Assembly (NCBI GenBank): GCA_016869215.1
Contig: VGEP01000013.1
Span: 1-64,000, forward strand
DNA: 64,000 nt
Source: Alphaproteobacteria bacterium
GTDB taxonomy: Bacteria > Pseudomonadota > Alphaproteobacteria > Rhizobiales > Xanthobacteraceae
Direction of reading: 5' to 3'
Below, one piece after another: positions 1 to 64,000 of this stretch (the first letter of the stretch is position 1; each line of letters begins with the position of its first letter). The notes beneath the pieces were generated by a model. The model did not search any database. It was given only the letters and a program-made list of their open reading frames with translations, and was not told the DNA's origin. The position numbers were made by a program, and so were the translations under genes.

Positions 1-48
1 TTCGGCGGCGGCGGGGGCTTTGGCGGCGGCGGCGGCTTTGGCCGCTGA
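1..48 (+). CDS. C-terminal end of a Gly/Phe-rich protein (partial)
   Basis: The window opens inside a plus-strand reading frame that ends with TGA at 46-48. The visible 15 residues are blocks of five glycines separated by phenylalanine and end in Gly-Arg. Gly-rich tails of this type are common on secreted or surface proteins of Rhizobiales, but the body of the gene lies outside the window, so no function can be given. Confidence 0.5.
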   Translation, partial: FGGGGGFGGGGGFGR

Positions 49-144
49 TCGAACCGGCCAGGTTCCTCAAGTTTTTCAGCGCGGGCGGGGAGAACCTCGG
101 CCGCGTTGCGCTTTTTCGGGGATGACCGCGTCGATTCTTAATTT

Positions 145-194
145 GAGCACGATCATGCCGGAAAACCCGTTCCAGGTTTCCGGAATCATGCTCT
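145..194. repeat. Imperfect palindromic intergenic repeat
   Basis: The arms GAGCA..CCGGAAA and TTTCCGG..ATCATGCTC face each other across a short spacer. This type of dyad (GAGCATGATCCGGAAA-like) recurs between genes in Bradyrhizobium/Rhodopseudomonas-type genomes. It lies upstream of the TPR lipoprotein gene. Its role is unknown; it may be a REP-like element. Confidence 0.5.
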
Positions 195-279
195 AAAAAC
201 GTGCGCCGGTTCCGGGGCGGGCGGCCAAGCCACCCGATAGGATCGGCACCCGATGCGCAGGACGGGCCAACGCCTGAAC

Positions 280-1173
280 ATGACCGAGCCGACCAGCCGC
301 ACCGACGCATTCCGCAGCGCCAGCATGCGGCCCGCGGGCCGGATTGTGGCCTGCGCGCTCCTGGCCGCGGCAGCGCTCGGCGGCTGCCAGACGGTGACGG
401 GAAGCAAGCCCACCGAAGCCGAAGAAGCCCAGTTCTCCGCCTCGACCACCAACATCGCCTCGCTCACCGCGGTCGTGCAGCGTAACCCGAACGACCCGCA
501 GGCCTACAACATGCGCGGCACCGTGTACGGCCAGGCCGGCCGGAACCAGGAGGCGCTGGCAGACTTCAACAAGGCCGTCAGCCTCGATGCCAACTACGTG
601 CAGGCCTACGCCAACCGCGGCCTGATCCATCGCCAGACGGGCAAACTCGATCTCGCGCTCGCCGACTACAACAAGGCGCTGTCGCTCGATCAGAACTATG
701 CCATCGCGTATCTCGGCCGCGGCATCGTGCACCGCCTGCGCAACGCGACGCTCGAAGCCTTCAACGACTTCAACAAGGCGATCGCGATCCGCCCCGACAA
801 CGGGCAGGCCTATTACAACCGCGGCCTGCTTTATCAGAGCCAGAAGCAGCATCGCTATGCGATCGACGACTTCTCGACCGCGCTCGGGCTCACGCAGAAC
901 GAAGCGGAGCCCTATATCGCCCGGGGTCTGAGCTACATGGCGATCAACGACTTCAAGGCGGCGGCGGGCGACCTGGACGACGCGGTGTCGGCGGAGCCGC
1001 AGAACCTGCGGGCCTGGACGACGCGGGCGTTCGCCTACGAGCGGTTGGGCGACAAGGAAAAGGCCGCAGGCTCCTACGCGCGCGCGCTCAACATCAATAA
1101 GGACCACGAGCCCGCGAAGCAGGGCTTCGCGCGCGTCGGCGGCAAGCTCGGGCAGACTTATCAGACGTTCTGA
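280..1173 (+). CDS. Tetratricopeptide-repeat lipoprotein
   Basis: A predicted outer-membrane or periplasmic lipoprotein built of TPR units. After a charged start there is a hydrophobic stretch ending in the lipobox LGGC, so the mature protein would be acylated at that Cys. The rest is a run of about six 34-residue TPR units (patterns such as AYNMRG, ALADFNKA, AYANRG, AIAYLGRG, AYYNRGLLYQ), which usually form a protein-binding scaffold, as in NlpI. ATG at 280 was chosen; a further in-frame ATG at 325 sits directly before the signal peptide and could be the true start. The partner is unknown. Confidence 0.8.
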   Translation: MTEPTSRTDAFRSASMRPAGRIVACALLAAAALGGCQTVTGSKPTEAEEAQFSASTTNIASLTAVVQRNPNDPQAYNMRGTVYGQAGRNQEALADFNKAVSLDANYVQAYANRGLIHRQTGKLDLALADYNKALSLDQNYAIAYLGRGIVHRLRNATLEAFNDFNKAIAIRPDNGQAYYNRGLLYQSQKQHRYAIDDFSTALGLTQNEAEPYIARGLSYMAINDFKAAAGDLDDAVSAEPQNLRAWTTRAFAYERLGDKEKAAGSYARALNINKDHEPAKQGFARVGGKLGQTYQTF

Positions 1174-1197
1174 GGCGGGCCGCCCCCGGCGACGGCT

Positions 1198-1662
1198 TCA
1201 GCGCCGTGTGCCGTCGCGGCGTGCGGACAACCTTGCGATCATGCCGGCCACCGTGCCGCCCGCGGGACGGATGCGGCGCCTCTCCACGTCGCGGTCGCCG
1301 GCGAATCCCGACACCACCTGGCTCGCGAGCAGCGCCAGCATGCAGAACAGCACCAGTTCGAGCAGGTCACGCGGGCTACTCACCAGGAAGCTGAAATGCG
1401 GCGGATAAAGAAGGTAGGCCGCAAGCGCACTGCAAACGATGGTGACGATCATCGCCGAGATGCTGCCGTAGCGGATCGCAATCAGCGCCGTCGGCACGAA
1501 ATAGACGAAGATCAAATGCTGCTGATCGAGCTGCGCATCGATATACCAGAGCAGGGCCGTCGTGAGCGCGACGAGCGTCAGCGACACCGCGATTGGCACG
1601 ATCCACTGCGGCCGGCGACGGGCCACAGCTTCTGCCGGATTGGGCTCTTGCGCCATCGACAT
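1198..1662 (-). CDS. DUF4118 (KdpD-type sensor region) membrane protein
   Basis: 154 aa with four closely spaced hydrophobic helices (about residues 20-110). They include the FVYFVPTALIAIRYG and YPPHFSF stretches typical of the DUF4118 membrane domain found in KdpD and other sensor kinases. No histidine kinase or ATPase domain follows. The gene ends after a short basic tail, so this is a free-standing sensor-like membrane unit. Ligand and partner are not visible. It lies downstream of the hydroxylase gene on the same strand. Confidence 0.7.
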   Translation of the reverse strand: MSMAQEPNPAEAVARRRPQWIVPIAVSLTLVALTTALLWYIDAQLDQQHLIFVYFVPTALIAIRYGSISAMIVTIVCSALAAYLLYPPHFSFLVSSPRDLLELVLFCMLALLASQVVSGFAGDRDVERRRIRPAGGTVAGMIARLSARRDGTRR

Positions 1663-1725
1663 CGGCCCACCCTGGTTTGGCCGCGCCTCCGAGCGAAAGC
1701 CGACCCCGCCGCCGGCGGGATACGC

Positions 1726-2580
1726 TCAGCGCTCGATGATCTTCCAGTTTTTGTAATAAACGAACTTGAAGCTCTGCGTCAGCAGCCTGACGCCCGCCAC
1801 CACCGCCCGCATCACGCCCGGGAACGGCGACGGCCTGATCATGTCGACAAACAGGCAGTAGCGGGTCTGATCGGTCTGGTTGACCGACTCGTGCAGCAGC
1901 GTGTCGTCGAAGATGAAAAGCTTGTTGTCGCGCCAGTAGCTGGTCGTATCGCCGACCCAGATATAGGCCGAGTCATCCTTCATGTCGTTGAGGTTATAGA
2001 GCACCCGCAGCGAGGCGCGCAGATAACCGAAATGCTTCGAGGTCGAGACCTTCTTGTTGAACACCGATACGCCGATGGTCTCGATGTGCTTCCACGGCTG
2101 ATGGAACGCCGGGACGTCCAGGACGGTGTCCATGTTCACGCCATACCAGCGGAAGAACACCATCGAGCGCTGGTTGTCCTTGATGTAAGCCTCAAGTTGG
2201 CGCACGAGGTCGGCGTCCTTGGCCGCCTGGATCAGCGTGCGCACCTCTTCCTGGTGGCTCGGCGGCAGGTCTTCGAGCTTGTAGACCCCCTTGTTGACGT
2301 GCGGCAGCGACAGCAGATCGAGCAGCGCGTTGAACGGCGACAGCAGCCACGTGACGAAACCATTGCCGATGAAGTAGCGGCGCAGCACCGAGGCATCGAG
2401 GTTCCTGTTGCGGGTCACGTCGTAGGCGCCGACGATCGCGTAAAACGCGGCGATCTTGGGGAAGAACCAGGCGAACGGGGCCAGCACGCAGAGCGGGAAC
2501 AGCACCCGGCGCACGGAATACTTCACGATCCGGGTGGCAAGTTGCTTGCCCGTCAGACTTTCGGTCAGCGTCGTGCTCAC
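1726..2580 (-). CDS. Aspartyl/asparaginyl beta-hydroxylase family protein (LpxO-like)
   Basis: A 2-oxoglutarate/Fe(II) oxygenase of the Asp/Asn beta-hydroxylase family, which includes LpxO, the lipid A 2-hydroxylase. The N-terminus has a membrane segment (VLFPLCVLAPFAWFF). The C-terminal half carries FDDTLLHESVNQTD followed by R and DMIRP, the usual second iron-His and oxoglutarate-Arg region; a first His lies in STSKHFGYLR. A longer frame reaches an ATG at 2631, but GTG at 2580 is preceded by a strong G-rich Shine-Dalgarno sequence at the right distance and was chosen. The substrate (lipid A, ornithine lipid or protein) cannot be told. Confidence 0.75.
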   Translation of the reverse strand: MSTTLTESLTGKQLATRIVKYSVRRVLFPLCVLAPFAWFFPKIAAFYAIVGAYDVTRNRNLDASVLRRYFIGNGFVTWLLSPFNALLDLLSLPHVNKGVYKLEDLPPSHQEEVRTLIQAAKDADLVRQLEAYIKDNQRSMVFFRWYGVNMDTVLDVPAFHQPWKHIETIGVSVFNKKVSTSKHFGYLRASLRVLYNLNDMKDDSAYIWVGDTTSYWRDNKLFIFDDTLLHESVNQTDQTRYCLFVDMIRPSPFPGVMRAVVAGVRLLTQSFKFVYYKNWKIIER

Positions 2581-2729
2581 GGTCCCCCCTCTTCCGCCGC
2601 AGCCGGCAGCACACCAGAACGCGGGCACCATAGCATCGCCGGCATGGCACTCCTAGCGTCCATCCCGGTGCGAAAAAGACTTTGGAAAACGTCTGAAATG
2701 CGCCGGGCGCGGGCTGGCTGCGCACTCGC

Positions 2730-3530
2730 TCAGTCCGCCTTGAGGGCCACGAACGCCCGCGCCTCGGCGAGCGCGCCAAAGCGGTCGAGATCGTTGTGGT
2801 TGCCGTCGGCATAGCGGACCAGCCGCTTGGGCTCGTTGGCCAGCCCGAACAGCCGCTCGCCGAGGGCGTACGGAACCACGGCGTCGCGCTCCCCATGCAG
2901 GATCAGGAGCGGCGCCTTCACCTTGGCGATCCGCAGATCGGACCGGAACGGGTCCTTGATCAATAGCCGCACCGGCAGGAACCAGTACACCCGCGCGCCC
3001 ACGTCGGCCGCCGAGGTGAAGGGCGACTCCAGGACGATGCGCGCCACTGGATTCGCGGCCGCGATCGCAACCGCGACGCCCGAGCCGAGCGACTCGCCCC
3101 ACAGCGCAATCCGGTCCGGCGCGTAGCGCTGCGTGGCGAAACGATAGACGGCCTCGCCGTCGGCGATCAGCCCGGTTTCGCTCGGGCTACCGCTCGACCC
3201 GCCATAGCCGCGGTAGCTGAGCGCCACGAGGCCGATGCCGCCATCGGTGAGCGCGCGAAATCGTCCGACGCGATAGCGCAGCGATCCGCCGTTGCCGTGG
3301 AAATAGAGCACGACCGGAAAGCCGTCGCGCGGCGGCACGTGCCACACGATCACCCGCTCGCCGTCGGCGGTGTCGAGCACGACCTCCTCGGCCTCGGGCA
3401 TCCCGGCATGGGCCGGCGCCACGCGCTGACGCTCCGGCAGATACATCAGCGATCGCTGCGCGACGTACATCAGTGCGACGAGCGCGCCGTAGAACGCGCA
3501 GCCGACGAGGAGCCACTTCAGCAATGTCAT
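2730..3530 (-). CDS. Membrane-anchored alpha/beta hydrolase
   Basis: 266 aa, an alpha/beta hydrolase like bacterial relatives of ABHD13/ABHD17. Residues 4-25 form one hydrophobic anchor. Then come the oxyanion segment FHGNGG, the nucleophile elbow GESLGSG, the acid loop HGERDAVVP and a terminal catalytic His in GNHND. All triad residues are present, so it should be an active serine hydrolase facing the periplasm. The substrate is unknown. It stands alone, downstream of pntB on the same strand. Confidence 0.8.
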   Translation of the reverse strand: MTLLKWLLVGCAFYGALVALMYVAQRSLMYLPERQRVAPAHAGMPEAEEVVLDTADGERVIVWHVPPRDGFPVVLYFHGNGGSLRYRVGRFRALTDGGIGLVALSYRGYGGSSGSPSETGLIADGEAVYRFATQRYAPDRIALWGESLGSGVAVAIAAANPVARIVLESPFTSAADVGARVYWFLPVRLLIKDPFRSDLRIAKVKAPLLILHGERDAVVPYALGERLFGLANEPKRLVRYADGNHNDLDRFGALAEARAFVALKAD

Positions 3531-3569
3531 AAAACAAGACTAGCACGGGCGCGCGGCCCGTGCGCGGCG

Positions 3570-4964
3570 TCACATCGACTTGACGATGCTCTCGCTCATC
3601 TTCTTGGCGTCGCCCAAGAGCATCATGGTGTTGTCGCGATAGAACAGCGGGTTGTCGATGCCGGCATAGCCCGACGCGAGCGAGCGCTTGATGAACATCA
3701 CCGTGCCGGCCTTCCAGACCTGCAGCACCGGCATGCCGTAGATCGGCGAGGTCTTGTCGTCTTCCGCGGCCGGGTTGGTGACGTCGTTGGCGCCGATCAC
3801 GAAGGCGATGTCGGCCTGCGCGAACTCGGAATTGATGTCCTCCAGTTCGAACACCTCGTCGTAGGGCACGTTGGCCTCGGCGAGCAGCACGTTCATGTGG
3901 CCGGGCATGCGGCCCGCCACCGGATGGATGGCGTATTTGACCTCGACGCCCTCCTTCTTGAGATGGTCGGCCATTTCTCGAAGAGCGTGCTGGGCTTGCG
4001 CCACCGCCATGCCGTAGCCCGGCACGATGATGACCTTGGAGGCATTCTTCATGATGTAGGCGGCATCTTCCGCGGAGCCGATCTTGACCGGCTTCTGCTC
4101 GGCGCCGCCCGCGGGCCCCGCAACCTCGCCGCCGAAGCCGCCGAGGATGACGGAGATGAAGTTTCGGTTCATCCCCTTGCACATGATGTAGGACAGGATC
4201 GCGCCGGACGATCCGACCAGCGCGCCCGTGATGATCAGCGCCGAATTGCCGAGCGTGAAGCCGATGCCCGCGGCGGCCCAGCCGGAATACGAATTCAGCA
4301 TCGAGATCACGACCGGCATGTCGGCGCCGCCGATCGGGATGATGATCAGCACGCCGAGGACGAAGGCGATCAGCGCGATCAGCCAGAAATCGATCTGGCT
4401 CTGCGATACCACCAGCCCGTAGATGAAGAAGACCAGCGCGAGTGCGAGCACGACGTTGACGATATGGCGCCCCGGGAAAATGATCGGCGCGCCGCTCATG
4501 CGGCCGGAGAGCTTGAGGAAGGCGATCACCGATCCGGTGAAGGTGATGGCGCCGATCGCGACGCCGATCGACATTTCGACCAGGCTTGCCTTGTAAATCT
4601 TGCCCGGAGCGCCGATGTCGAAAGCACCCGGCGCGTAGTACGCCGCAGCCGCGACTAGCACCGCCGCCATGCCGACCAGCGAATGGAAGGCCGCGACCAG
4701 TTCCGGCATCGCGGTCATCGGCACGCGTCGCGCGATTACCGCGCCGATGCCGCCGCCGAGTGTGATGCCCGCAATGACCAGAATCCAGGCGCCGAGACCC
4801 GCCGGCGGATGCGAGGCGAGCGTGGTCGCAATCGCGATCGCCATGCCGGCGATGCCGAAGGCGTTGCCCATGCGGCTCGATTCGGGGCTGGAAAGCCCCC
4901 GCAGCGCCAGGATGAACAGCACGCCGGCGACCAGATAGAGCAGTGCTGCGATATTGGCGGTCAT
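3570..4964 (-). CDS. pntB: NAD(P) transhydrogenase subunit beta
   Basis: 464 aa, the normal PntB length. The first about 270 residues are membrane helices forming the proton channel. The C-terminal part is the NADP(H)-binding domain III with VIIVPGYGMAVAQAQ, the conserved Gly-rich loop, then GRMPGHMNVLLAEA and GANDVTNPAA. With PntAA and PntAB it couples hydride transfer between NADH and NADP+ to proton import and supplies NADPH. It is last in the operon pntAA-pntAB-pntB on the minus strand. Confidence 0.95.
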   Translation of the reverse strand: MTANIAALLYLVAGVLFILALRGLSSPESSRMGNAFGIAGMAIAIATTLASHPPAGLGAWILVIAGITLGGGIGAVIARRVPMTAMPELVAAFHSLVGMAAVLVAAAAYYAPGAFDIGAPGKIYKASLVEMSIGVAIGAITFTGSVIAFLKLSGRMSGAPIIFPGRHIVNVVLALALVFFIYGLVVSQSQIDFWLIALIAFVLGVLIIIPIGGADMPVVISMLNSYSGWAAAGIGFTLGNSALIITGALVGSSGAILSYIMCKGMNRNFISVILGGFGGEVAGPAGGAEQKPVKIGSAEDAAYIMKNASKVIIVPGYGMAVAQAQHALREMADHLKKEGVEVKYAIHPVAGRMPGHMNVLLAEANVPYDEVFELEDINSEFAQADIAFVIGANDVTNPAAEDDKTSPIYGMPVLQVWKAGTVMFIKRSLASGYAGIDNPLFYRDNTMMLLGDAKKMSESIVKSM

Positions 4965-5009
4965 GGCGTCACGATCCTTCGGCCGTCATCCTGTGGTGCG
5001 GGGCGGCGC

Positions 5010-5318
5010 TCATTTCTTCTTCTTGTACATGGCGAGCATGCGCTGGGTGACCAGAAACCCGCCGAAGATGTTAATCGAGGCCATGACCAGCGCGAAGAAG
5101 CCCAGCACGCGGGCCCAGATCGGTCCGGTGTCGCTGCCGACGAGATGGACGCCGACCGCCAGCAGCGCGCCGACCACGATCACAGAGGAGATGGCATTGG
5201 TCACCGACATCAGCGGCGTGTGCAGCGCGGGTGTCACCGACCAGACTACGTAGTATCCGACGAACACCGCGAGCACGAAGATCGAGAGCTGGAATACAAA
5301 GGGACTGACGGCGTCCAT
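5010..5318 (-). CDS. pntAB: NAD(P) transhydrogenase subunit alpha part 2 (membrane domain)
   Basis: 102 aa with three to four membrane helices and the conserved [15 protein letters not shown] segment of transhydrogenase alpha domain II. In enterobacteria this domain is fused to the soluble alpha domain; here it is a separate gene, as in Rhodospirillum rubrum and most Alphaproteobacteria. AGGAG precedes the ATG at 5318. It sits between pntAA and pntB with short gaps, so all three are clearly cotranscribed. Confidence 0.93.
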
Positions 5319-5330
5319 GCGCGGTCTCCT

Positions 5331-6464
5331 TTATGCGGCGGTTTTCGGCGCGAAGCTCGGATGCACGATGGCGCCGTCGCGAGTCAGCGCGACGGCTTTC
5401 ACGATCTCGTCGTCCCAGTTGATGGCGAGCTTCTTCTCTTTCTTGTTGATCAGAATGTCGAGGAATGTGAGCAGGTTCTTGGCGTAGAGCGCCGACGACG
5501 AAGCGGCGAGCCGGCCCGCCACATTGGCGTGACCGACGATCTTAACCCCGCCCACGTCCACCACCTGGCCCAGTTTCGCACCCTCGACGTTGCCGCCGCG
5601 CTCGACGGCGAGGTCGACGATCACCGAGCCCGGCCGCATCGACTTCACCATGTCAGCGGCAATCAGCCGCGGCGCCGGGCGTCCGGGGATCAGCGCCGTG
5701 GTGATGACGATGTCCTGCTTCTTGATGTGCTCGGCGACCAGCGCGGCCTGCTTGGCCTGGTACTCCTTGGACATTTCCTTGGCGTAGCCGCCCGCGGTTT
5801 GCGCGTTCTTGAACTCTTCGTCCTCGACAGCGAGGAACTTGGCGCCGAGGCTCTCGACCTGCTCCTTGGTCGCCGGCCGGACGTCGGTCGCGGTCACCAC
5901 GGCGCCGAGCCGCCGCGCGGTCGCGATCGCCTGCAGGCCCGCGACGCCAACGCCCATGATGAACACGCGCGCCGCCGGCACCGTGCCGGCCGCAGTCATC
6001 ATCATCGGGAAGGCGCGGCCGTATTCGGACGAGGCGTCGATCACCGCGCGATAGCCAGCGAGATTAGCCTGGCTCGACAGCACGTCCATCGACTGCGCGC
6101 GGGTGATGCGCGGCATGAGTTCCATGGCCATCGCCACGACCCCGGCATCCGCCATCGCCTTCAGCGCGGCGTCGTTGCCGTAGGGATCCATGATGGCGAC
6201 GACCAGTGCGCCCCTCTGATAATTCCTGAGTTCGTCGGCGCTCGGCCGCCGCACCTTGAGCACAACGTCGGCGCCCTTGACGGCATCCGCTGTCACCGTC
6301 GCGCCGGCAGCGGTATATTCGGAATCGGGAATGCCGGACTTCAGGCCCGCGCCCGGCTCGACCGCCACCTCGGCGCCATAACCGGCGAACCGCTTGACGG
6401 TTTCGGGCGTAGCCGCGACGCGCGGCTCACCCGCATCGGTTTCGCGCGCCACCGCAATTCGCAT
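5331..6464 (-). CDS. pntAA: NAD(P) transhydrogenase subunit alpha part 1 (NAD-binding)
   Basis: 377 aa starting MRIAVARETD, the typical start of the soluble NAD(H)-binding domain I. It shows the AlaDH/PNT fold with GxGVAGLQAIATARRLG for the dinucleotide, and DIVITTALIPGRPAPRLI. The frame stays open upstream to 6650, but that extension is Arg-rich and not family-like, so ATG at 6464 was chosen. It lacks the membrane domain, which is the next gene. It is the first enzyme gene of the operon; the COX4-like gene lies directly upstream. Confidence 0.93.
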   Translation of the reverse strand: MRIAVARETDAGEPRVAATPETVKRFAGYGAEVAVEPGAGLKSGIPDSEYTAAGATVTADAVKGADVVLKVRRPSADELRNYQRGALVVAIMDPYGNDAALKAMADAGVVAMAMELMPRITRAQSMDVLSSQANLAGYRAVIDASSEYGRAFPMMMTAAGTVPAARVFIMGVGVAGLQAIATARRLGAVVTATDVRPATKEQVESLGAKFLAVEDEEFKNAQTAGGYAKEMSKEYQAKQAALVAEHIKKQDIVITTALIPGRPAPRLIAADMVKSMRPGSVIVDLAVERGGNVEGAKLGQVVDVGGVKIVGHANVAGRLAASSSALYAKNLLTFLDILINKKEKKLAINWDDEIVKAVALTRDGAIVHPSFAPKTAA

Positions 6465-6523
6465 TCGCCTCGCCTCCCCGTCAGTCCGCCGCGAACCGGA
6501 TCGACCGCCGTGCCCCAGCCCCG

Positions 6524-6808
6524 CTAGACGACGGCGAGCGCCAGCAGCGACAACACGACCAGCACGTATCCCGGCTTCTGCGCGTTGGCGATCAGGCCGA
6601 AGGCCGCGACAACAGTGGCGACGACGATGATCCCCGCGGCGGTGAGCCATGCGCCCTTCGTTCCGCCAATGGCGAGCGCGATGGCAATATTGACCACGTA
6701 GGCGATGCCCACGCCGACCATGAGGAGGAAACCCTCATACATCGACTCGTGCGCCGCGTAGTCGTTGCCGTCGGCGGTCCCGTATTCGGGCGTGTCGTGC
6801 GAAGCCAT
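6524..6808 (-). CDS. aa3-type cytochrome oxidase subunit IV-like small membrane protein
   Basis: 94 aa. The N-terminal YAAHESMYEGFLLMVG resembles the bacterial aa3 oxidase subunit IV signature (H..TY..F before one helix), followed by a first helix and then two more hydrophobic stretches. Such proteins often stand before pntAA in Rhizobiales, as here, rather than with the oxidase genes. ATG at 6808 has GAGAGGA upstream. Its role beside transhydrogenase is unclear; the label is by family resemblance only. Confidence 0.65.
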   Translation of the reverse strand: MASHDTPEYGTADGNDYAAHESMYEGFLLMVGVGIAYVVNIAIALAIGGTKGAWLTAAGIIVVATVVAAFGLIANAQKPGYVLVVLSLLALAVV

Positions 6809-7062
6809 CAAGCGATCCTCTCAGTGTCGTGTCCCGCATGGGGCGAAGCATGACCCGAAGGCCCGTCCCGACGACGGCCCAGGGTCCGCAACAGCCTGAC
6901 GCGGGAAAGGCAACCAGGAAGGCTAGCCTTTAGCGGAAACGCCGGGAGCGGGCAATGCCGCGGACGCACGATCCACCCATCGCTGCGACGGCGGGCCGCG
7001 CTCCGGCGAGCCTGCAGCTGTGCCGGACTAGATTGCTGATTTCGTGAGCACTTTTTTGCCGG

Positions 7063-7428
7063 TCAGCGGCACTCGGAGCGGGCGGCGCTTAGACGCGCCA
7101 GCGCCAGATCGTCCTCATGTCCACGGATGATGTCGGCGATCATGGCGCTCATGTCGGGATCGCGGCGGCATCCGGATTGCTTGAGCGCGGCCAACTGCTG
7201 CTCGAGCTTGGGCTGCAGCTGGCGGGCGATGCGGCATTCCTCGGCAATGAGCTTTGCCGACTGGCCCTGCGTCTTGATGCGCTTGGCGACCCGCTGGAAA
7301 CGCGTGTTCAGCTTCTCGGTGTCCCTGGACATGATGCGGGCGACTTCCGCGGCGCAATTGGCCCGTGCGGCGGATGGCGCAAGCAACGCTGCGGCAAGAA
7401 GGACGCAACAACCAAGGCGAACGACCAT
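7063..7428 (-). CDS. Small secreted protein of unknown function
   Basis: 121 aa with a clear Sec signal peptide (MVVRLGCCVLLAAALLAPSA, then AARA) and a helical, charged mature part with four cysteines spread over its length, which suggests two disulfides in the periplasm. ATG at 7428 directly precedes the signal peptide and has GGAGAAGAG upstream; the longer frame to 7497 was rejected. No known domain was recognised. It faces the ABC1 kinase gene on the same strand. Confidence 0.6.
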   Translation of the reverse strand: MVVRLGCCVLLAAALLAPSAARANCAAEVARIMSRDTEKLNTRFQRVAKRIKTQGQSAKLIAEECRIARQLQPKLEQQLAALKQSGCRRDPDMSAMIADIIRGHEDDLALARLSAARSECR

Positions 7429-7580
7429 CCGCTCTTCTCCCGCTGAACCCAAATCAACAGCGTGCGCCCGGAAATGTGGCGCCCGGCTGGTACACAACGA
7501 TGAAGCCCCCGCGCCCCATTAGCCCGATCGCGGCCCAATGTCCAACCTTGAAGACGCTGCGCGATGCCGCAGTGGAAAGT

Positions 7581-8948
7581 TCACGCCGTCGGCGCGAGGT
7601 CATGCCGCGCAAGCGCCGCCTGTTGCCGTCGCGACACCGCAGCGACCGAGAATTCCTCCATCGCCGTCTCGAACAGGCGATGGAAATTCAACTCGGCGCG
7701 CAGATGCAGGAATACGCCGCCAAGCCCGATCGCGGCGCGATCCATCAGCACGAATTCTCGCGGAACCGTGACCGGACCCACTTCGCGCAGCGCGCGATGG
7801 ACTTCGAAGGCCTGACGGCGGCCGTATTCTCCGGGCTTGACGCCGTCGGCAATGGTTCGCACGCGGTCATCCATCAGAGGCCCATAAATGAAGCGGGCCC
7901 AGATATTGAGGATCCCGATCAATTCGCACGACAGGTTCCGGAAGCCCCAGGTCTCGTAGGCGTGCACCACTCTCGCATCGTCGCCCTTGCGCAAGCCATT
8001 GTAGAGGTCGACCACGCCGCCGACGAACTTCGGCGGGAAGACGCGGACGCAGCCGTAGTCGAGCAGATTAATACCGGACGGACGGCCCTTAACTTCGAAC
8101 ACCGTGTAGTTGCCAAGGTGAGGATCGCCATGGATCACGCCGAGCTTGATGAACGGGAGCCACCACGCCGTGAACATCGCGGTAGCAAGGCGATTGCGCA
8201 CCGAAATCGAAGCGTCCGTGTGTTCCAGCATGCGGCTGCCGTCGAGCCAGTCGAGCGTCAGCAAGCGGCCGGTTGACAGCGCGGGCCACACTTTGGGGAC
8301 GCGGATATCGTCGCGCTCGGCGAGCATGTCGCGGTAAAGCCCGACGTGTCTCGCCTCGCGGCGATAATCGAGCTCTTCGCGCATGCGCGCGCCGATCTCC
8401 TTGAGGATTTCGGAGGTGTCGATGGCGGGATCGAAGCGACGGCGGATCGCAAACAGGATCCCGAGCTGGCGCAGGTCCGCCTCGACCGCCGACTGCATGT
8501 CGGGATATTGCAGCTTGCAAGCCAGATCGTCGCCTTCATGAGAACGCGCGCGATGAACCTGGCCGAGCGACGCCGCCGCCGCCGGGTGCCGCTCGAAGCT
8601 CGCAAACTTGTCCAGCCAGTTGGCACCCAGTTCCGCCTGCATCCGGCGTTTGACGAAGGCCCAACCCATCGGCGGGGCCTGGCTCTGCAGCTTTGCGAGC
8701 TCGGCGGTGTATTCGGCGGGCAGCGCCTCCGGGATGGTGGCGAGCAGCTGGGCCGCCTTCATGATCGGTCCCTTGAGGCCGCCGAGCGCGGCCGCCAGCT
8801 CCGCGGCGTTTCGGGCGCGGTCCAGGTCGAGGCCGAGGAAACGCGCGCCGGCCAGCCGCGCCGCGACCCCGCCGACGTTCCTGCCGACGCGGGCGTAGCG
8901 CGCCGCGCGGGCGGTGAAGCGGTTTTTCTCGCGGTCGGTGTCGGTCAT
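7581..8948 (-). CDS. ABC1/AarF (UbiB-family) atypical kinase
   Basis: 455 aa with the ABC1 core. An Ala-rich loop AAASLGQVHRA replaces the usual P-loop, followed by Lys in ACKLQYPD, an Asp/Glu pair in EELDYRREA, the catalytic loop HGDPHLGN and the metal-binding LLDYG. The subfamily's hallmark KxGQ reads KAAQ (IMKAAQLLATIP), and DFG is DYG. Members support ubiquinone synthesis or lipid homeostasis, possibly as ATPases. No ubi gene is adjacent, so the target process is unknown. Confidence 0.85.
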   Translation of the reverse strand: MTDTDREKNRFTARAARYARVGRNVGGVAARLAGARFLGLDLDRARNAAELAAALGGLKGPIMKAAQLLATIPEALPAEYTAELAKLQSQAPPMGWAFVKRRMQAELGANWLDKFASFERHPAAAASLGQVHRARSHEGDDLACKLQYPDMQSAVEADLRQLGILFAIRRRFDPAIDTSEILKEIGARMREELDYRREARHVGLYRDMLAERDDIRVPKVWPALSTGRLLTLDWLDGSRMLEHTDASISVRNRLATAMFTAWWLPFIKLGVIHGDPHLGNYTVFEVKGRPSGINLLDYGCVRVFPPKFVGGVVDLYNGLRKGDDARVVHAYETWGFRNLSCELIGILNIWARFIYGPLMDDRVRTIADGVKPGEYGRRQAFEVHRALREVGPVTVPREFVLMDRAAIGLGGVFLHLRAELNFHRLFETAMEEFSVAAVSRRQQAALARHDLAPTA

Positions 8949-9029
8949 GTCCTCGGCCGGTTTCAGCCGACAACAATGCCGCTAAACATGGGCAAGACAA
9001 GGGTAGCCGGCGGGGCGGCGACGGGGCGC

Positions 9030-11519
9030 CTACGGCACCCAGTTCAATAGATCCTTGGCGTCCTTGATTGGCGCCGCACCCAATGCAGCCCCCTCCCACT
9101 TGATCGGGGTCGGCCGGTTGCACACATCGTTTCGGCCGCCAAACATTTCATTGACGGCGTGGAAGCCAAGCGCGCGGTAGACCTCGAACTGCTCTTCGCT
9201 GAACAGTTGGTCCGCCGTGGTCTCGTGCGGAAAGGCCGGGAAGCGGCGCTTGTAATCGACGATATCGTCGTTCTCGTCGCCGCTGATCGAGGACTTCACG
9301 TAAATCAGAATGCCATCACGACCGTCGGGATAGCGAATCGTTCCGATCGAGCAATGCGGGCCTTGCGGCGCACGCTGCGGCGGCAGCCCTCCACTCTTGG
9401 CAATCTCTGCAGACGCATCGCGCGTCACGTCACGAATTTCCGCCCACGGCAGATCGATCAGAACTCCCATGTCAATTCGCGCATAGCGCTGAAGCTTGAC
9501 CAATGAACCGAACGACATTTCGGGATCGGCTTCCGCATCGACAGCGATAATCAGCCTGCAGCGCCGCTGCAGCAGTTCGTAAATCCCGAGATTTTCGACG
9601 TGGCCGCCGTCGGACAGATAGATTTCCCCGCGAGTTTCGTCCATCAGCCCGAACAGCTCCTGCAGGAAATAGGCATAGTCCTTTAGCGACCGCCGTTTGT
9701 CCTCTTTGGTAAGACGCCGCGGATTTTTCATCCAATAGCCAAGCCGGACGTTGAGGATTGCGAGCGTTGGCGTCAGCGCCTTGATGCTGTTGGAGCCCAT
9801 GTTGGAGGATGCAGCCGCGCCCGATACAGCCATTGCAGTAGCGAGGTCGAGTTCCCGAACCTCATCCTCGATCTCCTTCGTCAACGCGAACTGCGTGGCG
9901 CTGCTGCCGACGAACTTTGGACTGAACATGAAGAAATCGGCGTTGCGGCCGCGGCGATTGGCAAATTTGGAGCCCTGAATGTTCAGAGCGGTGTTGATGA
10001 GATGGTAGGGAGTGCTGGTGGTGACGATATCGCTGACCTTGAAGCGATCCATCGGAGCGAGTTCGAAATTCTCATACCGCATCAGATTGTCGGCGATCGG
10101 CACATCCAGCGAGGTGGACACGCCCTGATTGGCGCCGCCGGGCCGCCCTTGAATGGTCGTCGGATCGAACAGGAACGCCTTGCTCAGCCGGTCGCGATAG
10201 AGCCGGTGCAGCGAATTGGCGTTGGGCGACAGCACCCAGGAGACGGCAAACAGGATAGCAAATCCTGACAGATACAGCCACCCGACCGCGCACTCGCGTT
10301 CGCCGAATATCCCGTGCGCAAGACCGACGATCCAGGCAGGACCGTAGTAGCCCGCAACATCTCGAATGCCGGCAAACGACAGGTAGAGGTACGCAATCCA
10401 CAACAGGAAGGGCACAGCCGCTCCCGCCACATAGACTGCGGCCCTGCTCGCCACACGCAACGCAATCCCTGCAAAAGTGGGCTTGCCATCGCCTGCCTTG
10501 AGGAACTTTGCGATATGCCGGCTAAAGAAGGCGACCGCCGCTGCAAATGGAGCCAAAGCCGCCACCAATCCTCTGACGAATGCATCGAGGCTGGCGAAGA
10601 ATCCCTTCGGCGCATGCTCCGACTCGAACAAGAGTCGCAGGATAGCGGGCTGAAGTTCGCAGAATACCGTCACCAGCAGGAACAGCAGGATTAGGGCGCA
10701 CACCAGCGTCCAGGGCGAGCCGACCTCGGCTTCCCATCCGCTCAGCTCCAGCGAACGCCACAGGCCCCAAAGCAGGAGCATCGCGCCGAACACCGACAGC
10801 ACGAGCAGCGAAACGCCGAAGCCGCGCTCGAAGACGGCCGGCAGCGGCAGACCCAGGAGCGTGGCGATGTCGAGATCTTCGGTCGTCGGTTTGACGAAGA
10901 TTGTGATCGCGGCTGCCAGGAGCAACCAGGGGAGGATGTGCAATACGTTGGCGATCAATCCACGCAGGTAGATCGCAATGTTGCTGAACAAGGTCAGCCG
11001 GCCCGACGGAAAAAGGTAGTTGGAATTGTCGCGGATGTGCTGAATGGGATACGGCTCGTCGGGCGTGAGACTGCTCCGGAACGGAAATTTCCCCCCGGTC
11101 TTGGTCATCGCGGCCGATAGCGAACAACCGATGTAGCCACCTCCGGATACGGTCGACAGATAGTCGACCCTCTTGAGCACATCGGCCTTGTCGAGGGCCT
11201 GCAACGCGCCAAGGCAAAACGACGCCGAGCGAATGCCGCCGCCGGAGAGCGCAAGTCCGATCAGATTGGAGTTTGCCGTCGGACGTCTGTCCGGTTCCCG
11301 GCCGGCCGGGCGGCCGGGATCGCGGTCGAGAGCCTGCGACGACTGGCCCGGCGGTGTTGAATCTCCGTGCTCAGAGCGCGCCGCCGCCGGCGCTGGAGGC
11401 TCTTGTTCGTCCTCGAGCTTCGCAAAATCGGTTCGCCCATGGGCTTTCCGCCGCGCGTTGACCGCCTTGATCTCTTCCGCAAAAACCTCATGAAACTTGA
11501 ATGTCTTGGTGATGGACAC
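9030..11519 (-). CDS. Large patatin-like phospholipase with integral membrane domain
   Basis: 829 aa from a GTG preceded by GGGAGG. Residues about 85-130 hold the patatin start: LALSGGGIRSASFCLGAL and the nucleophile region STVSGGGYIG. A long middle part has several membrane helices (for example LPWLLLAAAITIFV, LILLFLLVTVFC). The patatin domain resumes in the C-terminal third with LSDGGHVENLGIYELL, the catalytic Asp motif. The nucleophile context is T-V-S-G-G rather than the usual G-x-S-x-G, closer to cPLA2. It probably cleaves acyl chains from phospholipids at the inner membrane. It stands alone. Confidence 0.82.
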   Translation of the reverse strand: MSITKTFKFHEVFAEEIKAVNARRKAHGRTDFAKLEDEQEPPAPAAARSEHGDSTPPGQSSQALDRDPGRPAGREPDRRPTANSNLIGLALSGGGIRSASFCLGALQALDKADVLKRVDYLSTVSGGGYIGCSLSAAMTKTGGKFPFRSSLTPDEPYPIQHIRDNSNYLFPSGRLTLFSNIAIYLRGLIANVLHILPWLLLAAAITIFVKPTTEDLDIATLLGLPLPAVFERGFGVSLLVLSVFGAMLLLWGLWRSLELSGWEAEVGSPWTLVCALILLFLLVTVFCELQPAILRLLFESEHAPKGFFASLDAFVRGLVAALAPFAAAVAFFSRHIAKFLKAGDGKPTFAGIALRVASRAAVYVAGAAVPFLLWIAYLYLSFAGIRDVAGYYGPAWIVGLAHGIFGERECAVGWLYLSGFAILFAVSWVLSPNANSLHRLYRDRLSKAFLFDPTTIQGRPGGANQGVSTSLDVPIADNLMRYENFELAPMDRFKVSDIVTTSTPYHLINTALNIQGSKFANRRGRNADFFMFSPKFVGSSATQFALTKEIEDEVRELDLATAMAVSGAAASSNMGSNSIKALTPTLAILNVRLGYWMKNPRRLTKEDKRRSLKDYAYFLQELFGLMDETRGEIYLSDGGHVENLGIYELLQRRCRLIIAVDAEADPEMSFGSLVKLQRYARIDMGVLIDLPWAEIRDVTRDASAEIAKSGGLPPQRAPQGPHCSIGTIRYPDGRDGILIYVKSSISGDENDDIVDYKRRFPAFPHETTADQLFSEEQFEVYRALGFHAVNEMFGGRNDVCNRPTPIKWEGAALGAAPIKDAKDLLNWVP

Positions 11520-11698
11520 GAACGCCTCCCATCTCCGTAAACGGGCAAATGCTAGCAGTGAAGCGCGGCGAATGCTACTAATAGTTGCAGCGCCCAGGCG
11601 GCGGCCCGAGCCGACGCCACGATGGTCCGTGCTGAATTCGCCGTCACACATTCACCCCATCGGCATCGATAATCCCCCGTGTTTCGACGGAGCGATGA

Positions 11699-12406
11699 AT
11701 GCAATTAGCGACAGCCGTTTTGGCCGCGCTGGTCATGTTGTGCACATCAATTGCGGCCCAGCCGGCGGCAACAGGCCAGCCCACACTGACGGTTCACGGC
11801 CAGGGCCGCGTGCAGGCCAAGCCCGACCACGCCAATCTCACCGCTGAAGTCGCCACCCGTGGCAAGACACTCGAAGCCGCGACCACGGCACATCGGGAGC
11901 GCGCGCAGCGCGCGGCCAATGCGCTGCGCGAAATGAAAGCGAATGGCATTGAAATCGAGCGATCCACGTTCCGGCTCGACGAAGTGCGCATGACACCGCC
12001 GCCGGGACCTGCGCCGCGCCGCGAGGAGCCGGAGTTTCGCGCGGTGACGACGTTCGAGCTGAAGACCGAACAACTCGACAGGATCGATGCCGCGATCGCG
12101 GCAATTGCCGCAACCGGCCTGTTCGAACTGCGAAACTTGCGCTTTGGGATCGGCGATAAGAACCCCGGAATCGAAGCCGCGCGCCGCGCCGCCGTCGCCG
12201 ATGCGCGCGAGCGCGCGGCGACCTATGCGCAGGCTGCCGGAGTCAAGCTCGGCGACATCGTGCGGATCGAAGACACCGACGCGCGCGGGGCGCGCGAAAT
12301 ATCGTTCAGCGCACCGGTGATGCGGAGCGTGCAGGTCACGCCGCCGGAGGCGCTCACAGTCACGGCTCAGGTGACGATCGCGTGGCGGATCGGCGCAGGA
12401 CCGTAG
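11699..12406 (+). CDS. SIMPL-domain (DUF541) periplasmic protein
   Basis: 235 aa with a Sec signal peptide ending near AAQPAA and the SIMPL pattern: LTVHGQGRVQAKPDHANLT near the start, then alternating strands and helices to VTAQVTIAWRI at the end. The family (E. coli YggE, Brucella BP26) is periplasmic and linked to oxidative stress or channel-like oligomers, with no firm biochemical role. It runs divergently from the patatin gene and ends 4 bases from pepF. Confidence 0.82.
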   Translation: MQLATAVLAALVMLCTSIAAQPAATGQPTLTVHGQGRVQAKPDHANLTAEVATRGKTLEAATTAHRERAQRAANALREMKANGIEIERSTFRLDEVRMTPPPGPAPRREEPEFRAVTTFELKTEQLDRIDAAIAAIAATGLFELRNLRFGIGDKNPGIEAARRAAVADARERAATYAQAAGVKLGDIVRIEDTDARGAREISFSAPVMRSVQVTPPEALTVTAQVTIAWRIGAGP

Positions 12407-12410
12407 GGCG

Positions 12411-14285
12411 CTACTCCAACCCCTCCAATTCCCCGATCATCCGCTCAATCACGCCAAGCCCGCCCTGCCAGAACGACGGCTCCCGGGCATCGAGGCCGAA
12501 CGGGGCCAGAAGCTCCGAATGATGCTTGGTGCCGCCGGCGGCCAGCATGTCGAGATAGCGCTCGGCAAAGCCGTCGTTGGCGCGCTCGTAGACCGCATAG
12601 AGCGAGTTCACCAGGCAATCGCCGAAAGCGTAGGCGTAGACGTAGAACGGCGAGTGGATGAAGTGCGGGATGTAGCTCCAGAACGTCTCGTAGCCGGGTT
12701 TCAGCTCGATCGCGGGGCCAAGGCTCTCGCGCTGCACGTCGAGCCAGATTTCGCCGATGCGTTCCGAGGTCAGTTCGCCATTCCTGCGTTCGGTGTGGAT
12801 GCGGCGCTCGAAGGTATAGAACGCGATCTGACGCACCACGGTGTTGATCATGTCCTCGGCCTTGCCGGCGAGCATGGCCTTGCGCTGTTTCTTGTCCTTG
12901 GTTTCCGCGAGCAGCTTCTTGAACGTGAGCATCTCGCCGAACACGCTCGCCGTCTCGGCAAGCGTCAGCGGCGTCGGCGCCATCAAGGGACCGTTCGGAG
13001 CAGCGAGTACCTGATGCACACCGTGGCCGAGCTCGTGTGCGAGCGTCATCACGTCGCGCGGCTTGCCCTGGTAGTTGAGCAGCACGTAGGGGTGTGCCGA
13101 CGGCACGGTCGGGTGCGAGAACGCGCCCGGCGACTTGCCCGGCCGCGGCGGCGCATCGATCCAGCGGTCTCTGAAGAAGCGCTCGGCGATCGAAGCCATC
13201 CTCGGCGAGAACGCACCGTAGGCCGTGAGCACCATCGCCTGCGCGTCCGGCCAGCGGATGGTCCGCATCGGCACCTGCGGCAGCGGCGCGTTGCGGTCCC
13301 AGTGCGCGAGCTTCTTCTTGCCGAACCAGCGTGCCTTCATCGCGTAGTAGCGGTGCGACAGCCGCGGATAGGCATCGCGCACTGCGGCGACCAGCGCATC
13401 GACCACCTCGGGCTCGACCCGGTTGGCGAGATGGCGCGAGGCCGCAACGTCGGGGAAGCCGCGCCAGCGGTCGGAAATTTCCTTGTCCTTCGCGAGCGTG
13501 TTGGTGACCAGCGTGAACAGCCGCAGGTTTTCCTTGAAGGTCTTCGCCAGCGCCTCAGCCGCCGCCCTGCGCTTCTGAGACTTCGGGTCCTGCATCAGGT
13601 TCAGCGTCTGCTCAAGCGCGAGCGTCTTGCCGCCGACCTTGAAGCGCAGCCCCACCATGGTCTCGTCGAACAGCCGGTTGAACGCCGAGTAGCCGGTCAC
13701 CGATTTCTCGTGGAACAGTTGCTCGACGCGGTCTTCGAGCTGGTAAGGTTTCTCCTTGCGGACGTCCTCGATCCAGGGCCGGTAGTGGCCGAGCGCCGGA
13801 TCGGCCATGGCGTTTTCAAGAGCGGCGTCGTCCACGCGGTTCAGTTCCAGCGTAAAGAACAGCAGATGCAGCGAGGCCGCGGTGATGCGCTCCTGCATGT
13901 CGCCGTAGAACTTTCCGATCGCGGGATCGGTGGTGTTGCCGCTATAGAGCAAGCCCGCGTAGGAGATCAGCCGGCCGAGCACATCCTCGATCGCTTCGTA
14001 GCGCCGCACCGCTTCGGCGAGCGCGGCGCCGGCCCCCGGTCCGGCCGCGAGCCCGGCCAGCTTGCCCTTGTAAGCCTGCTCAAACGCGATGCACTCGCTC
14101 TCGCCGCGCTCGAGGTCTTGCCTGACCGTGGGCGCGTCCATCGCGGGATAGAGATCGGCGAGATTCCACTCCGGCAGTGCGCCAAGCGCTTTCGGCGCGG
14201 ACTTGGCGGCAGATTTGGCGGCAGATTTGGCGGCCGGTTTGGCGGAGCCGCGCCGCCCGGGCGCCTTCAGGGGTACGGGAAGCAT
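12411..14285 (-). CDS. pepF: M3-family oligoendopeptidase F
   Basis: 624 aa. The zinc motif HELGHGVHQ, with the downstream Glu in LAETASVFGEMLTF, defines an M3 thermolysin-fold metallopeptidase; the N-terminal part matches the oligoendopeptidase F helical domain. It cleaves short peptides in the cytoplasm. The first 35 residues are a low-complexity Ala/Lys/Ser tail encoded by tandem 12-base repeats and may not be part of the fold. Single gene, convergent with the SIMPL gene. Confidence 0.9.
   Translation of the reverse strand: MLPVPLKAPGRRGSAKPAAKSAAKSAAKSAPKALGALPEWNLADLYPAMDAPTVRQDLERGESECIAFEQAYKGKLAGLAAGPGAGAALAEAVRRYEAIEDVLGRLISYAGLLYSGNTTDPAIGKFYGDMQERITAASLHLLFFTLELNRVDDAALENAMADPALGHYRPWIEDVRKEKPYQLEDRVEQLFHEKSVTGYSAFNRLFDETMVGLRFKVGGKTLALEQTLNLMQDPKSQKRRAAAEALAKTFKENLRLFTLVTNTLAKDKEISDRWRGFPDVAASRHLANRVEPEVVDALVAAVRDAYPRLSHRYYAMKARWFGKKKLAHWDRNAPLPQVPMRTIRWPDAQAMVLTAYGAFSPRMASIAERFFRDRWIDAPPRPGKSPGAFSHPTVPSAHPYVLLNYQGKPRDVMTLAHELGHGVHQVLAAPNGPLMAPTPLTLAETASVFGEMLTFKKLLAETKDKKQRKAMLAGKAEDMINTVVRQIAFYTFERRIHTERRNGELTSERIGEIWLDVQRESLGPAIELKPGYETFWSYIPHFIHSPFYVYAYAFGDCLVNSLYAVYERANDGFAERYLDMLAAGGTKHHSELLAPFGLDAREPSFWQGGLGVIERMIGELEGLE
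14201..14248. repeat. Four 12-bp tandem repeats in pepF 5' end
   Basis: Four near-identical copies of a 12-base unit (TTGGCGGCAGAT-like on the plus strand) encode an A-A-K-S tandem near the PepF N-terminus. As an in-frame repeat it could vary in copy number without breaking the gene. Confidence 0.75.
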
Positions 14286-14457
14286 GCGTTTTTGACCGGT
14301 TGCCGGGACTCAGAGGGATCGTCCCAGAAGATAGGGCAGTCCGCGCAGTCGGCAACCGCGACATAACGGCCCCGCGCGACAATCCCCAATCGTCCCGCGC
14401 GCCTAAGCCGTCACAAAGCGGGCGGATAGACAGGGGCGTCGGCGCCGCCAGACGGAA

Positions 14458-14910
14458 TCAGACCAGCGAAGCGAGCTGCGGCGCCACGTGGCCGAACAGT
14501 TCCAGCGGCTCGGCCATGAGGGCCTCGGTCTTCTCTTCGAAGGCCTCGCGCACCGCGATCCATGCGACCGCAATCCGCGCAACGATGGCGGCGCGGTTGC
14601 GGCGAAGCGCGGCGACGGCCTGCTCGGCAAGCTGCATCAGCCCGTCGCTCTCGTACACCACGCCGCCCCGCCCGTCCTCGATCACGTATTGCCCGCCGAC
14701 CCGCGAGATGCACAGGACGCAGTCATAGTCAGGCGGCGGCCCCAGGACATAGACTTGCGGATCGCCGTTCTCGGCGGCGCCGACTTCCCAGCCGCTGATC
14801 TCGCCCTTGGCCATTGCGCCGGCGCAGGCGCCGACGACCTTCTGAAGCTCGGCCGCGCTCCACCCATCGGGAAGCGACTTCTCGGAACGCTTGAATGCGA
14901 CGACGTTCAT
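14458..14910 (-). CDS. Hypothetical protein coupled to XRE regulator
   Basis: 150 aa, cytoplasmic, beginning MNVVAFKRSEKSLPDGWS. No family was recognised with certainty. There are two cysteines in DCVLCISR, and the C-terminal half is helical. Its ATG overlaps the stop of the upstream XRE regulator gene as ATGA, so translation of the two is coupled and the protein probably works with that regulator. A longer frame to 15009 runs antisense to nothing but the regulator and was rejected. Confidence 0.65.
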   Translation of the reverse strand: MNVVAFKRSEKSLPDGWSAAELQKVVGACAGAMAKGEISGWEVGAAENGDPQVYVLGPPPDYDCVLCISRVGGQYVIEDGRGGVVYESDGLMQLAEQAVAALRRNRAAIVARIAVAWIAVREAFEEKTEALMAEPLELFGHVAPQLASLV

Positions 14911-15200
14911 GGCTTCATCTCGAACAGCAGCCTGTGAAGTTCCGGCTCGTAATAGGACAACAGCTTGCGCGCAAACGCCGTGGGATCCGTGCCCAGCGAT
15001 ATCGCCCATGCCGCCATACTTTCTGTCGGCACGCGGCCGTAGCCGTTCTCGATCTGCGATATGAACGTGTAGTACTTGAACCCCAACCGCTGCGCGAGTT
15101 CGATCTGCGACAACCCCGATCGCGCGCGCAATTCCTTGAGCCAGGCGCCGGCTTGCTTGCGCATTAATTTGGACTGCTCGTCCGCCTTGGCGAACTGCAT
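14907..15200 (-). CDS. XRE-family helix-turn-helix regulator
   Basis: 97 aa from the ATG at 15200, preceded by GGGGGA. The HTH lies in the first half: ARSGLSQIELAQRLGFKYY then FISQIENGYGRVP, the classic Cro/cI pattern, followed by a short helical tail (TAFARKLLSYYEPELH). The frame extends to an ATG at 15248, but that start lies inside a dyad that looks like an operator, so the inner start is preferred. It heads a two-gene unit with the hypothetical gene it overlaps; autoregulation is plausible. Confidence 0.8.
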   Translation of the reverse strand: MQFAKADEQSKLMRKQAGAWLKELRARSGLSQIELAQRLGFKYYTFISQIENGYGRVPTESMAAWAISLGTDPTAFARKLLSYYEPELHRLLFEMKP

Positions 15201-15241
15201 CGAATTTCCCCCGGCAATAGAAGGTTCTTGAACTGTGGGAC

Positions 15242-15268
15242 GTTTCATGGTTACTAAACTAGTGAAAC
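15242..15268. promoter_or_regulatory. Candidate operator dyad upstream of XRE gene
   Basis: GTTTCA at 15242-15247 and TGAAAC at 15263-15268 are inverted 6-base arms; inside them GGTT and AACT extend the symmetry. The dyad lies 42 bases before the preferred XRE start, on an AT-richer patch. Cro/cI-type proteins often repress their own promoter at such a site. The assignment is inference. Confidence 0.4.
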
Positions 15269-15365
15269 ATAAACAGAACGCGGCTCGATGGGAGATAGCA
15301 CATTTCGCCCGAGCCGTAAGGGGCTATGGCGCTGTCAGCGCCGGTTGGGGGACGCGGCGGCAACC

Positions 15366-15704
15366 ATGCGAATGGGCGGTCCGGCCAAAGAATTCAACGA
15401 GCACGCACGGCGCGGCGCATCTACCGGCCCGCAGGCGGCGTTTCTGGGAGCAGTGGCGGTCGCAGGCGCGATCGTTGCCTCCGGCTTGCTTCCGACCAAT
15501 CTGCTGATGCCGGCGATCAGCACGCTGCTGTTCGTGCTGGCGCTCGTGTTTGCACTCGTCGCCTGGGTCCGGTGCAGCACCGACGAATATCATGTCTCGT
15601 ACTGGGACGTGGCCGGCGCTCTGCTTTTAATCGGCGTCGGCGCGGCCGCGCTCATCGAGCCGGATCAATTGACGCGACTCGTCTCGACCGTACACACCGA
15701 CTAA
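15366..15704 (+). CDS. Small membrane protein of unknown function
   Basis: 112 aa from ATG 15366, with three hydrophobic helices (about AAFLGAVAVAGAIVASGLL, STLLFVLALVFALVAWV and VAGALLLIGVGAAALI) and a short polar N-terminus. No known family was recognised. Other ATGs at 15288 and 15372 are possible. It runs divergently from the XRE gene and lies 74 bases before the cation exchanger gene on the same strand. Confidence 0.5.
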   Translation: MRMGGPAKEFNEHARRGASTGPQAAFLGAVAVAGAIVASGLLPTNLLMPAISTLLFVLALVFALVAWVRCSTDEYHVSYWDVAGALLLIGVGAAALIEPDQLTRLVSTVHTD

Positions 15705-15778
15705 CCCAGCCTCGCGCTCGCATTTCAAACCCGACTGACCGAGCGCTCACGGGCAGACCCACCGAGCGGACTTACATC

Positions 15779-16756
15779 ATGATCACTGCACTCCAGCTTA
15801 TCGGCGGCTTCGTGCTGCTGGTGTTCGGCGCCAATTACCTCGTCCGCGGCGCCGTTTCGATCGCGCGCCAGCTCAACGTATCGCCGATGATTATCGGCAT
15901 GACGATCGTTGCGTGGGGCACGACCGCGCCCGAACTGGTGGTCAGCCTGCAGGCGGCATTCGAAGGCTATCCGGGCATCGCCGTCGGCAATGTCGTCGGG
16001 TCCAACATCTGCAACATCCTTCTGATCCTCGGCGCAGCGGCCGTCATCTACCCGATCGCCGTCCAACCGAAGGCGCTGTATCGCGATGCCTCGATGGTGA
16101 TGGGATCGGCGCTTCTGTTCACCGCACTGGCGCTGTCGGGCTGGATCGAACGCTGGCAGGGCGTCCTGATGGTGCTCGCTCTGTTCACGTTCTCGGGCTA
16201 CGCCTTCATGCAGGAGCGCAAGAAGGGCAAGGCCAACGATCCGGGCGACCTGCCCGAAGAACTGGCCGACGAATTCAAGGATCCTCCGCAGCCGACCTGG
16301 CTTGCCGTGCTGTCGGTGATCGGCGGCCTAGTCAGCGTGGTCGTCGGCGCACGGCTGCTCGTCGCTGCCGCCGTCGACATCGCCCGCATCTTCGGCGTCG
16401 GCGAGGAGGTCATCGGATTGACCATCGTCGCGGTCGGCACGTCGCTGCCGGAATTTGCCACCGCAGTGGTCGCGGCGCTCAAGCGCCATTCCGACGTTGC
16501 CGTCGGCAACATCATGGGCGCCAACATCTACAACCTGCTCGCCATCATGGGCCTCGTCTCCGCCGTGACGCCGGTCGCGATCCCGGCACAGATCCTGGTG
16601 TTCGATCTGTGGGTCATGATCGGCGTCACTGCGCTGCTGTTCGCCTTCCTGCTGCTGCGCGGCGGCGCCAGCCGACCTGTAGGCGTGCTGTTCCTCGTGC
16701 TGTTCACCGCCTACACGGCGCTGCAGTACTACGGTGTCGACAAAGTGCTGTCGTAA
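15779..16756 (+). CDS. Calcium/sodium antiporter (CaCA family, YrbG-like)
   Basis: 325 aa with about ten helices in two inverted halves. Each half carries an alpha-repeat: AWGTTAPELVVSLQAAFEG followed by GNVVGSNICN, and AVGTSLPEFATAVVAALKR followed by GNIMGANIYN. The Glu in each repeat (APEL, LPEF) coordinates the cations. A hydrophilic loop lies between the halves. It should exchange Ca2+ or another cation for Na+ or H+ across the inner membrane. The first in-frame ATG of the conserved part is 15779. Confidence 0.92.
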   Translation: MITALQLIGGFVLLVFGANYLVRGAVSIARQLNVSPMIIGMTIVAWGTTAPELVVSLQAAFEGYPGIAVGNVVGSNICNILLILGAAAVIYPIAVQPKALYRDASMVMGSALLFTALALSGWIERWQGVLMVLALFTFSGYAFMQERKKGKANDPGDLPEELADEFKDPPQPTWLAVLSVIGGLVSVVVGARLLVAAAVDIARIFGVGEEVIGLTIVAVGTSLPEFATAVVAALKRHSDVAVGNIMGANIYNLLAIMGLVSAVTPVAIPAQILVFDLWVMIGVTALLFAFLLLRGGASRPVGVLFLVLFTAYTALQYYGVDKVLS

Positions 16757-16806
16757 CGAAAGCGTGCACGCGCCGACGGCGACGTGCGCGTAAATGAAAA
16801 TTTATA

Positions 16807-16851
16807 CGCGGCCCGCATAAACAAAAATTTACGCGGGCCGCGCCGGTTTTT
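16807..16851 (+). terminator. Stem-loop with T-run downstream of the cation exchanger
   Basis: CGCGGCCCGC at 16807-16816 pairs perfectly with GCGGGCCGCG at 16833-16842 across a 16-base AT-rich loop, followed after CCGG by TTTTTA. It fits a rho-independent terminator, although the loop is long. The AAATTTA-(TA)-CGCGG sequence occurs twice as a direct repeat here, so a regulatory role is also possible. Confidence 0.5.
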
Positions 16852-16859
16852 ATCCAATG

Positions 16860-16873
16860 TTCGTTTGAACGAA
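16860..16873. promoter_or_regulatory. TTCGTT-TG-AACGAA dyad
   Basis: A 14-base inverted repeat with 6-base arms stands in AT-richer DNA about 320 bases before the permease gene. This is the size of many TetR/MarR-type operators. No cognate regulator is adjacent, so the role is a guess. Confidence 0.3.
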
Positions 16874-17194
16874 ATTTTCCGGCGCTGTACAGAGCGCGTC
16901 GAGACGGCATTGAACTGACGTCTCGATATTAATCTCGCTTTTCCCAGGCCGGGCCCCTCTGGCAGCTCACCCGAGCTGCGATGTCGGACTGGAACTCCGC
17001 CGGAGTGGCCCGTTGTCTTCGCAGCCTTGCAGCGCAGCGCGCTGCAATTCCGATCGCCAAGATCGCATCGCGCTTCTGCGCGCGCTGCCCCATGCCGTCG
17101 GCGCCGCAATACGCCGCGCCGGCAATGGCGCGGGCGCGCGTGCGAGCGCCGCATGGGCCGCCGTCAACTCTCACGCAATGAAAGGACGCGTGTC

Positions 17195-18511
17195 ATGAGT
17201 CTGCTTCAATGGCTCACCCTTGGCGTATTCGCCGTCACTATCGCCGCCGTCGTCATTAACCGCCTGGACGCCACCGTCGCGGCGCTGCTTGGCGTGGTGG
17301 TCATGGTCTGGATGGGGACCATGAACGAAGTCGAGGCCGCCCAGCTCGTCGACTGGAACGTCATGGCGATCCTGGTCGGCATCTGGATCATCGCCGGCTA
17401 CTTCGGCAAGACCGGCGTGCCGAGCTGGCTTTCGGTGCAATCGCTCAAGCTATCGGGCGGAAAGCCGGGGCTCCTGATCATGGTGCTATCGATGCTGACC
17501 GGCCTGCTGTCGATGTTCATCGACAACGTGGTCTGCATCCTGATGATGGCCCCGGTCGCGCTGCCGCTGGCGCGCGCGCTCGGCATTCCGGCGACGCCGC
17601 TGGTGCTGATGATCGGCTTCTCCGCCAATTTCATGGGCACCGCGCTGCTGCTCGGCGACCTGCCGCCGCAGATGCTGCACAGCGTCGCCGGCGCCGAGTT
17701 CTTCGACTTTGTCTGGCAACACGGCCGGCCGTCGTCGTTCCCGATCCTGATGATCACGTTCGTGATCACGCTCGCGTTCATGTACGTCTACGGCTTCCGC
17801 AAGATCGGCAAGCCGTCGGCCGAAGGCGCCGCCAGCATCAAGGCCGAGATCCCCGATCCGACGTTCGCATGGATCGTGTGCGGAATGTTCGTATTGACCG
17901 TCATCGCAATGGCGTTTCGAGAACAGTTCGGCGTCAAGCTCGGTTTCATCGCGCTGACAGGCGGCATCATCACCGTGTTGATCGTCGAGCTCATGGGCGA
18001 GAGGTTGAAGGAAGCGCCGAGCTTCGAGCACATCGTGCAGGAACTCGACTGGCGCGCCGTGTTCTTCTACATCGCGCTGTTCGCGCTCGTCGGCGGCCTT
18101 GAGAAGACCCACATCCTCGAGATCATGGCGAATTGGATGCGGCCGATGTTCGCCCAGAATTACGCGCTCGGCGCGACGGTGCTGTACTGGGTCACGATCC
18201 CGATCGTTGGCATCGTCGAGCACGACGCCTACATCCTCACCTTCCTGAATATGATCAAGGAGATGGGGGGCCAGGGCATTCCACCGTGGCCGCTGTGGTG
18301 GGTTGTGCTGTGGTCGGGCACGCTCGGCTCGAACCTGACGGTCGCGGGCGCGCCTGCGCTCTATGTCGCGCTGCGGATCGCCGAGAAGGAGGAGGACCGC
18401 AAGGTGTCGCTCCGCGAATTCCTGTCGTGGAGCCTTGCCTTCTGCCTGATCAGTTCGCTCGTCTGCTACGTCTTCGCGATGCTGATCTGGGTCCTCCCCT
18501 ACGCCAACTGA
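17195..18511 (+). CDS. SLC13/ArsB/NhaD-type ion permease
   Basis: 438 aa with about eleven helices. The layout and motifs such as DNVVCILMMAPVALPLA in the first half and SGTLGSNLTVAGAPALYVA in the second fit the ion transporter superfamily that holds NhaD, ArsB and dicarboxylate carriers. The substrate cannot be told. ATG at 17195 has GAAAGGA upstream; the longer frame from 17027 is not protein-like. The stress protein gene follows 13 bases later and is probably cotranscribed. Confidence 0.85.
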   Translation: MSLLQWLTLGVFAVTIAAVVINRLDATVAALLGVVVMVWMGTMNEVEAAQLVDWNVMAILVGIWIIAGYFGKTGVPSWLSVQSLKLSGGKPGLLIMVLSMLTGLLSMFIDNVVCILMMAPVALPLARALGIPATPLVLMIGFSANFMGTALLLGDLPPQMLHSVAGAEFFDFVWQHGRPSSFPILMITFVITLAFMYVYGFRKIGKPSAEGAASIKAEIPDPTFAWIVCGMFVLTVIAMAFREQFGVKLGFIALTGGIITVLIVELMGERLKEAPSFEHIVQELDWRAVFFYIALFALVGGLEKTHILEIMANWMRPMFAQNYALGATVLYWVTIPIVGIVEHDAYILTFLNMIKEMGGQGIPPWPLWWVVLWSGTLGSNLTVAGAPALYVALRIAEKEEDRKVSLREFLSWSLAFCLISSLVCYVFAMLIWVLPYAN

Positions 18512-18524
18512 GAAAGGAGTCGCC

Positions 18525-18968
18525 ATGTTCAAGAACATCCTGATCCCGACGGACGGCTCGCCTCTGGCGGAGAAAGCCGTCAAGCAGGGCGTGGCGCTGG
18601 CGAAGTCGCTCGGCGCCAAGGTCACTGCGGTGTATGCGGCGCCGCCCGCGACTCCGATCGTGTACCGCAACCATCTTCCGGCCGGATACACGACGCCGCG
18701 CGAGCACGAGAAGATCATCGAACGGACCACCGCCAAGCATCTCGGCTTCGTCGAACGCGAGGCCAAGAAGGCGAAGGTCCGATTCGAGGGCGTTCACCTC
18801 ACCACCGACTTCGCCGAGGACGCGATCCTGAAGGTCGCGCAGCAGAAGAAGTGCGACCTGATCGTGATTTCAACCCACGGCGAGGGCGGGCTGCGCGGTT
18901 TCTTTCTCGGCAGCGTCACGCAGAAGGTGCTGGCCAAGGCCAAGGTGCCGGTGATGGTTTTGCGCTGA
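18525..18968 (+). CDS. Universal stress protein (UspA family)
   Basis: 147 aa, one Usp domain. It starts MFKNILIPTDGS and ends with the ATP-binding motif GEGGLRGFFLGSVTQKVL, then VPVMVLR. The G-2x-G-9x-G(S) pattern is intact, so it should bind ATP. It lies 13 bases after the permease gene with AAAGGAG before its start; Usp proteins next to transporters often modulate them in response to energy state. Confidence 0.9.
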   Translation: MFKNILIPTDGSPLAEKAVKQGVALAKSLGAKVTAVYAAPPATPIVYRNHLPAGYTTPREHEKIIERTTAKHLGFVEREAKKAKVRFEGVHLTTDFAEDAILKVAQQKKCDLIVISTHGEGGLRGFFLGSVTQKVLAKAKVPVMVLR

Positions 18969-19092
18969 CCGCCCTGCGGGGCCAGGCAACGCCAAGACCC
19001 GCCGCCGTGCGGTCCCGACAAGGACACCGCTGCGACTTCCCATCAGTATGATGAATCGATAAAATTCGCATACTGAGATCGGGAGAGCCGCG

Positions 19093-19590
19093 ATGCCGTA
19101 CAACGTCCTTGCCATGCTCTTCGCGATTGCCGTCGCGGCTGGCGCATCCACGGCCAGCGCCGAGACCCCCGAGGAATGGGTCAAGCTCGGCGCCCGCGTG
19201 CACGGCGGCTTCGGCGCCTTCATTCCGGTCGATATCCGGATCGGCGAGGACGCCATGAGGCGCCTCAACGCCAAGCCGCGCGAGCTTGCAGTGACCTACT
19301 ACAGCGGCGACGGCGTACCGTGCCCCTGCTCGGTCGATGGCATCATGCTGGCGCTGATCGCGAGCCCCGGCCAGAGTTCGGTGCGGGTCGAGGCGGAGAA
19401 GCCGCCGCCCGGCACGTTCCTGGTCGCCGTCATTCGCCCGCGCAAGGGCGGCGACGGGCTAAAGTACACCGTGCCGAATTCGTTCCTGCCTCAACTCGGA
19501 GAGATCAACAAGACGATCCAGAATCCGCTGGCGCGCTACCACGCGGTGATCAAGCTCGAAGGCCTGTTCACGGTTGAACCGGTGAAGTAG
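19093..19590 (+). CDS. Secreted protein resembling FmdE-type domain
   Basis: 165 aa with a Sec signal peptide ending ASTASA. The mature part, HGGFGAFIPVDIRIGEDAM, then YYSGDGVPCPCSVDGIMLA, resembles periplasmic relatives of formylmethanofuran dehydrogenase subunit E, where a conserved C-P-C/C-x-VD segment follows a helix. No methanofuran pathway gene is present, so the name reflects fold resemblance only. It is a single gene, upstream of nikR. The function is unknown. Confidence 0.5.
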   Translation: MPYNVLAMLFAIAVAAGASTASAETPEEWVKLGARVHGGFGAFIPVDIRIGEDAMRRLNAKPRELAVTYYSGDGVPCPCSVDGIMLALIASPGQSSVRVEAEKPPPGTFLVAVIRPRKGGDGLKYTVPNSFLPQLGEINKTIQNPLARYHAVIKLEGLFTVEPVK

Positions 19591-19652
19591 CTGCGGCATA
19601 CGCGCGCGGCGGCAAGGTCTAGAATGGTCCGGCCGACCGCCGGGAGCATTCC

Positions 19653-20156
19653 ATGCAGCGCGTGACTGTGACCCTCGACGACGACCTGATGCACGACCTC
19701 GACCGCATCATCGCGGCGCGCGGCTATCAGAACCGCTCGGAAGCGATCCGCGATCTGGCCCGCGCCGGCTTGCAGCAGGCCGCGGCAGAGACGGCGCCTG
19801 CACGCCGCTGCGTCGCCGCGCTGGTCTATGTCTACGACCATCACGCGCGGGATCTGCCCAAGCGGCTGACGCAGGGTTTCCACGACCACCACGACCTGTC
19901 GCAGGCCACGCTGCATGTGCATCTCGATGCCGAAAACTGCATGGAGGTCACGGTACTCAAGGGACAAGGTTCGGAGGTGCAGGCGTTCGCCGACCGCGTC
20001 ATTGCCGAGCGCGGCGTTCGCCACGGACACGTGGTCTATCTGCCGGCGCCCGGTCGCATGCCATCCGGTCACGCGCACCGCCACGACCATGGCCATTCTC
20101 AGGGCCATTCCCCGGCGCAGACGCGCAAGCCCGCAAAGCGCCGCAGCCGCGCCTAA
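19653..20156 (+). CDS. nikR: Nickel-responsive regulator NikR
   Basis: 167 aa. The N-terminal ribbon-helix-helix (RVTVTLDDDLMHDLDRII, then YQNRSEAIRDLAR) binds DNA. The C-terminal ACT-like domain holds the high-affinity nickel ligands in HDHHDLSQATLHVHLDAENC, where His, His-x-His and Cys have the NikR spacing. Unusually, a His-rich tail (GHAHRHDHGHSQGHS) is appended. NikR represses nickel uptake when Ni is bound; no nickel transporter or nickel enzyme gene is adjacent, so its targets lie elsewhere. Confidence 0.93.
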   Translation: MQRVTVTLDDDLMHDLDRIIAARGYQNRSEAIRDLARAGLQQAAAETAPARRCVAALVYVYDHHARDLPKRLTQGFHDHHDLSQATLHVHLDAENCMEVTVLKGQGSEVQAFADRVIAERGVRHGHVVYLPAPGRMPSGHAHRHDHGHSQGHSPAQTRKPAKRRSRA

Positions 20157-20243
20157 CGGGCCGCCGGCCGGACCTTAACAGCCCTTTAAGGCTCCCCGGC
20201 GCATGGTGCCTCGAAACGGCACAGTTGCGTCTGGAGTCCCGCC

Positions 20244-21755
<1,512 letters not shown>

Positions 21756-21810
21756 CCCTGTTGCGGGTCACGCCACCGTGATCAAAGCGGCGGCGTTTAC
21801 TCTTAATTCC

Positions 21811-21830
21811 AAGTCGCGTGGACGCGACTT
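21811..21830 (+). terminator. Rho-independent terminator after the response regulator
   Basis: AAGTCGCG and CGCGACTT form a perfect 8-base stem with a TGGA tetraloop, followed by TGTTT. It lies 56 bases after the response regulator stop. Confidence 0.7.
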
Positions 21831-21910
21831 TGTTTAGCTGAAAAAGTCCCCATTCCATCGGCGGTATCGCGTCATTTGCGTCCGGCGCGAATGGATTGGG
21901 AGACTCGACA

Positions 21911-23977
21911 ATGCACAGCGCGCGAACTGGCGCTCGATCGGCTGCACGGCTTGGTCTGCTCGCGGGCACCGCTCTGGTTCTAAGCGCGGCGAGTGCGGCC
22001 GCGCAGCTTGCGCCGATGTCGCCTCCCGGCGCGTTCAGCACGCCCGGCAGTATGCCCAAGCCGCCGACCGTGACCGCTCCGTCCGACGGCGGCTCGCGCT
22101 TCCACAATCCTTCCGCACCGTCGGCGACCGTCCAGCCCCGGCGCGAGCAGCAGGCGCTGCCGTCGCGTCCGGCCAACGCCGAGATTCCGAGTTCACCCGC
22201 CGCGGTCGGCGCACCGTCACAGCCCGCGACCGCGCAGCCGTCAGCACCCGCTGCGCGCACCCAGCCTACTGCACCGCCGGCCGCCGTCGCCGCACCACCG
22301 GCTCCGCGGGTCGAGCCCGCTCCGCGCCCTACCGCCGCGGCCCCTGCAAGCGACCCTGCGGTGTCCGATGCGCTGCGCCAGCTCGTCGCCGGCCGCGCGA
22401 TCGAACGGATCACCTCGCGGAAGTCGGAGCGTGACGCCATCGCCACGCTCTATCAGAAGGGCCGCAACCATCAGCCGCTGTGGATCGCCTCCGGCGGTCC
22501 GAGCGAGCGCGCCAAGGCCGCAATCGAGTTCCTGCGCGGCGTCGACGCCGACGGCCTCGACCCCGCCGACTATCAGGCGCCGAACTTCAACGCCGCGTCT
22601 CCCGAGGCGATTGCGGAAGCCGAGTTGCGGTTCACCGCCACCGTGCTGTCGTATGCACGCCACGCGCTCAACGGTCGCGTGCATTTCAGCCGCGTCAGCC
22701 CGAACATCGACTACAAGCTGGCGTTCGACGAGAACGACGTGCTCAACCGCCTGGCCGGATCGAACGACGTCGCGCGAACGCTGGCGTCGTTCCAGCCGCA
22801 GCAGCCCGCCTATAAGGCGCTCAAGGCCAAGCTTGCCGAGTTCCGCCAGCAGCCCGCCGAAACGGGTCCCGCGCCGATCGCCAGCGGCCCCGTGCTGCGC
22901 CTGACCCGCGACCGCAATGGCCGCACGCTCGTCATGTCCGACCCCCGCGTGCCGCAGCTGCGCGAGCGGCTCGGCGTCAAGCCCGAACAGAACACACACT
23001 ACAATGCCGCACTCGCCTCGGCGGTCGCCGGCTTCCAGAAGTCGCGCGGCCTGCAGCCGAACGGGCAACTCACCACCGCGACGATCGAGGCGCTCAACGG
23101 TCCGAGCCGGCAGAAGCGGCTCGATGCCATCCTCGCCACCATGGAGCGCTGGCGCTGGATGCCGCGCGATCTCGGCCGCACGCACGTGGCGCTGAACATC
23201 CCTGACTACCACCTGCGCGTCATGCACAACGGCCAGCAGGTCTGGATGACGCGCGTCGTCGTCGGCAAGCCGACCCATGCCACGCCGCTGATCACCGAGA
23301 CGATGAAGTACATCACCGTCAATCCGATCTGGAACGTGCCGCAGTCGATCATCCACCAGGAGATCATGCCGCTCTATCAGTCGACGGACCGGCAGATCTT
23401 CGAGCGCATGGGCCTGAAGGTGGAGCGCCGCCAGAACGGCGAAATCCGTGTGTTCCAGCCGCCGGGCGACCGCAACGCGCTCGGCCGCCTCCGCTTCAAC
23501 TTCCCCAACAAGTTCCTCGTGTACCAGCACGACACGCCGGAGCGGCAATACTTCGCCCACTCGCGCCGCGCCCACAGCCACGGCTGCATGCGCGTCCAGG
23601 ACCCGTTGAAATATGCCGAGGTGCTGCTGACCTATGGAGCGCCGCGGGGCAACCACACCCAGGCTTCGCTGTCCCGCATGTTCGGAGACGAGGAGCGGCA
23701 GATCGACTTCCAGCACCACATCCCGGTCCATGTCTCCTATCAGACCGCCTTCGTGGACGACGCCGGCAAGCTCGTCTTCCGGGAGGACATCTACGACCTC
23801 GACAAGGCGCTCCTGGCGCAATTGAGGGGTGCCGAGCGGGCTGTGGCCGATGTCATCATGGAGCGGCCGGCCGACCCGAACTATCAGCCGACGCCGGATG
23901 ACGCCAAGCGCCTCCAGAGCGTGGCGCGGGGCGGCGTTCCCAATCCGTTCGCGGTGTTCGAGCAGCTTTTCAGGTAA
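21911..23977 (+). CDS. L,D-transpeptidase (LdtD/YcbB-like)
   Basis: 688 aa. A signal peptide ends near SAASAAAQ, followed by about 120 residues of Pro/Ala-rich linker. Then come the YcbB-type N-terminal scaffold, a peptidoglycan-binding segment (SAVAGFQKSRGLQPNGQLT) and the YkuD catalytic domain with the nucleophile Cys in AHSRRAHSHGCMRVQDP. It forms 3-3 (meso-DAP to meso-DAP) cross-links in the cell wall. ATG at 21911 has GGGAG upstream. The next gene encodes a MepK-like protein, mirroring E. coli ycbB-ycbK. Confidence 0.9.
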   Translation: MHSARTGARSAARLGLLAGTALVLSAASAAAQLAPMSPPGAFSTPGSMPKPPTVTAPSDGGSRFHNPSAPSATVQPRREQQALPSRPANAEIPSSPAAVGAPSQPATAQPSAPAARTQPTAPPAAVAAPPAPRVEPAPRPTAAAPASDPAVSDALRQLVAGRAIERITSRKSERDAIATLYQKGRNHQPLWIASGGPSERAKAAIEFLRGVDADGLDPADYQAPNFNAASPEAIAEAELRFTATVLSYARHALNGRVHFSRVSPNIDYKLAFDENDVLNRLAGSNDVARTLASFQPQQPAYKALKAKLAEFRQQPAETGPAPIASGPVLRLTRDRNGRTLVMSDPRVPQLRERLGVKPEQNTHYNAALASAVAGFQKSRGLQPNGQLTTATIEALNGPSRQKRLDAILATMERWRWMPRDLGRTHVALNIPDYHLRVMHNGQQVWMTRVVVGKPTHATPLITETMKYITVNPIWNVPQSIIHQEIMPLYQSTDRQIFERMGLKVERRQNGEIRVFQPPGDRNALGRLRFNFPNKFLVYQHDTPERQYFAHSRRAHSHGCMRVQDPLKYAEVLLTYGAPRGNHTQASLSRMFGDEERQIDFQHHIPVHVSYQTAFVDDAGKLVFREDIYDLDKALLAQLRGAERAVADVIMERPADPNYQPTPDDAKRLQSVARGGVPNPFAVFEQLFR

Positions 23978-24241
23978 GAGGCGCTGACCCTACCCGGAAA
24001 CTCCCTCGTTTCGAGGCATCGGAGCGGTTATCCACCGGTCTGGTCCACCCCGGCGAAGTCGCTGGATTATCGAGGCCCTTTTTCGCCATACTTTCCAATT
24101 AAGAAGGTTTGTCCGGTGGATAGGGCGGGGGGACGTTAATTCCGCATTAACCCAACCTGACAAGACTGCGTTAGCCACGCTGCCGCGGCAGGTCTGCCGT
24201 GGAAGCATCCCGTTTTTTGAGCCCTGAACGCGAGATCGCAC

Positions 24242-25885
24242 GTGCGAGTTGGTTCCGCGCAAAAGGCCGGACGAGCATTGCTCTCTCTCAGCGTGGCGCG
24301 GCGCGTCGGGTTGGCCGCTTGGCTGTTTGCTGTTTCCCCGTTGGTGATCCAGGCCGCGCAGGCCGAAACGCGAACCCTGCATCTCTACAACATCCACACC
24401 CACGAAAACCTGACCATCGCCTACAAGCGCGGCGGGCAATTCGACGAAGCCGCACTCAAGAGACTGAATGCTTTCATGCGCGACTGGCGCAAGGAGCAGG
24501 AAGTCAAAATGGAACCGCAGCTTTTCGACATGTTGTGGGAGGTCCACCGGGAGGTGAAAGCCTCCGGCCCCATTCACGTCGTCTGCGGCTATCGCTCGCC
24601 CGAAACCAACTCGATGCTGCGCCGGCGCAGCGGTGGAGTCGCCAAGACATCCCTGCACATGCAGGGCAAGGCCATCGACTTCTCGATCCCGAGCGCCAAT
24701 GTCGCCGACGTCCGCGCCGCGGCGCTTCGCGCCCAAGGCGGCGGCGTCGGCTACTATCCAACTTCGGGCATCCCGTTCGTCCACATGGACGTGGGCACGG
24801 TGCGCCACTGGCCGCGCATGACCCGCGAGCAGCTGGCCAAGGTGTTCCCGGACGGCCGCACCGTCCACGTGCCGACCGACGGCAATCCCCTCCCCGGCTA
24901 CGAACTGGCGCTGGCCGATCTCGAGCGCGGCAATCTCCGCCGCTCCTCGCCGCCGCGTCAGCGCAGCCTGATCGCTTCGCTGTTCAGCGCCGGCCAGGAC
25001 GTCGAGGAAGTCTCCGATCAGGATACGGCCCGGCAGACCCCGGCCGCGACCGTCACACGCCGCCCGGCACCGCCCGCACCCGCGCCGGTCCAGGTTGCTG
25101 CCGCGCCCGAGCCAAAGATCGACAACGTCCCGCTGCCGCGCAGCCGGCCGGTGTATCAGCTGGCGGCGGCGGAAAGCCGTCCAGCTCCGGCGCCGGCCCC
25201 GCGGCGCGTCTCCGATCCGGTGAGCGTCGCCGCCCTGAATCCGAACGACATCATCAACGCCCGCGGCTTCTGGCATGGCCTGCCGGAAACGCCGCGCGAT
25301 TTGCCGAAGGTTGCGGCTGTGGAACCGACGGCGCAGGACCTGTCCAGCGCCCGCCGAATGCTCGCCAACTCGCTCGCGGCCGCCAAGTCTGACATCACCG
25401 CCACCGTCGGACCGTTTGCCCGCACCGACCGGGTGCCGGCCGACATGGCGCTGGCTTACGCCGCGGAAGCCGACGGCAAGCCCGAAACGACAGCAACCGC
25501 CCGTCCCGCAATGGCCCGCGGCCAGACCGTCGGTCTCGCGCCCGCGGCACGGGTCACGACCAAGGGCACGGCTTCGATCGCGGTCAAACCGGCGCTCGCT
25601 CTTGCGAACGGCAATGCGGCCCGCAACGCCGACAAGCTGAACGACCCGTGGCTGCGCGGCATCGCCATGGCGCCGAGCGTGCAGAACTCCATGGTCGTGA
25701 CGGTGTTCGGCGACCCGGACTTCCGTACGCTGACCCCGTATCTGTGGAAGCCGCGCACCGCCGTGATGATGACCTTCTCCCACGACCCGCATCTCGGCAT
25801 GACCGCCGAAGCCTTCAGCGGCAGCGCGGTGGTGTTCCAGGCCACCGTGACTTTCGACCCGCGCCGCACCGCGGCCCTGCAGTAA
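24242..25885 (+). CDS. MepK/YcbK-like DUF882 (peptidase M15) protein with long tail
   Basis: 547 aa from GTG. After a signal peptide (ending AQAAQA), residues about 45-210 are the DUF882/M15 fold with zinc residues in SLHMQGKAIDF (S-x-H-x-x-G-x-A-x-D) and the final FVHMDVG; CGYRSPETN also fits. E. coli MepK (about 180 aa) cuts the 3-3 cross-links made by LdtD. Here more than 300 extra residues follow: Pro/Ala-rich linker, then a folded-looking end (SMVVTVFGDPDFRTLTPY). The tail is unassigned. Confidence 0.85.
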   Translation: MRVGSAQKAGRALLSLSVARRVGLAAWLFAVSPLVIQAAQAETRTLHLYNIHTHENLTIAYKRGGQFDEAALKRLNAFMRDWRKEQEVKMEPQLFDMLWEVHREVKASGPIHVVCGYRSPETNSMLRRRSGGVAKTSLHMQGKAIDFSIPSANVADVRAAALRAQGGGVGYYPTSGIPFVHMDVGTVRHWPRMTREQLAKVFPDGRTVHVPTDGNPLPGYELALADLERGNLRRSSPPRQRSLIASLFSAGQDVEEVSDQDTARQTPAATVTRRPAPPAPAPVQVAAAPEPKIDNVPLPRSRPVYQLAAAESRPAPAPAPRRVSDPVSVAALNPNDIINARGFWHGLPETPRDLPKVAAVEPTAQDLSSARRMLANSLAAAKSDITATVGPFARTDRVPADMALAYAAEADGKPETTATARPAMARGQTVGLAPAARVTTKGTASIAVKPALALANGNAARNADKLNDPWLRGIAMAPSVQNSMVVTVFGDPDFRTLTPYLWKPRTAVMMTFSHDPHLGMTAEAFSGSAVVFQATVTFDPRRTAALQ

Positions 25886-26032
25886 ATCCCCCACCCGGCG
25901 CTGTCGCAACGGCTGCGATCCAGCGGCGGCCCTCCCATGTCCCGGCGCACCGGCATGACGGCCGCGAGGGGCGACACCGCGCCTCGCTGGTATAGGATGC
26001 CCACCGAATGGCATCGCGAGCGGGAGATCAGG

Positions 26033-27442
26033 TTGAGCCTCACCAACACCGTCCTGGACACGCGCTTTCGCGCCGCCCTCGGCCGCATGGCGGAACGCGG
26101 ACGGCTTGTGACCTACAACGAGCCGATCGATCCGCACCTCGAGATCGCCGGCCTGATGAAGAAGCTCGACGGCGGGCCCGCGCTCCTGTTCTCCAAGATC
26201 GCCGGCTACGACATGCCGGCGATCGGCAATCTCCTGTCGTGTCAGCCCAACGTCGAGGCGGCCTTCGGCATCGATTTCCGCGGCGTCCGCCAGTTCGTCA
26301 GCCGGGCGCTCGGTGACCCGAAGCCGCCGGTGCTGGTCCAGCGCGCGCCGGTGCAGGAGCGCGTGGTAACGAAGGACATCGACCTCGGCCGCATGCTGCC
26401 CGCGCTCTATCACACCGCCGCCGATGCCGGCCGCTACATTACTGCTGGCATCATGATCGCGAAGGATCCGGAAACCGGGGTCTACAACGCGTCCTATCAT
26501 CGACTCATGCTATGCGGGAGCAATCGCGCCGCGATCCAGCTCGACTTCGGCCGCCATCTGCGCAACGCCTTCGAACGCGCGCAGAAGAAAGGCCAGCACC
26601 TGCCGGTCGTCGCAGTGATCGGTTCCGACTTGGCCCTGCACTACACCGCCGCCACCATGGGCTCGCAGATGCCCGAGCACGCCGACGAACTTGCGGTCGC
26701 CGGCGGGCTGTGCGGGCGGCCGCTGGAGGTGGTGAAGGCCGTGTCGCAGGACATCCTGGTCCCGGCCGAGAGCGAGATCGTGCTCGAAGGCGTGCTGCGA
26801 ATCGACGAGGAGGTTGTGGAGGGTCCGTTCGGCGAGTTCGTCGGCTATCTCGCACCGGCCGATCCGGCGCCGATCTTCGAGATCACGGCCGTGACCCACC
26901 GCGCCAAGCCGATCTACCACGCGATCAACGGCTACGGCCGCGAGACGGTGGTGCTGCGGAAATATGTGCTGGAGGCGAGCCTGCTCAAGGTGCTGCAGAC
27001 GGCGGTTCCGATCGTCACCGACGCCGAGATGACGGCCGGAGGGCTGCACCGCTTTCACGCGATCGTGCAGGTCAGGAAGACCAGCCCGACGCACGACGGA
27101 TTGCAGCGCAATGCCATCATGGCATCGTTCGGCGCGCTGAAGGACCTCGACATGGTGATCGTGGTCGACGACGACATCGACATCCGCGATCCGGCTGACG
27201 TGGAATATGCACTCGCGACCCGCATGGAGGCTTCGCGCGATCTGTTCACGGTGCCGGCGGCGCGCGGCCACGAATACGTCCGCGTCTCCGACCGCGGCAT
27301 GCGCACCAAGCTCGGCATCGACGCCACGGTGCCGTTCGAAGAGAAGGCGCGGTTCGCGCGCTGCGAGTTCAAGCCGATGGAAATCGCCGACGGCGCGATC
27401 TCGACCGACCCGGCGGTGGCGCGGAAGCGGCTGGACCTGTAA
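26033..27442 (+). CDS. UbiD-family prenylated-FMN decarboxylase
   Basis: About 469 aa with the UbiD signatures: YNASYHRLMLCG, holding the catalytic Arg, and EGPFGEFVGYLAP, holding the two catalytic Glu residues five apart. It would (de)carboxylate an aromatic or alpha,beta-unsaturated acid using prenyl-FMN, which needs a UbiX partner not present here. The start is uncertain: TTG at 26033 has GGGAG at proper distance, while ATGs at 25997 and 25937 lie upstream. It ends 10 bases from the convergent VOC gene. The substrate is unknown. Confidence 0.88.
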   Translation: MSLTNTVLDTRFRAALGRMAERGRLVTYNEPIDPHLEIAGLMKKLDGGPALLFSKIAGYDMPAIGNLLSCQPNVEAAFGIDFRGVRQFVSRALGDPKPPVLVQRAPVQERVVTKDIDLGRMLPALYHTAADAGRYITAGIMIAKDPETGVYNASYHRLMLCGSNRAAIQLDFGRHLRNAFERAQKKGQHLPVVAVIGSDLALHYTAATMGSQMPEHADELAVAGGLCGRPLEVVKAVSQDILVPAESEIVLEGVLRIDEEVVEGPFGEFVGYLAPADPAPIFEITAVTHRAKPIYHAINGYGRETVVLRKYVLEASLLKVLQTAVPIVTDAEMTAGGLHRFHAIVQVRKTSPTHDGLQRNAIMASFGALKDLDMVIVVDDDIDIRDPADVEYALATRMEASRDLFTVPAARGHEYVRVSDRGMRTKLGIDATVPFEEKARFARCEFKPMEIADGAISTDPAVARKRLDL

Positions 27443-27452
27443 ACCTCGTGCG

Positions 27453-27926
27453 CTACGCCGCCTTGGCCTTGGGCTGTCCGAACGGTTTTCCGGGCTGATA
27501 GACGCGGTCGGCCGGAATCTCCGGCGTCGGGCGGTTCTCGGCCTTGCCGTCGAACGTCAGCTCCATCATCACGCCGCTCGGGTCGTGCACGAAAATCTGC
27601 CAGAGCGTGGTGCCCGGCACGATCGCCGCGCGCCAGTCATAGCCGCGCTTCTGCACGCGGCTCAGGCACTCGTCCCAGCCGGTGACGGTCAGGCTCACAT
27701 GGTCGACCGAGCCGGTCCCATAGGGCGTCCTGCCGTCAACCAGCGCGGGCCCGCCGGCATAGATGTGGATGATCGGCGTGCCGTCGGCCTGCCCGATCCA
27801 GGCGCCGGGAAAGCCGAAGTCGGGACGGTGCACGAGCTTCATGCCGAGCACGTCGGTGTAGAATTTCACCGTGGCGTCGAGGTCGTTGGTCTTGATCGCG
27901 ACGTGGAACAGTCCGGCGACTTGCAT
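27453..27926 (-). CDS. VOC-family (glyoxalase/dioxygenase fold) protein
   Basis: 157 aa. Two beta-alpha-beta-beta-beta units start at LFHVAIKTNDLDATVKFYTD and VDHVSLTVTGWDECL; His residues at the first position of each unit and a terminal Glu in VMMELTF are likely metal ligands. Such proteins act as lyases, isomerases or extradiol dioxygenases; which one is not visible. GGAGGGAG precedes the ATG. It is separated from the ABC receptor gene upstream by a terminator. Confidence 0.82.
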   Translation of the reverse strand: MQVAGLFHVAIKTNDLDATVKFYTDVLGMKLVHRPDFGFPGAWIGQADGTPIIHIYAGGPALVDGRTPYGTGSVDHVSLTVTGWDECLSRVQKRGYDWRAAIVPGTTLWQIFVHDPSGVMMELTFDGKAENRPTPEIPADRVYQPGKPFGQPKAKAA

Positions 27927-27942
27927 GACGAACTCCCTCCAG

Positions 27943-27978
27943 AAAAAAAGCCCCGCGCGGAGCGAACCCCGCGCGGCG
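27943..27978 (-). terminator. Rho-independent terminator after the ABC receptor gene
   Basis: Read on the minus strand, CCGCGCGG, a short loop, CCGCGCGG then GGGC and a run of seven T. It ends transcription of the leftward substrate-binding-protein gene about 45 bases after its stop, just before the VOC gene start. Confidence 0.65.
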
Positions 27979-28021
27979 CGAATTGTAGCAGCGGGAAGGC
28001 TGTCCCGCAGCAGAGGTTCGG

Positions 28022-29290
28022 CTACTGCCGTGCCTTCTCGAACGGATAGATCACGTCGCCGGTCTTCAGATTGTCCGGCGTCAGCACGGTCTGGTAGCTC
28101 ATGCCGCGCCAAGTATCGAGGCCCGCGCCCTGCTTGATGCCGTGATACTGCACCTGCAGCATCCCCGACTTCTCCCATTCGCCGTTGGCGCCGAACTTGA
28201 TGTTGCCGTGGATGGTCTTGAAGGTGTTGGCGCGGATGTATTCGGCGAGCTTGTTGTCGTCGAGGCTTTTGGTGCCGCGGATGGCGTCGCCCAGCACCGA
28301 GATGTAGGCGTGGCCCCATCCGCCGAGATAGTAGCCGAGCGGATCGACACCTTCGGCAGCGGCGCGCGCCTGGTACTTCTTGAAGAACTCCTCGGTGCCT
28401 TCGAACATCATGTTCTTGGCCGGCACCCAGGTCTCGTAGTTAACCCAGCCGTTGAGCAGCGGGCCGAGCTGGTTCTTGAACACGGTCGCCTGCAGGCCGA
28501 CCATCGCGCCCCCGATCATCTTCGGCTTGAAGCCCACCTCGTTGACCGCGCGCACCATGCCGACCGAATCGAGCGGATACGAGCAGATGTTCACGATATC
28601 GGGATTGGTGGCCTGGATGCCGCGCACGATCGGCACGAAGTCGGTCGTCGCCGGCGGATAGCGGCGGTCATAGACGATGCGGAAGCCGTGCTTCTTGGCG
28701 TTCGCGCGCGCCCCCTCGCAGGCGTTGTTGGCGAACTCGGCGTCGGCTGCGACCAGCGCCACGGTCTGCGGCTTGGGATTCTGCTTGGCCGCGATCTCGA
28801 AGAATCCGGCGGTGAACGACGGCTTCGGATCGGGTCCTGACGGGATCATCGCGAAGTATTTCGGGTACTTGAACTCGGCGTTGACGCCGAGACCGAACAG
28901 GATGATGAACACCTTGCCCTTCTGCATGATCACGGGCATGGCCGGCGCGATCATGTTGGTGGCGTAGGGGCCGACGACGAGGTCGACTTTGTCGACGTCG
29001 AGCAGCTTGGTGTAGATGCCGGGAACCGTCGAAGGCTGGGTCTGATCGTCGTAGAACACGAGCCGCACGGGACGCCCGAGCAGACCGCCCTTGGCGTTGG
29101 TCTCCTCCTCCCAGATCTTCATGCCGAGCAGGGCCTGCTTGCCGTTTGGCGACAGCGGACCGGTCAGCGACATCGCGAAGCCGATCTTGATCGGCTCCTT
29201 GGACTGCGCGGCCGCCTGGTCCGCGGCCGGCATGGCCAGCGCGCATACGGCAGCGAAGGCGAGAAATTTCAGCTTCCAGCTACGAAGCAT
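28022..29290 (-). CDS. ABC transporter substrate-binding protein (branched-chain amino acid type)
   Basis: 422 aa with a signal peptide ending AAAQS and the type I periplasmic binding fold: PIKIGFAMSLTGPLSPNG, then VDLVVGPYATNMIAPAMPV in the first lobe. This is the LivK/HAAT family used for amino acids, amides or aromatic acids. AGGGAGGA stands before ATG 29290. No permease or ATPase genes are adjacent, so it is an orphan receptor, perhaps serving the aromatic or alcohol catabolism genes beside it. Confidence 0.88.
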   Translation of the reverse strand: MLRSWKLKFLAFAAVCALAMPAADQAAAQSKEPIKIGFAMSLTGPLSPNGKQALLGMKIWEEETNAKGGLLGRPVRLVFYDDQTQPSTVPGIYTKLLDVDKVDLVVGPYATNMIAPAMPVIMQKGKVFIILFGLGVNAEFKYPKYFAMIPSGPDPKPSFTAGFFEIAAKQNPKPQTVALVAADAEFANNACEGARANAKKHGFRIVYDRRYPPATTDFVPIVRGIQATNPDIVNICSYPLDSVGMVRAVNEVGFKPKMIGGAMVGLQATVFKNQLGPLLNGWVNYETWVPAKNMMFEGTEEFFKKYQARAAAEGVDPLGYYLGGWGHAYISVLGDAIRGTKSLDDNKLAEYIRANTFKTIHGNIKFGANGEWEKSGMLQVQYHGIKQGAGLDTWRGMSYQTVLTPDNLKTGDVIYPFEKARQ

Positions 29291-29458
29291 CGTGCATCCT
29301 CCCTGGGGCAAATAGTTTTGCGGCATCATAGGCGTAATCGGCGCCGAAACGCTAGGGCCGGGCCGGCGCAAACCGGGAACCGTGGGGGCTTGGTCCGTGG
29401 CTTTGGCCCACCCGCGGCCCCACCCGTGGCGCTGCCGCAGACGGACCGGCACGCGGCG

Positions 29459-29761
29459 CTATCGCGTGGCGTCACCGCTTTCGACCACGATGGTCTCGAC
29501 CTCGCCCGCACCCGCGCGCCGGAACGCCGCGGCCTTGTTGTATTCGTCGGACTGAAAGCAGGCGACGCCCTGCTCAAAAGTCGGAAACTCGATCACCACG
29601 AAGCGGTGGAACTTGTCCGGCCCTTCCATGATCTGGAAGCGCCCGCCGCGCGCCAGAACCTTGCCGCCGTGCTTGGCGATGATCGCCGGCACGAGGTCGG
29701 TGTATTTCTTGTACTCGACCGGATCGTTGATTTTCGAGCGAGCAACCCAATAAGCCGGCAT
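29459..29761 (-). CDS. DUF1330 domain protein
   Basis: 100 aa, the normal length of DUF1330, a dimeric alpha/beta-barrel (ferredoxin-like) family: MPAYWVARSKINDPVEYKKY, then GRFQIMEGPDKFHRFVVIEF and FQSDEYNKAAAFR. Its start lies 3 bases after the stop of the alcohol dehydrogenase gene, so they form an operon. The function is not established for the family. Confidence 0.85.
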   Translation of the reverse strand: MPAYWVARSKINDPVEYKKYTDLVPAIIAKHGGKVLARGGRFQIMEGPDKFHRFVVIEFPTFEQGVACFQSDEYNKAAAFRRAGAGEVETIVVESGDATR

Positions 29762-29764
29762 GAT

Positions 29765-30931
29765 CTACTCCGCCGCAGTCTTTTGCGCCGCGGAAATCCT
29801 CGCCTTCACCACCACCTTGATGGCGTCGTCCACGCGGTCCTTGGCGTAGCGGATCGCGGTGGGCAGATTCTCCAACGGGAAGGTGTGGGTGTGAATTTTG
29901 GTGGCGTCAAAGCGCTTCTGCCGCATGTAGGCTTCGGCGCGATGGGTCGCCGACTGGCCTTCGCCGCGGATGCCGTAAACGTAGATGTTGTTCTTGGCGA
30001 GGTGCGCGATATCGACCATCGCCTCGTCGTGCGGGAAGGCCGCGAGGCACACCGAGCCGCCGCGATTGACCATCCTGATGGCGTCGTTGAGCGCGCTCGG
30101 CGCCGCCGAGCACTCGAGCACATAGTCGACGCCCTTGCCGCCGTTGAGCCTCTTGACCGCCGCAACGACGTCCGGCTCGTTGCGGATGTTAATGACGTGA
30201 TCGGCGCCGAGCTCGAGTCCGATCTTGAGGCGGTTGTCGCGCGTGCCGGTGAGAATGACCGGCTGCGCGCCGAGCGCCTTGGCGACGGCGACACCCAAGA
30301 GCCCGATCGGCCCGGGGCCGGTGACGACCACGCTCTCGCCGGCGACCAGCCCGCCAAGCTCGGTGAGCCCGTACATCGCGGTGCCCGCGGTGACGATCAA
30401 GGTCGCCTCCTCGTCCGACATGTCGTCGGGGATCGCGACCAGCGTGTTGATGTGGTTGACCTGGTATTCGCAGAACGCGCCGTCGGTGGTGAAGCCGTTG
30501 GCGCGATGGCCCTTGTCGACGTCGCCGTAGTTCAAGCCGTAGTTATGGCACGAGGTGTACATGCCCATCCGGCAGCGCTTGCACTGGCCGCAACCGGCGT
30601 GGATTTCCACCGCGATGCGCTGGCCGATCCGGTATTCGTCGACGCCCGGGCCGGTCGCCACCACCGTGCCCATGTATTCATGTCCCGGCGTGAAGTTCTT
30701 GTTGTGCGGCATGCCGCCCTGAATGAGCGCCGGCGGGCCGTGATAGATCACGTCCAGATCGGTCGCGCAGATCGCGACCGCGTCGATGCGGACCAGCACC
30801 TCCGCCTTCTTCGGCACGGGCACCGGCTTGTCCGTCAGCTTGAGTTCGCCGGGATTCCCCAGCACCCACGCCTTCATCGTGTCGGGAACCAGAAAGTCCT
30901 TGCTGGTCTTCACTCCAGGCGGCGCGTACAT
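29765..30931 (-). CDS. Zinc-dependent medium-chain alcohol dehydrogenase
   Basis: 388 aa, MDR superfamily. The catalytic zinc site is visible as CATDLD and GHEYMG, the structural zinc lobe as GCGQCKRCRMGMYTSC with four Cys, and the Rossmann fold as TGPGPIGLLGVAVAKALGA. It oxidises an alcohol or reduces an aldehyde with NAD(P). The substrate cannot be named. It is the first gene of a two-gene operon with DUF1330. Confidence 0.9.
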   Translation of the reverse strand: MYAPPGVKTSKDFLVPDTMKAWVLGNPGELKLTDKPVPVPKKAEVLVRIDAVAICATDLDVIYHGPPALIQGGMPHNKNFTPGHEYMGTVVATGPGVDEYRIGQRIAVEIHAGCGQCKRCRMGMYTSCHNYGLNYGDVDKGHRANGFTTDGAFCEYQVNHINTLVAIPDDMSDEEATLIVTAGTAMYGLTELGGLVAGESVVVTGPGPIGLLGVAVAKALGAQPVILTGTRDNRLKIGLELGADHVINIRNEPDVVAAVKRLNGGKGVDYVLECSAAPSALNDAIRMVNRGGSVCLAAFPHDEAMVDIAHLAKNNIYVYGIRGEGQSATHRAEAYMRQKRFDATKIHTHTFPLENLPTAIRYAKDRVDDAIKVVVKARISAAQKTAAE

Positions 30932-31088
30932 GCTTGTTTCTCCAGCCGTGGCGGCGGCGATCCGAAACGCAAATAGGTGCCGGCATTTTAGGCGCTATTG
31001 CGCCGTTTGCGAACCCGGTCGGCCGCATTGGCTGGCGCCGGATGCCTGCTAGGCCAACAGTCAGACCCAGCACTATCTACCACGTTGC

Positions 31089-31997
31089 TCACTTCTTATC
31101 CGGTGCGCTGCGGTACCGCAGCGCGTCCACCAGCAAGGCAAATGCCGGCGTCGCCTGGCGGCGGCTCGGATAATAGAGGTGGTAGCCTGAAAACGGTTGA
31201 CACCAGTCGTCAAGAACGCGGATGAGCCGCCCGTCGGCGAGATGGCGCTGTACCTGGTCTTCCGGCAAGTACGCGAGCCCGAAGCCGGCAAGCATCGCAT
31301 TGCGTCTCAGCGCGATATTGTTGAACACCAGCGGTCCTTCGACCCGAACGTTGAGTTCGCGCCCTCGTTTCTCGAATCGCCAGACCGAAAGGCCACCGCG
31401 AGTCGGCAACCGCATGTTGATGCAGCCATGGGCAGGAAGGTCCTGCGGTGTCTTTGGCTTGGGATGGTTTGCGAAATAGGATGGAGCGCCAACGACCGCC
31501 ATGCGCAGATCCGGGCCGATGCGCACCGCGATCATATCCTTGGCAACCTGCTCGCCCAGTCGGATACCGGCGTCGTAACGCTCTGCAACGATGTCGGTAA
31601 GGCCATAATCGATGACGATCTCGACATGGATATCCGGATAGGACCGTAGCAGCTTCGATACCGTGGGCCAGAGGATCGCTTCCGCCGCATGCTCGCTGGT
31701 CGTGATGCGGATGGTTCCGGCCGGCTTTTCGCGAAGCTCCGTCAGTCCGGCGAGTTCCGCATCGATTTCGTCAAAGCGGGGACCTACGATACGCAGCAGG
31801 CGCTCACCCGCTTCGGTTGCCGAGACGCTGCGGGTCGTGCGCGTCAGCAGGCGAAGTCCCATTCGCTCTTCGAGGCCGCGCATCGCGTGGCTGAGCGCCG
31901 ACGTCGAAACGCCGAGCTTCGCCGCCGCTCTGGTGAAGCTGCGCTCGCTTGCCACGGCCACAAAGGCAGTCAGGTCGTTGAGGTTTTCCCGGGCCAT
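31089..31997 (-). CDS. LysR-family transcriptional regulator
   Basis: 302 aa from ATG 31997 (frame open to 32036). The winged HTH is at residues about 1-60: LNDLTAFVAVASERSFTRA, then LGVSTSALSHAMRGLEER; the effector-binding domain follows (TIRITTSEHAAEAILWP). It belongs to the PerR/CrgA-type branch that often controls redox-related genes. It is divergent from the exported flavodoxin operon, the usual LysR arrangement, and probably controls it. Confidence 0.92.
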   Translation of the reverse strand: MARENLNDLTAFVAVASERSFTRAAAKLGVSTSALSHAMRGLEERMGLRLLTRTTRSVSATEAGERLLRIVGPRFDEIDAELAGLTELREKPAGTIRITTSEHAAEAILWPTVSKLLRSYPDIHVEIVIDYGLTDIVAERYDAGIRLGEQVAKDMIAVRIGPDLRMAVVGAPSYFANHPKPKTPQDLPAHGCINMRLPTRGGLSVWRFEKRGRELNVRVEGPLVFNNIALRRNAMLAGFGLAYLPEDQVQRHLADGRLIRVLDDWCQPFSGYHLYYPSRRQATPAFALLVDALRYRSAPDKK

Positions 31998-32010
31998 TTG
32001 TGAACTCTGC

Positions 32011-32035
32011 TCAACACTACATGCATGATTGAACA
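32011..32035. promoter_or_regulatory. Candidate LysR-type operator
   Basis: Between the divergent LysR and flavodoxin genes, TCAACAC and TTGAACA form outer TCAA/TTGA arms around the palindrome CATGCATG. The size and position fit a LysR box (T-N11-A type). Inferred only. Confidence 0.35.
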
Positions 32036-32092
32036 CCTAGTCGCAAGAGTGTGGCCCTGCCACATGATCGCACGCAGCCAGGAGAATTGCCG

Positions 32093-32704
32093 ATGGTCCA
32101 GATATCAGCAGCGAACCAACGACCTGTCGGTCGGCGGCAACTGCTCGGGACGATTGCCTCCATGGCGCTTGCGGCCGGTGCCACAGGCACCGCGGGACAG
32201 TCGCGTGCCCTGCAAACGCAAGATTCCGAGGCCCTCGTCGCCTACTTCACGCGCACCGGAAACACCCGCGTGATCGCGGGGCAGATACGGCGCGCGCTGC
32301 AAGCCGATCTGTTTGAGATCGAGTCGGTCGAGCCGTATCCGGAAGACTACGAGCAGACCGTGAGCCGGGCTGCGCGCGAACGTGACAGCGGCTATCGCCC
32401 ACCACTTAAGGCTACCGTGCCGGGGATCGCGTCTTATGAGGTTGTGTTCCTTGGCTTTCCGATTTGGGGAGAAACCACCCCTCCGGTAATCCGGTCTTTC
32501 CTGTCGCAGCACGATCTTTCCGGGAAGAAGATCGTGCCTTTCATCACGCACGGCGGCTATGGCCAAGGCCGCAGCATGAACGTCGTAAGAGAGCACGCTT
32601 CCCGCGCGCGCGTCATCAATCCATTCGTACTGGAAGCAGATCAGGAACGACGGACGCTCACACAAGTTTCGCGATGGCTGAACGGCGTGAGCATTCGCAG
32701 CTAG
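32093..32704 (+). CDS. Exported flavodoxin-like protein (Tat signal)
   Basis: 203 aa. The N-terminus RPVGRRQLLGTIASMALAAG has twin arginines, a hydrophobic core and a likely cleavage after GQSRA, so it is probably exported folded with its FMN. The flavodoxin domain starts EALVAYFTRTGNTRVIA, the phosphate-binding loop, with FLGFPIWGETTPP and THGGYGQGRSM as later FMN-contact loops. AGGAGA precedes ATG 32093. It is the first gene of a three-gene run with an exported hydrolase and a CMD-like protein. A flavodoxin outside the cytoplasm is uncommon. Confidence 0.8.
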   Translation: MVQISAANQRPVGRRQLLGTIASMALAAGATGTAGQSRALQTQDSEALVAYFTRTGNTRVIAGQIRRALQADLFEIESVEPYPEDYEQTVSRAARERDSGYRPPLKATVPGIASYEVVFLGFPIWGETTPPVIRSFLSQHDLSGKKIVPFITHGGYGQGRSMNVVREHASRARVINPFVLEADQERRTLTQVSRWLNGVSIRS

Positions 32705-32743
32705 CTTGCGCGACAATGCGCGCTCAATTTGGAGAAAGCCGAA

Positions 32744-33844
32744 ATGCGAGAGAAATTCGAACGCGAGTGCCGGATTTTAGCAAGCGTATTGCTGCTCGTC
32801 TCGGCCAGCATCACGGCTTCACCGGGCGCGATCGCCGAAACGACGAAGCCCGCACCGCTGGTCATTCAGGATCAGGGCAGCTTTACGGTTGGCGGAACGA
32901 TGACCCAGAATCCCGGCGCCTTTGATCCCTTCAAGCCCACCTTGCCCGGGGGCCAGACGTACCGCGGCGATCACGCCTACGTCTTTTACCAAATCCCGCC
33001 AAACCCTCGGAAGCTTCCGTTGGTGCTGTGGCATGGCGCGGGACAGTTCTCGAAGACATGGGAAACCACACCTGACGGTCGCGACGGCTATCAGAACATT
33101 TTTCTGCGCCGCGGCTTTGGCGTCTACGTGATCAATCAGCCGCGCCGCGGTAACGCCGGGCGCAGCATGGTCCAAAGCACCATTACGCCGACGCCCGACG
33201 AGCAATTGTGGTTCGGCATGTTCAGGGTCGGTCTTTGGCCGAACTACTTCCCGGGTGTGCAGTTCTCGAAGGACCCGGAAACCCTCAATCAATATTTCCG
33301 TTCGATGACGCCCAACACCGGGCCGTTCGACGTCAAGGTGATCACCGACGCCGTCGCGGCGTTGTTCGACAAGATCGGCCCGGGAATTCTCGTCACACAT
33401 TCGCAGAGCGGCGGCCCCGGCTGGGTCACGGCGATCAAGAACCGCAATGTGCGGGCAATCGTGGCTTATGAGCCAGGCAGCGGCTTCGTTTTCCCCGAGG
33501 GCGAGGTTCCAGCGTCCATGCCGAGCGCAATGGGACCGCTTGAAGGTGTCCCGGTGCCGCTCTCCGACTTCATGCAACTCACCAGGATACCCATCGTCAT
33601 CTACTACGGTGACAATATCCCCGACCAGCCGACCGCGAGCCCTACGGAGGACAATTGGCGCGTGCGGCTAGCCATGGCCCGGCTCTGGCGCGATGCGGTC
33701 AATCGCCATGGCGGCGATGTCACGCTAGTGCACCTGCCGGAAATGGGAATCCGCGGCAACACACACTTTCCATTCTCCGACCTCAACAATGTTCAGATCG
33801 CAGACCTGATGTCGGAGTTCCTGAAACGAAAGAATCTGGATTGA
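32744..33844 (+). CDS. Exported alpha/beta hydrolase
   Basis: 366 aa with a signal peptide (ILASVLLLVSASITA, ending near AIA). The oxyanion loop is LVLWHGAGQFSKTWE, the nucleophile is Ser in VTHSQSGGPGW and the final His is in GNTHFPFSD. The nucleophile motif H-S-Q-S-G-G differs from the plain G-x-S-x-G. It is probably a periplasmic esterase or lactonase of unknown substrate. GGAGAAAG precedes ATG 32744. It lies between the flavodoxin and CMD genes, same strand. Confidence 0.78.
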   Translation: MREKFERECRILASVLLLVSASITASPGAIAETTKPAPLVIQDQGSFTVGGTMTQNPGAFDPFKPTLPGGQTYRGDHAYVFYQIPPNPRKLPLVLWHGAGQFSKTWETTPDGRDGYQNIFLRRGFGVYVINQPRRGNAGRSMVQSTITPTPDEQLWFGMFRVGLWPNYFPGVQFSKDPETLNQYFRSMTPNTGPFDVKVITDAVAALFDKIGPGILVTHSQSGGPGWVTAIKNRNVRAIVAYEPGSGFVFPEGEVPASMPSAMGPLEGVPVPLSDFMQLTRIPIVIYYGDNIPDQPTASPTEDNWRVRLAMARLWRDAVNRHGGDVTLVHLPEMGIRGNTHFPFSDLNNVQIADLMSEFLKRKNLD

Positions 33845-33861
33845 TCACAGAGGAGAGGTAG

Positions 33862-34272
33862 ATGAATCGGCTGATCGCTTGTCGCTTCGCAGCAGTTATC
33901 ATGTTGACCGGAGTATCGACCTCGGCGCTGGCGCAGGGATCACCGGCACCTCCTGCTGCGGTCACACAATCACGCGCTCAACAATTGATGGGCGACATTG
34001 CGCCCAAGCTGGCCGACCTCACCGATACTGTACTGTTCGGCGACGTCTGGGCGCGTCCGCAGCTCTCGCGGCGGGATCGCAGTCTGGTAACGGTCAGCGC
34101 GCTGATCGCGATGAATCGGCCAGACCAGCTTCGATCTCACCTCGCTCTTGCACGGCAGAACGGTCTGACCGAAGAAGAGTTAGTTGAGGCCATCACACAT
34201 CTTGCGTTCTATTCCGGCTGGCCGAACGCGGTCGGGGCGGTGGCGATCGCCCGAGAAGTCTTCAAGAAGTGA
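33862..34272 (+). CDS. Exported carboxymuconolactone decarboxylase-like protein
   Basis: 136 aa. A signal peptide ends ALAQG, followed by the CMD/AhpD-like helical domain: FGDVWARPQLSRRDRSLVTV, then NGLTEEELVEAITHLAFYSG. The CxxC of AhpD is absent, so it is not a peroxidase of that type. Its start is 17 bases after the hydrolase stop with GAGGAGAG in between. Third gene of the LysR-linked cluster; the family may decarboxylate lactones or act in redox defence. Confidence 0.8.
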   Translation: MNRLIACRFAAVIMLTGVSTSALAQGSPAPPAAVTQSRAQQLMGDIAPKLADLTDTVLFGDVWARPQLSRRDRSLVTVSALIAMNRPDQLRSHLALARQNGLTEEELVEAITHLAFYSGWPNAVGAVAIAREVFKK

Positions 34273-34286
34273 TCCGTAGGCCGGCA

Positions 34287-35549
34287 TCAGCCTTTGTATT
34301 CCAGAATGTACATGCCGCCGTTGAAGTCGGTGGTGTAGATCACGCCGTCCCGGGTCACCAGAACGTCGCAGGACTGGATCACCTTGGCGCGGTTGAGGCG
34401 GCCGTCGACCAGCCGCTTCGGCTCGGGCGGCACGAACGCCCCCACCTCCTTCGGCTGGAACGCATTGCCGATGTCGTGCACCCGGATGCCGGCGTTCTGA
34501 TAGGTCGAGAAGATGAGGCTCGAGCTGACGAACGTGTCCGGGCGGTTCTCATGGATATTGTGCGGGCCGAAGTGCGCGCCTTTCTTGCAGTAGTCCGCCT
34601 CGTCGGGCGTCGGGAAGGTCGAGATGCTGACCGGATTCGTCGGCTCGCGGATGTCGAACATCCAGATGTACTTGATGCCATCCTCGCAATTGTCGAGCAC
34701 CGCCTCGTCGGCGACCACCAGCAGGTCGCGGTCGGGAAGCGGCAGGCAATTGTGCGTGCCGCCGCCGAACGGCGGCGACCAGTTGTGGTGCTTGATCAGC
34801 TTCGGCTTGCTGCGGTCGGTGACGTCCATCACGACGAGCCCGCCGTCGCGCCAGGCGCCGTAGGCGGTGTCGCCGTTGACGATCGCATGGTGCAGCCCGA
34901 AGCGGCGGTTCGCGCCCCAGCCCGGCTTTTCGCCGGCCGCCTCATTCATGCCGGGCAGCCAGTAGCGGCCGGCCTCCTTTGGCTTCGTCGGGTCGGCCAC
35001 GTCGACGGTCATGAAGATGTAGTCGGTGAAGCCGTCGAGCATCGCCGAGACGTAGGCCCAGCGCCCGCCGGTGTACCAGATGCGGTGAATGCCGCCGCCT
35101 TCGACCGGCATGAAGCCGATCCGGCGCGGCTCGGCCGGATTCTTGATGTCGTAAACGGCAAGGCCCGCGGTCCAGTCGCGCTTCTCGGTCGACGCAGATT
35201 CGGCTTCGCTCGCCTGGTCGCTGTGCGAGCCGATGTAGTACTTGCGCTCGTCCTGGAACTCCGGCGCGGCGAACATGTCGCGCGCGTTGATGACCAGCAG
35301 CAGGTCTTCATAGGTCTGCAGATGGATGGTCCAGGTGTTGTGCGGCGCGGGCACGTACTTCACCGGCTTCGGGTTGCGCGGGTCGCGCACGTCGATGACG
35401 CTGAACCCCTTGGAGAACATGTGGCCGACGAAGGCATGGCCCTTGTTGACCATCACCTGCACGCCGTCCTCGCGCCCGCCCTGATCGGAGTATCCGATCA
35501 GCTTCATGTTCCGGACGAAATCGGGCTTCGGTAGGTCCTGGCTGCTCAT
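34287..35549 (-). CDS. LVIVD-repeat beta-propeller protein
   Basis: 420 aa from ATG 35549, no signal peptide. Repeated blade motifs include FSVIDVRDPRNPKPV, LAVYDIKNPAEPRRI, FMTVDVADPTKPKE, LVVMDVTDRSKPK and WMFDIREPTNPV, the pattern of LVIVD/choice-of-anchor propellers. Several His residues (HNTWTIH, GLHHAI, THNCLP, GPHNIHENRP) face one side, suggesting a metal site as in selenium-binding/methanethiol oxidase-like propellers. It forms a pair with the cytochrome b561-like gene upstream. Confidence 0.8.
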   Translation of the reverse strand: MSSQDLPKPDFVRNMKLIGYSDQGGREDGVQVMVNKGHAFVGHMFSKGFSVIDVRDPRNPKPVKYVPAPHNTWTIHLQTYEDLLLVINARDMFAAPEFQDERKYYIGSHSDQASEAESASTEKRDWTAGLAVYDIKNPAEPRRIGFMPVEGGGIHRIWYTGGRWAYVSAMLDGFTDYIFMTVDVADPTKPKEAGRYWLPGMNEAAGEKPGWGANRRFGLHHAIVNGDTAYGAWRDGGLVVMDVTDRSKPKLIKHHNWSPPFGGGTHNCLPLPDRDLLVVADEAVLDNCEDGIKYIWMFDIREPTNPVSISTFPTPDEADYCKKGAHFGPHNIHENRPDTFVSSSLIFSTYQNAGIRVHDIGNAFQPKEVGAFVPPEPKRLVDGRLNRAKVIQSCDVLVTRDGVIYTTDFNGGMYILEYKG

Positions 35550-35582
35550 GGCGACATTCCCGAAATTGCGCGACCGCATGTG

Positions 35583-36296
35583 TTATAGGAACTCGCGTTC
35601 TTTGTTGAACGGTGAGTCCATCGTGTAGCCGTGCGCGGCGCGATAGCCGTCGTAACGGTAGCCCTTGTATTCGAGCACCATGGCGACGACGAAGGCGATC
35701 AGCACCATGGCGACGACGAATTCCAGGAGCCACGGTATCGGATATTGAATGACCCCGGTCAGGACCGCGCCGAAGGCGAAGATGAAAACGAAGTAGCCCG
35801 CGGTCTTGTGATAGGCCTCGAAAATCCGCCGGCGCGTGGTCATGTTGTAGTGGTCGCCGAACCAGGTCTTCGGATCGTTCGGGTCGGCGGTGAAGTAGTT
35901 CTTGCCGCCGTGGTTGCCGCGGAGCCAGCCGCCCATGATCTGCAGGCAGCCGAGCACGATCGTGCCGATGCCGAAGATCGAATGCAGCGTGCCGCTGTAG
36001 CCGCCGATGACCGCGATCGCGACGACCGCGCCGGCGAGCGCCATGGTGATGGCGAAGATCAGCCCGTATTTGTGGATGCTGAACCACCACCACTCCAGAT
36101 GCCAGATGCTGACCTTGCGATGCAGGCCGGTCTCCGTCGGCTTCGGCTTGCCGAACCGGATCACGAGAATGCAGAACGGCACCAGCACGAACCAGATCGA
36201 GACCATCAGAATGGCGTGGTAATCCCAGCGGACCGGGATCGTCCCCAGCCAGTCAAAATGGACTTCCAGCGGAATGTGCGGCTGGGCTGCATTCAT
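35583..36296 (-). CDS. Cytochrome b561-like membrane protein
   Basis: 237 aa with about six helices. Candidate haem-binding histidines lie in RWDYHAILM, FSIHKYGL, GTLHSIFGIG and AYHKTAGYF, spaced as in eukaryote-like b561 domains that carry electrons across the membrane. The paired gene (LVIVD propeller) follows 33 bases later, so the two may form an oxidoreductase unit. The donor and acceptor are unknown. An intergenic palindrome lies just upstream of its start. Confidence 0.78.
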   Translation of the reverse strand: MNAAQPHIPLEVHFDWLGTIPVRWDYHAILMVSIWFVLVPFCILVIRFGKPKPTETGLHRKVSIWHLEWWWFSIHKYGLIFAITMALAGAVVAIAVIGGYSGTLHSIFGIGTIVLGCLQIMGGWLRGNHGGKNYFTADPNDPKTWFGDHYNMTTRRRIFEAYHKTAGYFVFIFAFGAVLTGVIQYPIPWLLEFVVAMVLIAFVVAMVLEYKGYRYDGYRAAHGYTMDSPFNKEREFL

Positions 36297-36325
36297 TATC
36301 TATCCCCTCGCGTCCGGACCTCTAT

Positions 36326-36370
36326 AGCGTTTTCGAGCGAAGTGGAAACCGGTTCGCGTGAAGAAAACGC
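36326..36370. repeat. Palindromic intergenic repeat (GCGTTTTC...GAAAACGC)
   Basis: Perfect 8-base arms GCGTTTTC (36328-36335) and GAAAACGC (36363-36370) enclose GAGCGAAGTGGAAACCGG and a second GTTCGCGTG. This exact style of element is scattered between genes in Bradyrhizobium-like genomes, supporting the taxonomic guess. It lies between the cytochrome b561 and DsbA-like genes. Confidence 0.6.
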
Positions 36371-36430
36371 GTCAGAATAAAAGAGGCCGCAGAGCCCCCG
36401 TCACGAGATATACAACAGCGAGAGCGTTTG

Positions 36431-36985
36431 TCAGCCGCCGGTGAGGCGCTTCGCCCAGACGGGCGCGGCGTCTCCGCTGCTCATGTCTGGCTGAACCAGC
36501 CCGTCGATCATGAAGGTCGGGCTGACATGGATGCCGTTCTGCCTGGCGTAGCGGCAGTGCATCTTGATCGCCTTGTCCAGATCGGGAATCTCGAACGCCG
36601 CAGCGAGCTTGATGCCGCTGTAGCCCTCGATCCGCGCAATGATGTCGTTGGGTGTGGCCGTGCGGTTGGGGCCGGTGCAGTGCTTGTCGAATTCGAACTC
36701 GTCGCGGTGGGCGGCTACGGCTTCCATGACGCGCCACGCGGCGTCACGGCCGTTGGGAAGCGTCGACGCCGCGAGGATCGCCCGGACGATCACGCCGGAA
36801 TACATGTGCCACGGCTGGGATTGCAGCCGGATTTTGACGGTGATCTTGTCCTCACCAGTTGTCGACAGAAGCTCCCTGATCTTGCCGAAGGCCCGGTTTG
36901 AAAACGGACAGGTCGGCTCCAGGAACATCTCAAAGACGCGGGGCCCATGCCCCCACTCAAGTTCAGCCGCCTTCCATTCCGTCAT
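36431..36985 (-). CDS. DsbA-like thioredoxin-fold protein with CPFS site
   Basis: 184 aa, no signal peptide. Thioredoxin/DsbA fold: FEMFLEPTCPFSNRAFGKI near the start, a helical insertion, and the cis-Pro loop GIHVSPTFMIDG near the end. The second active-site Cys is replaced by Ser (C-P-F-S), which points to a monothiol or isomerase-like role, for example glutathione-linked chemistry, rather than a dithiol oxidase. The neighbour upstream is a cupin gene in the same direction. Confidence 0.75.
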   Translation of the reverse strand: MTEWKAAELEWGHGPRVFEMFLEPTCPFSNRAFGKIRELLSTTGEDKITVKIRLQSQPWHMYSGVIVRAILAASTLPNGRDAAWRVMEAVAAHRDEFEFDKHCTGPNRTATPNDIIARIEGYSGIKLAAAFEIPDLDKAIKMHCRYARQNGIHVSPTFMIDGLVQPDMSSGDAAPVWAKRLTGG

Positions 36986-37037
36986 ATCGGTTCCTCGCGA
37001 TATATCGTCGTCATCTACACTTCGGCGCGCCAACAAG

Positions 37038-37448
37038 TCACCACGGGCACCCGACCGAATTGGTGACATGGTCGCGGTCGGGCGCAGTGAAGCAGAGACC
37101 GACGCACAGATAGGGCAGATCGGGATGCGGATTGTGGCCGCGGTGAAATTTGGCGATCGGCTCGGAGTAGCAATCGCCGGCTTTGGCCCTGACCAGCACA
37201 CCGTCTTGAAAATGCGCCTCGAACTGGCCCTGCAGCGCGACGAAGAACGCAGCGCCGTTGTGGCAGTGCCAGTTGGTGAAGCCGCCTGGCACAATCTCGG
37301 CATTGTAGATCTGGACCTTCACCTGAGGGTCGCGCGGCAGTGAGGCATACATCGCATCGAACAGCAGGTTGCGGTGGAATCCATGTCCGGGCGGAACCAT
37401 CCCGTCGAGCTTGAGCTTCAATCCCTTGTAGTCGTCCGGTGCGTGCAT
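37038..37448 (-). CDS. Cupin-domain protein
   Basis: 136 aa, one small beta-barrel cupin. The first metal motif is seen at GGFTNWHCHNGAAFFVALQG (His-x-His, with Gln/Glu further on) and the second at KFHRGHNPHPDLPYLCVG. It could bind Fe or another divalent metal. It is divergent from the cyclase gene across a 121-base gap. Function unknown; possibly sensing or modifying a small molecule of the neighbouring catabolic cluster. Confidence 0.75.
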   Translation of the reverse strand: MHAPDDYKGLKLKLDGMVPPGHGFHRNLLFDAMYASLPRDPQVKVQIYNAEIVPGGFTNWHCHNGAAFFVALQGQFEAHFQDGVLVRAKAGDCYSEPIAKFHRGHNPHPDLPYLCVGLCFTAPDRDHVTNSVGCPW

Positions 37449-37569
37449 GGTTGCCTCAATTTTCCTAGCTCAGCATAACACATTTGAAATATGACCTCGG
37501 CACTTCCAACGGATTTCCACGCCGTCCTTCGGACGGCTATGGTTAGGATAGCGGAGGAGAACTGCGTTC

Positions 37570-38343
37570 ATGGCTCGCAGACTGATCGACATTTCCGTGC
37601 CGCTCGAAAACGACATCGCGGCCGATCCGCCGGGCTACGGGCCGAGCATCCGCTACTTCGATCACAAGAAAACCGCAGAGGAGGTTTGCCAGTTCTTTCC
37701 CGGCCTCACAGTCGAGGACCTGCCCGACCGCGAAGGCTGGGCCATCGAGTGGGTGAAGCTGTCCACCCACAACGGCACCCACCTCGACGCGCCGTACCAT
37801 TTCGCCTCCACCATGGACCGCGGCAAGCGCGCCGCCACCATCGACGAGGTGCCGCTGGAATGGTGCTTCAATCCCGGTGTGAAGCTTGACTTCCGCCACT
37901 TCCCCGACGGTTATGTCGCGACCGCGAAGGACGTCGAAGCCGAACTCAAGCGCATCGGGCACACGCTGTCGCCGCTCGATATCGTGGTGATCAACACATC
38001 CGCCGGCGCGAAATACGGCCAGCCCGACTATGTCGCCTCAGGTTGCGGCATGGGCCGCGAAGCGACACTCTATCTTCTCGAACGCGGCGTGCGCGTCACC
38101 GGCACCGACGGATGGAGCTGGGACGCGCCGTTCGTTTACACCAAGGCGCGTTACGCCGAAACGCACGATCCCAATATCGTCTGGGAAGGCCACCGCGCCG
38201 GCCGCGAGATCGGCTATTGCCATATCGAGAAGCTGCACAATCTCGACCAGCTGCCGTCCAAGGGCTTCACCATCTCCTGCTCCCCGGTGAAGATTCGCGC
38301 AGCGTCCGCGGGCTGGACACGCGCCATCGCGATCATCGATTAG
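37570..38343 (+). CDS. Cyclase-family (kynurenine formamidase-like) hydrolase
   Basis: 257 aa. The family metal motif [12 protein letters not shown] is present, with a downstream His/Glu pair in the ALRY..E part ([10 protein letters not shown]). Family members hydrolyse amides or lactones such as N-formylkynurenine or isatin. GGAGGAG stands before the ATG. It opens a run of seven same-strand genes (cyclase, amidohydrolase, two Bug receptors, TctB, TctA, CmcJ-like), most likely one catabolic and uptake operon. Confidence 0.85.
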
Positions 38344-38353
38344 GATTTCGGCC

Positions 38354-39337
38354 ATGCCGCACGGCCCGTTGATCGACACCCACCAGCATCCGGTGCCGGA
38401 TTATTATGTCCGCGCCATGGCCGCAGTCGGCATTGCGGGCAGCGGCGAGAACGCCTGGCCGGAATGGAGCGTCGCGCGCCAGCTCGAACTGATGGATGAG
38501 GTTGGAATCGCCGCGACCGTGCAGTCCATCGCCTCGCCCGGCTGCTGGTTCGGCGACAACGAGCAGGCGCGCCGCATCGCGCGCGAATGCAACGAGGGGA
38601 TGGCGAAGCTGATCGCGGATCGCCCGCACCGCTTCGGCGCGTTTGCGCTGCTGCCGCTGCCGGATGTGGAGGGAGCGGCGCGCGAGGCGCAATACGCGCT
38701 CGACACGCTGAAGCTCGACGGCATCTGCCTGCTGACGCATGCCGGGCCGCACCATCTCGGCCGCCCGGAGGAGGACGAGCTTTATATCGAACTCGACCGC
38801 CGCAATGCCGTCGTGTTCCTGCATCCGCTTCGGAACCAGGCGCAGAACGTGCCGGCCTACAGTTATCCCGCCGGCATGACCGAACTCGTTCTCGACACCA
38901 CGCGCGCGGTCCACAACATGCTGTGGAACGGCACGTTCGCAAAATTCCGCAACATCCGCTGGATCATGCCGCACGGCGCGGGCACGGTGCCGTTTCTGGC
39001 CTACCGGCTGCGACAGATGGATCACAAGCGCGCCGACAAGCTGATCGGCGGCACGGTCGCGGCCACGCTACGCACATTCTACTACGACGTCGCCGAAATC
39101 TGCGCCCCGGCGCCGCTCAGGGCACTGATGGAGGTCGCCGACCCGGCCCGCATCGTGTTTGGCAGCGATTTCCCGTTCTCGCGCCACCTCAATCCGGCCC
39201 AGGACGTCCGGAACACCATCGCCGGCTTCGAAACATTCCAGGGCTGGGACTCAGCGGCCCGCCGCGGTATCGAATCCGGCAAGGCGCTGACGCTGTTTCC
39301 GCGATTTGCCACAGCGGTAGGCAGTGCCCAGGGCTGA
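38354..39337 (+). CDS. Amidohydrolase-family protein (ACMSD-like)
   Basis: 327 aa, a TIM-barrel amidohydrolase of COG2159 type. Metal residues: first strand IDTHQHPVP, FLHPL in mid-protein, and FGSDFPF near the end. Relatives include aminocarboxymuconate semialdehyde decarboxylase and gamma-resorcylate decarboxylase, all acting on aromatic or ring-derived acids. It starts 10 bases after the cyclase gene, so the two are translated from one message and probably act in consecutive steps. Confidence 0.85.
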   Translation: MPHGPLIDTHQHPVPDYYVRAMAAVGIAGSGENAWPEWSVARQLELMDEVGIAATVQSIASPGCWFGDNEQARRIARECNEGMAKLIADRPHRFGAFALLPLPDVEGAAREAQYALDTLKLDGICLLTHAGPHHLGRPEEDELYIELDRRNAVVFLHPLRNQAQNVPAYSYPAGMTELVLDTTRAVHNMLWNGTFAKFRNIRWIMPHGAGTVPFLAYRLRQMDHKRADKLIGGTVAATLRTFYYDVAEICAPAPLRALMEVADPARIVFGSDFPFSRHLNPAQDVRNTIAGFETFQGWDSAARRGIESGKALTLFPRFATAVGSAQG

Positions 39338-39509
39338 GGCCGCCCTTCGGCGGGGACTTCGGCTGCGCCATGCGACGGCGTGACCGGGATCGCAGGTTGA
39401 CCCCGCGCTTTCATACTCGCTACCATCCCGCCGCACCAACAAAGGCGATCGGTCATCGAGCCGGCGCGAGTGCGGCGCAACGCGCGCCGCTGCCTTCAGG
39501 GAGGACACC

Positions 39510-40484
39510 ATGGACAGACGCAGTTTCGTCGTCGGCTCGGCCGCGGCCGCCGCAGCGCTCGCCAGCGGACAGGCGCATGCCCAGGCAGCCTATCCAACGC
39601 GCCAGGTCACCATCGTCAATCCATTCCCGCCAGGCGGCGCGGTCGACGTGGTCACCCGCCCCTTCGCCGCAGTGCTGGAGCCGCTACTCAAACAGCCGGT
39701 CATCATCGAGACCAAGGCCGGCGCGGCCGGCGCTGTCGGCGCTCAGTTCGCCGCCAGTGCCAAGCCCGACGGCTACACGCTGATTGCCCACCTGCCGTCG
39801 CTCGCAGGCTTCGAGTCGGTGGACAAGCTTTTCGGACGCACGCCGAAGTTCACCCGCGCGGACTTCGTTCCGATCGCGCGCCTGACCGAGGGCCCAATGG
39901 TCCTGGTGGTCAACGACCAGCAGCCTTATAAGACGCTGAAAGAAATGGTCGAGGACTCGAAGAAGAATCCCAGCAAGCTGACGTTCTCGTCCTCCGGCCT
40001 CTACGGCGCGCTGCATCTGCCGACTGCGCTGTTCATGAGGGCGTCCGGCATAACGATGAAGCACCTGCCGACCGCCGGCGGCGGTCCGGCGCTGACGGCC
40101 ATTCTCGGCAACAACGCGCAGGTGCTGGTGTCCTCGATTGCTGCGGCGGCCGCCCAGATGAAGGCCGGCAAGCTGCGCGCGCTGGCCTGTTTCTCTCCGA
40201 AGCGAGCTGCGGCGCTGCCGGACGTGCCGACGCTGAAGGAACTCGGCTACGACGTGGAGTTCTCGATCTGGGTCGGGCTGTTCGCACCCAAGGGCACGCC
40301 GGGTGCGATCATCGCCAAGCTGCGCGCGGAAACCAAGAACGCCGCCGCGACCGACCAGTTCAAGAAGGCGATCGCCAATGTCGGCGACGTCCTCGACTAT
40401 CAGGACCAGCCGGACTTCGCCAAGTTCTGGGACGCGTACGCCAAGCGCGTCGAGGCGGCCGTGCAACTGATCGGCAAAGTGTAA
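39510..40484 (+). CDS. Bug-family tricarboxylate-transport receptor (first of two)
   Basis: 324 aa with a Tat-like leader (MDRRSFVVGSAAAAAALASG) and the Bug fold: VTIVNPFPPGGAVDVVTRP, GAAGAVGAQFAASAKPDGYT, LPTAGGGPALTAILGNNAQ. It captures an organic anion in the periplasm for the TctAB permease encoded downstream. GGGAGG precedes the ATG. It is clearly paralogous to the next gene (shared LFGRTPKFTRADF and LPTAGGGPA). Confidence 0.92.
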   Translation: MDRRSFVVGSAAAAAALASGQAHAQAAYPTRQVTIVNPFPPGGAVDVVTRPFAAVLEPLLKQPVIIETKAGAAGAVGAQFAASAKPDGYTLIAHLPSLAGFESVDKLFGRTPKFTRADFVPIARLTEGPMVLVVNDQQPYKTLKEMVEDSKKNPSKLTFSSSGLYGALHLPTALFMRASGITMKHLPTAGGGPALTAILGNNAQVLVSSIAAAAAQMKAGKLRALACFSPKRAAALPDVPTLKELGYDVEFSIWVGLFAPKGTPGAIIAKLRAETKNAAATDQFKKAIANVGDVLDYQDQPDFAKFWDAYAKRVEAAVQLIGKV

Positions 40485-40503
40485 GTTACAAGGGGAGTCA
40501 TCG

Positions 40504-41487
40504 ATGGATCGTCGGCAATTCGTCATCGGCACTGCGGCTGCCACAGCGGCAGCCGCGCTGCCTCATGCGGCGTCCGCACAGGCGTTTCCGTCTCGCACCG
40601 TCACTATCGTCAACGCCTTCCCGCCGGGCGGCGCGAACGATCTCGTCACCCGTCCGATGGCGGCGGCACTCGAAACGGTTCTGAAGCAGCCGGTGGTGGT
40701 CGATACCAAGGCGGGCGCCGCCGGAGCCGTCGGCGCGCAGGTTGCGGTCAGCGCCAAGCCCGACGGCTACACGCTGCTGTCGCACAACAACGGACTCGCC
40801 GGTTACGCCGAGGTCGACAAGCTGTTCGGCCGCACGCCCAAGTTTACCCGCGCTGACTTCATCCCGCTGGCGCGGCTGAGCGCGGACCCGGTCCTGCTCC
40901 TGGTCAATGCGCAGCAGCCCTACAAGACGCTGGAGGAGTTCGTCGCCGCGGCCAAAAAGGAGCCGGAGAAGATTGTCTACAGCTCCGGCGGCCTCTACGG
41001 CGCGAGCCACCTGCCGATGGCGATGCTGGAGAAGGCGATCGGCGTGTCGAAGATGCGGCACCTGCCGACGGCGGGCGGCGGCCCCGCGATCACTGCGATG
41101 CTCGGCAACAACGCTGCCGCCAGCACCCAGTCGGTGCAGGCGACCTTGCAGCACGTCAAGGCCGGCAAGCTTCGGGCGCTGGCATCATTCGGCGCGCAGC
41201 GGTCGAAGTCGCTGCCCGACGTGCCGACGCTGAAGGAACGCGGCATCGACGTCACCTATCATCTGTGGGTCGGACTGTTCGTGCCCAAGGGTACTCCTGC
41301 GCCTGCCGTCTCGACGCTATCCGGCGCCATCGCCAAGGCCGCTCAGACGCCGCTGTTCTCGGACGCCATCGCCAAGATCGGCCTCGAGCCGGGCTTCCTG
41401 CCCGTCGCGGACTTCACCAAGTTCTGGGACGAGGACTCCAAGCGCTCGGCGGACGCCGTGATCTCCATCGGGCGCGTGCAAGGTTAG
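40504..41487 (+). CDS. Bug-family tricarboxylate-transport receptor (second of two)
   Basis: 327 aa, a paralogue of the gene before it: leader MDRRQFVIGTAAATAAAALP, then VTIVNAFPPGGANDLVTRP, GAAGAVGAQVAVSAKPDGYT and LPTAGGGPAITAMLGNNAA. The two receptors share the overall pattern but differ in the ligand-facing segments (for example SLAGFESV versus NGLAGYAEV), so they may deliver different but related acids to the same TctAB channel. Confidence 0.92.
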   Translation: MDRRQFVIGTAAATAAAALPHAASAQAFPSRTVTIVNAFPPGGANDLVTRPMAAALETVLKQPVVVDTKAGAAGAVGAQVAVSAKPDGYTLLSHNNGLAGYAEVDKLFGRTPKFTRADFIPLARLSADPVLLLVNAQQPYKTLEEFVAAAKKEPEKIVYSSGGLYGASHLPMAMLEKAIGVSKMRHLPTAGGGPAITAMLGNNAAASTQSVQATLQHVKAGKLRALASFGAQRSKSLPDVPTLKERGIDVTYHLWVGLFVPKGTPAPAVSTLSGAIAKAAQTPLFSDAIAKIGLEPGFLPVADFTKFWDEDSKRSADAVISIGRVQG

Positions 41488-41558
41488 GACCCAGCCCCGC
41501 CGCATGTGCCGCCGCCACGCGGCGGGGAAAGTGTGCTTATGAGCCTGCGTCCCGGCCC

Positions 41559-42005
41559 ATGACGATCCGCGCGGACCACGTCGCCGGCGGCGCCCTGATC
41601 GCCTTTGGCGTTCTGGTGTTCGCCATCAGCGCCGACCTGCCGTTCGGCACCGTGTCCGCGCCCGGCGCGGGCATGATGCCGAAGCTGACGGCGGGCCTGA
41701 TGATGCTGTTCGCCGCCATCATCTTCATCACCGGTAAGCAGAGCGCGCCCGCGTCGTCCATCGACTGGAGCGATCGCGGGCATGCGCTGCTGCTGGTGGT
41801 TATCACCGCCATCGCAACCGTGATCTATACGACGCTCGGCTTCATCATCACCATGACGCTGCTGGTGTTCAGCCTGCTGGTGGTGGTCGAGCGAAAGAAG
41901 ATTTTGCCCGCAGCAACCTATGCGGTCGGACTGACGCTCTTCGCCTACTGGCTGTTCGGAATGGCGCTCAAGGCACCGCTCGAACGCGGGCTGCTCTGGT
42001 TCTAG
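41559..42005 (+). CDS. tctB: Tripartite tricarboxylate transporter small membrane subunit TctB
   Basis: 148 aa with four hydrophobic helices and a short N-terminal basic start, the normal TctB pattern (GTVSAPGAGMMPKLTAGLMM). It stabilises the large channel TctA. It lies between the two receptor genes and tctA, with a 3-base gap to tctA. Confidence 0.88.
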   Translation: MTIRADHVAGGALIAFGVLVFAISADLPFGTVSAPGAGMMPKLTAGLMMLFAAIIFITGKQSAPASSIDWSDRGHALLLVVITAIATVIYTTLGFIITMTLLVFSLLVVVERKKILPAATYAVGLTLFAYWLFGMALKAPLERGLLWF

Positions 42006-42008
42006 TTC

Positions 42009-43541
42009 GTGGAAACCATTCTCAACAGTCTCGCGCTTGGGTTTTCGGTCGCGCTGCGGCCGGACATCCTGTGGTTCGCTTTCATCGGCTGCCTGGTCGG
42101 CACGCTGGTCGGGATGCTGCCCGGTATCGGCCCGCTCGCCGGCATCAGTATCCTGCTGCCGCTGACTTTCGGGCTCGACGCCACCAAGGCGATCGTGATG
42201 CTCGCGGGCATCTACTACGGCTCGCAGTACGGCGGTTCGACCACGTCGATCCTGATGCGGATACCCGGCGAGGCGTCGTCAGTGATGACGTGTATCGACG
42301 GCCATGCCATGGCCAAGAAAGGCCGCGCCGGCGCGGCTCTGTGCATCGCCGCGGTCGGCTCCTTCGTCGCCGGCACATTCGGCATCGTCATGCTGACGCT
42401 GATCGCGCCGCCGCTCGCGACTTTCGCGCTGCGCTTCGGCCCGCCGGAATACACCGCTCTGCTCGTTCTGGGCCTGATCTTCCTCGCCTACATGTCGACC
42501 ACGTCGCTGATCCGCACCCTGCTGATGGCCGCGATCGGCCTTCTGCTCGGCACCATCGGCATCGACGTGATGACCGGGCACTTTCGCTTCAGCTTCGGCA
42601 TTGCCGAGCTCGGCGACGGCATCGGCATCGTGCCGGTTGCGGTCGGCCTGTTCGGTCTCGGCGAATTGCTGGCGACGCCGAGCCGCCAGGTCGCGGCCGA
42701 CATCATGCGCCCGAAGCTGCGCGAGCTGCTGCCGACCCGCGAGGAATGGCGTCAATCGACGGCGCCGATCGCGCGCGGCTCTGTGCTGGGGTTCATGATC
42801 GGGATCATTCCGGGCTCCGCGCACATCATCGCGAGCTTCATGTCCTATGCGGTGGAGCGGAAGGTTTCGAAGACCCCCGAGGAGTTCGGCAAGGGCGCGG
42901 TCGCGGGCGTCGCCGGGCCCGAGTCCGCCAACAATTCGGCCTCCACCGGCGCGTTCGTGCCGATGCTCGCGCTTGGCATTCCGACCGGGCCTGTGACCGC
43001 GGTTCTGATCGCCGCGCTCCTCATCCACGGCGTGCCACCCGGCCCGACGCTGGTCAACGACCACCCGAACGTGTTCTGGGGCTTTGTCGCCTCGATGTAC
43101 GTAGGAAACCTGATGCTGCTGCTGCTCAACCTGCCGCTGGTCGGGCTGTTCGTGAACCTGTTGCGGATTCCCTACGCCTACCTCTATCCGCTGATCATCA
43201 TGTTCTGCGTGATCGGCGTGTACGAGGTGAACCACTCCATCGTCGACGTCTGGATCATGCTGATCATGGGCGTGGTCGGCTATTGCATCAAGAAATTCGG
43301 ATTCGATCCCGCGCCGCTGGTGCTCGGCCTCGTCATCGCGCCGATCTTCGAGATGAGCCTGCGCCAGTCGCTAATCATGTCGGACGGCACATGGCTGATC
43401 TTCCTGCAGCGGCCGATCGCAGCAATCCTGCTGGCAATCTGCCTCCTGATGCTCGCACTCGCAGTCATGTCCTACCTTTCGCAGCGGCGCGATTGGCGCG
43501 CTAAGCTCGCCGAGGCGGAAGCTGCGAGCGAGAAGAATTGA
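42009..43541 (+). CDS. tctA: Tripartite tricarboxylate transporter large channel subunit TctA
   Basis: 510 aa from GTG, about eleven helices. Family segments are visible: GMLPGIGPLAGISILLPLTF, YYGSQYGGSTTSILMRIPGE and FGKGAVAGVAGPESANNSA. It imports organic anions such as citrate or aromatic acids by ion symport. With two Bug receptors and TctB it forms a complete transporter in the cluster. Confidence 0.94.
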   Translation: METILNSLALGFSVALRPDILWFAFIGCLVGTLVGMLPGIGPLAGISILLPLTFGLDATKAIVMLAGIYYGSQYGGSTTSILMRIPGEASSVMTCIDGHAMAKKGRAGAALCIAAVGSFVAGTFGIVMLTLIAPPLATFALRFGPPEYTALLVLGLIFLAYMSTTSLIRTLLMAAIGLLLGTIGIDVMTGHFRFSFGIAELGDGIGIVPVAVGLFGLGELLATPSRQVAADIMRPKLRELLPTREEWRQSTAPIARGSVLGFMIGIIPGSAHIIASFMSYAVERKVSKTPEEFGKGAVAGVAGPESANNSASTGAFVPMLALGIPTGPVTAVLIAALLIHGVPPGPTLVNDHPNVFWGFVASMYVGNLMLLLLNLPLVGLFVNLLRIPYAYLYPLIIMFCVIGVYEVNHSIVDVWIMLIMGVVGYCIKKFGFDPAPLVLGLVIAPIFEMSLRQSLIMSDGTWLIFLQRPIAAILLAICLLMLALAVMSYLSQRRDWRAKLAEAEAASEKN

Positions 43542-43624
43542 CGGCCGGGCGCCTCCGGGCATTGCGGACGGTACGTCCAGAGCCGATATTCTACTGAACG
43601 CGCGACCGAACCGGGGAGCGAGCC

Positions 43625-44458
43625 ATGCAGTTCGTCGCCGAACGCCCAGCGACCGAAACCATCCGCGCCAAGATGAACTACATCGTCGACACCGGCGTCC
43701 CGCCGGTGCGCTACATCGACTGGCCGGAGATGGCCGACAAGGAAATCCCGCCGACCTACGAGTTGCGCGAGATGGCGGTGCGCAACGGCCGGCCGCTGCG
43801 CGACACGTTCGACCTCGACACCCACGGCTTCGTGTTCGTCGACCACCGCACGGCAATGAAGGACTTCACCGACGAGTCCGAGCGCAAGCGCGTTTATGAC
43901 CCAGAGGTGGCCGCGCTGATCAGGAAGCACTCCGGCGCGTCCGAGGTGCTTGTGTTCGATCACACGATCCGCATCGGCGACGAGGCCGCGCAGAAGGCCG
44001 GCGCACGGCCGCCGGTGAAGGGCGTGCATAACGACTACACCGAGAGCTCCGCTCCGGTGCGCCTGCGCGAGATCGTCGGCGACGCGGAAGCCGAGCGCCG
44101 CATGAAGAAGCGCTGGGCGATCATCCAGGTCTGGCGGCCGATCCGCGGCACGGTGCTGACCGACCCGCTCGGCATCTGCGACGGCCGCACCATCCCGCAG
44201 GAGGGATTCATCCTGGTGCAGCGCCGCTACAAGTACCGCACCGGCGAGGTGTACCACATCGCGCATAACCGCGAGCACGTCTGGTACTGGTTTCCGAAGA
44301 TGCAGCGCCACGAGGCACTGGTGTTCAAAGTGTTCGACACCGACCCGAGCGTGCCGACGCGCTTCACGGCGCATTCGGCGTTCGACGATCCCGGCGCCGC
44401 GCCCGACGCGCCGCCGCGCGAAAGCATCGAGACGCGCACGTTCGCGTTCTGGGATTGA
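43625..44458 (+). CDS. CmcJ/NvfI-family non-haem oxygenase-like protein
   Basis: 277 aa of the family that holds CmcJ (cephamycin pathway), NvfI and gibberellin-like oxygenases in fungi. The likely iron ligands are His and Asp in VHNDYTESSAP and a later His in FTAHSAFDDP; VWRPIRGTVLTDPLGICD is typical. It should oxidise or otherwise modify an organic acid using Fe(II). It is the last gene of the plus-strand catabolic run, 83 bases after tctA. Confidence 0.75.
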   Translation: MQFVAERPATETIRAKMNYIVDTGVPPVRYIDWPEMADKEIPPTYELREMAVRNGRPLRDTFDLDTHGFVFVDHRTAMKDFTDESERKRVYDPEVAALIRKHSGASEVLVFDHTIRIGDEAAQKAGARPPVKGVHNDYTESSAPVRLREIVGDAEAERRMKKRWAIIQVWRPIRGTVLTDPLGICDGRTIPQEGFILVQRRYKYRTGEVYHIAHNREHVWYWFPKMQRHEALVFKVFDTDPSVPTRFTAHSAFDDPGAAPDAPPRESIETRTFAFWD

Positions 44459-44557
44459 GCCGCACTGCCGGGCGAGCAGCCCGTTGAGCTGGGCTGCGAG
44501 CGAAGGATCAGGCGCGGCCATGCCGGTTGCGCCGCGTGGCCGCCGAAAACGCCGCCA

Positions 44558-44938
44558 CTACCCGAGCTTCGCCGTCGCCTCGACCTCGACCAGCATGTGC
44601 GGCGCGACCATCTTGGCGAACACCAGCGTGTTGGTCGGCCGTGCCGCATAGCAGTGCTTGCGGATGATCGGCGCGACCTTCTCGAAGTCGCTTTCGTTGG
44701 CGCAGAAGATCAGAACGCGAACCAGGTCGGCGAGGCTGCCACCGGCCTCCTTCAGCGCGCGTTCGAGATTGCGGAAGGCGTTCTCGCACTGCGCCTCGAC
44801 CGTCGGCGGATACTGCTTGGTATCGGGGTCGAAGCCCGTGGTGCCGGACAGAAACACCCAGCCGTCGACCACCGCCGCCCGCGCGTAGCCGACTTTCTCC
44901 TCGTTCGGATGCCCCGAAAAAATGCGCTTGCCGATCAT
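44558..44938 (-). CDS. RidA-family protein
   Basis: 126 aa, the RidA/YjgF fold: GYARAAVVDGWVFLSGTTGF, then NAFRNLERALKEAGGSLADL and RPTNTLVFAKMVAPHMLVEV. The conserved Arg before TNT would bind the substrate carboxylate, so an imine or enamine deaminase role is possible. It lies 37 bases after the cytochrome c gene and is the last gene of the PQQ-linked run. Confidence 0.88.
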   Translation of the reverse strand: MIGKRIFSGHPNEEKVGYARAAVVDGWVFLSGTTGFDPDTKQYPPTVEAQCENAFRNLERALKEAGGSLADLVRVLIFCANESDFEKVAPIIRKHCYAARPTNTLVFAKMVAPHMLVEVEATAKLG

Positions 44939-44975
44939 GTGCGCCTCACCCCTTCGCTGCTGCCATGGACCAAGG

Positions 44976-45566
44976 CTAGCGCGCCGCCGCGTAATGCGCG
45001 AGCGCCGCGAGGTCGGCGTCCGAAAGGCCCGCAACCGCGCCGCTCATGATCGTGTCGGCGCCCGGATGCGGACTGTCGCGGAACTGCTTCAGCGAATGGA
45101 TCAGATAGTCGATCCGCTGCTTTCCGATGCGGGGAATTTGGGCGCTGCCGGCCAGGGTCGGAAGGTGACACGAGTCGCAGCGCTTGGTCTTGCCGATTTC
45201 CGCGCCCCGGGCTGCTAGCGCAGGATCGGCAGCCTCTCCGCTCGGCTTAGGCTGAAGCGCGGCATAGTGCCTTGCGAGGGCAACGACGGTGTCGTCTTTC
45301 AAATCCTTGACGAAGGGCGTCATGGCCTCGACCGGCCGCACGCCTTCGCGCATCAGGATCAGCTGGTTGGCGATGAACAGCTCCGGCTGACCAGCGAGCG
45401 AAGGGATTTTCTCCATTGGCGAATTGCCGTCCACGCCGTGGCAGGCGCCGCAGGCCTCGATGCGCTCGGCGAGCGTGGGCGTCTGCGCGGCTGCGGCGGC
45501 GGGGAAAAAGAATGCGGCCGCCAATCCGAGAACCGGCGGCCGCAACAATCTGCGGGCTGATGCCAT
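44976..45566 (-). CDS. Diheme cytochrome c (c4-type)
   Basis: 196 aa with a signal peptide ending AAAAQ and two haem c sites, CGACH and CDSCH, each followed downstream by a possible Met ligand (AMTPF; TIMSG). This two-domain layout is that of cytochrome c4. It should take electrons from the PQQ dehydrogenase encoded 4 bases upstream and pass them to the oxidase. Confidence 0.9.
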   Translation of the reverse strand: MASARRLLRPPVLGLAAAFFFPAAAAAQTPTLAERIEACGACHGVDGNSPMEKIPSLAGQPELFIANQLILMREGVRPVEAMTPFVKDLKDDTVVALARHYAALQPKPSGEAADPALAARGAEIGKTKRCDSCHLPTLAGSAQIPRIGKQRIDYLIHSLKQFRDSPHPGADTIMSGAVAGLSDADLAALAHYAAAR

Positions 45567-45570
45567 TCCG

Positions 45571-46824
45571 CTATTTTTTCTTGGCGGTCCTGCCCTGGTA
45601 GGAGATGCGGTAGGTCGCGCCGTTCTGCTCGTCGGAGACCAGCAGCGAACCGTCCTTCATCTGATGGACATAGGTCGGCCGGCCGTGGAACTCGTTCTTG
45701 CCTTCGTCGAGCAGGCCGGTCAGGAACGGTGACAGCCGGGCCTTGCCGCCCGACGTGCGTGCGATGACGACGTCGTAGCCGAACTTCTGCTCGCGGTTCC
45801 AGGAGCCGCGACGTGCGATGAAGGCAACGTTCTTGTAACGCGCCGGGAACATATCGCCGGTGTAGAACCTGATGCCGAGGCCGGCCGAGTGCGGGCCGGT
45901 CAGAGCCGCGGGCAGCACGACACCACGGCAGGCATTCGGAATGCGGACATCCGGATCGGGAACGCCGTTGGCGTGGCAGTACGGGAAGCCGTAGAACGCG
46001 CCCTCCTGACCCTTGGCGACCCGGTTCAGCTCGTCCTCGGGCCCGGCGTTGCCCGCCCAGTCGCGGCCGTTGTCGGTGAACCAGAGCTCGCCGGTGACCG
46101 GGTGCCAGTCGAAGCCGACCGTGTTGCGCACGCCGCGCGCCACGATCTCCATGCCGGTGCCGTCGGGGTTATAGCGGCGAATCTGGCCGTGCGTGCCGTT
46201 GTTGATCTCGCAGACGTTGCAGTTCGCGCCGACCTGAATGTAGAGCTTGCCGTCCGGACCGAACGCCGCGTACTTCCAATTGTGATGGATCGTGTCGGGC
46301 AGATTGAACTTGTCGGTCAGCTCGACCGGCTGGCCGGGATTGTCGAGCTTGTCCTCGATATTGTCGTAGCGCAGCACGCGGTTGATCGCGAGCACATAGA
46401 GCGCGCCGTCCTTGAACGCGAGCCCGTTCGGCTGCGTCAGGCCTTGCAGCAGCACCTTCGTTTCGCGCTTGCCGTCCTTGTTGGTGATCGCATAAACGCG
46501 GCCGATCAGGCGCGTGCCCATAAAGATGGTGCCCTTGGCGCCCTCGACCATGGTGCGTGCACCCGGATGGCCCTGCGACCAGATTTCAGCCTTGAAGCCG
46601 CGCGGCAGCTTGACTTTGTCGACCGGAATCTTGTCGCCCGGCGTCACGGTGTTGGGAGTGGCGTGCGGCCTCAGCTTGGCGTCCTGCCCGCTCGCGGCAG
46701 GCTTGGTCAGGTCCATCTTGCTGAAGCCCGGCGGCTGGGCCGCGGCGGGGAACGAAGCGGCGGCAAGAAGCGCGAATGTGCCGGCGACGGCAAACCCGCT
46801 CCGGCGCAGCGATGGGCTGGTCAT
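45571..46824 (-). CDS. PQQ-dependent sugar/sorbosone dehydrogenase-type protein
   Basis: 417 aa with a signal peptide ending FPAAAQ. It has the six-blade propeller of soluble glucose/L-sorbosone dehydrogenases: LPRGFKAEIWSQGHPGAR, LTQPNGLAFKDGALYV, VRNTVGFDWHPVTGELWFTD, RRGSWNREQKFGYDVV. The WHP and D-N-G-R-D segments sit where PQQ and calcium bind. AGGGAGGA stands before the ATG. The periplasmic enzyme would oxidise an aldose or aldehyde to an acid; the exact sugar is unknown. Pqq synthesis genes lie upstream and cytochrome c downstream. Confidence 0.88.
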   Translation of the reverse strand: MTSPSLRRSGFAVAGTFALLAAASFPAAAQPPGFSKMDLTKPAASGQDAKLRPHATPNTVTPGDKIPVDKVKLPRGFKAEIWSQGHPGARTMVEGAKGTIFMGTRLIGRVYAITNKDGKRETKVLLQGLTQPNGLAFKDGALYVLAINRVLRYDNIEDKLDNPGQPVELTDKFNLPDTIHHNWKYAAFGPDGKLYIQVGANCNVCEINNGTHGQIRRYNPDGTGMEIVARGVRNTVGFDWHPVTGELWFTDNGRDWAGNAGPEDELNRVAKGQEGAFYGFPYCHANGVPDPDVRIPNACRGVVLPAALTGPHSAGLGIRFYTGDMFPARYKNVAFIARRGSWNREQKFGYDVVIARTSGGKARLSPFLTGLLDEGKNEFHGRPTYVHQMKDGSLLVSDEQNGATYRISYQGRTAKKK

Positions 46825-46950
46825 GCAATTCCTCCCTGGTGCTGTAGTCTCGTTGCCGGAACCGGTTTGTATTCGGCGCCGGTCATTGTTCTGGGCGGGT
46901 AGTTTCCGACATTTCCCGGCCCGCTTGCAATGGGTTGGCGGCACAAGCCT

Positions 46951-48036
46951 TCAGGACATGCGCCGGTAGGCATAGGGTTCGTCCGCGGTCTGCTGCGCCA
47001 GGGCTGCGACTTTTTGGTGGTGCGGCGACAGGTGACAGACCGGATCGGTGGCCCGCGCATCGCCTGTCAGCGCATAGGCCTGGCAACGGCAGCCGCCGAA
47101 GTCGACCTCGCGCCGGTCGCAGCTTCGGCACGGGTCGGGCAGAAAATCGGTGCCTCGGAACGCATTGAAGGCCGGTGACGACGTCCAGATTTCCGACAGC
47201 GAACGATCGCGCACGTTCCAGAACTCGATCCCCGGAATGGTTTCGGCGGCATGGCACGGCAATACGCGCCCGGTCGGCGTGACGTTGAGCGAACGCCGGC
47301 CCCAGCCGCCGACGCAGGGTTTGGGAAAGCGCGCATGATAGTCCGGCACCACGGCGTCGATGACGATGCGGCCCCTGTGCTTTTCCCGCAGCGCCTCGAC
47401 CTCCAAGACCGCACGGTCGACCTGTTTTCGCTCCGGCATCAGCGCGGCGCGGTTCTTCAGCGCCCAGCCGTAGTACTGCACATGCGCGATTTCGATCCGC
47501 GCGGCATTGAGCTTCAGCGCCAGATCGACCATCGCGCCAATGCGTTCAATGTTGGCGCGATGCACCACGAGGTTGACCGTCAACGGCAGCCCGAGCCGCA
47601 CCGCCTCCGCCGCGAGCGCCAGCTTGCGCTGGAACGCGCCGCGATAGCCGGCGATATGGTCCGCCGACACCGCGTCCGAGTCCTGGATCGAGACCTGCAC
47701 ATGGTCGAGGCCGGCCTCCCAAAGGTCGCGCATGGTGCGCGTGATGATGCCGACGCCCGAGGTGATGAGGTTGGTGTAGAGCCCAGCCTCGCGCGCGTGC
47801 GCCGCGATGTCCACCAGATCGCGGCGCGCGCCGGGCTCGCCGCCGGACAGATGCACCTGCAACACGCCGAGGGCGGCGGCTTCCTTAAACACCCGCGCCC
47901 AGGTCGCGGCATCGAGTTCGTCGTCGCGCGGTTCGAGCGCCAGCGGATTGGAACAATACGGGCAGCCCAGCGGACAGCGGTGCGTCAGCTCGGCGAGCAG
48001 TCCGATGGGCGTGTGCAACGGTTGGGCCTGCGCCAC
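46951..48036 (-). CDS. pqqE: PQQ biosynthesis radical SAM enzyme PqqE
   Basis: 361 aa. The radical-SAM cluster motif CPLGCPYC lies near the N-terminus, and a SPASM domain with many cysteines near the end ([33 protein letters not shown]). PqqE links Glu and Tyr of the PqqA peptide by a C-C bond, together with the chaperone PqqD. GTG start one base after the pqqD stop. PqqA itself is not seen in the window. Confidence 0.95.
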
Positions 48037-48037
48037 A

Positions 48038-48325
48038 CTAGAACTCCAGAAGCCGCTTCTCCGCCAGCCCAGCCAGCAGCGCCGTCACGTCGGAAGCGAC
48101 GCGCTCACGCGGCGCGTTGAACGTCCTGGCCAGATCGTCGACGATCTCGGTCAGGGTCGCCTCGCCGGTGCAGCGCCGCAGCACCTCATAGGCGATGGCG
48201 TCGGCCTTGAAAATGCGCTCGGGCGCCAGCAGCACCCAGCCGCCGTGCGCCTCGCTGTTTGTGAGCCGCACGCCGCGCGGCAGGCGCGGCCTGGAATCGG
48301 GCGGGATTTGTGCGGGAGCGGTCAT
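48038..48325 (-). CDS. pqqD: PQQ biosynthesis peptide chaperone PqqD
   Basis: 95 aa, the normal size. PqqD pattern: [20 protein letters not shown], then [20 protein letters not shown]. It binds the PqqA peptide and presents it to PqqE. The ATG overlaps the pqqC stop as ATGA. Confidence 0.94.
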
Positions 48326-49053
48326 TTGTCCTCAGGTATGAACGCTCCGGGAGGCACGTGTCCCGGATCGACGTATGCGTGGTGCAGCGCGTCGCACATC
48401 GCCCAAAGCACGCCGCACTTGAATTCCAGCGCCGCGAGCACCGCCTGCTGCTGCTCGGGCGTGCGCGCATTGGCCTTGCAATAGGACAAGGCGAAGTCGG
48501 AATCGCGCTTGGCCTGCGGCGGCCGTTTGTCGAAATAGGCCAGCGTCTCGCGGGTGACAAAGGAATAATTGGCGAGCATCCCTTCGACGCGCTCGCCGAT
48601 GATCTGCGGCGAGAACAGCTCGGTCAGCGAAGACGCGATGGCTTCCAGCAGGGTCTTTTCGCGCACGAACCGCACATAGGCATCGACCGCAAACCGCGTC
48701 GCCGGCAGAAGCCCACGCAGCGAAGTCACGTAGGCGCTATCGAGCCCGAGCCCGTCGGTGAGTCGGAGCCAGCGCGCAATGCCGCCGTCATCGGGGCCCT
48801 CGCCGTCGTGGTCAACCAAGCGCGAGCGCCATTCGCGGCGGACCGCGGAATCGTCGCAACGCGCGATCAGGCCCGCGTCCTTGATCGGGATGCTTGCCTG
48901 GTAATAGTAGCGATTGAGTGCCCAGGCCTGGACCTGGCCCTTGGTGCATTGCCCGCCGTGCAGGAGCCTGTGGAACGGGTGCAGCCGATGATAACGGCGC
49001 GCGCCGATGTCGCGGAGCGCGGCTTCCAGTTCGTCGGGCGTCATCAGCTTCAC
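48322..49053 (-). CDS. pqqC: Pyrroloquinoline-quinone synthase PqqC
   Basis: 243 aa, all-helical PqqC: RRYHRLHPFHRLLHGGQCTK, WALNRYYYQASIPIKDAG and ETLAYFDKRPPQAKRDSDFA are family blocks. It performs the final ring closure and eight-electron oxidation to PQQ with O2. GTG at 49053 overlaps the pqqB stop; ATG at 49044 is an alternative start. It is followed by pqqD and pqqE. Confidence 0.95.
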   Translation of the reverse strand: MKLMTPDELEAALRDIGARRYHRLHPFHRLLHGGQCTKGQVQAWALNRYYYQASIPIKDAGLIARCDDSAVRREWRSRLVDHDGEGPDDGGIARWLRLTDGLGLDSAYVTSLRGLLPATRFAVDAYVRFVREKTLLEAIASSLTELFSPQIIGERVEGMLANYSFVTRETLAYFDKRPPQAKRDSDFALSYCKANARTPEQQQAVLAALEFKCGVLWAMCDALHHAYVDPGHVPPGAFIPEDK

Positions 49054-49844
49054 AGCACGATCTCCATGCCGTCGAACGCCACCTCCCAGCCAGCGGCCTC
49101 GACGCGGACGCGTTCGGGCGAGCCGTCGACCAGTATGGGATTGGTGTTGTTGATGTGCACGAAGATGCGCCGCGCGGAAAGCCCCGCGAGCGCCGTAATC
49201 GAGCCACCCTCGCTATCGATCGGCATGTGGCCCATGCGGCGGCCGGTCTTCTCGCCGGTGCCGGTCCGGACCATCTCGTCGTCGGTGAAAAGCGTGCCGT
49301 CGAACAGGATCGCGTCGGCGCGATTGAGCCGCTCGCGCAGCGCGGGCGTCATGGCGGCGCAGCCCGGCACGTAGGCGAGCCGCACCTTTCCGTCCGTGAT
49401 CTCCACGCCGACGTTGGCTCCGGTCTCGCTTGCGGTCTCGGGATCGTCGCCTTCGAGATAGAGCGGCACCTTTCCAGGCACCATAAACAATTCGGCCTCA
49501 AGGCCTCCTTCGAGGCCGATTTTCGCGCCCGGCACGGCCGCACGCCGCAAAACCACATCGGGCGCGAGCGCGGTGAACATCGGGTTGTCCGCGACGGCAG
49601 CGAGCGTCGACGCTGTCGCGATCAGCGCAAACGGCGATCGCTCCCGCAAGCTGAGCAGACCGGCCGTCTGGTCGATTTCCGCTCCGGTGAGCAGCACCGC
49701 GGCGATCGGGCTGCCGCGCCGCCCGCCCGACGGGCGAAGCGCCGCCGTTGCCTGAATCTGCGCGCGCAGATCGGGCGACGCGTTGAGCAGCGTCCCCCGC
49801 GCTCTGGGGCACGCGCACGCGCATCGCCGAACTGTTCGGCGCAC
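49050..49844 (-). CDS. pqqB: PqqB lacking its N-terminus (probably broken)
   Basis: The frame matches PqqB from LLNASPDLRAQIQ onward: IAAVLLTGAEIDQTAGLLSL, FMVPGKVPLYLEG, VAYVPGCAAM-like region, and IFVHINNTNPIL to the end. A full PqqB (about 300 aa) has some 45-50 residues before this, with a Gly-rich loop and a C-x-C-x2-C segment. These are absent; homology stops near 49793. Upstream of that, the frame reads antisense through a methyltransferase fragment, so the apparent start at 49844 is not a real N-terminus. The gene is truncated by rearrangement or an assembly join. Confidence 0.8.
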   Translation of the reverse strand: MRRTVRRCACACPRARGTLLNASPDLRAQIQATAALRPSGGRRGSPIAAVLLTGAEIDQTAGLLSLRERSPFALIATASTLAAVADNPMFTALAPDVVLRRAAVPGAKIGLEGGLEAELFMVPGKVPLYLEGDDPETASETGANVGVEITDGKVRLAYVPGCAAMTPALRERLNRADAILFDGTLFTDDEMVRTGTGEKTGRRMGHMPIDSEGGSITALAGLSARRIFVHINNTNPILVDGSPERVRVEAAGWEVAFDGMEIVL

Positions 49845-50089
49845 AGGCGACGGTGGCCCGCGCCCAGCCGCGGATGTACGTGTTCCGCTACCGCTCGCCG
49901 CAACATTGGCTCGATGTGTTCCGGACCTACTACGGCCCTGTGCTCAAGACCTTTGCTGCACTGCCGGAGCCGGGCCAGGCGGCGCTGGCCGAGGACCTGC
50001 TGGAACTGGTCGCGCGCTTCAACCGCGCAGACGACGGCACTGTCGCCGCGGCCGGCGAGTATCTCGAGGTCGTGCTGACGAAGCGGTAA
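49802..50089 (+). pseudogene. C-terminal fragment of a SAM-dependent methyltransferase
   Basis: Read in frame from about 49802, the sequence gives LWGTRTRIAELFGAQ, then FVFRYRSP-like VFRYRSPQHWLDVFRTYYGP, LVARFNRADDGT and EYLEVVLTKR at the TAA. This is the usual last 90 or so residues of class I methyltransferases of the UbiE-like type. The SAM-binding domain that should precede it is missing, because the sequence runs directly into pqqB on the other strand. A GTG at 49853 would give 78 aa, with no catalytic domain. Confidence 0.7.
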
Positions 50090-50139
50090 GCGGAACACGC
50101 AGATTTGACGACGCCGCGAGTTCGGCGTTCGCTTCTGCC

Positions 50140-50166
50140 GCCCTCTCCCCACAAGGGGGAGAGGGC
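50140..50166. repeat. Inverted repeat GCCCTCTCCCC/GGGGAGAGGGC
   Basis: A perfect 11-base stem with a 5-base loop (ACAAG) between the methyltransferase fragment and the convergent hydroxylase operon. Such CTCTCCCC...GGGGAGAG hairpins are common intergenic repeats in Rhizobiales and may also end transcription from both sides. Confidence 0.55.
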
Positions 50167-50198
50167 TCGACGACTCCTGCTGCGAGTCGCGGAATGAA

Positions 50199-51032
50199 CT
50201 ACAACCTGATCTCCCCCAGGCTCACGCTCTTGCCGAGCGTGGCATCGACCGTGCGACTACGGCCAAATGCGGAAATCTCGATTGTGTAGCGTCCGGACTC
50301 TGGAATGAGCTTGTCGAACTTGAAGTCGCCGTAGTTGTCGGTGAGCGCGGTTGCGACTTCGGCGCCGTCCTTCAGGAGCCGCGCCCGCGCGCCTTCCACG
50401 CAGTCGACGGCGCCGTTCGCCTCCGCAGCCACGGAGCCTGCAATGAAGCATTTCGAATAGCGCCAAAGATTTTTGTAATAGACACGCGGCCTGGTGCCGA
50501 GCTCGGGCTTCATCGTTTCAAGCTGCTCGTCGCGCGCGAGCCGCGCCATCTCGGCGTCCTCGACCTTGATGGCGCGCATCGCCCCGGTCGGACAGGCCTG
50601 ATGGCCGCGGGTCTTGTCCCAGCCCTGGTCGATGAGGTGCGCGTCGAAGGGCCAGGCCTGCGGCAATTGCAGTTCCTCGTTCCACCACACGTGCCCGTAG
50701 GGGCAGGCATCGACCAGATCCTTGCGGCCCTTGGCCTTCGCCGGATCGAAGATCACGATGCCGTCGTCGCGCTTTCGCACCGCACCTTTGCCTTTCTCGA
50801 CGCAGGGTGCGTTGTCGCAGTGATTGCACGTTACCGGCACGTAGGCGATGTCGATGGTCGGGGCCTGGCCGCGCTCGTTCTGAAGAATGTCGATCCAGCG
50901 GTGCCCGTGACGCGGCATCGGCGCGGAGACGCCCGGCCAATCGTTGCCGACATATTCGTCCATGGCCGAGAGAGTGCAGAGCTGGCAATTGGTACACTCG
51001 GCAACGTCGACGATGAGGTTCCATTTTGACAT
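50199..51032 (-). CDS. Iron-sulfur subunit of pyrogallol transhydroxylase/resorcinol hydroxylase-type enzyme
   Basis: 277 aa. Ferredoxin-type cysteines: CTNCQLC, CNHCDNAPC, ACPYG, ACPTGA, enough for three [4Fe-4S] clusters. The last about 80 residues (CVEGARARLLKDGAEVATAL, TDNYGDFKFDKLIPESGRYT) form a transthyretin/Cna-B-like beta domain. This same domain order and size is that of the small subunit of Pelobacter pyrogallol-phloroglucinol transhydroxylase (about 275 aa). No signal peptide. It starts 12 bases after the large-subunit stop; a TTG start overlapping that gene is possible. It carries electrons to or from the molybdenum subunit. Confidence 0.85.
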   Translation of the reverse strand: MSKWNLIVDVAECTNCQLCTLSAMDEYVGNDWPGVSAPMPRHGHRWIDILQNERGQAPTIDIAYVPVTCNHCDNAPCVEKGKGAVRKRDDGIVIFDPAKAKGRKDLVDACPYGHVWWNEELQLPQAWPFDAHLIDQGWDKTRGHQACPTGAMRAIKVEDAEMARLARDEQLETMKPELGTRPRVYYKNLWRYSKCFIAGSVAAEANGAVDCVEGARARLLKDGAEVATALTDNYGDFKFDKLIPESGRYTIEISAFGRSRTVDATLGKSVSLGEIRL

Positions 51033-51044
51033 GCGGTCACTCAA

Positions 51045-54000
51045 TCACTTGGCCGGCACCAGTTCCGCTTCCTTCAGTGTGCGCCGGACCTCGCGATCCT
51101 GCTCCATCGCGGCGAACGCCTCCGACACGTGCTCGGGGCGTCCATCCCACAATTCGACCTGCACCAGTGAGTTTGCGCCGGCGAGAGAATGCGTGCTCTT
51201 GGTCTGCGTCTTGTGCGGCGTAAGCAGATTGAGACATCCGCCGCGGTCGACCGACCTGCCGGGCTCGCCCAGCGGCGCATAGACTGCCGACGACTCGTAG
51301 CCGTGGCAAACTCCGCGCACCAGCCGCTCGGTCGGCAGCGCCGCGCAGATCACCGCGCCGCGCTCGTTGTAGACCTTTACCAGGTCGTGCTTCTTGATGC
51401 CGCGTTCGGCCGCGTCCTGCGGATTGAGCCGGATCACCCAGTAGTACCAGTCTCCGACCTTCACGCGATGGTCGGCGATGTTGTTGAGGAATGAGCTCTT
51501 GCCGTCGCCCTGAGTGTGGAACGAATACTTGGAATGCGGCGTGAGCAGTTGCAGCGGATAGCGCCCGAACTCGGGCGAGCCAGGGCCTTCCCAGGACGGC
51601 TCGTACTTGACGATCGGCGGGCGCTCCGGGTCCTTGTAACGCTTCAGGCTGTTGCATTCGAATTCGAGCTTGCCGGACTGCGTCTGCAGCCCGCTCAGGA
51701 ATTCCTTGTAGTCGGATGGCAGCGGCTGCGCCTCCGGCACGTCCTTTTTGCGGCCTTCCCAGAACCAGCGGAAGGACACCGGCGCGCGCAACTTCTCCTT
51801 CTCCGCCGGAATGACGAAGTAGCCGCGCTTGAGCAGCTTGCGGAACGAGATGACCTTGGGCAGGTCGGAGGCGAGATAGGTGCGGTACACCCAGTCGATC
51901 TCGTTGATGCCCTCGTTGAAATAGTTGGCGAGGCCCAGCCGCTTGCAGATTTCGGTGAAAATCCAGTAGTCGGACTTCGACTCGCCCAGCGGCTCGATGG
52001 CCTTCGACTGCAGGATCACCACGCGGTGATTGAGCTGCTGCTGGCCATGATGGCCGTAGCCGCCGAGCGCCGCCCATTCGGAAATGTCGACGCGTTCGAA
52101 GTTGGTGCAGGCCGGCAAGATCACGTCGGCGAACTTGGCCTCGCCCTCGAACCAGATCGACTGGTTGACCACGAATTCCAGATTCTCCGACTGGTACATC
52201 CGCACATGGCGGTTGGAGTTGTTCATGGTGCCGAGAATCGAGCCGCCGTACTTGTACATCATGCGTACCGGCGAATGGCCGGGCGCCGGATACATGAATT
52301 TGCCGAACTGGTGCTCGATAGACTTGCCGACCCAGCGGTAGCCCTCGGCCTTGCCCTCGTAGATCGCCTCCGGCAGCCAGATGCGCGGAATCTGCTGGCC
52401 GTTGGAGTTCATGGTCGGAAGCTGCGGCATGCGCTGATACAGCGCGACCGGGATCGCGGTGTTCTCCAGGTCGCCCGACATGCCGCCTTCGGAGTAGCCG
52501 GGGAAATAGAACTGGAAGTCGACTGGGCAGCCCCATTGCAGGTTGCCCATGTTGCAGCCGGGCTTGCCGAGGCCCTGCATGGCCGAGAGGCACACCATCA
52601 CGCGCGCCCACTGGATGCCGGTCTGGTTGCGGCAGGCGCCGCCGTGGCCGTTGCCCCAGCCACCGGGCGCGAGATAGACGCGCTTCTTTCCCCACTCGCG
52701 GGCGAGCGCGCGCACGTCCTTGGCCGGAACGCCGGTTTCCTTCTCCTGCCATTCCGGCGTCTTCGGGATGCCGTCCTCTTCGCCAAGCAGGTACGCCTTC
52801 CAGGAGTCGAAGCCGACGGTGTGGGTCTTCACGTAGTCCTTGTCGTAGAGCCCTTCCTTGATCCACACGTACGCGATCGCCATCGCCATCGCGGGCGAAG
52901 TAGTCGGCTTCGGTGCAAACCACTTGCCCGGCACAAACTGCGCCGATGAGTTGTAGAACGGATCGACGTGGACGACTTTGATGCCGAGCTTCGGGTTCTT
53001 CAGCCACTGCCGCCGCACGGTGCCTTCCTGCGCACCGTAGGAGCCCGACGTGGTGTCGGGATCGGCGGCCCAGAAAACGACCATGTCGCAGTTCTGCAGC
53101 AGGTCCTCGACCGTGCCGTAGGTCTCGGACTGACCGACGCGCAGCGTGTGACCCCAGTGATGCACTGCGCCCCAGTACCATCCCTCCCATGAGTCGGGAT
53201 TGTGGTGCACGCGGGTCATACCGACGGCGTTGATGAAGCGGAACAGCGCCGAGAGATAGTAGCCGATATTGCCCCAGGTGTGGTGCGAACCGTGCGAGAC
53301 GGCGATGCTGCCCGGGCCGTGCTCCCGCTTCTGGCGCTTGATCTCGTCGCCGACGATGGTCAGCGCTTCTTCCCATGAAATGCGGACGTAACCCGACTTG
53401 CCGCGGTTCTGCGGATTGCGCGCGCCGTGCGGATCGAAATCGACGCGCTTCATCGGATAGAGCAGCCGGTCCGGCGAATAGACGATGGACTTGGCATTTT
53501 GACCATGAGGAGCAAGAGTCGTCTTGCGCGGCGGCGTCAGCCGCTCGCCGCGCGCCTCGATGGTCCAGGACGCGCCGTCGTCCTCGTTCAGTTCGATCGG
53601 CGTCATGCGCACGATCTTGCCGTCCTTGACATGGACGAACACCGGCCCGCCGTTGGTCATGTTGCAGTAGCGCATCGAGCCGTCGGGCATCGGCGTGCCG
53701 AACTTCAGGCCGACGGTCTGGCTCATCATCACAGTCTGCGCGAACCAGTTAGCGAGACCGTCGTCGCCTTCGACGGTGAGCGCGAATTCCTTTTGCGCGT
53801 TGATCTGGTCGAGCCAGTTGATCGGCGGCGTGAGCAGCCGAGCTCCAAGTGCAGCATTCTTGAACGCCACGGTGATATCGGCGTCTTTCCGCACGCCCGT
53901 ACCGGACGAAATTCGCCCGTCCTGGATTCGGAACCAGCGGCCGATCTCCTCGTCGCGGGCGATGAACTGCGCGGTAAGATTCTTCTCCTTCAGCCGCGCG

Positions 54001-54089
54001 CGATAGGCCGGGTGCCGCCAGGCCTGGAATTTCATCAGCAGCGACAGGCCGAACAGGATCAGGGAGAGCTTGAGGCTCGCAAAGGACAT
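51045..54089 (-). CDS. Molybdopterin subunit of transhydroxylase/resorcinol hydroxylase type, with extra N-terminal domain
   Basis: 1014 aa, DMSO-reductase family. No N-terminal Fe-S cysteine motif is present, as in transhydroxylase. His269 (GSHHTW), Tyr277, and Asp299-Ser300-Trp301 ([10 protein letters not shown]) have the same spacing that I recall for the transhydroxylase active-site residues His144, Tyr152, Asp174, Ser175 (Mo ligand) and Trp176. Before this core are about 135 additional residues: a hydrophobic stretch ([16 protein letters not shown]) and an SCP2-like region. GGGAG precedes ATG 54089. It should add a hydroxyl to a phenolic ring such as resorcinol; the substrate is inferred. 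Confidence 0.85.
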
Positions 54090-54187
54090 GGGGCGGCTCC
54101 CTGGCGGTCGTTTCATCCGATTCCTATGGGAAATCGCCCAACGAATCTAGGCACCGCCGCGTGTCCCGGATGCGTGCCAGCGTTTGG

Positions 54188-55549
54188 CTACACCAGCATC
54201 CGCACCGGGCTTTCCATCAGCGCCTTGAATGCGGCGAGCAGCTCCGCGCCAAGCGCGCCGTCGACCACGCGATGGTCGCAGGACAGCGTCGCCGTCATCT
54301 GGCTCTCGAACTTCACCGAGCCGTCGGCCGCCTCGACCGGGCGGCGCTGCGACGCGCCGACGGCGAGGATGGTCGCGTGCGGCGGATTGATGATCGCGGA
54401 GAACTCGCGCACGCCATACATGCCGAGGTTGGAGATCGCCGACGCGCCGCCCTGATATTCCGCGGGCTTCAGCTTCTTGTCTTTGGCGCGCGCGGCGAGC
54501 TCTTTCATCTCGTTGGAGATCGCCGACAGCGACTTGCTCTCCGCGTTGCGGATCACCGGCGTCAGCAACCCGCCCTCGATCGCCACCGCGACGCCGACAT
54601 CCGACGACTTGAAACGCAGGATGCGGTCGGAAGCCCACACCGCGTTCGCTGCCGGGACGCGTTGCAGCGCCAGCGCCAGAGCCTTGATGACGAAATCGTT
54701 GACCGAGAGCTTGTAGGCGGGCTCGCCGCCGCTCTCTTGACGATTCTTGGGCGCGCCCGCGTTGGCCTCCTCGCGCAGCTTGAGCAGCGCGTCCATCGTC
54801 ACGTCGGCCGTGAGATAGAAATGCGGGACGGTCTGTTTGGCCTCGACCAGCCGCCGCGCGATGGTGGCGCGCATGCCGTCGAGCGGCACCTCTTCGAAGG
54901 CGGCACCCTGATAGAGCGCCTTCACCTGCTCGGCGGACATGCCGGCCGGCGCGGCCGGCGCCGCACGGCCTGCGCCGCTCGACAACGCGGATTCAACGTC
55001 GGCCGCGACGATCCGCCCGCGCGGGCCTGAGCCGCGAACCCTGGAGAGATCGATGCCGTTCTCGCCGGCGAGCCTGCGCGCCAGGGGCGTCGCAGTCGCA
55101 CCGCCCGCCTGCCGCGCCGGGCCGAAGTTTCGCGCCGGCGTGCGGACCTCGAAGAAGGGATCGAGATCGCCATAGGCGAAGCTTGCGGCGCTTCGCTCGT
55201 CGCCGCGCGAGCGCGGACGCGATTGTGCAGGCGCTGCCGCCCTTGCGGGAGCGGCCGCAGGCTGCGCCTGAGGGGCTGCGCTTGCCGCAGCAGCCGGCGC
55301 GCTCGCCGTAGCCCCGCCCGCGCCCGCGATCACCGCGACCACCGCGCCGACCTTGGCCACCTCGCCCACCTGCACGCGGATTTCCGACAGCGTGCCGGCG
55401 GCGATCGACGGCACCTCCATCGACACCTTGTCGGTCTCGATCTCGAACAGGTTGTCGCCCGGCTTGACCGCCGTGCCGGGGGCGACGAACCACTTGGTGA
55501 TCTTGCCCTCGGCGACGGTCTCGCCGAGCTGCGGCATCAGGACGTCCAT
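54188..55549 (-). CDS. 2-oxoacid dehydrogenase complex E2 (lipoyl acyltransferase)
   Basis: 453 aa. One lipoyl domain with lipoyl-Lys41 (EIETDKVSMEV), an Ala/Pro linker, an E1/E3-binding domain (ATPLARRLAGENGIDL, RVRGSGPRGRI) and the acyltransferase core ending with CDHRVVDGALGAEL, the catalytic His. ATG 55549 has AGAGGG upstream. In this operon the E2 is separated from the E1 genes by an aldehyde dehydrogenase gene and a small cassette. It may belong to a hydroxybenzoquinone-cleaving complex rather than to plain pyruvate dehydrogenase. No E3 gene is visible. Confidence 0.9.
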   Translation of the reverse strand: MDVLMPQLGETVAEGKITKWFVAPGTAVKPGDNLFEIETDKVSMEVPSIAAGTLSEIRVQVGEVAKVGAVVAVIAGAGGATASAPAAAASAAPQAQPAAAPARAAAPAQSRPRSRGDERSAASFAYGDLDPFFEVRTPARNFGPARQAGGATATPLARRLAGENGIDLSRVRGSGPRGRIVAADVESALSSGAGRAAPAAPAGMSAEQVKALYQGAAFEEVPLDGMRATIARRLVEAKQTVPHFYLTADVTMDALLKLREEANAGAPKNRQESGGEPAYKLSVNDFVIKALALALQRVPAANAVWASDRILRFKSSDVGVAVAIEGGLLTPVIRNAESKSLSAISNEMKELAARAKDKKLKPAEYQGGASAISNLGMYGVREFSAIINPPHATILAVGASQRRPVEAADGSVKFESQMTATLSCDHRVVDGALGAELLAAFKALMESPVRMLV

Positions 55550-55561
55550 TCCAACCCTCTC

Positions 55562-55706
55562 GTGTCCCGGGCGAGCCATTAGCGCGTTTACGCGCGTCTT
55601 CGACGCGCTATGGCGAGACCCGGGACCCCGGTTTCATTCAAGCGGCACGTAAGCTGGGTCCCGGGTCAGCGGCGCATCACTTTGTGACGCGCCGCGCCCG
55701 GGACAC
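55562..55706. repeat. Nested palindromic element with perfect 12-bp terminal inverted repeats
   Basis: GTGTCCCGGGCG (55562-55573) and CGCCCGGGACAC (55695-55706) are perfect inverted ends of a 145-base element. Inside are a perfect 12-base pair GACCCGGGACCC (55617-55628)/GGGTCCCGGGTC (55656-55667), a hairpin with TAGCGCGT/ACGCGCTA arms, and GCGGCGC..GCGCCGC (55669-55695) with inner TCAC/GTGA. It fits a REP/MITE-type element and fills the gap between the aldehyde dehydrogenase gene and E2. Confidence 0.75.
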
Positions 55707-55715
55707 GAATCCGTC

Positions 55716-57173
55716 TCACCAATTCGTGGCGACGTACTGCGTCTCCAGGAATTCCATCAGCCCCTCGTGCGCGCCCTCGCGCCCGATGCCCGACTGCTTC
55801 ATGCCGCCGAACGGCGCCGCCGGATCGGAAACCAGCCCGCGGTTCAGGCCGATCATGCCGAAGTCGAGCTTCTCGGACACGCGCAGGCCGCGGCCGAGGT
55901 CCTTGGTGTAGAGATACGCGACCAGCCCGTACTCGGTGTCGTTGGCGCGGCGGATGACTTCCGACTCGTCGGTGAAGGTTTGCAGCGACGCCACCGGTCC
56001 GAAGATTTCCTCGTTCAGCATCTTGGCGTTGTCGGGCACGTTCGACAGCACGGTCGCCGGATAGAAGTAGCCCGTGCCTTCCGGCTTCTTGCCGCCGGTA
56101 AGGATTTTCGCGCCCTTGCTCACCGCGTCGTCGACAAGCTCGATCACCTTGTCGAGACCTTCCTGGTTGACCAGCGGACCGAGCGCCACGCCGTCGTCGA
56201 GGCCGTTGCCCATCTTCAGCGCCGCCATCTTGGCAGTGAGCTTTTTGGTGAATTCGTCCTGTACCTTTTCGTGCACGTAGAAGCGGTTGGCCGCCGTGCA
56301 GGCCTCGCCCATGTTGCGCATCTTGGCGATCATCGCGCCGTCGATCGCCGCATCGATGTCGGCGTCCTCGAACACGATGAACGGCGCGTTGCCGCCCAGT
56401 TCCATCGCGGTGTTGAGCACCTGATCTGCGGCGCTGTGCAGGAGCTTGCGGCCGACTTCCGTGGAGCCGGTGAACGACACCACGCGCACGCGCGGATCGT
56501 GCAGCATCGCGTCCACGACCGGGCCGGAGCGGCGCGACGGCAGCACGTTGACGACGCCCGCCGGCACGCCGGCCTCTTCCAGGATCGGCATCAGCGCCAG
56601 CATCGTGAGCGGCGTCTCGGACGCGGGCTTCAGGATCACCGGGCAGCCGGCGGCGAGCGCGGGCCCGATCTTGCGGGTCGCCATCGCGGCGGGGAAGTTC
56701 CACGGCGTCACCAGCACGGCGAGACCCGCCGGCTTGTGATGCACGAACATGCGCGCCCCCGAGGCCGGCGCCATGCCGTTCTGGCCGAGGTTGCGCACGC
56801 CCTCCTCCGCGTTCCAGCGGAAGAACTCGGCGGCATAGGCCACCTCGCCGCGCGAATCCGACAGCGCCTTGCCGTTCTCGATGGTGATCAGCTTTGCGAG
56901 CCGCTCGGCATCGCGCATGATCAGCTCGTAGGCCTTGCGGAGAATCTCACCGCGCTCGCGCGGCTTCTTCGCGGCCCAAGGCGCGAAGGCGGCTTGCGCG
57001 GCGTCGAGCGCGGCCTTGGCGTCGTCGACACTGGCGCTGGCGACGTCGGCGATCTTGCGCTCGGTCGCGGGATCGATCACGTCGAACCGCGCGCCGTCGG
57101 AGGATTTTTTCCACTTTCCGCCGATCCAGAGATCGGTTGGCACGTTGGCGAGCAGGTTGTCGTATGCGGCCAT
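55716..57173 (-). CDS. gabD: NAD(P)-dependent succinate-semialdehyde dehydrogenase-type aldehyde dehydrogenase
   Basis: 485 aa. The class-typical blocks are VTPWNFPAAMATRKIGPALA (cofactor site), SFTGSTEVGRKLL, the Glu in MELGGNAPFIVFEDADID and the nucleophile Cys in MGEACTAANRFYVHE. It is closest in pattern to SSADH/GabD. It oxidises a semialdehyde to the acid. Within the hydroxylase/E1/E2 operon it probably handles a C4-type aldehyde arising from ring cleavage. It starts 7 bases after the last cassette gene. Confidence 0.88.
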   Translation of the reverse strand: MAAYDNLLANVPTDLWIGGKWKKSSDGARFDVIDPATERKIADVASASVDDAKAALDAAQAAFAPWAAKKPRERGEILRKAYELIMRDAERLAKLITIENGKALSDSRGEVAYAAEFFRWNAEEGVRNLGQNGMAPASGARMFVHHKPAGLAVLVTPWNFPAAMATRKIGPALAAGCPVILKPASETPLTMLALMPILEEAGVPAGVVNVLPSRRSGPVVDAMLHDPRVRVVSFTGSTEVGRKLLHSAADQVLNTAMELGGNAPFIVFEDADIDAAIDGAMIAKMRNMGEACTAANRFYVHEKVQDEFTKKLTAKMAALKMGNGLDDGVALGPLVNQEGLDKVIELVDDAVSKGAKILTGGKKPEGTGYFYPATVLSNVPDNAKMLNEEIFGPVASLQTFTDESEVIRRANDTEYGLVAYLYTKDLGRGLRVSEKLDFGMIGLNRGLVSDPAAPFGGMKQSGIGREGAHEGLMEFLETQYVATNW

Positions 57174-57180
57174 GAGGCAC

Positions 57181-57417
57181 CTATTCTGCTGTCACGTAGT
57201 TTTCAAGATATTCTGCAGTTTTCGGCCATTTCTGATTGCGCATCCATCTGATGAGTTCTTTGTTCTTCTCATATTGAAAATTCGACTCACATGGCTTCAG
57301 AAGGCGCTTAATCTCTCGGCGTACATAGTCATCAGGCTTGTCATCACTAACGAGTTCCCTGATGTACTGGCGTCCCATTTCATCAAGGCACCGACCCATA
57401 ACTTTCTCCACGGTCAT
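57181..57417 (-). CDS. Small hypothetical protein of the low-GC cassette
   Basis: 78 aa, charged and helical (MTVEKVMGRCLDEMGRQYIR to WPKTAEYLENYVTAE), without membrane segment or signal peptide. No family was recognised. The base composition is clearly lower in GC than the neighbours: one 60-base line counted by eye gave 38 percent, against about 63 percent in the adjacent aldehyde dehydrogenase gene. It is the third gene of the cassette, 17 bases after the Cas2/SinR-like gene. Confidence 0.6.
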   Translation of the reverse strand: MTVEKVMGRCLDEMGRQYIRELVSDDKPDDYVRREIKRLLKPCESNFQYEKNKELIRWMRNQKWPKTAEYLENYVTAE

Positions 57418-57434
57418 CCAGGCGCTACCTGGGA

Positions 57435-57713
57435 TTACTCAGCATCAACCCGCTTTCGAATCCACTCCCAGGCGTCCTTAGGGAGAAGTCCCTGATAGGG
57501 CCTATTAAGGTACGTGACCATCAATCGGCCTCGACCCTGAATATGCGGTTTCAAAGCTTCTACGACTTCGTTGGGGGTCTTATCGGTATAGATGAGCCAC
57601 ATAGGCTTCATGTAATGCCACCAACGGCCTTGCTCCTTGATCGCCTCGAACAGCGCCTTGGTATCTCCAACTGAGCGGGAGAGGTCGACCACCACAAGCA
57701 AGATGCGCTTCAT
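57435..57713 (-). CDS. Cas2/SinR-like ferredoxin-fold small protein
   Basis: 92 aa. It begins MKRILLVVVDLSRS, then TKALFEAIKEQGRWWHYMKP, MWLIYTDKTPNEVVEALKPH and RGRLMVTYLNRP. The order strand-helix-strand-(WLI.TD)-helix-strand matches the SinR-family proteins that share the Cas2/VapD fold. A possible catalytic Asp sits at the end of the first strand (VVDL). No cas1 or array is present. Its ATG overlaps the upstream gene stop (ATGA). The role may be nucleic-acid or effector related, but is unknown. Confidence 0.6.
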   Translation of the reverse strand: MKRILLVVVDLSRSVGDTKALFEAIKEQGRWWHYMKPMWLIYTDKTPNEVVEALKPHIQGRGRLMVTYLNRPYQGLLPKDAWEWIRKRVDAE

Positions 57714-58126
57714 TGGTTCGCGACCTCTGCTGGTGGAAGAGTCTCAAGCTGTTCTGAATCGATCTCCTTTCCCTCCTCACCCAAAGGTCCGACCCTGGCC
57801 TTAATTCGCTGCACTACACCCTTGAATTTTTTGCGGCCTCTAAACCATCTAATGCCGCAATAAAGGGCAACGAGGAACCCAACGACATCAACTAGGAGGA
57901 AGGAGTAGTAGATACGGTCAGACTGAATATCGACCGTTAAAAGTACAACCAAAAGTGAAAGCCCAACCGAAAGCCCTGCCACCCCGAACGTCAGGTCGTC
58001 GCTGATGCTGCCCGTTTCCCGCTCTAGTTCGTCAAGCTCGTGTTCGCTTACATCAAAGATGACAAGCGAATCGAGCGCATGACGCTCAACAATAATTTCC
58101 TCCCTCCTATGCCGTACCTTAGGCAT
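57710..58126 (-). CDS. Two-transmembrane protein of the low-GC cassette
   Basis: 138 aa. A soluble N-terminal segment (MPKVRHRREEIIVERHALDS) is followed by two helices at about 45-65 (LTFGVAGLSVGLSLLVVLLT) and 72-94 (YYSFLLVDVVGFLVALYCGI), then a charged tail. This resembles a widespread unnamed 2-TM family seen in genomic islands, sometimes beside SinR-like genes. Its ATG shares one base with the E1beta stop (TAATG). Low GC. First gene of the cassette; possibly a membrane effector. Confidence 0.6.
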   Translation of the reverse strand: MPKVRHRREEIIVERHALDSLVIFDVSEHELDELERETGSISDDLTFGVAGLSVGLSLLVVLLTVDIQSDRIYYSFLLVDVVGFLVALYCGIRWFRGRKKFKGVVQRIKARVGPLGEEGKEIDSEQLETLPPAEVANQ

Positions 58127-59106
58127 TAGCTGTTCAACGTCTTGCTCACCCGCTCCACGATCCGGTCGACGTTCGGCAGGATCGCGTCCTCCAGCACGTC
58201 GGCGGACGGCAGCGGGCAGTGCGGCGTGGTGATGCGGACCAGCGGGCCGTCGAGATCGTAGAACGCCTCGTCGGCGATGATCGACATGATCTCCGCGCCC
58301 CAGCCGCACAGCCGCGGATTCTCCTCGACGGAAAACGCGCGGTGGGTCTTGGCGACCGAGCCGAGAATGGTCTGGGTGTCGAGCGGCACGAGGGACCGCA
58401 CGTCGATCACCTCGCAGTCGATGCCGTGCTCGGCGGCGAGCTTTTCCGCCGCGGCGAGCGCACGCGGCACCATCAAAGCGAGCGCGAGGATTGTGGCGTC
58501 CTTGCCGGGCCGCAGGATTTTCGCGGTGCCGAGCTTGTCGACGATCTCGCCGTCCGGCACCTCGCCCTTGGTCGGGTAGAGCGACTTGTGCTCCAGGAAA
58601 ATCACCGGGTCAGGGTCTCTGACCGAGGCGGCCAAGAGCCCGATCACGTCCGCAGGACTCGACGGCGCGACCACCTTGAGCCCCGGAATCATCATGCACC
58701 AGTTCTCGACGCTCTGAGAATGCTGCGCGCCGAAGCGCGAGCCCGCACCGTTGCCGGTGCGGACCACCAACGGGCACTTGGTCTGCCCGTTGGTCATGTA
58801 GCGGCTCTTCGGAAACTCATTGGCGATGTAGTCGAAGCACACCGCGATGAAGTCCGAGAACATGATCTCGGCGATCGGCTTCAGGCCGGTCATCGCCGCG
58901 CCCATGGCGGCGCCGAGGATCGCCTGTTCGGATATGGGGGTGTCGCGGACGCGCAGCGGGCCGAATTGCTCGTAGAGGCCGACGGTCGCCTTGAACACGC
59001 CGCCGGCCTTGGCGATGTCCTCGCCAAGGAACACGACGTCCGGGTCGCGCTCCATCTCCTGTGCGATGCCGCGGATCACCGCATCGCGATAGGTCAGTTC
59101 CGCCAT
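58126..59106 (-). CDS. 2-oxoacid dehydrogenase E1 component, beta subunit
   Basis: 326 aa: MAELTYRDAVIRGIAQEMER, VFLGEDIAKAGGVFKATVGL, RVRDTPISEQAILGAAMGAA and RTGNGAGSRFGAQHSQSVEN are the E1beta blocks. It pairs with E1alpha to bind thiamine diphosphate. ATG 59106 lies inside the E1alpha gene end (13-base overlap). Directly after its stop begins the low-GC cassette. The type is acetoin/pyruvate dehydrogenase-like. Confidence 0.92.
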   Translation of the reverse strand: MAELTYRDAVIRGIAQEMERDPDVVFLGEDIAKAGGVFKATVGLYEQFGPLRVRDTPISEQAILGAAMGAAMTGLKPIAEIMFSDFIAVCFDYIANEFPKSRYMTNGQTKCPLVVRTGNGAGSRFGAQHSQSVENWCMMIPGLKVVAPSSPADVIGLLAASVRDPDPVIFLEHKSLYPTKGEVPDGEIVDKLGTAKILRPGKDATILALALMVPRALAAAEKLAAEHGIDCEVIDVRSLVPLDTQTILGSVAKTHRAFSVEENPRLCGWGAEIMSIIADEAFYDLDGPLVRITTPHCPLPSADVLEDAILPNVDRIVERVSKTLNS

Positions 59107-60116
59107 GCCCAGCCTCCATCCGCGTAGACGTCGGTCGTGAGGATATCCAGCGGCGGGATCGGTGCGGCCTTGCACTTCTCGGTCGCGTCGTCGACCGTGG
59201 CCTTCACGCCGCTGACGATCTTCTCGATCTGTGCGTCGGCAATACCGAACTGCTTCAGCCGCTCGCGATAAATCTTGATCGGGTCGCGCTCCTTCCAGCG
59301 CTCCAGCTCGCCCTCGGGGCGGTACTTCGCGGGGTCTGCGCGGGAGTGGCCGCTGTGGCGGTAGGTCAGGCACTCGATCAGCGACGGGCCGCCGCCGGCG
59401 CGCGCCTTGTCGTAGGCCTTCATCGCCTCGCGATAGACCGCGTCGGCATCGTTGCCGTCGATCACGATCCGCTCCAGCCCATAGGCCGAGGCGCGGTCGG
59501 CCGCCGGATGCGGCACCGCCGTCACGTCGCCGATCGGCGTGTATTCCATGTAGAAATTGTTCTCGCAGACGAAGATCACCGGCAGCTTCCAGACCGCGGC
59601 AAAGTTCAGCGCTTCATGGAACGCGCCAATGTTCGTCGTGCCGTCGCCGAAGAAGCAGACCGAGACGTCCTTCTGGCCCTTGTATTGCGCCCGCCAGGCG
59701 GCACCGCAGGCGATCGGCAGGTGCGCGCCGATGATGGCATAGGAGCCCATCACGCCGTGTTCCTCGGAGGTGAGGTGCATCGAGCCGCCCTTGCCGCGCA
59801 TCAGGCCGTTGTCTCGGCCCATCAACTCGCCCAGCACCTTCTCGACCGGCACGCCGCGGGCGAGCGTATGGGCGTGGCCCCGGTAAGTGCAGAACGACAG
59901 GTCGCCGGGCTTCATGGCGACGGCGAAGCCCGCGGCCACCGCCTCCTGGCCCAGAGACAAATGGCTCGTGCCTTTCACCAGATTTTGCAGAAAAAGGTCA
60001 TAGGCGCGCTGTTCGGCCTCCCGGATGACGACCTGGGTTTCGAACAGCTTGAGCCGGACGTCCTCCCCGATATCGTCGTTTAGGGCGGTATTCGCTGGCC
60101 GGGCAACGTCGTTCAT
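59094..60116 (-). CDS. 2-oxoacid dehydrogenase E1 component, alpha subunit
   Basis: 340 aa. ThDP motif GDGTTNIGAFHEALNFAAVW then NN; YRGHAHTLARGVPVE and RGKGGSMHLTSEEHGVMGSY are E1alpha-specific. It decarboxylates a 2-oxoacid and passes the acyl group to E2. First gene of the leftward operon E1alpha-E1beta-cassette-gabD-E2-hydroxylase L-S. The promoter should lie in 60117-60172. In Azoarcus a PDH-like set of this sort is tied to anaerobic resorcinol breakdown. Confidence 0.92.
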   Translation of the reverse strand: MNDVARPANTALNDDIGEDVRLKLFETQVVIREAEQRAYDLFLQNLVKGTSHLSLGQEAVAAGFAVAMKPGDLSFCTYRGHAHTLARGVPVEKVLGELMGRDNGLMRGKGGSMHLTSEEHGVMGSYAIIGAHLPIACGAAWRAQYKGQKDVSVCFFGDGTTNIGAFHEALNFAAVWKLPVIFVCENNFYMEYTPIGDVTAVPHPAADRASAYGLERIVIDGNDADAVYREAMKAYDKARAGGGPSLIECLTYRHSGHSRADPAKYRPEGELERWKERDPIKIYRERLKQFGIADAQIEKIVSGVKATVDDATEKCKAAPIPPLDILTTDVYADGGWAWRN

Positions 60117-60172
60117 AGGTTCCTCGGGCGGATTTGTCGTCGGTCGTTATCAGGCGGGGCCGGGGCATTTTG

Positions 60173-61090
60173 TCAACGGGGCGCCACCGGGGCAACCGCG
60201 CCGCGCACCTTCTGTTCGCGGTAAAGGAGATAAAGGCCGGACGCCACGACGATCCCGGCGCCGATCAAGGTCCAGCGGTTGGGCACGTCGTTGAACACCA
60301 GATAGCCGAGCGCCGTCGCCCAGATCAGCTGGGTGTACATGAACGGCGACAAGGTCGACGCCGGCGTCCGGCGGTGGGCCAGGATCAGCAGGAAGTGGCC
60401 GAGCGTGCCGAGCGCGCCGACCCCGACCAGCATGACAAAATCGAGCGGGGAAGGCGTCGTCCAGACGAACGGCAGCACCGGCAGCATGGTCAGGAGGCCG
60501 ACCAGATTGGCGTAGAACAGCGTCGTCTCGCTCGACTCGTGGCGCATCGCCATGCGGGTTGCGATGGCATAGGCGGCATAGAAGATCGCGGCCCCGACCG
60601 AGATCAGCGCCGCCCATTGCATCCCTCCGAGCCCCGGCCGGATCACCACCAGCACGCCCGCGAAGCCAACCCCGATCGCCGTCCAGCGCCGCCAACCGAT
60701 CCATTCGCCGAGGATCGGGCCCGCAACCGCCGCCACCAGGAACGGCGTCGCGAACAGGATCGCCAGCGCCTCGTCGAGCTGCAGATAGCGGAACGCGAAA
60801 AAATTGCAGATCGTCGTGGACACCAGGAACAGGCCGCGCACGAGTTGGAGCCCCGGCCGGGCCGTGCGCAGCATCCCCGGCCGGAGGATCGGATTGGAGA
60901 AGATCAGCGCCACGAAGAACGCCGTGACAAAGCGCATCGCGACCACTTGCAAGGTGTCGAGATGACCGCCGAGATACTTCGCTGTGGCGTCGAGCACGGC
61001 AAACAGCAGCACCGCGACGGTCATCAGGCCAATGCCGATCAGGCGCTGGCGGCGCTGCTCGTATTGCTGAATTTGGGTGGGGTCGGTCAT
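60173..61090 (-). CDS. EamA/DMT-family transporter
   Basis: 305 aa with ten helices in two EamA repeats; GILMTVAVLLFAVLDATAKY-like start (GIGLMTVAVLLFAVLDATAK), APGAR-type ends, and LILAHRRTPASTLSPFMYTQ in the second repeat are typical. It probably exports a metabolite or amino acid. ATG 61090 was chosen. It lies upstream of the E1 genes, same strand, 56 bases apart, and could share their transcript. Confidence 0.87.
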   Translation of the reverse strand: MTDPTQIQQYEQRRQRLIGIGLMTVAVLLFAVLDATAKYLGGHLDTLQVVAMRFVTAFFVALIFSNPILRPGMLRTARPGLQLVRGLFLVSTTICNFFAFRYLQLDEALAILFATPFLVAAVAGPILGEWIGWRRWTAIGVGFAGVLVVIRPGLGGMQWAALISVGAAIFYAAYAIATRMAMRHESSETTLFYANLVGLLTMLPVLPFVWTTPSPLDFVMLVGVGALGTLGHFLLILAHRRTPASTLSPFMYTQLIWATALGYLVFNDVPNRWTLIGAGIVVASGLYLLYREQKVRGAVAPVAPR

Positions 61091-61240
61091 GGCGGGCCAA
61101 CCTAAAGCAAATTTCATGTGCATTGAGCGAAATGTTGCGGCGACCGGACTTGTCGGGAACGGCGGCGAATTGCTTCAAGCAGGCCGACGCCGCCGGAACC
61201 GGCGCGATGCCGGACTTTCGGCGTATCCGGGTTGCCATCG

Positions 61241-61987
61241 ATGGAATTCGATGTCCTGCAGTTGGCCGTATTTCTGACGGCGACATTCGTCGCGGCCGTG
61301 GTCGCAGGCGTGTCCGGCTTTGCCTTCGCGCTGATTGCGGCGGCGGTCTGGCTGCATGTGCTGAACCCGATTCAAGTCGCGACCCTGATCGCGGGCTACG
61401 GCCTGATGGTGCAGGGCTACGGCACCTGGAAGCTGCGCCATGCCATCCGGTGGTCGCGCATCTGGCCGTTTCTCGTTGGCGGCGCGCCGGGCGTGGCTGT
61501 GGGCGTGATCGTGCTGCGATGGGCCAATCCTGACCACTTGCGTGCAGGGGTGGGTGCGTTCCTGGTGCTCTTCTCGCTATACAGCCTGCTGCGGCCCACC
61601 GTGCAGCCTATGCAAGGTGGAACGGCCGCCGACATCTTCGTCGGATTCCTGAGCGGTACGCTGGGAGCGGTGACCGGCTTTGCCGGAATCCTGATTGTCA
61701 TCTGGAGCGGGCTGCGCGGCTGGACGCCGGACGAGCAGCGGGGCGTGTTCCAGCCGGCGAGCGTGGCGATGCTGCTGATGTGCGGCCTGGCGCTCGGATT
61801 CACCGGCTCGATCTCGAGCGACACGGCTGTGCTGTTCCTGTTCGGCCTCCCGGCGCTTGCCGCCGGCACATGGGCGGGGTTCGCGCTCTACGGCAAGATC
61901 GATGCGGCTGCATTTCGGCGCATCACCCTCGTTCTGTTACTCCTGTCCGGCGTGCCGCTGATCGCACGCCCGCTGCTTGGCGGTTGA
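61241..61987 (+). CDS. TauE/SafE (TSUP) family sulfite/organosulfonate-type permease
   Basis: 248 aa with about seven to eight helices; GVSGFAFALIAAAVWLHVLN near the start and GFLSGTLGAVTGFAGILIVI in the middle are the two TSUP repeats. The substrate is an anion such as sulfite or sulfoacetate, not visible here. ATG 61241 was chosen over a TTG at 61232. It ends one base before the ABC permease gene end, convergent. Confidence 0.85.
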   Translation: MEFDVLQLAVFLTATFVAAVVAGVSGFAFALIAAAVWLHVLNPIQVATLIAGYGLMVQGYGTWKLRHAIRWSRIWPFLVGGAPGVAVGVIVLRWANPDHLRAGVGAFLVLFSLYSLLRPTVQPMQGGTAADIFVGFLSGTLGAVTGFAGILIVIWSGLRGWTPDEQRGVFQPASVAMLLMCGLALGFTGSISSDTAVLFLFGLPALAAGTWAGFALYGKIDAAAFRRITLVLLLLSGVPLIARPLLGG

Positions 61988-62770
61988 TCACCCTTCGCGC
62001 GTCACCGCGCTCTCGTGCCAGCGCCGCAGCGCGAGATGCGTCAGCCACGACAACAGGGCAAAGATCGCGATGCCGGCGACCGACAGCAGCAGCAGTGCCG
62101 CGAACATCCGCGGGATGTTGAGGCGATAGCCCGATTCGGCGATGCGATAGGCAAGACCGGACCCGGCGCCGGCCGAGCCGGCCGCGATTTCAGCGACCAC
62201 CGCGCCGATCAGCGCAAGCCCGCCCGCGATCTTCAGGCCCCCCAGCATGTAAGGTAGCGCCGCGGGCAACTTCAGCTCCCACAGCACCTGCCAGCGCGAG
62301 GCGCCGTAGAGGCGAAACAGATCGGCGAGGTTGTGGTCGACCGAGTTCAGGCCCAGCGTCGTGTTAGCCAGCACCGGGAAGAACGCAACGATCCAGGCGC
62401 AGGTCAGTACCGCTGCCGGCTGCGGCAGATAGATCAGCAGCAGCGGCGCGATCGCCACCACCGGCGTCACCTGCAGGATGACGGCGTAAGGGTAAAGCGA
62501 ATGCTCGATCAGCCGGGACTGGTTGAACAGCAGTGCAAGCCCGATACCGCCGGCGGCGGCGAGCATGAGCGCTGCGAAGGTGATTTCGAGCGTCGTCAGC
62601 AGCGACGACCATAGGATCGGCCAGTCCGCGACGAGCGTCGAAAGGACGAGCCCGGGCCCCGGCAGGATGTAGGGCGGCAACCCGTTCACCCGCACGACGA
62701 GGTCCCAAGCCAGAACGGCGAGCGCCAGCACCGCGAGCGGCAAGACCAGGCGTCGGGCGTGCTCGTTCAT
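61988..62770 (-). CDS. ABC transporter permease (TauC/SsuC type)
   Basis: 260 aa with six helices and the EAA loop LYGASRWQVLWELKLPAALP that contacts the ATPase. It belongs to the nitrate/sulfonate/taurine/thiamine-precursor permease family. The start ATG overlaps the ATPase gene stop by 4 bases (ATGA). Confidence 0.9.
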   Translation of the reverse strand: MNEHARRLVLPLAVLALAVLAWDLVVRVNGLPPYILPGPGLVLSTLVADWPILWSSLLTTLEITFAALMLAAAGGIGLALLFNQSRLIEHSLYPYAVILQVTPVVAIAPLLLIYLPQPAAVLTCAWIVAFFPVLANTTLGLNSVDHNLADLFRLYGASRWQVLWELKLPAALPYMLGGLKIAGGLALIGAVVAEIAAGSAGAGSGLAYRIAESGYRLNIPRMFAALLLLSVAGIAIFALLSWLTHLALRRWHESAVTREG

Positions 62771-63546
62771 GCCGGCGTCCTTTCGCCGGCCATCGCAATC
62801 GCCAGCGCCTCAGATGCGCGCCGGCAGACCGCGGCGTAGTCCGCCGAGGTGCGGAACTGCGTATCGCGGACGGGCGTGTCGACCGCAAGCTCGCTTGCGA
62901 TCCGCCCCGGCCGCGGCGACATCACCACGATGCGCTCGGAGAGATAGACCGACTCAAACACCGAATGCGTGACGAACACCACTGTCATGCGCAACTCGCG
63001 CCAGAGGGCCAGCAGGTCGTCGTTGAGCTTGAAGCGCGTGATCTCGTCGAGCGCCGCGAACGGCTCGTCCATCAGCAGCACGCGCGGCTGCGTGACCAGC
63101 GCGCGCGCAATCGACACGCGCATCCGCATGCCGCCGGAGAGCTCGCGCGGATAGGCCTGGGCGAAGTCGGCAAGCCCGACGCGCGCGAGCGTCGCTTCGA
63201 TGCGCGGCGCGGCGGCGGCCCGGTCCTCGCCCGCGAGCTTGAGCGGCAGGAATACGTTTGCGAATACCGTCGCCCAGGGCATCAGCGTCGGCTCCTGGAA
63301 CACGAAGCCGACGTCGCGGGGCGCGTGGCTGACGCGCCACGCGACGTGGCCGCGACTCGGTTCGCTCAGGCCCGCGAGGATGCGAAGCGCCGTCGACTTG
63401 CCGCAGCCCGACGGCCCCAGCAGCGAGACGAACTCGCCGCCGCGCACGTCCAGATCGAGACCGTCAATCGCGACCGTGCCATTGCCGAACGTCTTGCCGA
63501 TGCCGCGCAGGGAAACGATGGGCGGCCCTGACGCGGATGACGCCAT
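62767..63546 (-). CDS. ABC transporter ATP-binding protein (TauB/SsuB type)
   Basis: 259 aa. Walker A GPSGCGKST, Q-loop FVFQEPTLMPW, signature LSGGMRMRVSIARAL, Walker B RVLLMDEPFAALDE and switch His in VFVTHSV are complete. It energises import by the permease encoded next. It starts 6 bases after the Bug-type receptor stop, so the three form an operon. Confidence 0.93.
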   Translation of the reverse strand: MASSASGPPIVSLRGIGKTFGNGTVAIDGLDLDVRGGEFVSLLGPSGCGKSTALRILAGLSEPSRGHVAWRVSHAPRDVGFVFQEPTLMPWATVFANVFLPLKLAGEDRAAAAPRIEATLARVGLADFAQAYPRELSGGMRMRVSIARALVTQPRVLLMDEPFAALDEITRFKLNDDLLALWRELRMTVVFVTHSVFESVYLSERIVVMSPRPGRIASELAVDTPVRDTQFRTSADYAAVCRRASEALAIAMAGERTPA

Positions 63547-63552
63547 CGCCCG

Positions 63553-64000
63553 CTACTTTCGCAGTCCAATCTCGGTATAGAACGCAAGCCAGCGTTTCAG
63601 TTCGGCGGCATGGTGGGCGGTGAACGCCTTCACGTCCTGGCTCGTGGGCTCGAAGCCGATGGCGCGGTGCTTGGCCTGGATATCGGGCCGCTTGCCGACC
63701 TCGATGATCGCTTCGCTGAGCTTCCGGCGGACGTTGTCCGGCAGGCCCGGTGGGCCGTAGATGCCGAGCCAGCCCGTGACCACGACGCCCGGAATGCCGG
63801 CCTCGGCGTAAGTCGGTACGTTCGGCAGCGTCGGCTGGCGGTACGGGCTCGACACCGCCAGACCCTTGATCGTTCCGGCCTTCACCTGCTCGACCACCAC
63901 CGGCGACACTTCGGTGATGAGCTGTATGTGTCCCGCGATCAGGTCGTTGAGCGCAAGATTGCCTCCGCGGTACGGCGCATGCACCATTTTCAAGCCGGTC
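63553..64000 (-). CDS. Bug-family solute receptor, C-terminal part (partial at window end)
   Basis: The frame is open to the window end and would continue beyond 64000. The visible part reads TGLKMVHAPYRGGNLALN, LITEVSPVVVEQVKAGTIKG and LPNVPTYAEAGIPGVVVTGW, which is the C-terminal half of a Bug/TctC-type receptor. The N-terminus with the leader is outside. It is unusual that it precedes ABC ATPase and permease genes rather than TctAB. Confidence 0.88.
   Translation of the reverse strand, partial: TGLKMVHAPYRGGNLALNDLIAGHIQLITEVSPVVVEQVKAGTIKGLAVSSPYRQPTLPNVPTYAEAGIPGVVVTGWLGIYGPPGLPDNVRRKLSEAIIEVGKRPDIQAKHRAIGFEPTSQDVKAFTAHHAAELKRWLAFYTEIGLRK

Follow-up and report, generated by a model that had tools for sequence, protein, structure and literature searches.

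The window, a stretch of 64,000 nucleotides from an alphaproteobacterium of the Xanthobacteraceae, holds a leftward run of genes on the minus strand, and open reading frames and Pfam matches confirm the order given in the original prediction. The run opens with E1α (59094..60116, PF00676 at 254 bits) and E1β (58126..59106, PF02779 and PF02780) of a TPP-dependent dehydrogenase, followed by an insert of three small ORFs with a GC content of 50% (57174..58125), an aldehyde dehydrogenase (ALDH) resembling succinate-semialdehyde dehydrogenase (55716..57173; PF00171 at 543 bits, TIGR01780 at 564 bits, short of the 646-bit cut-off), and a dihydrolipoamide acyltransferase E2 with lipoyl, E3-binding, and catalytic domains (54188..55579). 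E2 is co-directional with, and 71 bp away from, an RhL/AthL-type molybdenum large subunit (RhL, 51045..54116; 1023 aa, or 1014 aa if the Met at 54089 is the start), followed by an RhS/AthS-type Fe-S small subunit (RhS, 50199..51044, opening with TTG at 51044, with ATG at 51032 the likely start). Also on the minus strand are an EamA transporter upstream (60173..61123), a frequent neighbour of the E1 operon that adjoins E1α in many of the relatives fetched, and, downstream of RhS, pqqB (49050..49844, TIGR02108 at 294.6 bits), the first gene of a pqq cluster. The gap between E1β and ALDH that holds the insert in the window measures 92 bp at locus L008 and 9 bp at L153. The insert was considered as a known defence system and rejected, as the two of its three ORFs that were run gave no PADLOC match.

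Judged by its sequence, RhL is a member of the AthL/RhL branch of the DMSO reductase (MopB) superfamily. It matches PF21423, the AthL-specific first domain, at 93.6 bits (cut-off 27), along with PF00384 and PF01568, and its closest solved relative is AthL (4v4c_A: 946 bits, E = 2e-283; next structure 243 bits). These two results rule out another DMSO-reductase branch, for which the original prediction had allowed. PF21423 has one match in the host genome, so that RhL is the sole AthL-type enzyme there. The active-site residues named earlier, His269, Tyr277, and Asp299-Ser300-Trp301 counted from the Met at 54089, are present and align with AthL H144, Y152, and D174-S175-W176; counted from the ATG at 54116 they are H278, Y286, and D308-S309-W310. 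Together with Y541 and Y687 they make a set of seven residues kept in 95–97 of the 97 rows of an alignment reduced from 126 rows by merging copies more than 97% alike (98 rows with AthL in the tree). One odd row on a long branch (L126) accounts for the exceptions that several active-site columns show within the window's clade. In AthL these residues make up the active site, with the serine as Mo ligand. Four AthL pocket positions differ in RhL (R153Y, W354H, F468W, and C557L, the W354/H491 column being less certain since it adjoins a gap), so pyrogallol is not necessarily the substrate.

The large subunit also has a feature absent from the original prediction. About 147 N-terminal residues have no match in AthL, whose alignment starts at residue 148. 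They comprise a helix (residues 3–25) and an SCP2-like domain (53652..54089, minus strand; residues 1–146 or so from the Met at 54089). A structure model of this extension (pLDDT 89.7, pTM 0.75) returned 23 Foldseek matches with E ≤ 0.001, to alkylsulfatases, UbiJ-SCP2, and other SCP2 entries, and the Pfam SCP2 family gave weak matches in 6 of 32 members. The helix and domain probably dock the enzyme to a membrane, a lipid, or a quinone.

RhS matches AthS (4v4c_B) at 260 bits (E = 2.1e-76), so that a chance resemblance can be dismissed for both subunits. The Fe-S plus beta-barrel layout predicted for RhS holds in part: the C-terminal barrel portion aligns by sequence, but RhS retains only 8 of the 12 cysteines regarded as Fe-S ligands in AthS (C23 is replaced by A, C126 by W, C129 by D, and C145 by G). 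The twelve AthS cysteines presumably bind three [4Fe-4S] clusters, and the loss of four is predicted to cost one, probably leaving RhS with two clusters and a correspondingly putative electron path. Among the best 80 of at least 539 relatives, small-subunit cysteines are likewise lost outside one deep clade; the split between clades with all twelve and those with fewer provides a clear way to test electron handling in these enzymes.

The relatives come from a scan of genome contigs, of which the best 80 of at least 539 were analysed. They are mostly labelled as alphaproteobacterial MAGs and carry the extra domain, with pockets and neighbours specific to the clade; in a phylum-wide draw of genomes, RhL was found in the host genome alone (1/398). 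In the tree, the window's 10-row clade, a 7-row clade (with L013, L015, and L039), and a 3-row clade together form a 20-row clade with a support of 97. Phloroglucinol-type genes lie at nine of the best 80 loci (L013, L015, L039, L066, L073, L078, L080, L084, and L085), the first three of which belong to the 7-row clade neighbouring the window's; none was seen near RhL in the 3-row clade. The two SDRs tested have 5g4k as their best PDB match. RhL lies within 10 kb of a dihydrophloroglucinol cyclohydrolase (DPGC) gene in four genomes of the host's family (G193, G146, G076, and G002), all in this same 7-row clade and thus not independent cases. The pocket letters Y, H, W, and L, which the window has in common with the 7-row clade, are likewise the most frequent ones across the remaining 57 rows, so that they single out no phloroglucinol enzyme.

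E1α, E1β, ALDH, and E2 form a conserved operon of their own, separable from RhLS. Among 198 genomes of the host's family, E1α occurs in 62, of which 39 lack RhL, and RhL occurs without E1α in 9; without RhL, the operon sits with genes for a 2-hydroxyacid dehydrogenase, an M24 hydrolase, and a tartronate-semialdehyde-reductase-like protein. In a genome of the same genus (G055), E2 abuts pqqB with no RhLS between them and no RhL match in the genome. The possibility that E1/E2 is the genome's only pyruvate dehydrogenase, also raised earlier, is ruled out by a second, distinct PDH-type set on contig C15 of the host (separate E1α, lipoyl-bearing E1β, and E2, the two E2s comparing at 56%).

A reading of the run as one conserved resorcinol/hydroxybenzoquinone operon is not supported: the E1 operon is widespread without RhL, and a close E1/E2 set was not seen at 76 of the best 80 of at least 539 relatives, although many of the contigs are short and the absence is partly truncation at contig ends. 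The pathway itself, in which RhLS would convert resorcinol or a substituted resorcinol through hydroxyhydroquinone to hydroxybenzoquinone, the adjacent E1/E2 would cleave it, and ALDH would oxidise the aldehyde as in Azoarcus/Thauera, is a serious though less probable alternative. It is consistent with the tight co-directional layout kept at L008, L009, L010 (whose contig begins in E1β), L070, and L153, with the E2/RhL junction, where no terminator-like site was seen, and with other arrangements in which RhLS is linked to this E1 family: in G033 (L148), RhL-RhS and two opposite-strand genes precede E1α-E1β-ALDH-E2, and in G039 (L149), RhLS of another clade is followed by two cupins and, further on, E1α (80%) and E1β (84%). 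E1β (E ≤ 1e-145) was found in 23 of 49 RhL-bearing genomes vs. none of 397 other genomes of the phylum draw, a count that covers 50 of the 80 loci, leaves out, among others, the four with adjacent E1/E2 as well as a 24th genome with a partial E1β match (G597, 1.2e-91), and includes many Xanthobacteraceae-type MAGs, where E1α is common anyway (62/198). Against this pathway stand the RhL-free E1 operons, the E2/pqqB junction of G055, and the operon itself, in which no hydroxyhydroquinone dehydrogenase gene was recognised. IclR genes directly before RhL in several relatives further suggest that RhLS may stand as an independent unit.

Genes of the phloroglucinol pathway, as assigned by homology, are present in the same organism as RhLS. 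Contig C5 of the host carries HCDH, PGR, cupin, DPGC, and decarboxylase genes in the order seen at L013 (DPGC 88%). The decarboxylase is closest to gamma-resorcylate decarboxylase (230 bits vs. 189 for the next enzyme) and could supply resorcinol, which would suit the resorcinol pathway, as would narG in the host, with which nitrate respiration is possible. No gene for BKACE, which performs the last step, was seen beside this cluster or beside the Xanthobacteraceae phloroglucinol clusters. Two genes of the window were rejected as phloroglucinol genes: a PF04199 cyclase (37570-38340), with no match to DPGC-type cyclases at 1e-10 and 3.2e-7 in another comparison, and an amidohydrolase (38354-39334), which reaches only 23–28% against the amidohydrolases found close to RhL in relatives and 30% against one from an E1 locus. 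The close orthologs lie on C5.

Across the 198 family genomes, with ancestry ignored, DPGC was present in 21 of the 32 RhL-bearing genomes and in 21 of the 166 RhL-free ones (P = 1.6e-9), and E1α in 23 of 32 and 39 of 166, respectively (P = 2.7e-7), so that RhL tracks DPGC somewhat more than E1α. The association between RhL and DPGC is seen both within E1α-bearing genomes (P = 0.0016) and within those without E1α (P = 0.019). Among DPGC-bearing genomes, E1α adds nothing clear for RhL (P = 0.28), which counts against the resorcinol pathway. At the cut-off used, 11 of the 32 RhL genomes lack DPGC. Recurrent linkage and co-occurrence of RhLS and E1/E2 speak for the resorcinol-type pathway; the genes of the neighbouring clade and of the host favour a phloroglucinol route.

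The explanation that we prefer, while holding it slightly less than evenly probable, is that RhLS is an oxygen-independent phenol (trans)hydroxylase making a phloroglucinol-type product for the reductive route on C5, with the E1/E2 operon a separate unit. The substrate would be a 1,3-dihydroxy- or 1,2,3-trihydroxybenzene (resorcinol- or pyrogallol-type), perhaps delivered by an amidohydrolase-family decarboxylase, and the chemistry would take place at a Mo ligated by S309, with H278, Y286, D308, Y541, and Y687. The extra N-terminal part, helix plus SCP2-like domain, would probably tether RhLS to a membrane, a lipid, or a quinone, while two clusters, not three, would probably serve in the small subunit. 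The product, phloroglucinol or a close polyhydroxybenzene, would pass to phloroglucinol reductase, DPGC, and a hydroxyacid dehydrogenase. The E1 operon, directly upstream of RhLS in this genus, would be a separate catabolic unit performing TPP-dependent C–C cleavage to an acyl-CoA and an aldehyde, the latter oxidised by ALDH. Against the phloroglucinol route, RhLS of the window's clade adjoins E1/ALDH/E2, away from the phloroglucinol genes, and the C5 decarboxylase might yield phloroglucinol by itself, with no need of RhLS. If the branch feeds this route, oxygen-free polyphenol breakdown would extend to many facultative soil and water bacteria.

We consider it unlikely, though worth stating, that the proteobacterial branch, with its SCP2-like domain and its small subunit of two clusters, is a hydroxylase docked to the membrane or to a quinone and places a hydroxyl on carbon 5 of resorcinol-type rings, turning gamma-resorcylate-derived resorcinol into phloroglucinol, while the PDH-like operon takes a later fragment. 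If true, a gamma-resorcylate-decarboxylase-like enzyme would be joined to the reductive phloroglucinol route, giving an oxygen-independent resorcinol path that differs from direct ring reduction as well as from the hydroxyhydroquinone route of Azoarcus. A literature search found no paper joining gamma-resorcylate decarboxylase with phloroglucinol.

It is quite improbable that chance alone brought RhLS and the E1 operon together at the pqq locus, with neither helping the other and with some other substrate for RhLS. The E2/pqqB site of G055 without RhLS would fit this, as would the 6 of 32 RhL genomes that lack both E1α and DPGC at the cut-offs used, but RhL co-occurs with both genes and the linkage is repeated. 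About as improbable is a role for RhLS in aerobic or micro-oxic catabolism, hydroxylating a ring that extradiol (VOC) or cupin dioxygenases then open. Plasmid relatives (52–57%) in Burkholderia, Paraburkholderia, Ensifer, and Salipiger have VOC and fumarylacetoacetate-hydrolase genes and mostly an acyl-CoA synthetase (two plasmid relatives carry no annotation); VOC genes also lie near RhL in SAR116 loci, L013, and L015, and cupin pairs adjoin RhL/RhS in others. On C5, an extradiol-dioxygenase-like gene near the cluster reaches 84 bits against HpaD, which falls short of the cut-off, and an intradiol-type dioxygenase lies elsewhere. However, the window's operon contains no dioxygenase, and contexts vary by clade, which makes transfer to the window's clade weak. 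An alkylresorcinol reading was dropped, as no literature support for it was found.

Compared with known systems, the phloroglucinol-type enzyme that we propose is most like AthL/AthS of Pelobacter acidigallici (PDB 4v4c), the pyrogallol-phloroglucinol transhydroxylase, which moves a hydroxyl from tetrahydroxybenzene to pyrogallol. The likeness covers both subunits, the seven active-site residues, and the C-terminal part of the small subunit; the window differs in the extra N-terminal helix and SCP2-like domain, the four pocket changes, and the four missing small-subunit cysteines. For Azoarcus anaerobius, Darley reportedly described in 2007 a resorcinol hydroxylase, RhL/RhS, with a hydroxybenzoquinone-cleaving complex; our literature search found no paper on resorcinol hydroxylase with hydroxybenzoquinone. 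Set against the description of that system, the window shares PDH-like E1/E2 genes nearby, but its E1 operon is separable and lacks a recognised hydroxyhydroquinone dehydrogenase; hydroxylase and E1/E2 are not consistently joined as one unit, as the RhL-free E1α genomes (39/198), the 9 with RhL without E1α, and G055 show. The phloroglucinol degradation cluster and pathway enzymes of Clostridium scatologenes, in the accessible part of their description (PMC10470551), resemble the PGR-, DPGC-, and dehydrogenase-type genes on C5 and beside RhL relatives, although in the host these genes are on another contig than RhLS and no BKACE was seen beside them. The accessible part of a survey (PMC10100899), which cites Darley's study, places Azoarcus-type RhL in the same MopB branch as the window's enzyme and names two enzymes of that branch, RhL and PgtL, against which the present scan sets at least 539 relatives.

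As the original prediction had it, a leftward run in the window holds E1alpha, E1beta, a cassette, an aldehyde dehydrogenase (ALDH), E2, and a two-subunit molybdenum enzyme, the seven features being E1alpha, E1beta, a 952-bp insert, ALDH, E2, the molybdenum large subunit (RhL), and the Fe-S small subunit (RhS; together RhLS). The insert (57174-58125, 50% GC) comprises three small ORFs, of which one contains hydrophobic segments, and the corresponding E1beta-ALDH gap in relatives is 92 bp (locus L008) or 9 bp (L153). ALDH and E2 are separated by 136 bp and E2 and the large subunit by 71 bp, an interval in which no terminator-like site was listed; there is no spacer between the two subunits. Downstream of RhS, at 46951-49844, pqqB and pqqE flank an ORF named pqqC-like from its sequence, and in several loci of the same genus pqq genes are next to E2 or RhS. 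A rightward set (37570-44458) contains a PF04199 cyclase, an amidohydrolase whose best match among solved structures is 2f6k, genes for a tripartite tricarboxylate transporter, and a protein of 277 aa to which Pfam gave no match.

The E1alpha-E1beta-ALDH-E2 operon is separable from RhLS. Across 198 family genomes (RhL at E ≤ 1e-100, E1alpha at E ≤ 1e-90), RhL was found in 32 and E1alpha in 62, with both in 23, E1alpha alone in 39, and RhL alone in 9. The E1alpha loci of 18 genomes without RhL retained E1alpha, E1beta, and E2 in 18/18 and ALDH in 15/18, with a 2-hydroxyacid dehydrogenase gene nearby in 10/18. RhLS sits between E2 and pqqB in the window, L008, L070, and L153; in same-genus genome G055 (L167), E2 lies directly beside pqqB and RhLS is absent between them. 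IclR genes immediately precede RhL in L008, L018, L148, L151, L157, L160, and others, which suggests that a dedicated regulator can accompany RhLS. Furthermore, the genome has on contig C15 another E1alpha (360.6 bits to PF00676), a lipoyl-bearing E1beta, and an E2 (56% to that of the window), so the window's set is additional and not the genome's only pyruvate dehydrogenase.

A close E1/E2 set lies beside RhL in four of the best 80 of 539 relatives' loci (L008, L009, L010, L070). The link between RhLS and the E1 genes nevertheless recurs. In G033 (L148) the order is RhL-RhS, two opposite-strand genes, and E1alpha-E1beta-ALDH-E2, and the HIBADH-type gene of this locus scored best, under the cut-off, with tartronate-semialdehyde reductase. 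G039 (L149) has an RhLS of a different clade (63%), with two cupins after it in the same direction and, farther along, E1alpha (80%), E1beta (84%), and E2 (38%). E1beta (E ≤ 1e-145) was present in 23 of 49 RhL-bearing genomes (50 of the best 80 loci used), whereas neither it nor RhL occurred in any of 397 other genomes drawn from the phylum; such co-occurrence and linkage counts ignore shared ancestry and habitat. The usual module in the fetched beta-, gamma-, and most Rhodospirillales-type loci consists of an M24-type hydrolase, E1alpha, E1beta, an E2 of lower similarity (28-35%), and a HIBADH-type gene, and is never beside RhL there. A module of M24-type hydrolase, E1alpha, E1beta, E2, and HIBADH-type gene recurs in L198-L208, where the one hydrolase tested reached 112 bits with the DddP model (cut-off 600).

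By Fisher tests that ignore ancestry, and to which MAG incompleteness adds noise, dihydrophloroglucinol cyclohydrolase (DPGC, E ≤ 1e-100; 42/198 genomes) occurred in 21/32 genomes with RhL vs. 21/166 without (P = 1.6e-9), E1alpha in 23/32 vs. 39/166 (P = 2.7e-7), and E1alpha co-occurred with DPGC (P = 1.1e-11). RhL still tracked DPGC inside E1alpha-bearing genomes (P = 0.0016); E1alpha had no clear added effect in genomes with DPGC (P = 0.28) and a slight one in those without (P = 0.037). With the own genus excluded, RhL remained associated with DPGC (P = 7e-6) and E1alpha (P = 1e-4).

The best-supported role of RhLS is that of a phenol (trans)hydroxylase serving a phloroglucinol route, with substrate and product that we infer. 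Phloroglucinol-type genes lie near RhL in nine of the best 80 of 539 relatives' loci: PF04199 cyclase (spread over two ORFs in L066), SDR, 3-hydroxyacyl-CoA-dehydrogenase-type gene (HCDH), and cupin, with BKACE additionally in L066, L073, L084, and L085; no cyclase match was seen among those of L078. The two SDRs tested matched best PDB 5g4k (243 vs. 187 bits and 170 vs. 141 bits), which we take to be phloroglucinol reductase (PGR). Enzymes of the types that these phloroglucinol-type genes encode have been demonstrated in Clostridium scatologenes (PMC10470551). In the large-subunit tree, the window falls in a 10-row clade (support 100) and L013, L015, and L039 in a 7-row clade; these join a 3-row clade (L011, L157, L160), with no phloroglucinol-type genes seen near RhL, in a 20-row clade (support 97) whose internal branching the tree does not settle. 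DPGC lies ≤10 kb from RhL in 5/7 rows of the 7-row clade (L013, L015, L039, and genomes G076 and G002). Contig C5 of the own genome has, in the gene order of L013, HCDH (78%), PGR (74%; 88% to L015), cupin (67%), DPGC (88%), and a divergently oriented decarboxylase (69%), away from RhLS in the window.

The closest match of this decarboxylase is to gamma-resorcylate decarboxylase (230 bits vs. 189 for 5-carboxyvanillate decarboxylase), and a gene of that type would fit the route originally predicted, from resorcinol via hydroxyhydroquinone to a hydroxybenzoquinone cleaved by the adjacent E1/E2, as would the E1/E2 neighbor itself and a respiratory nitrate reductase in the genome (narG, 2206 bits); we judge this route, with its presumed substrate and product, less likely than the phloroglucinol one. 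For a hydroxylase serving a phloroglucinol route, pyrogallol or resorcinol would be a fitting substrate, because AthL, the large subunit of pyrogallol-phloroglucinol transhydroxylase (PDB 4v4c), places a hydroxyl on a ring carbon meta to two hydroxyls.

RhL has the AthL-specific first domain PF21423, its only match in the genome, and molybdopterin and dinucleotide-binding domains. Its nearest solved relative is AthL (946 bits; next, TMAO reductase, 243 bits), and that of RhS is AthS (260 bits; next, 61 bits). The predicted His, Tyr, and Asp-Ser-Trp set is present: the AthL active-site residues H144, Y152, D174, S175, W176, Y404, and Y560 are conserved in 95 to 97 of 97 rows (window included) and correspond to H278, Y286, D308, S309, W310, Y541, and Y687. 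A single locus of Moorella sulfitireducens (L078; 10001-12967 and 20309-22825) encodes both kinds of enzyme, an RhL that bears the N-terminal domain and, beside phloroglucinol-type genes, an AthL-like one that lacks it. In L031, L047, L058, L072, and L073, a second MopB-family oxidoreductase (~700-780 aa, 23-26% to RhL) shares RhL's locus.

The predicted AthS-like Fe-S layout held in part. With twelve AthS cysteines taken as ligands (13, 16, 19, 23, 68, 71, 76, 109, 126, 129, 145, 149; C209 outside the set), RhS keeps eight and lacks C23, C126, C129, and C145. Among 87 small subunits, all four are missing in 45, the window's included, C23 alone is kept in 14, C145 alone in 20, and all four in 8 (L066, L073, L078, L080, L083-L086). 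These 8 are the rows that branch deeply in the large-subunit tree and fall outside an 88-row clade (support 100). Because C23, C126, C129, and C145 would bind one cluster by ferredoxin-type ligand swapping, RhS would be a two-cluster subunit.

Relative to AthL, RhL has ~147 extra residues ahead of the AthL-like part, modeled (AlphaFold2, 27 aligned sequences, pLDDT 89.7) as a helix (3-25) and a mixed alpha/beta domain. Foldseek returned 23 matches with E ≤ 0.001 (TM by query length 0.33-0.51), namely alkylsulfatases, which presumably carry an SCP2-like C-terminal domain, and related proteins, UbiJ-SCP2, and other SCP2 entries; Pfam SCP2 matched the extension weakly in 6/32 members (best 0.0038). 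The pocket letters Y/H/W/L are commonest in the window clade (10 rows), the phloroglucinol-linked clade (7 rows), and likewise the other 57 rows (H and L each in 41/57), with W/F/T/C in the deep clade (8 rows), Y/H/W/T in the beta and Magnetospirillum clade (9 rows), and Y/F/W/S in the plasmid clade (5 rows). From AthL to the window, the pocket changes at R153 (Y287), W354 (H491, in a column that adjoins a gap and is less certainly aligned), F468 (W595), and C557 (L684).
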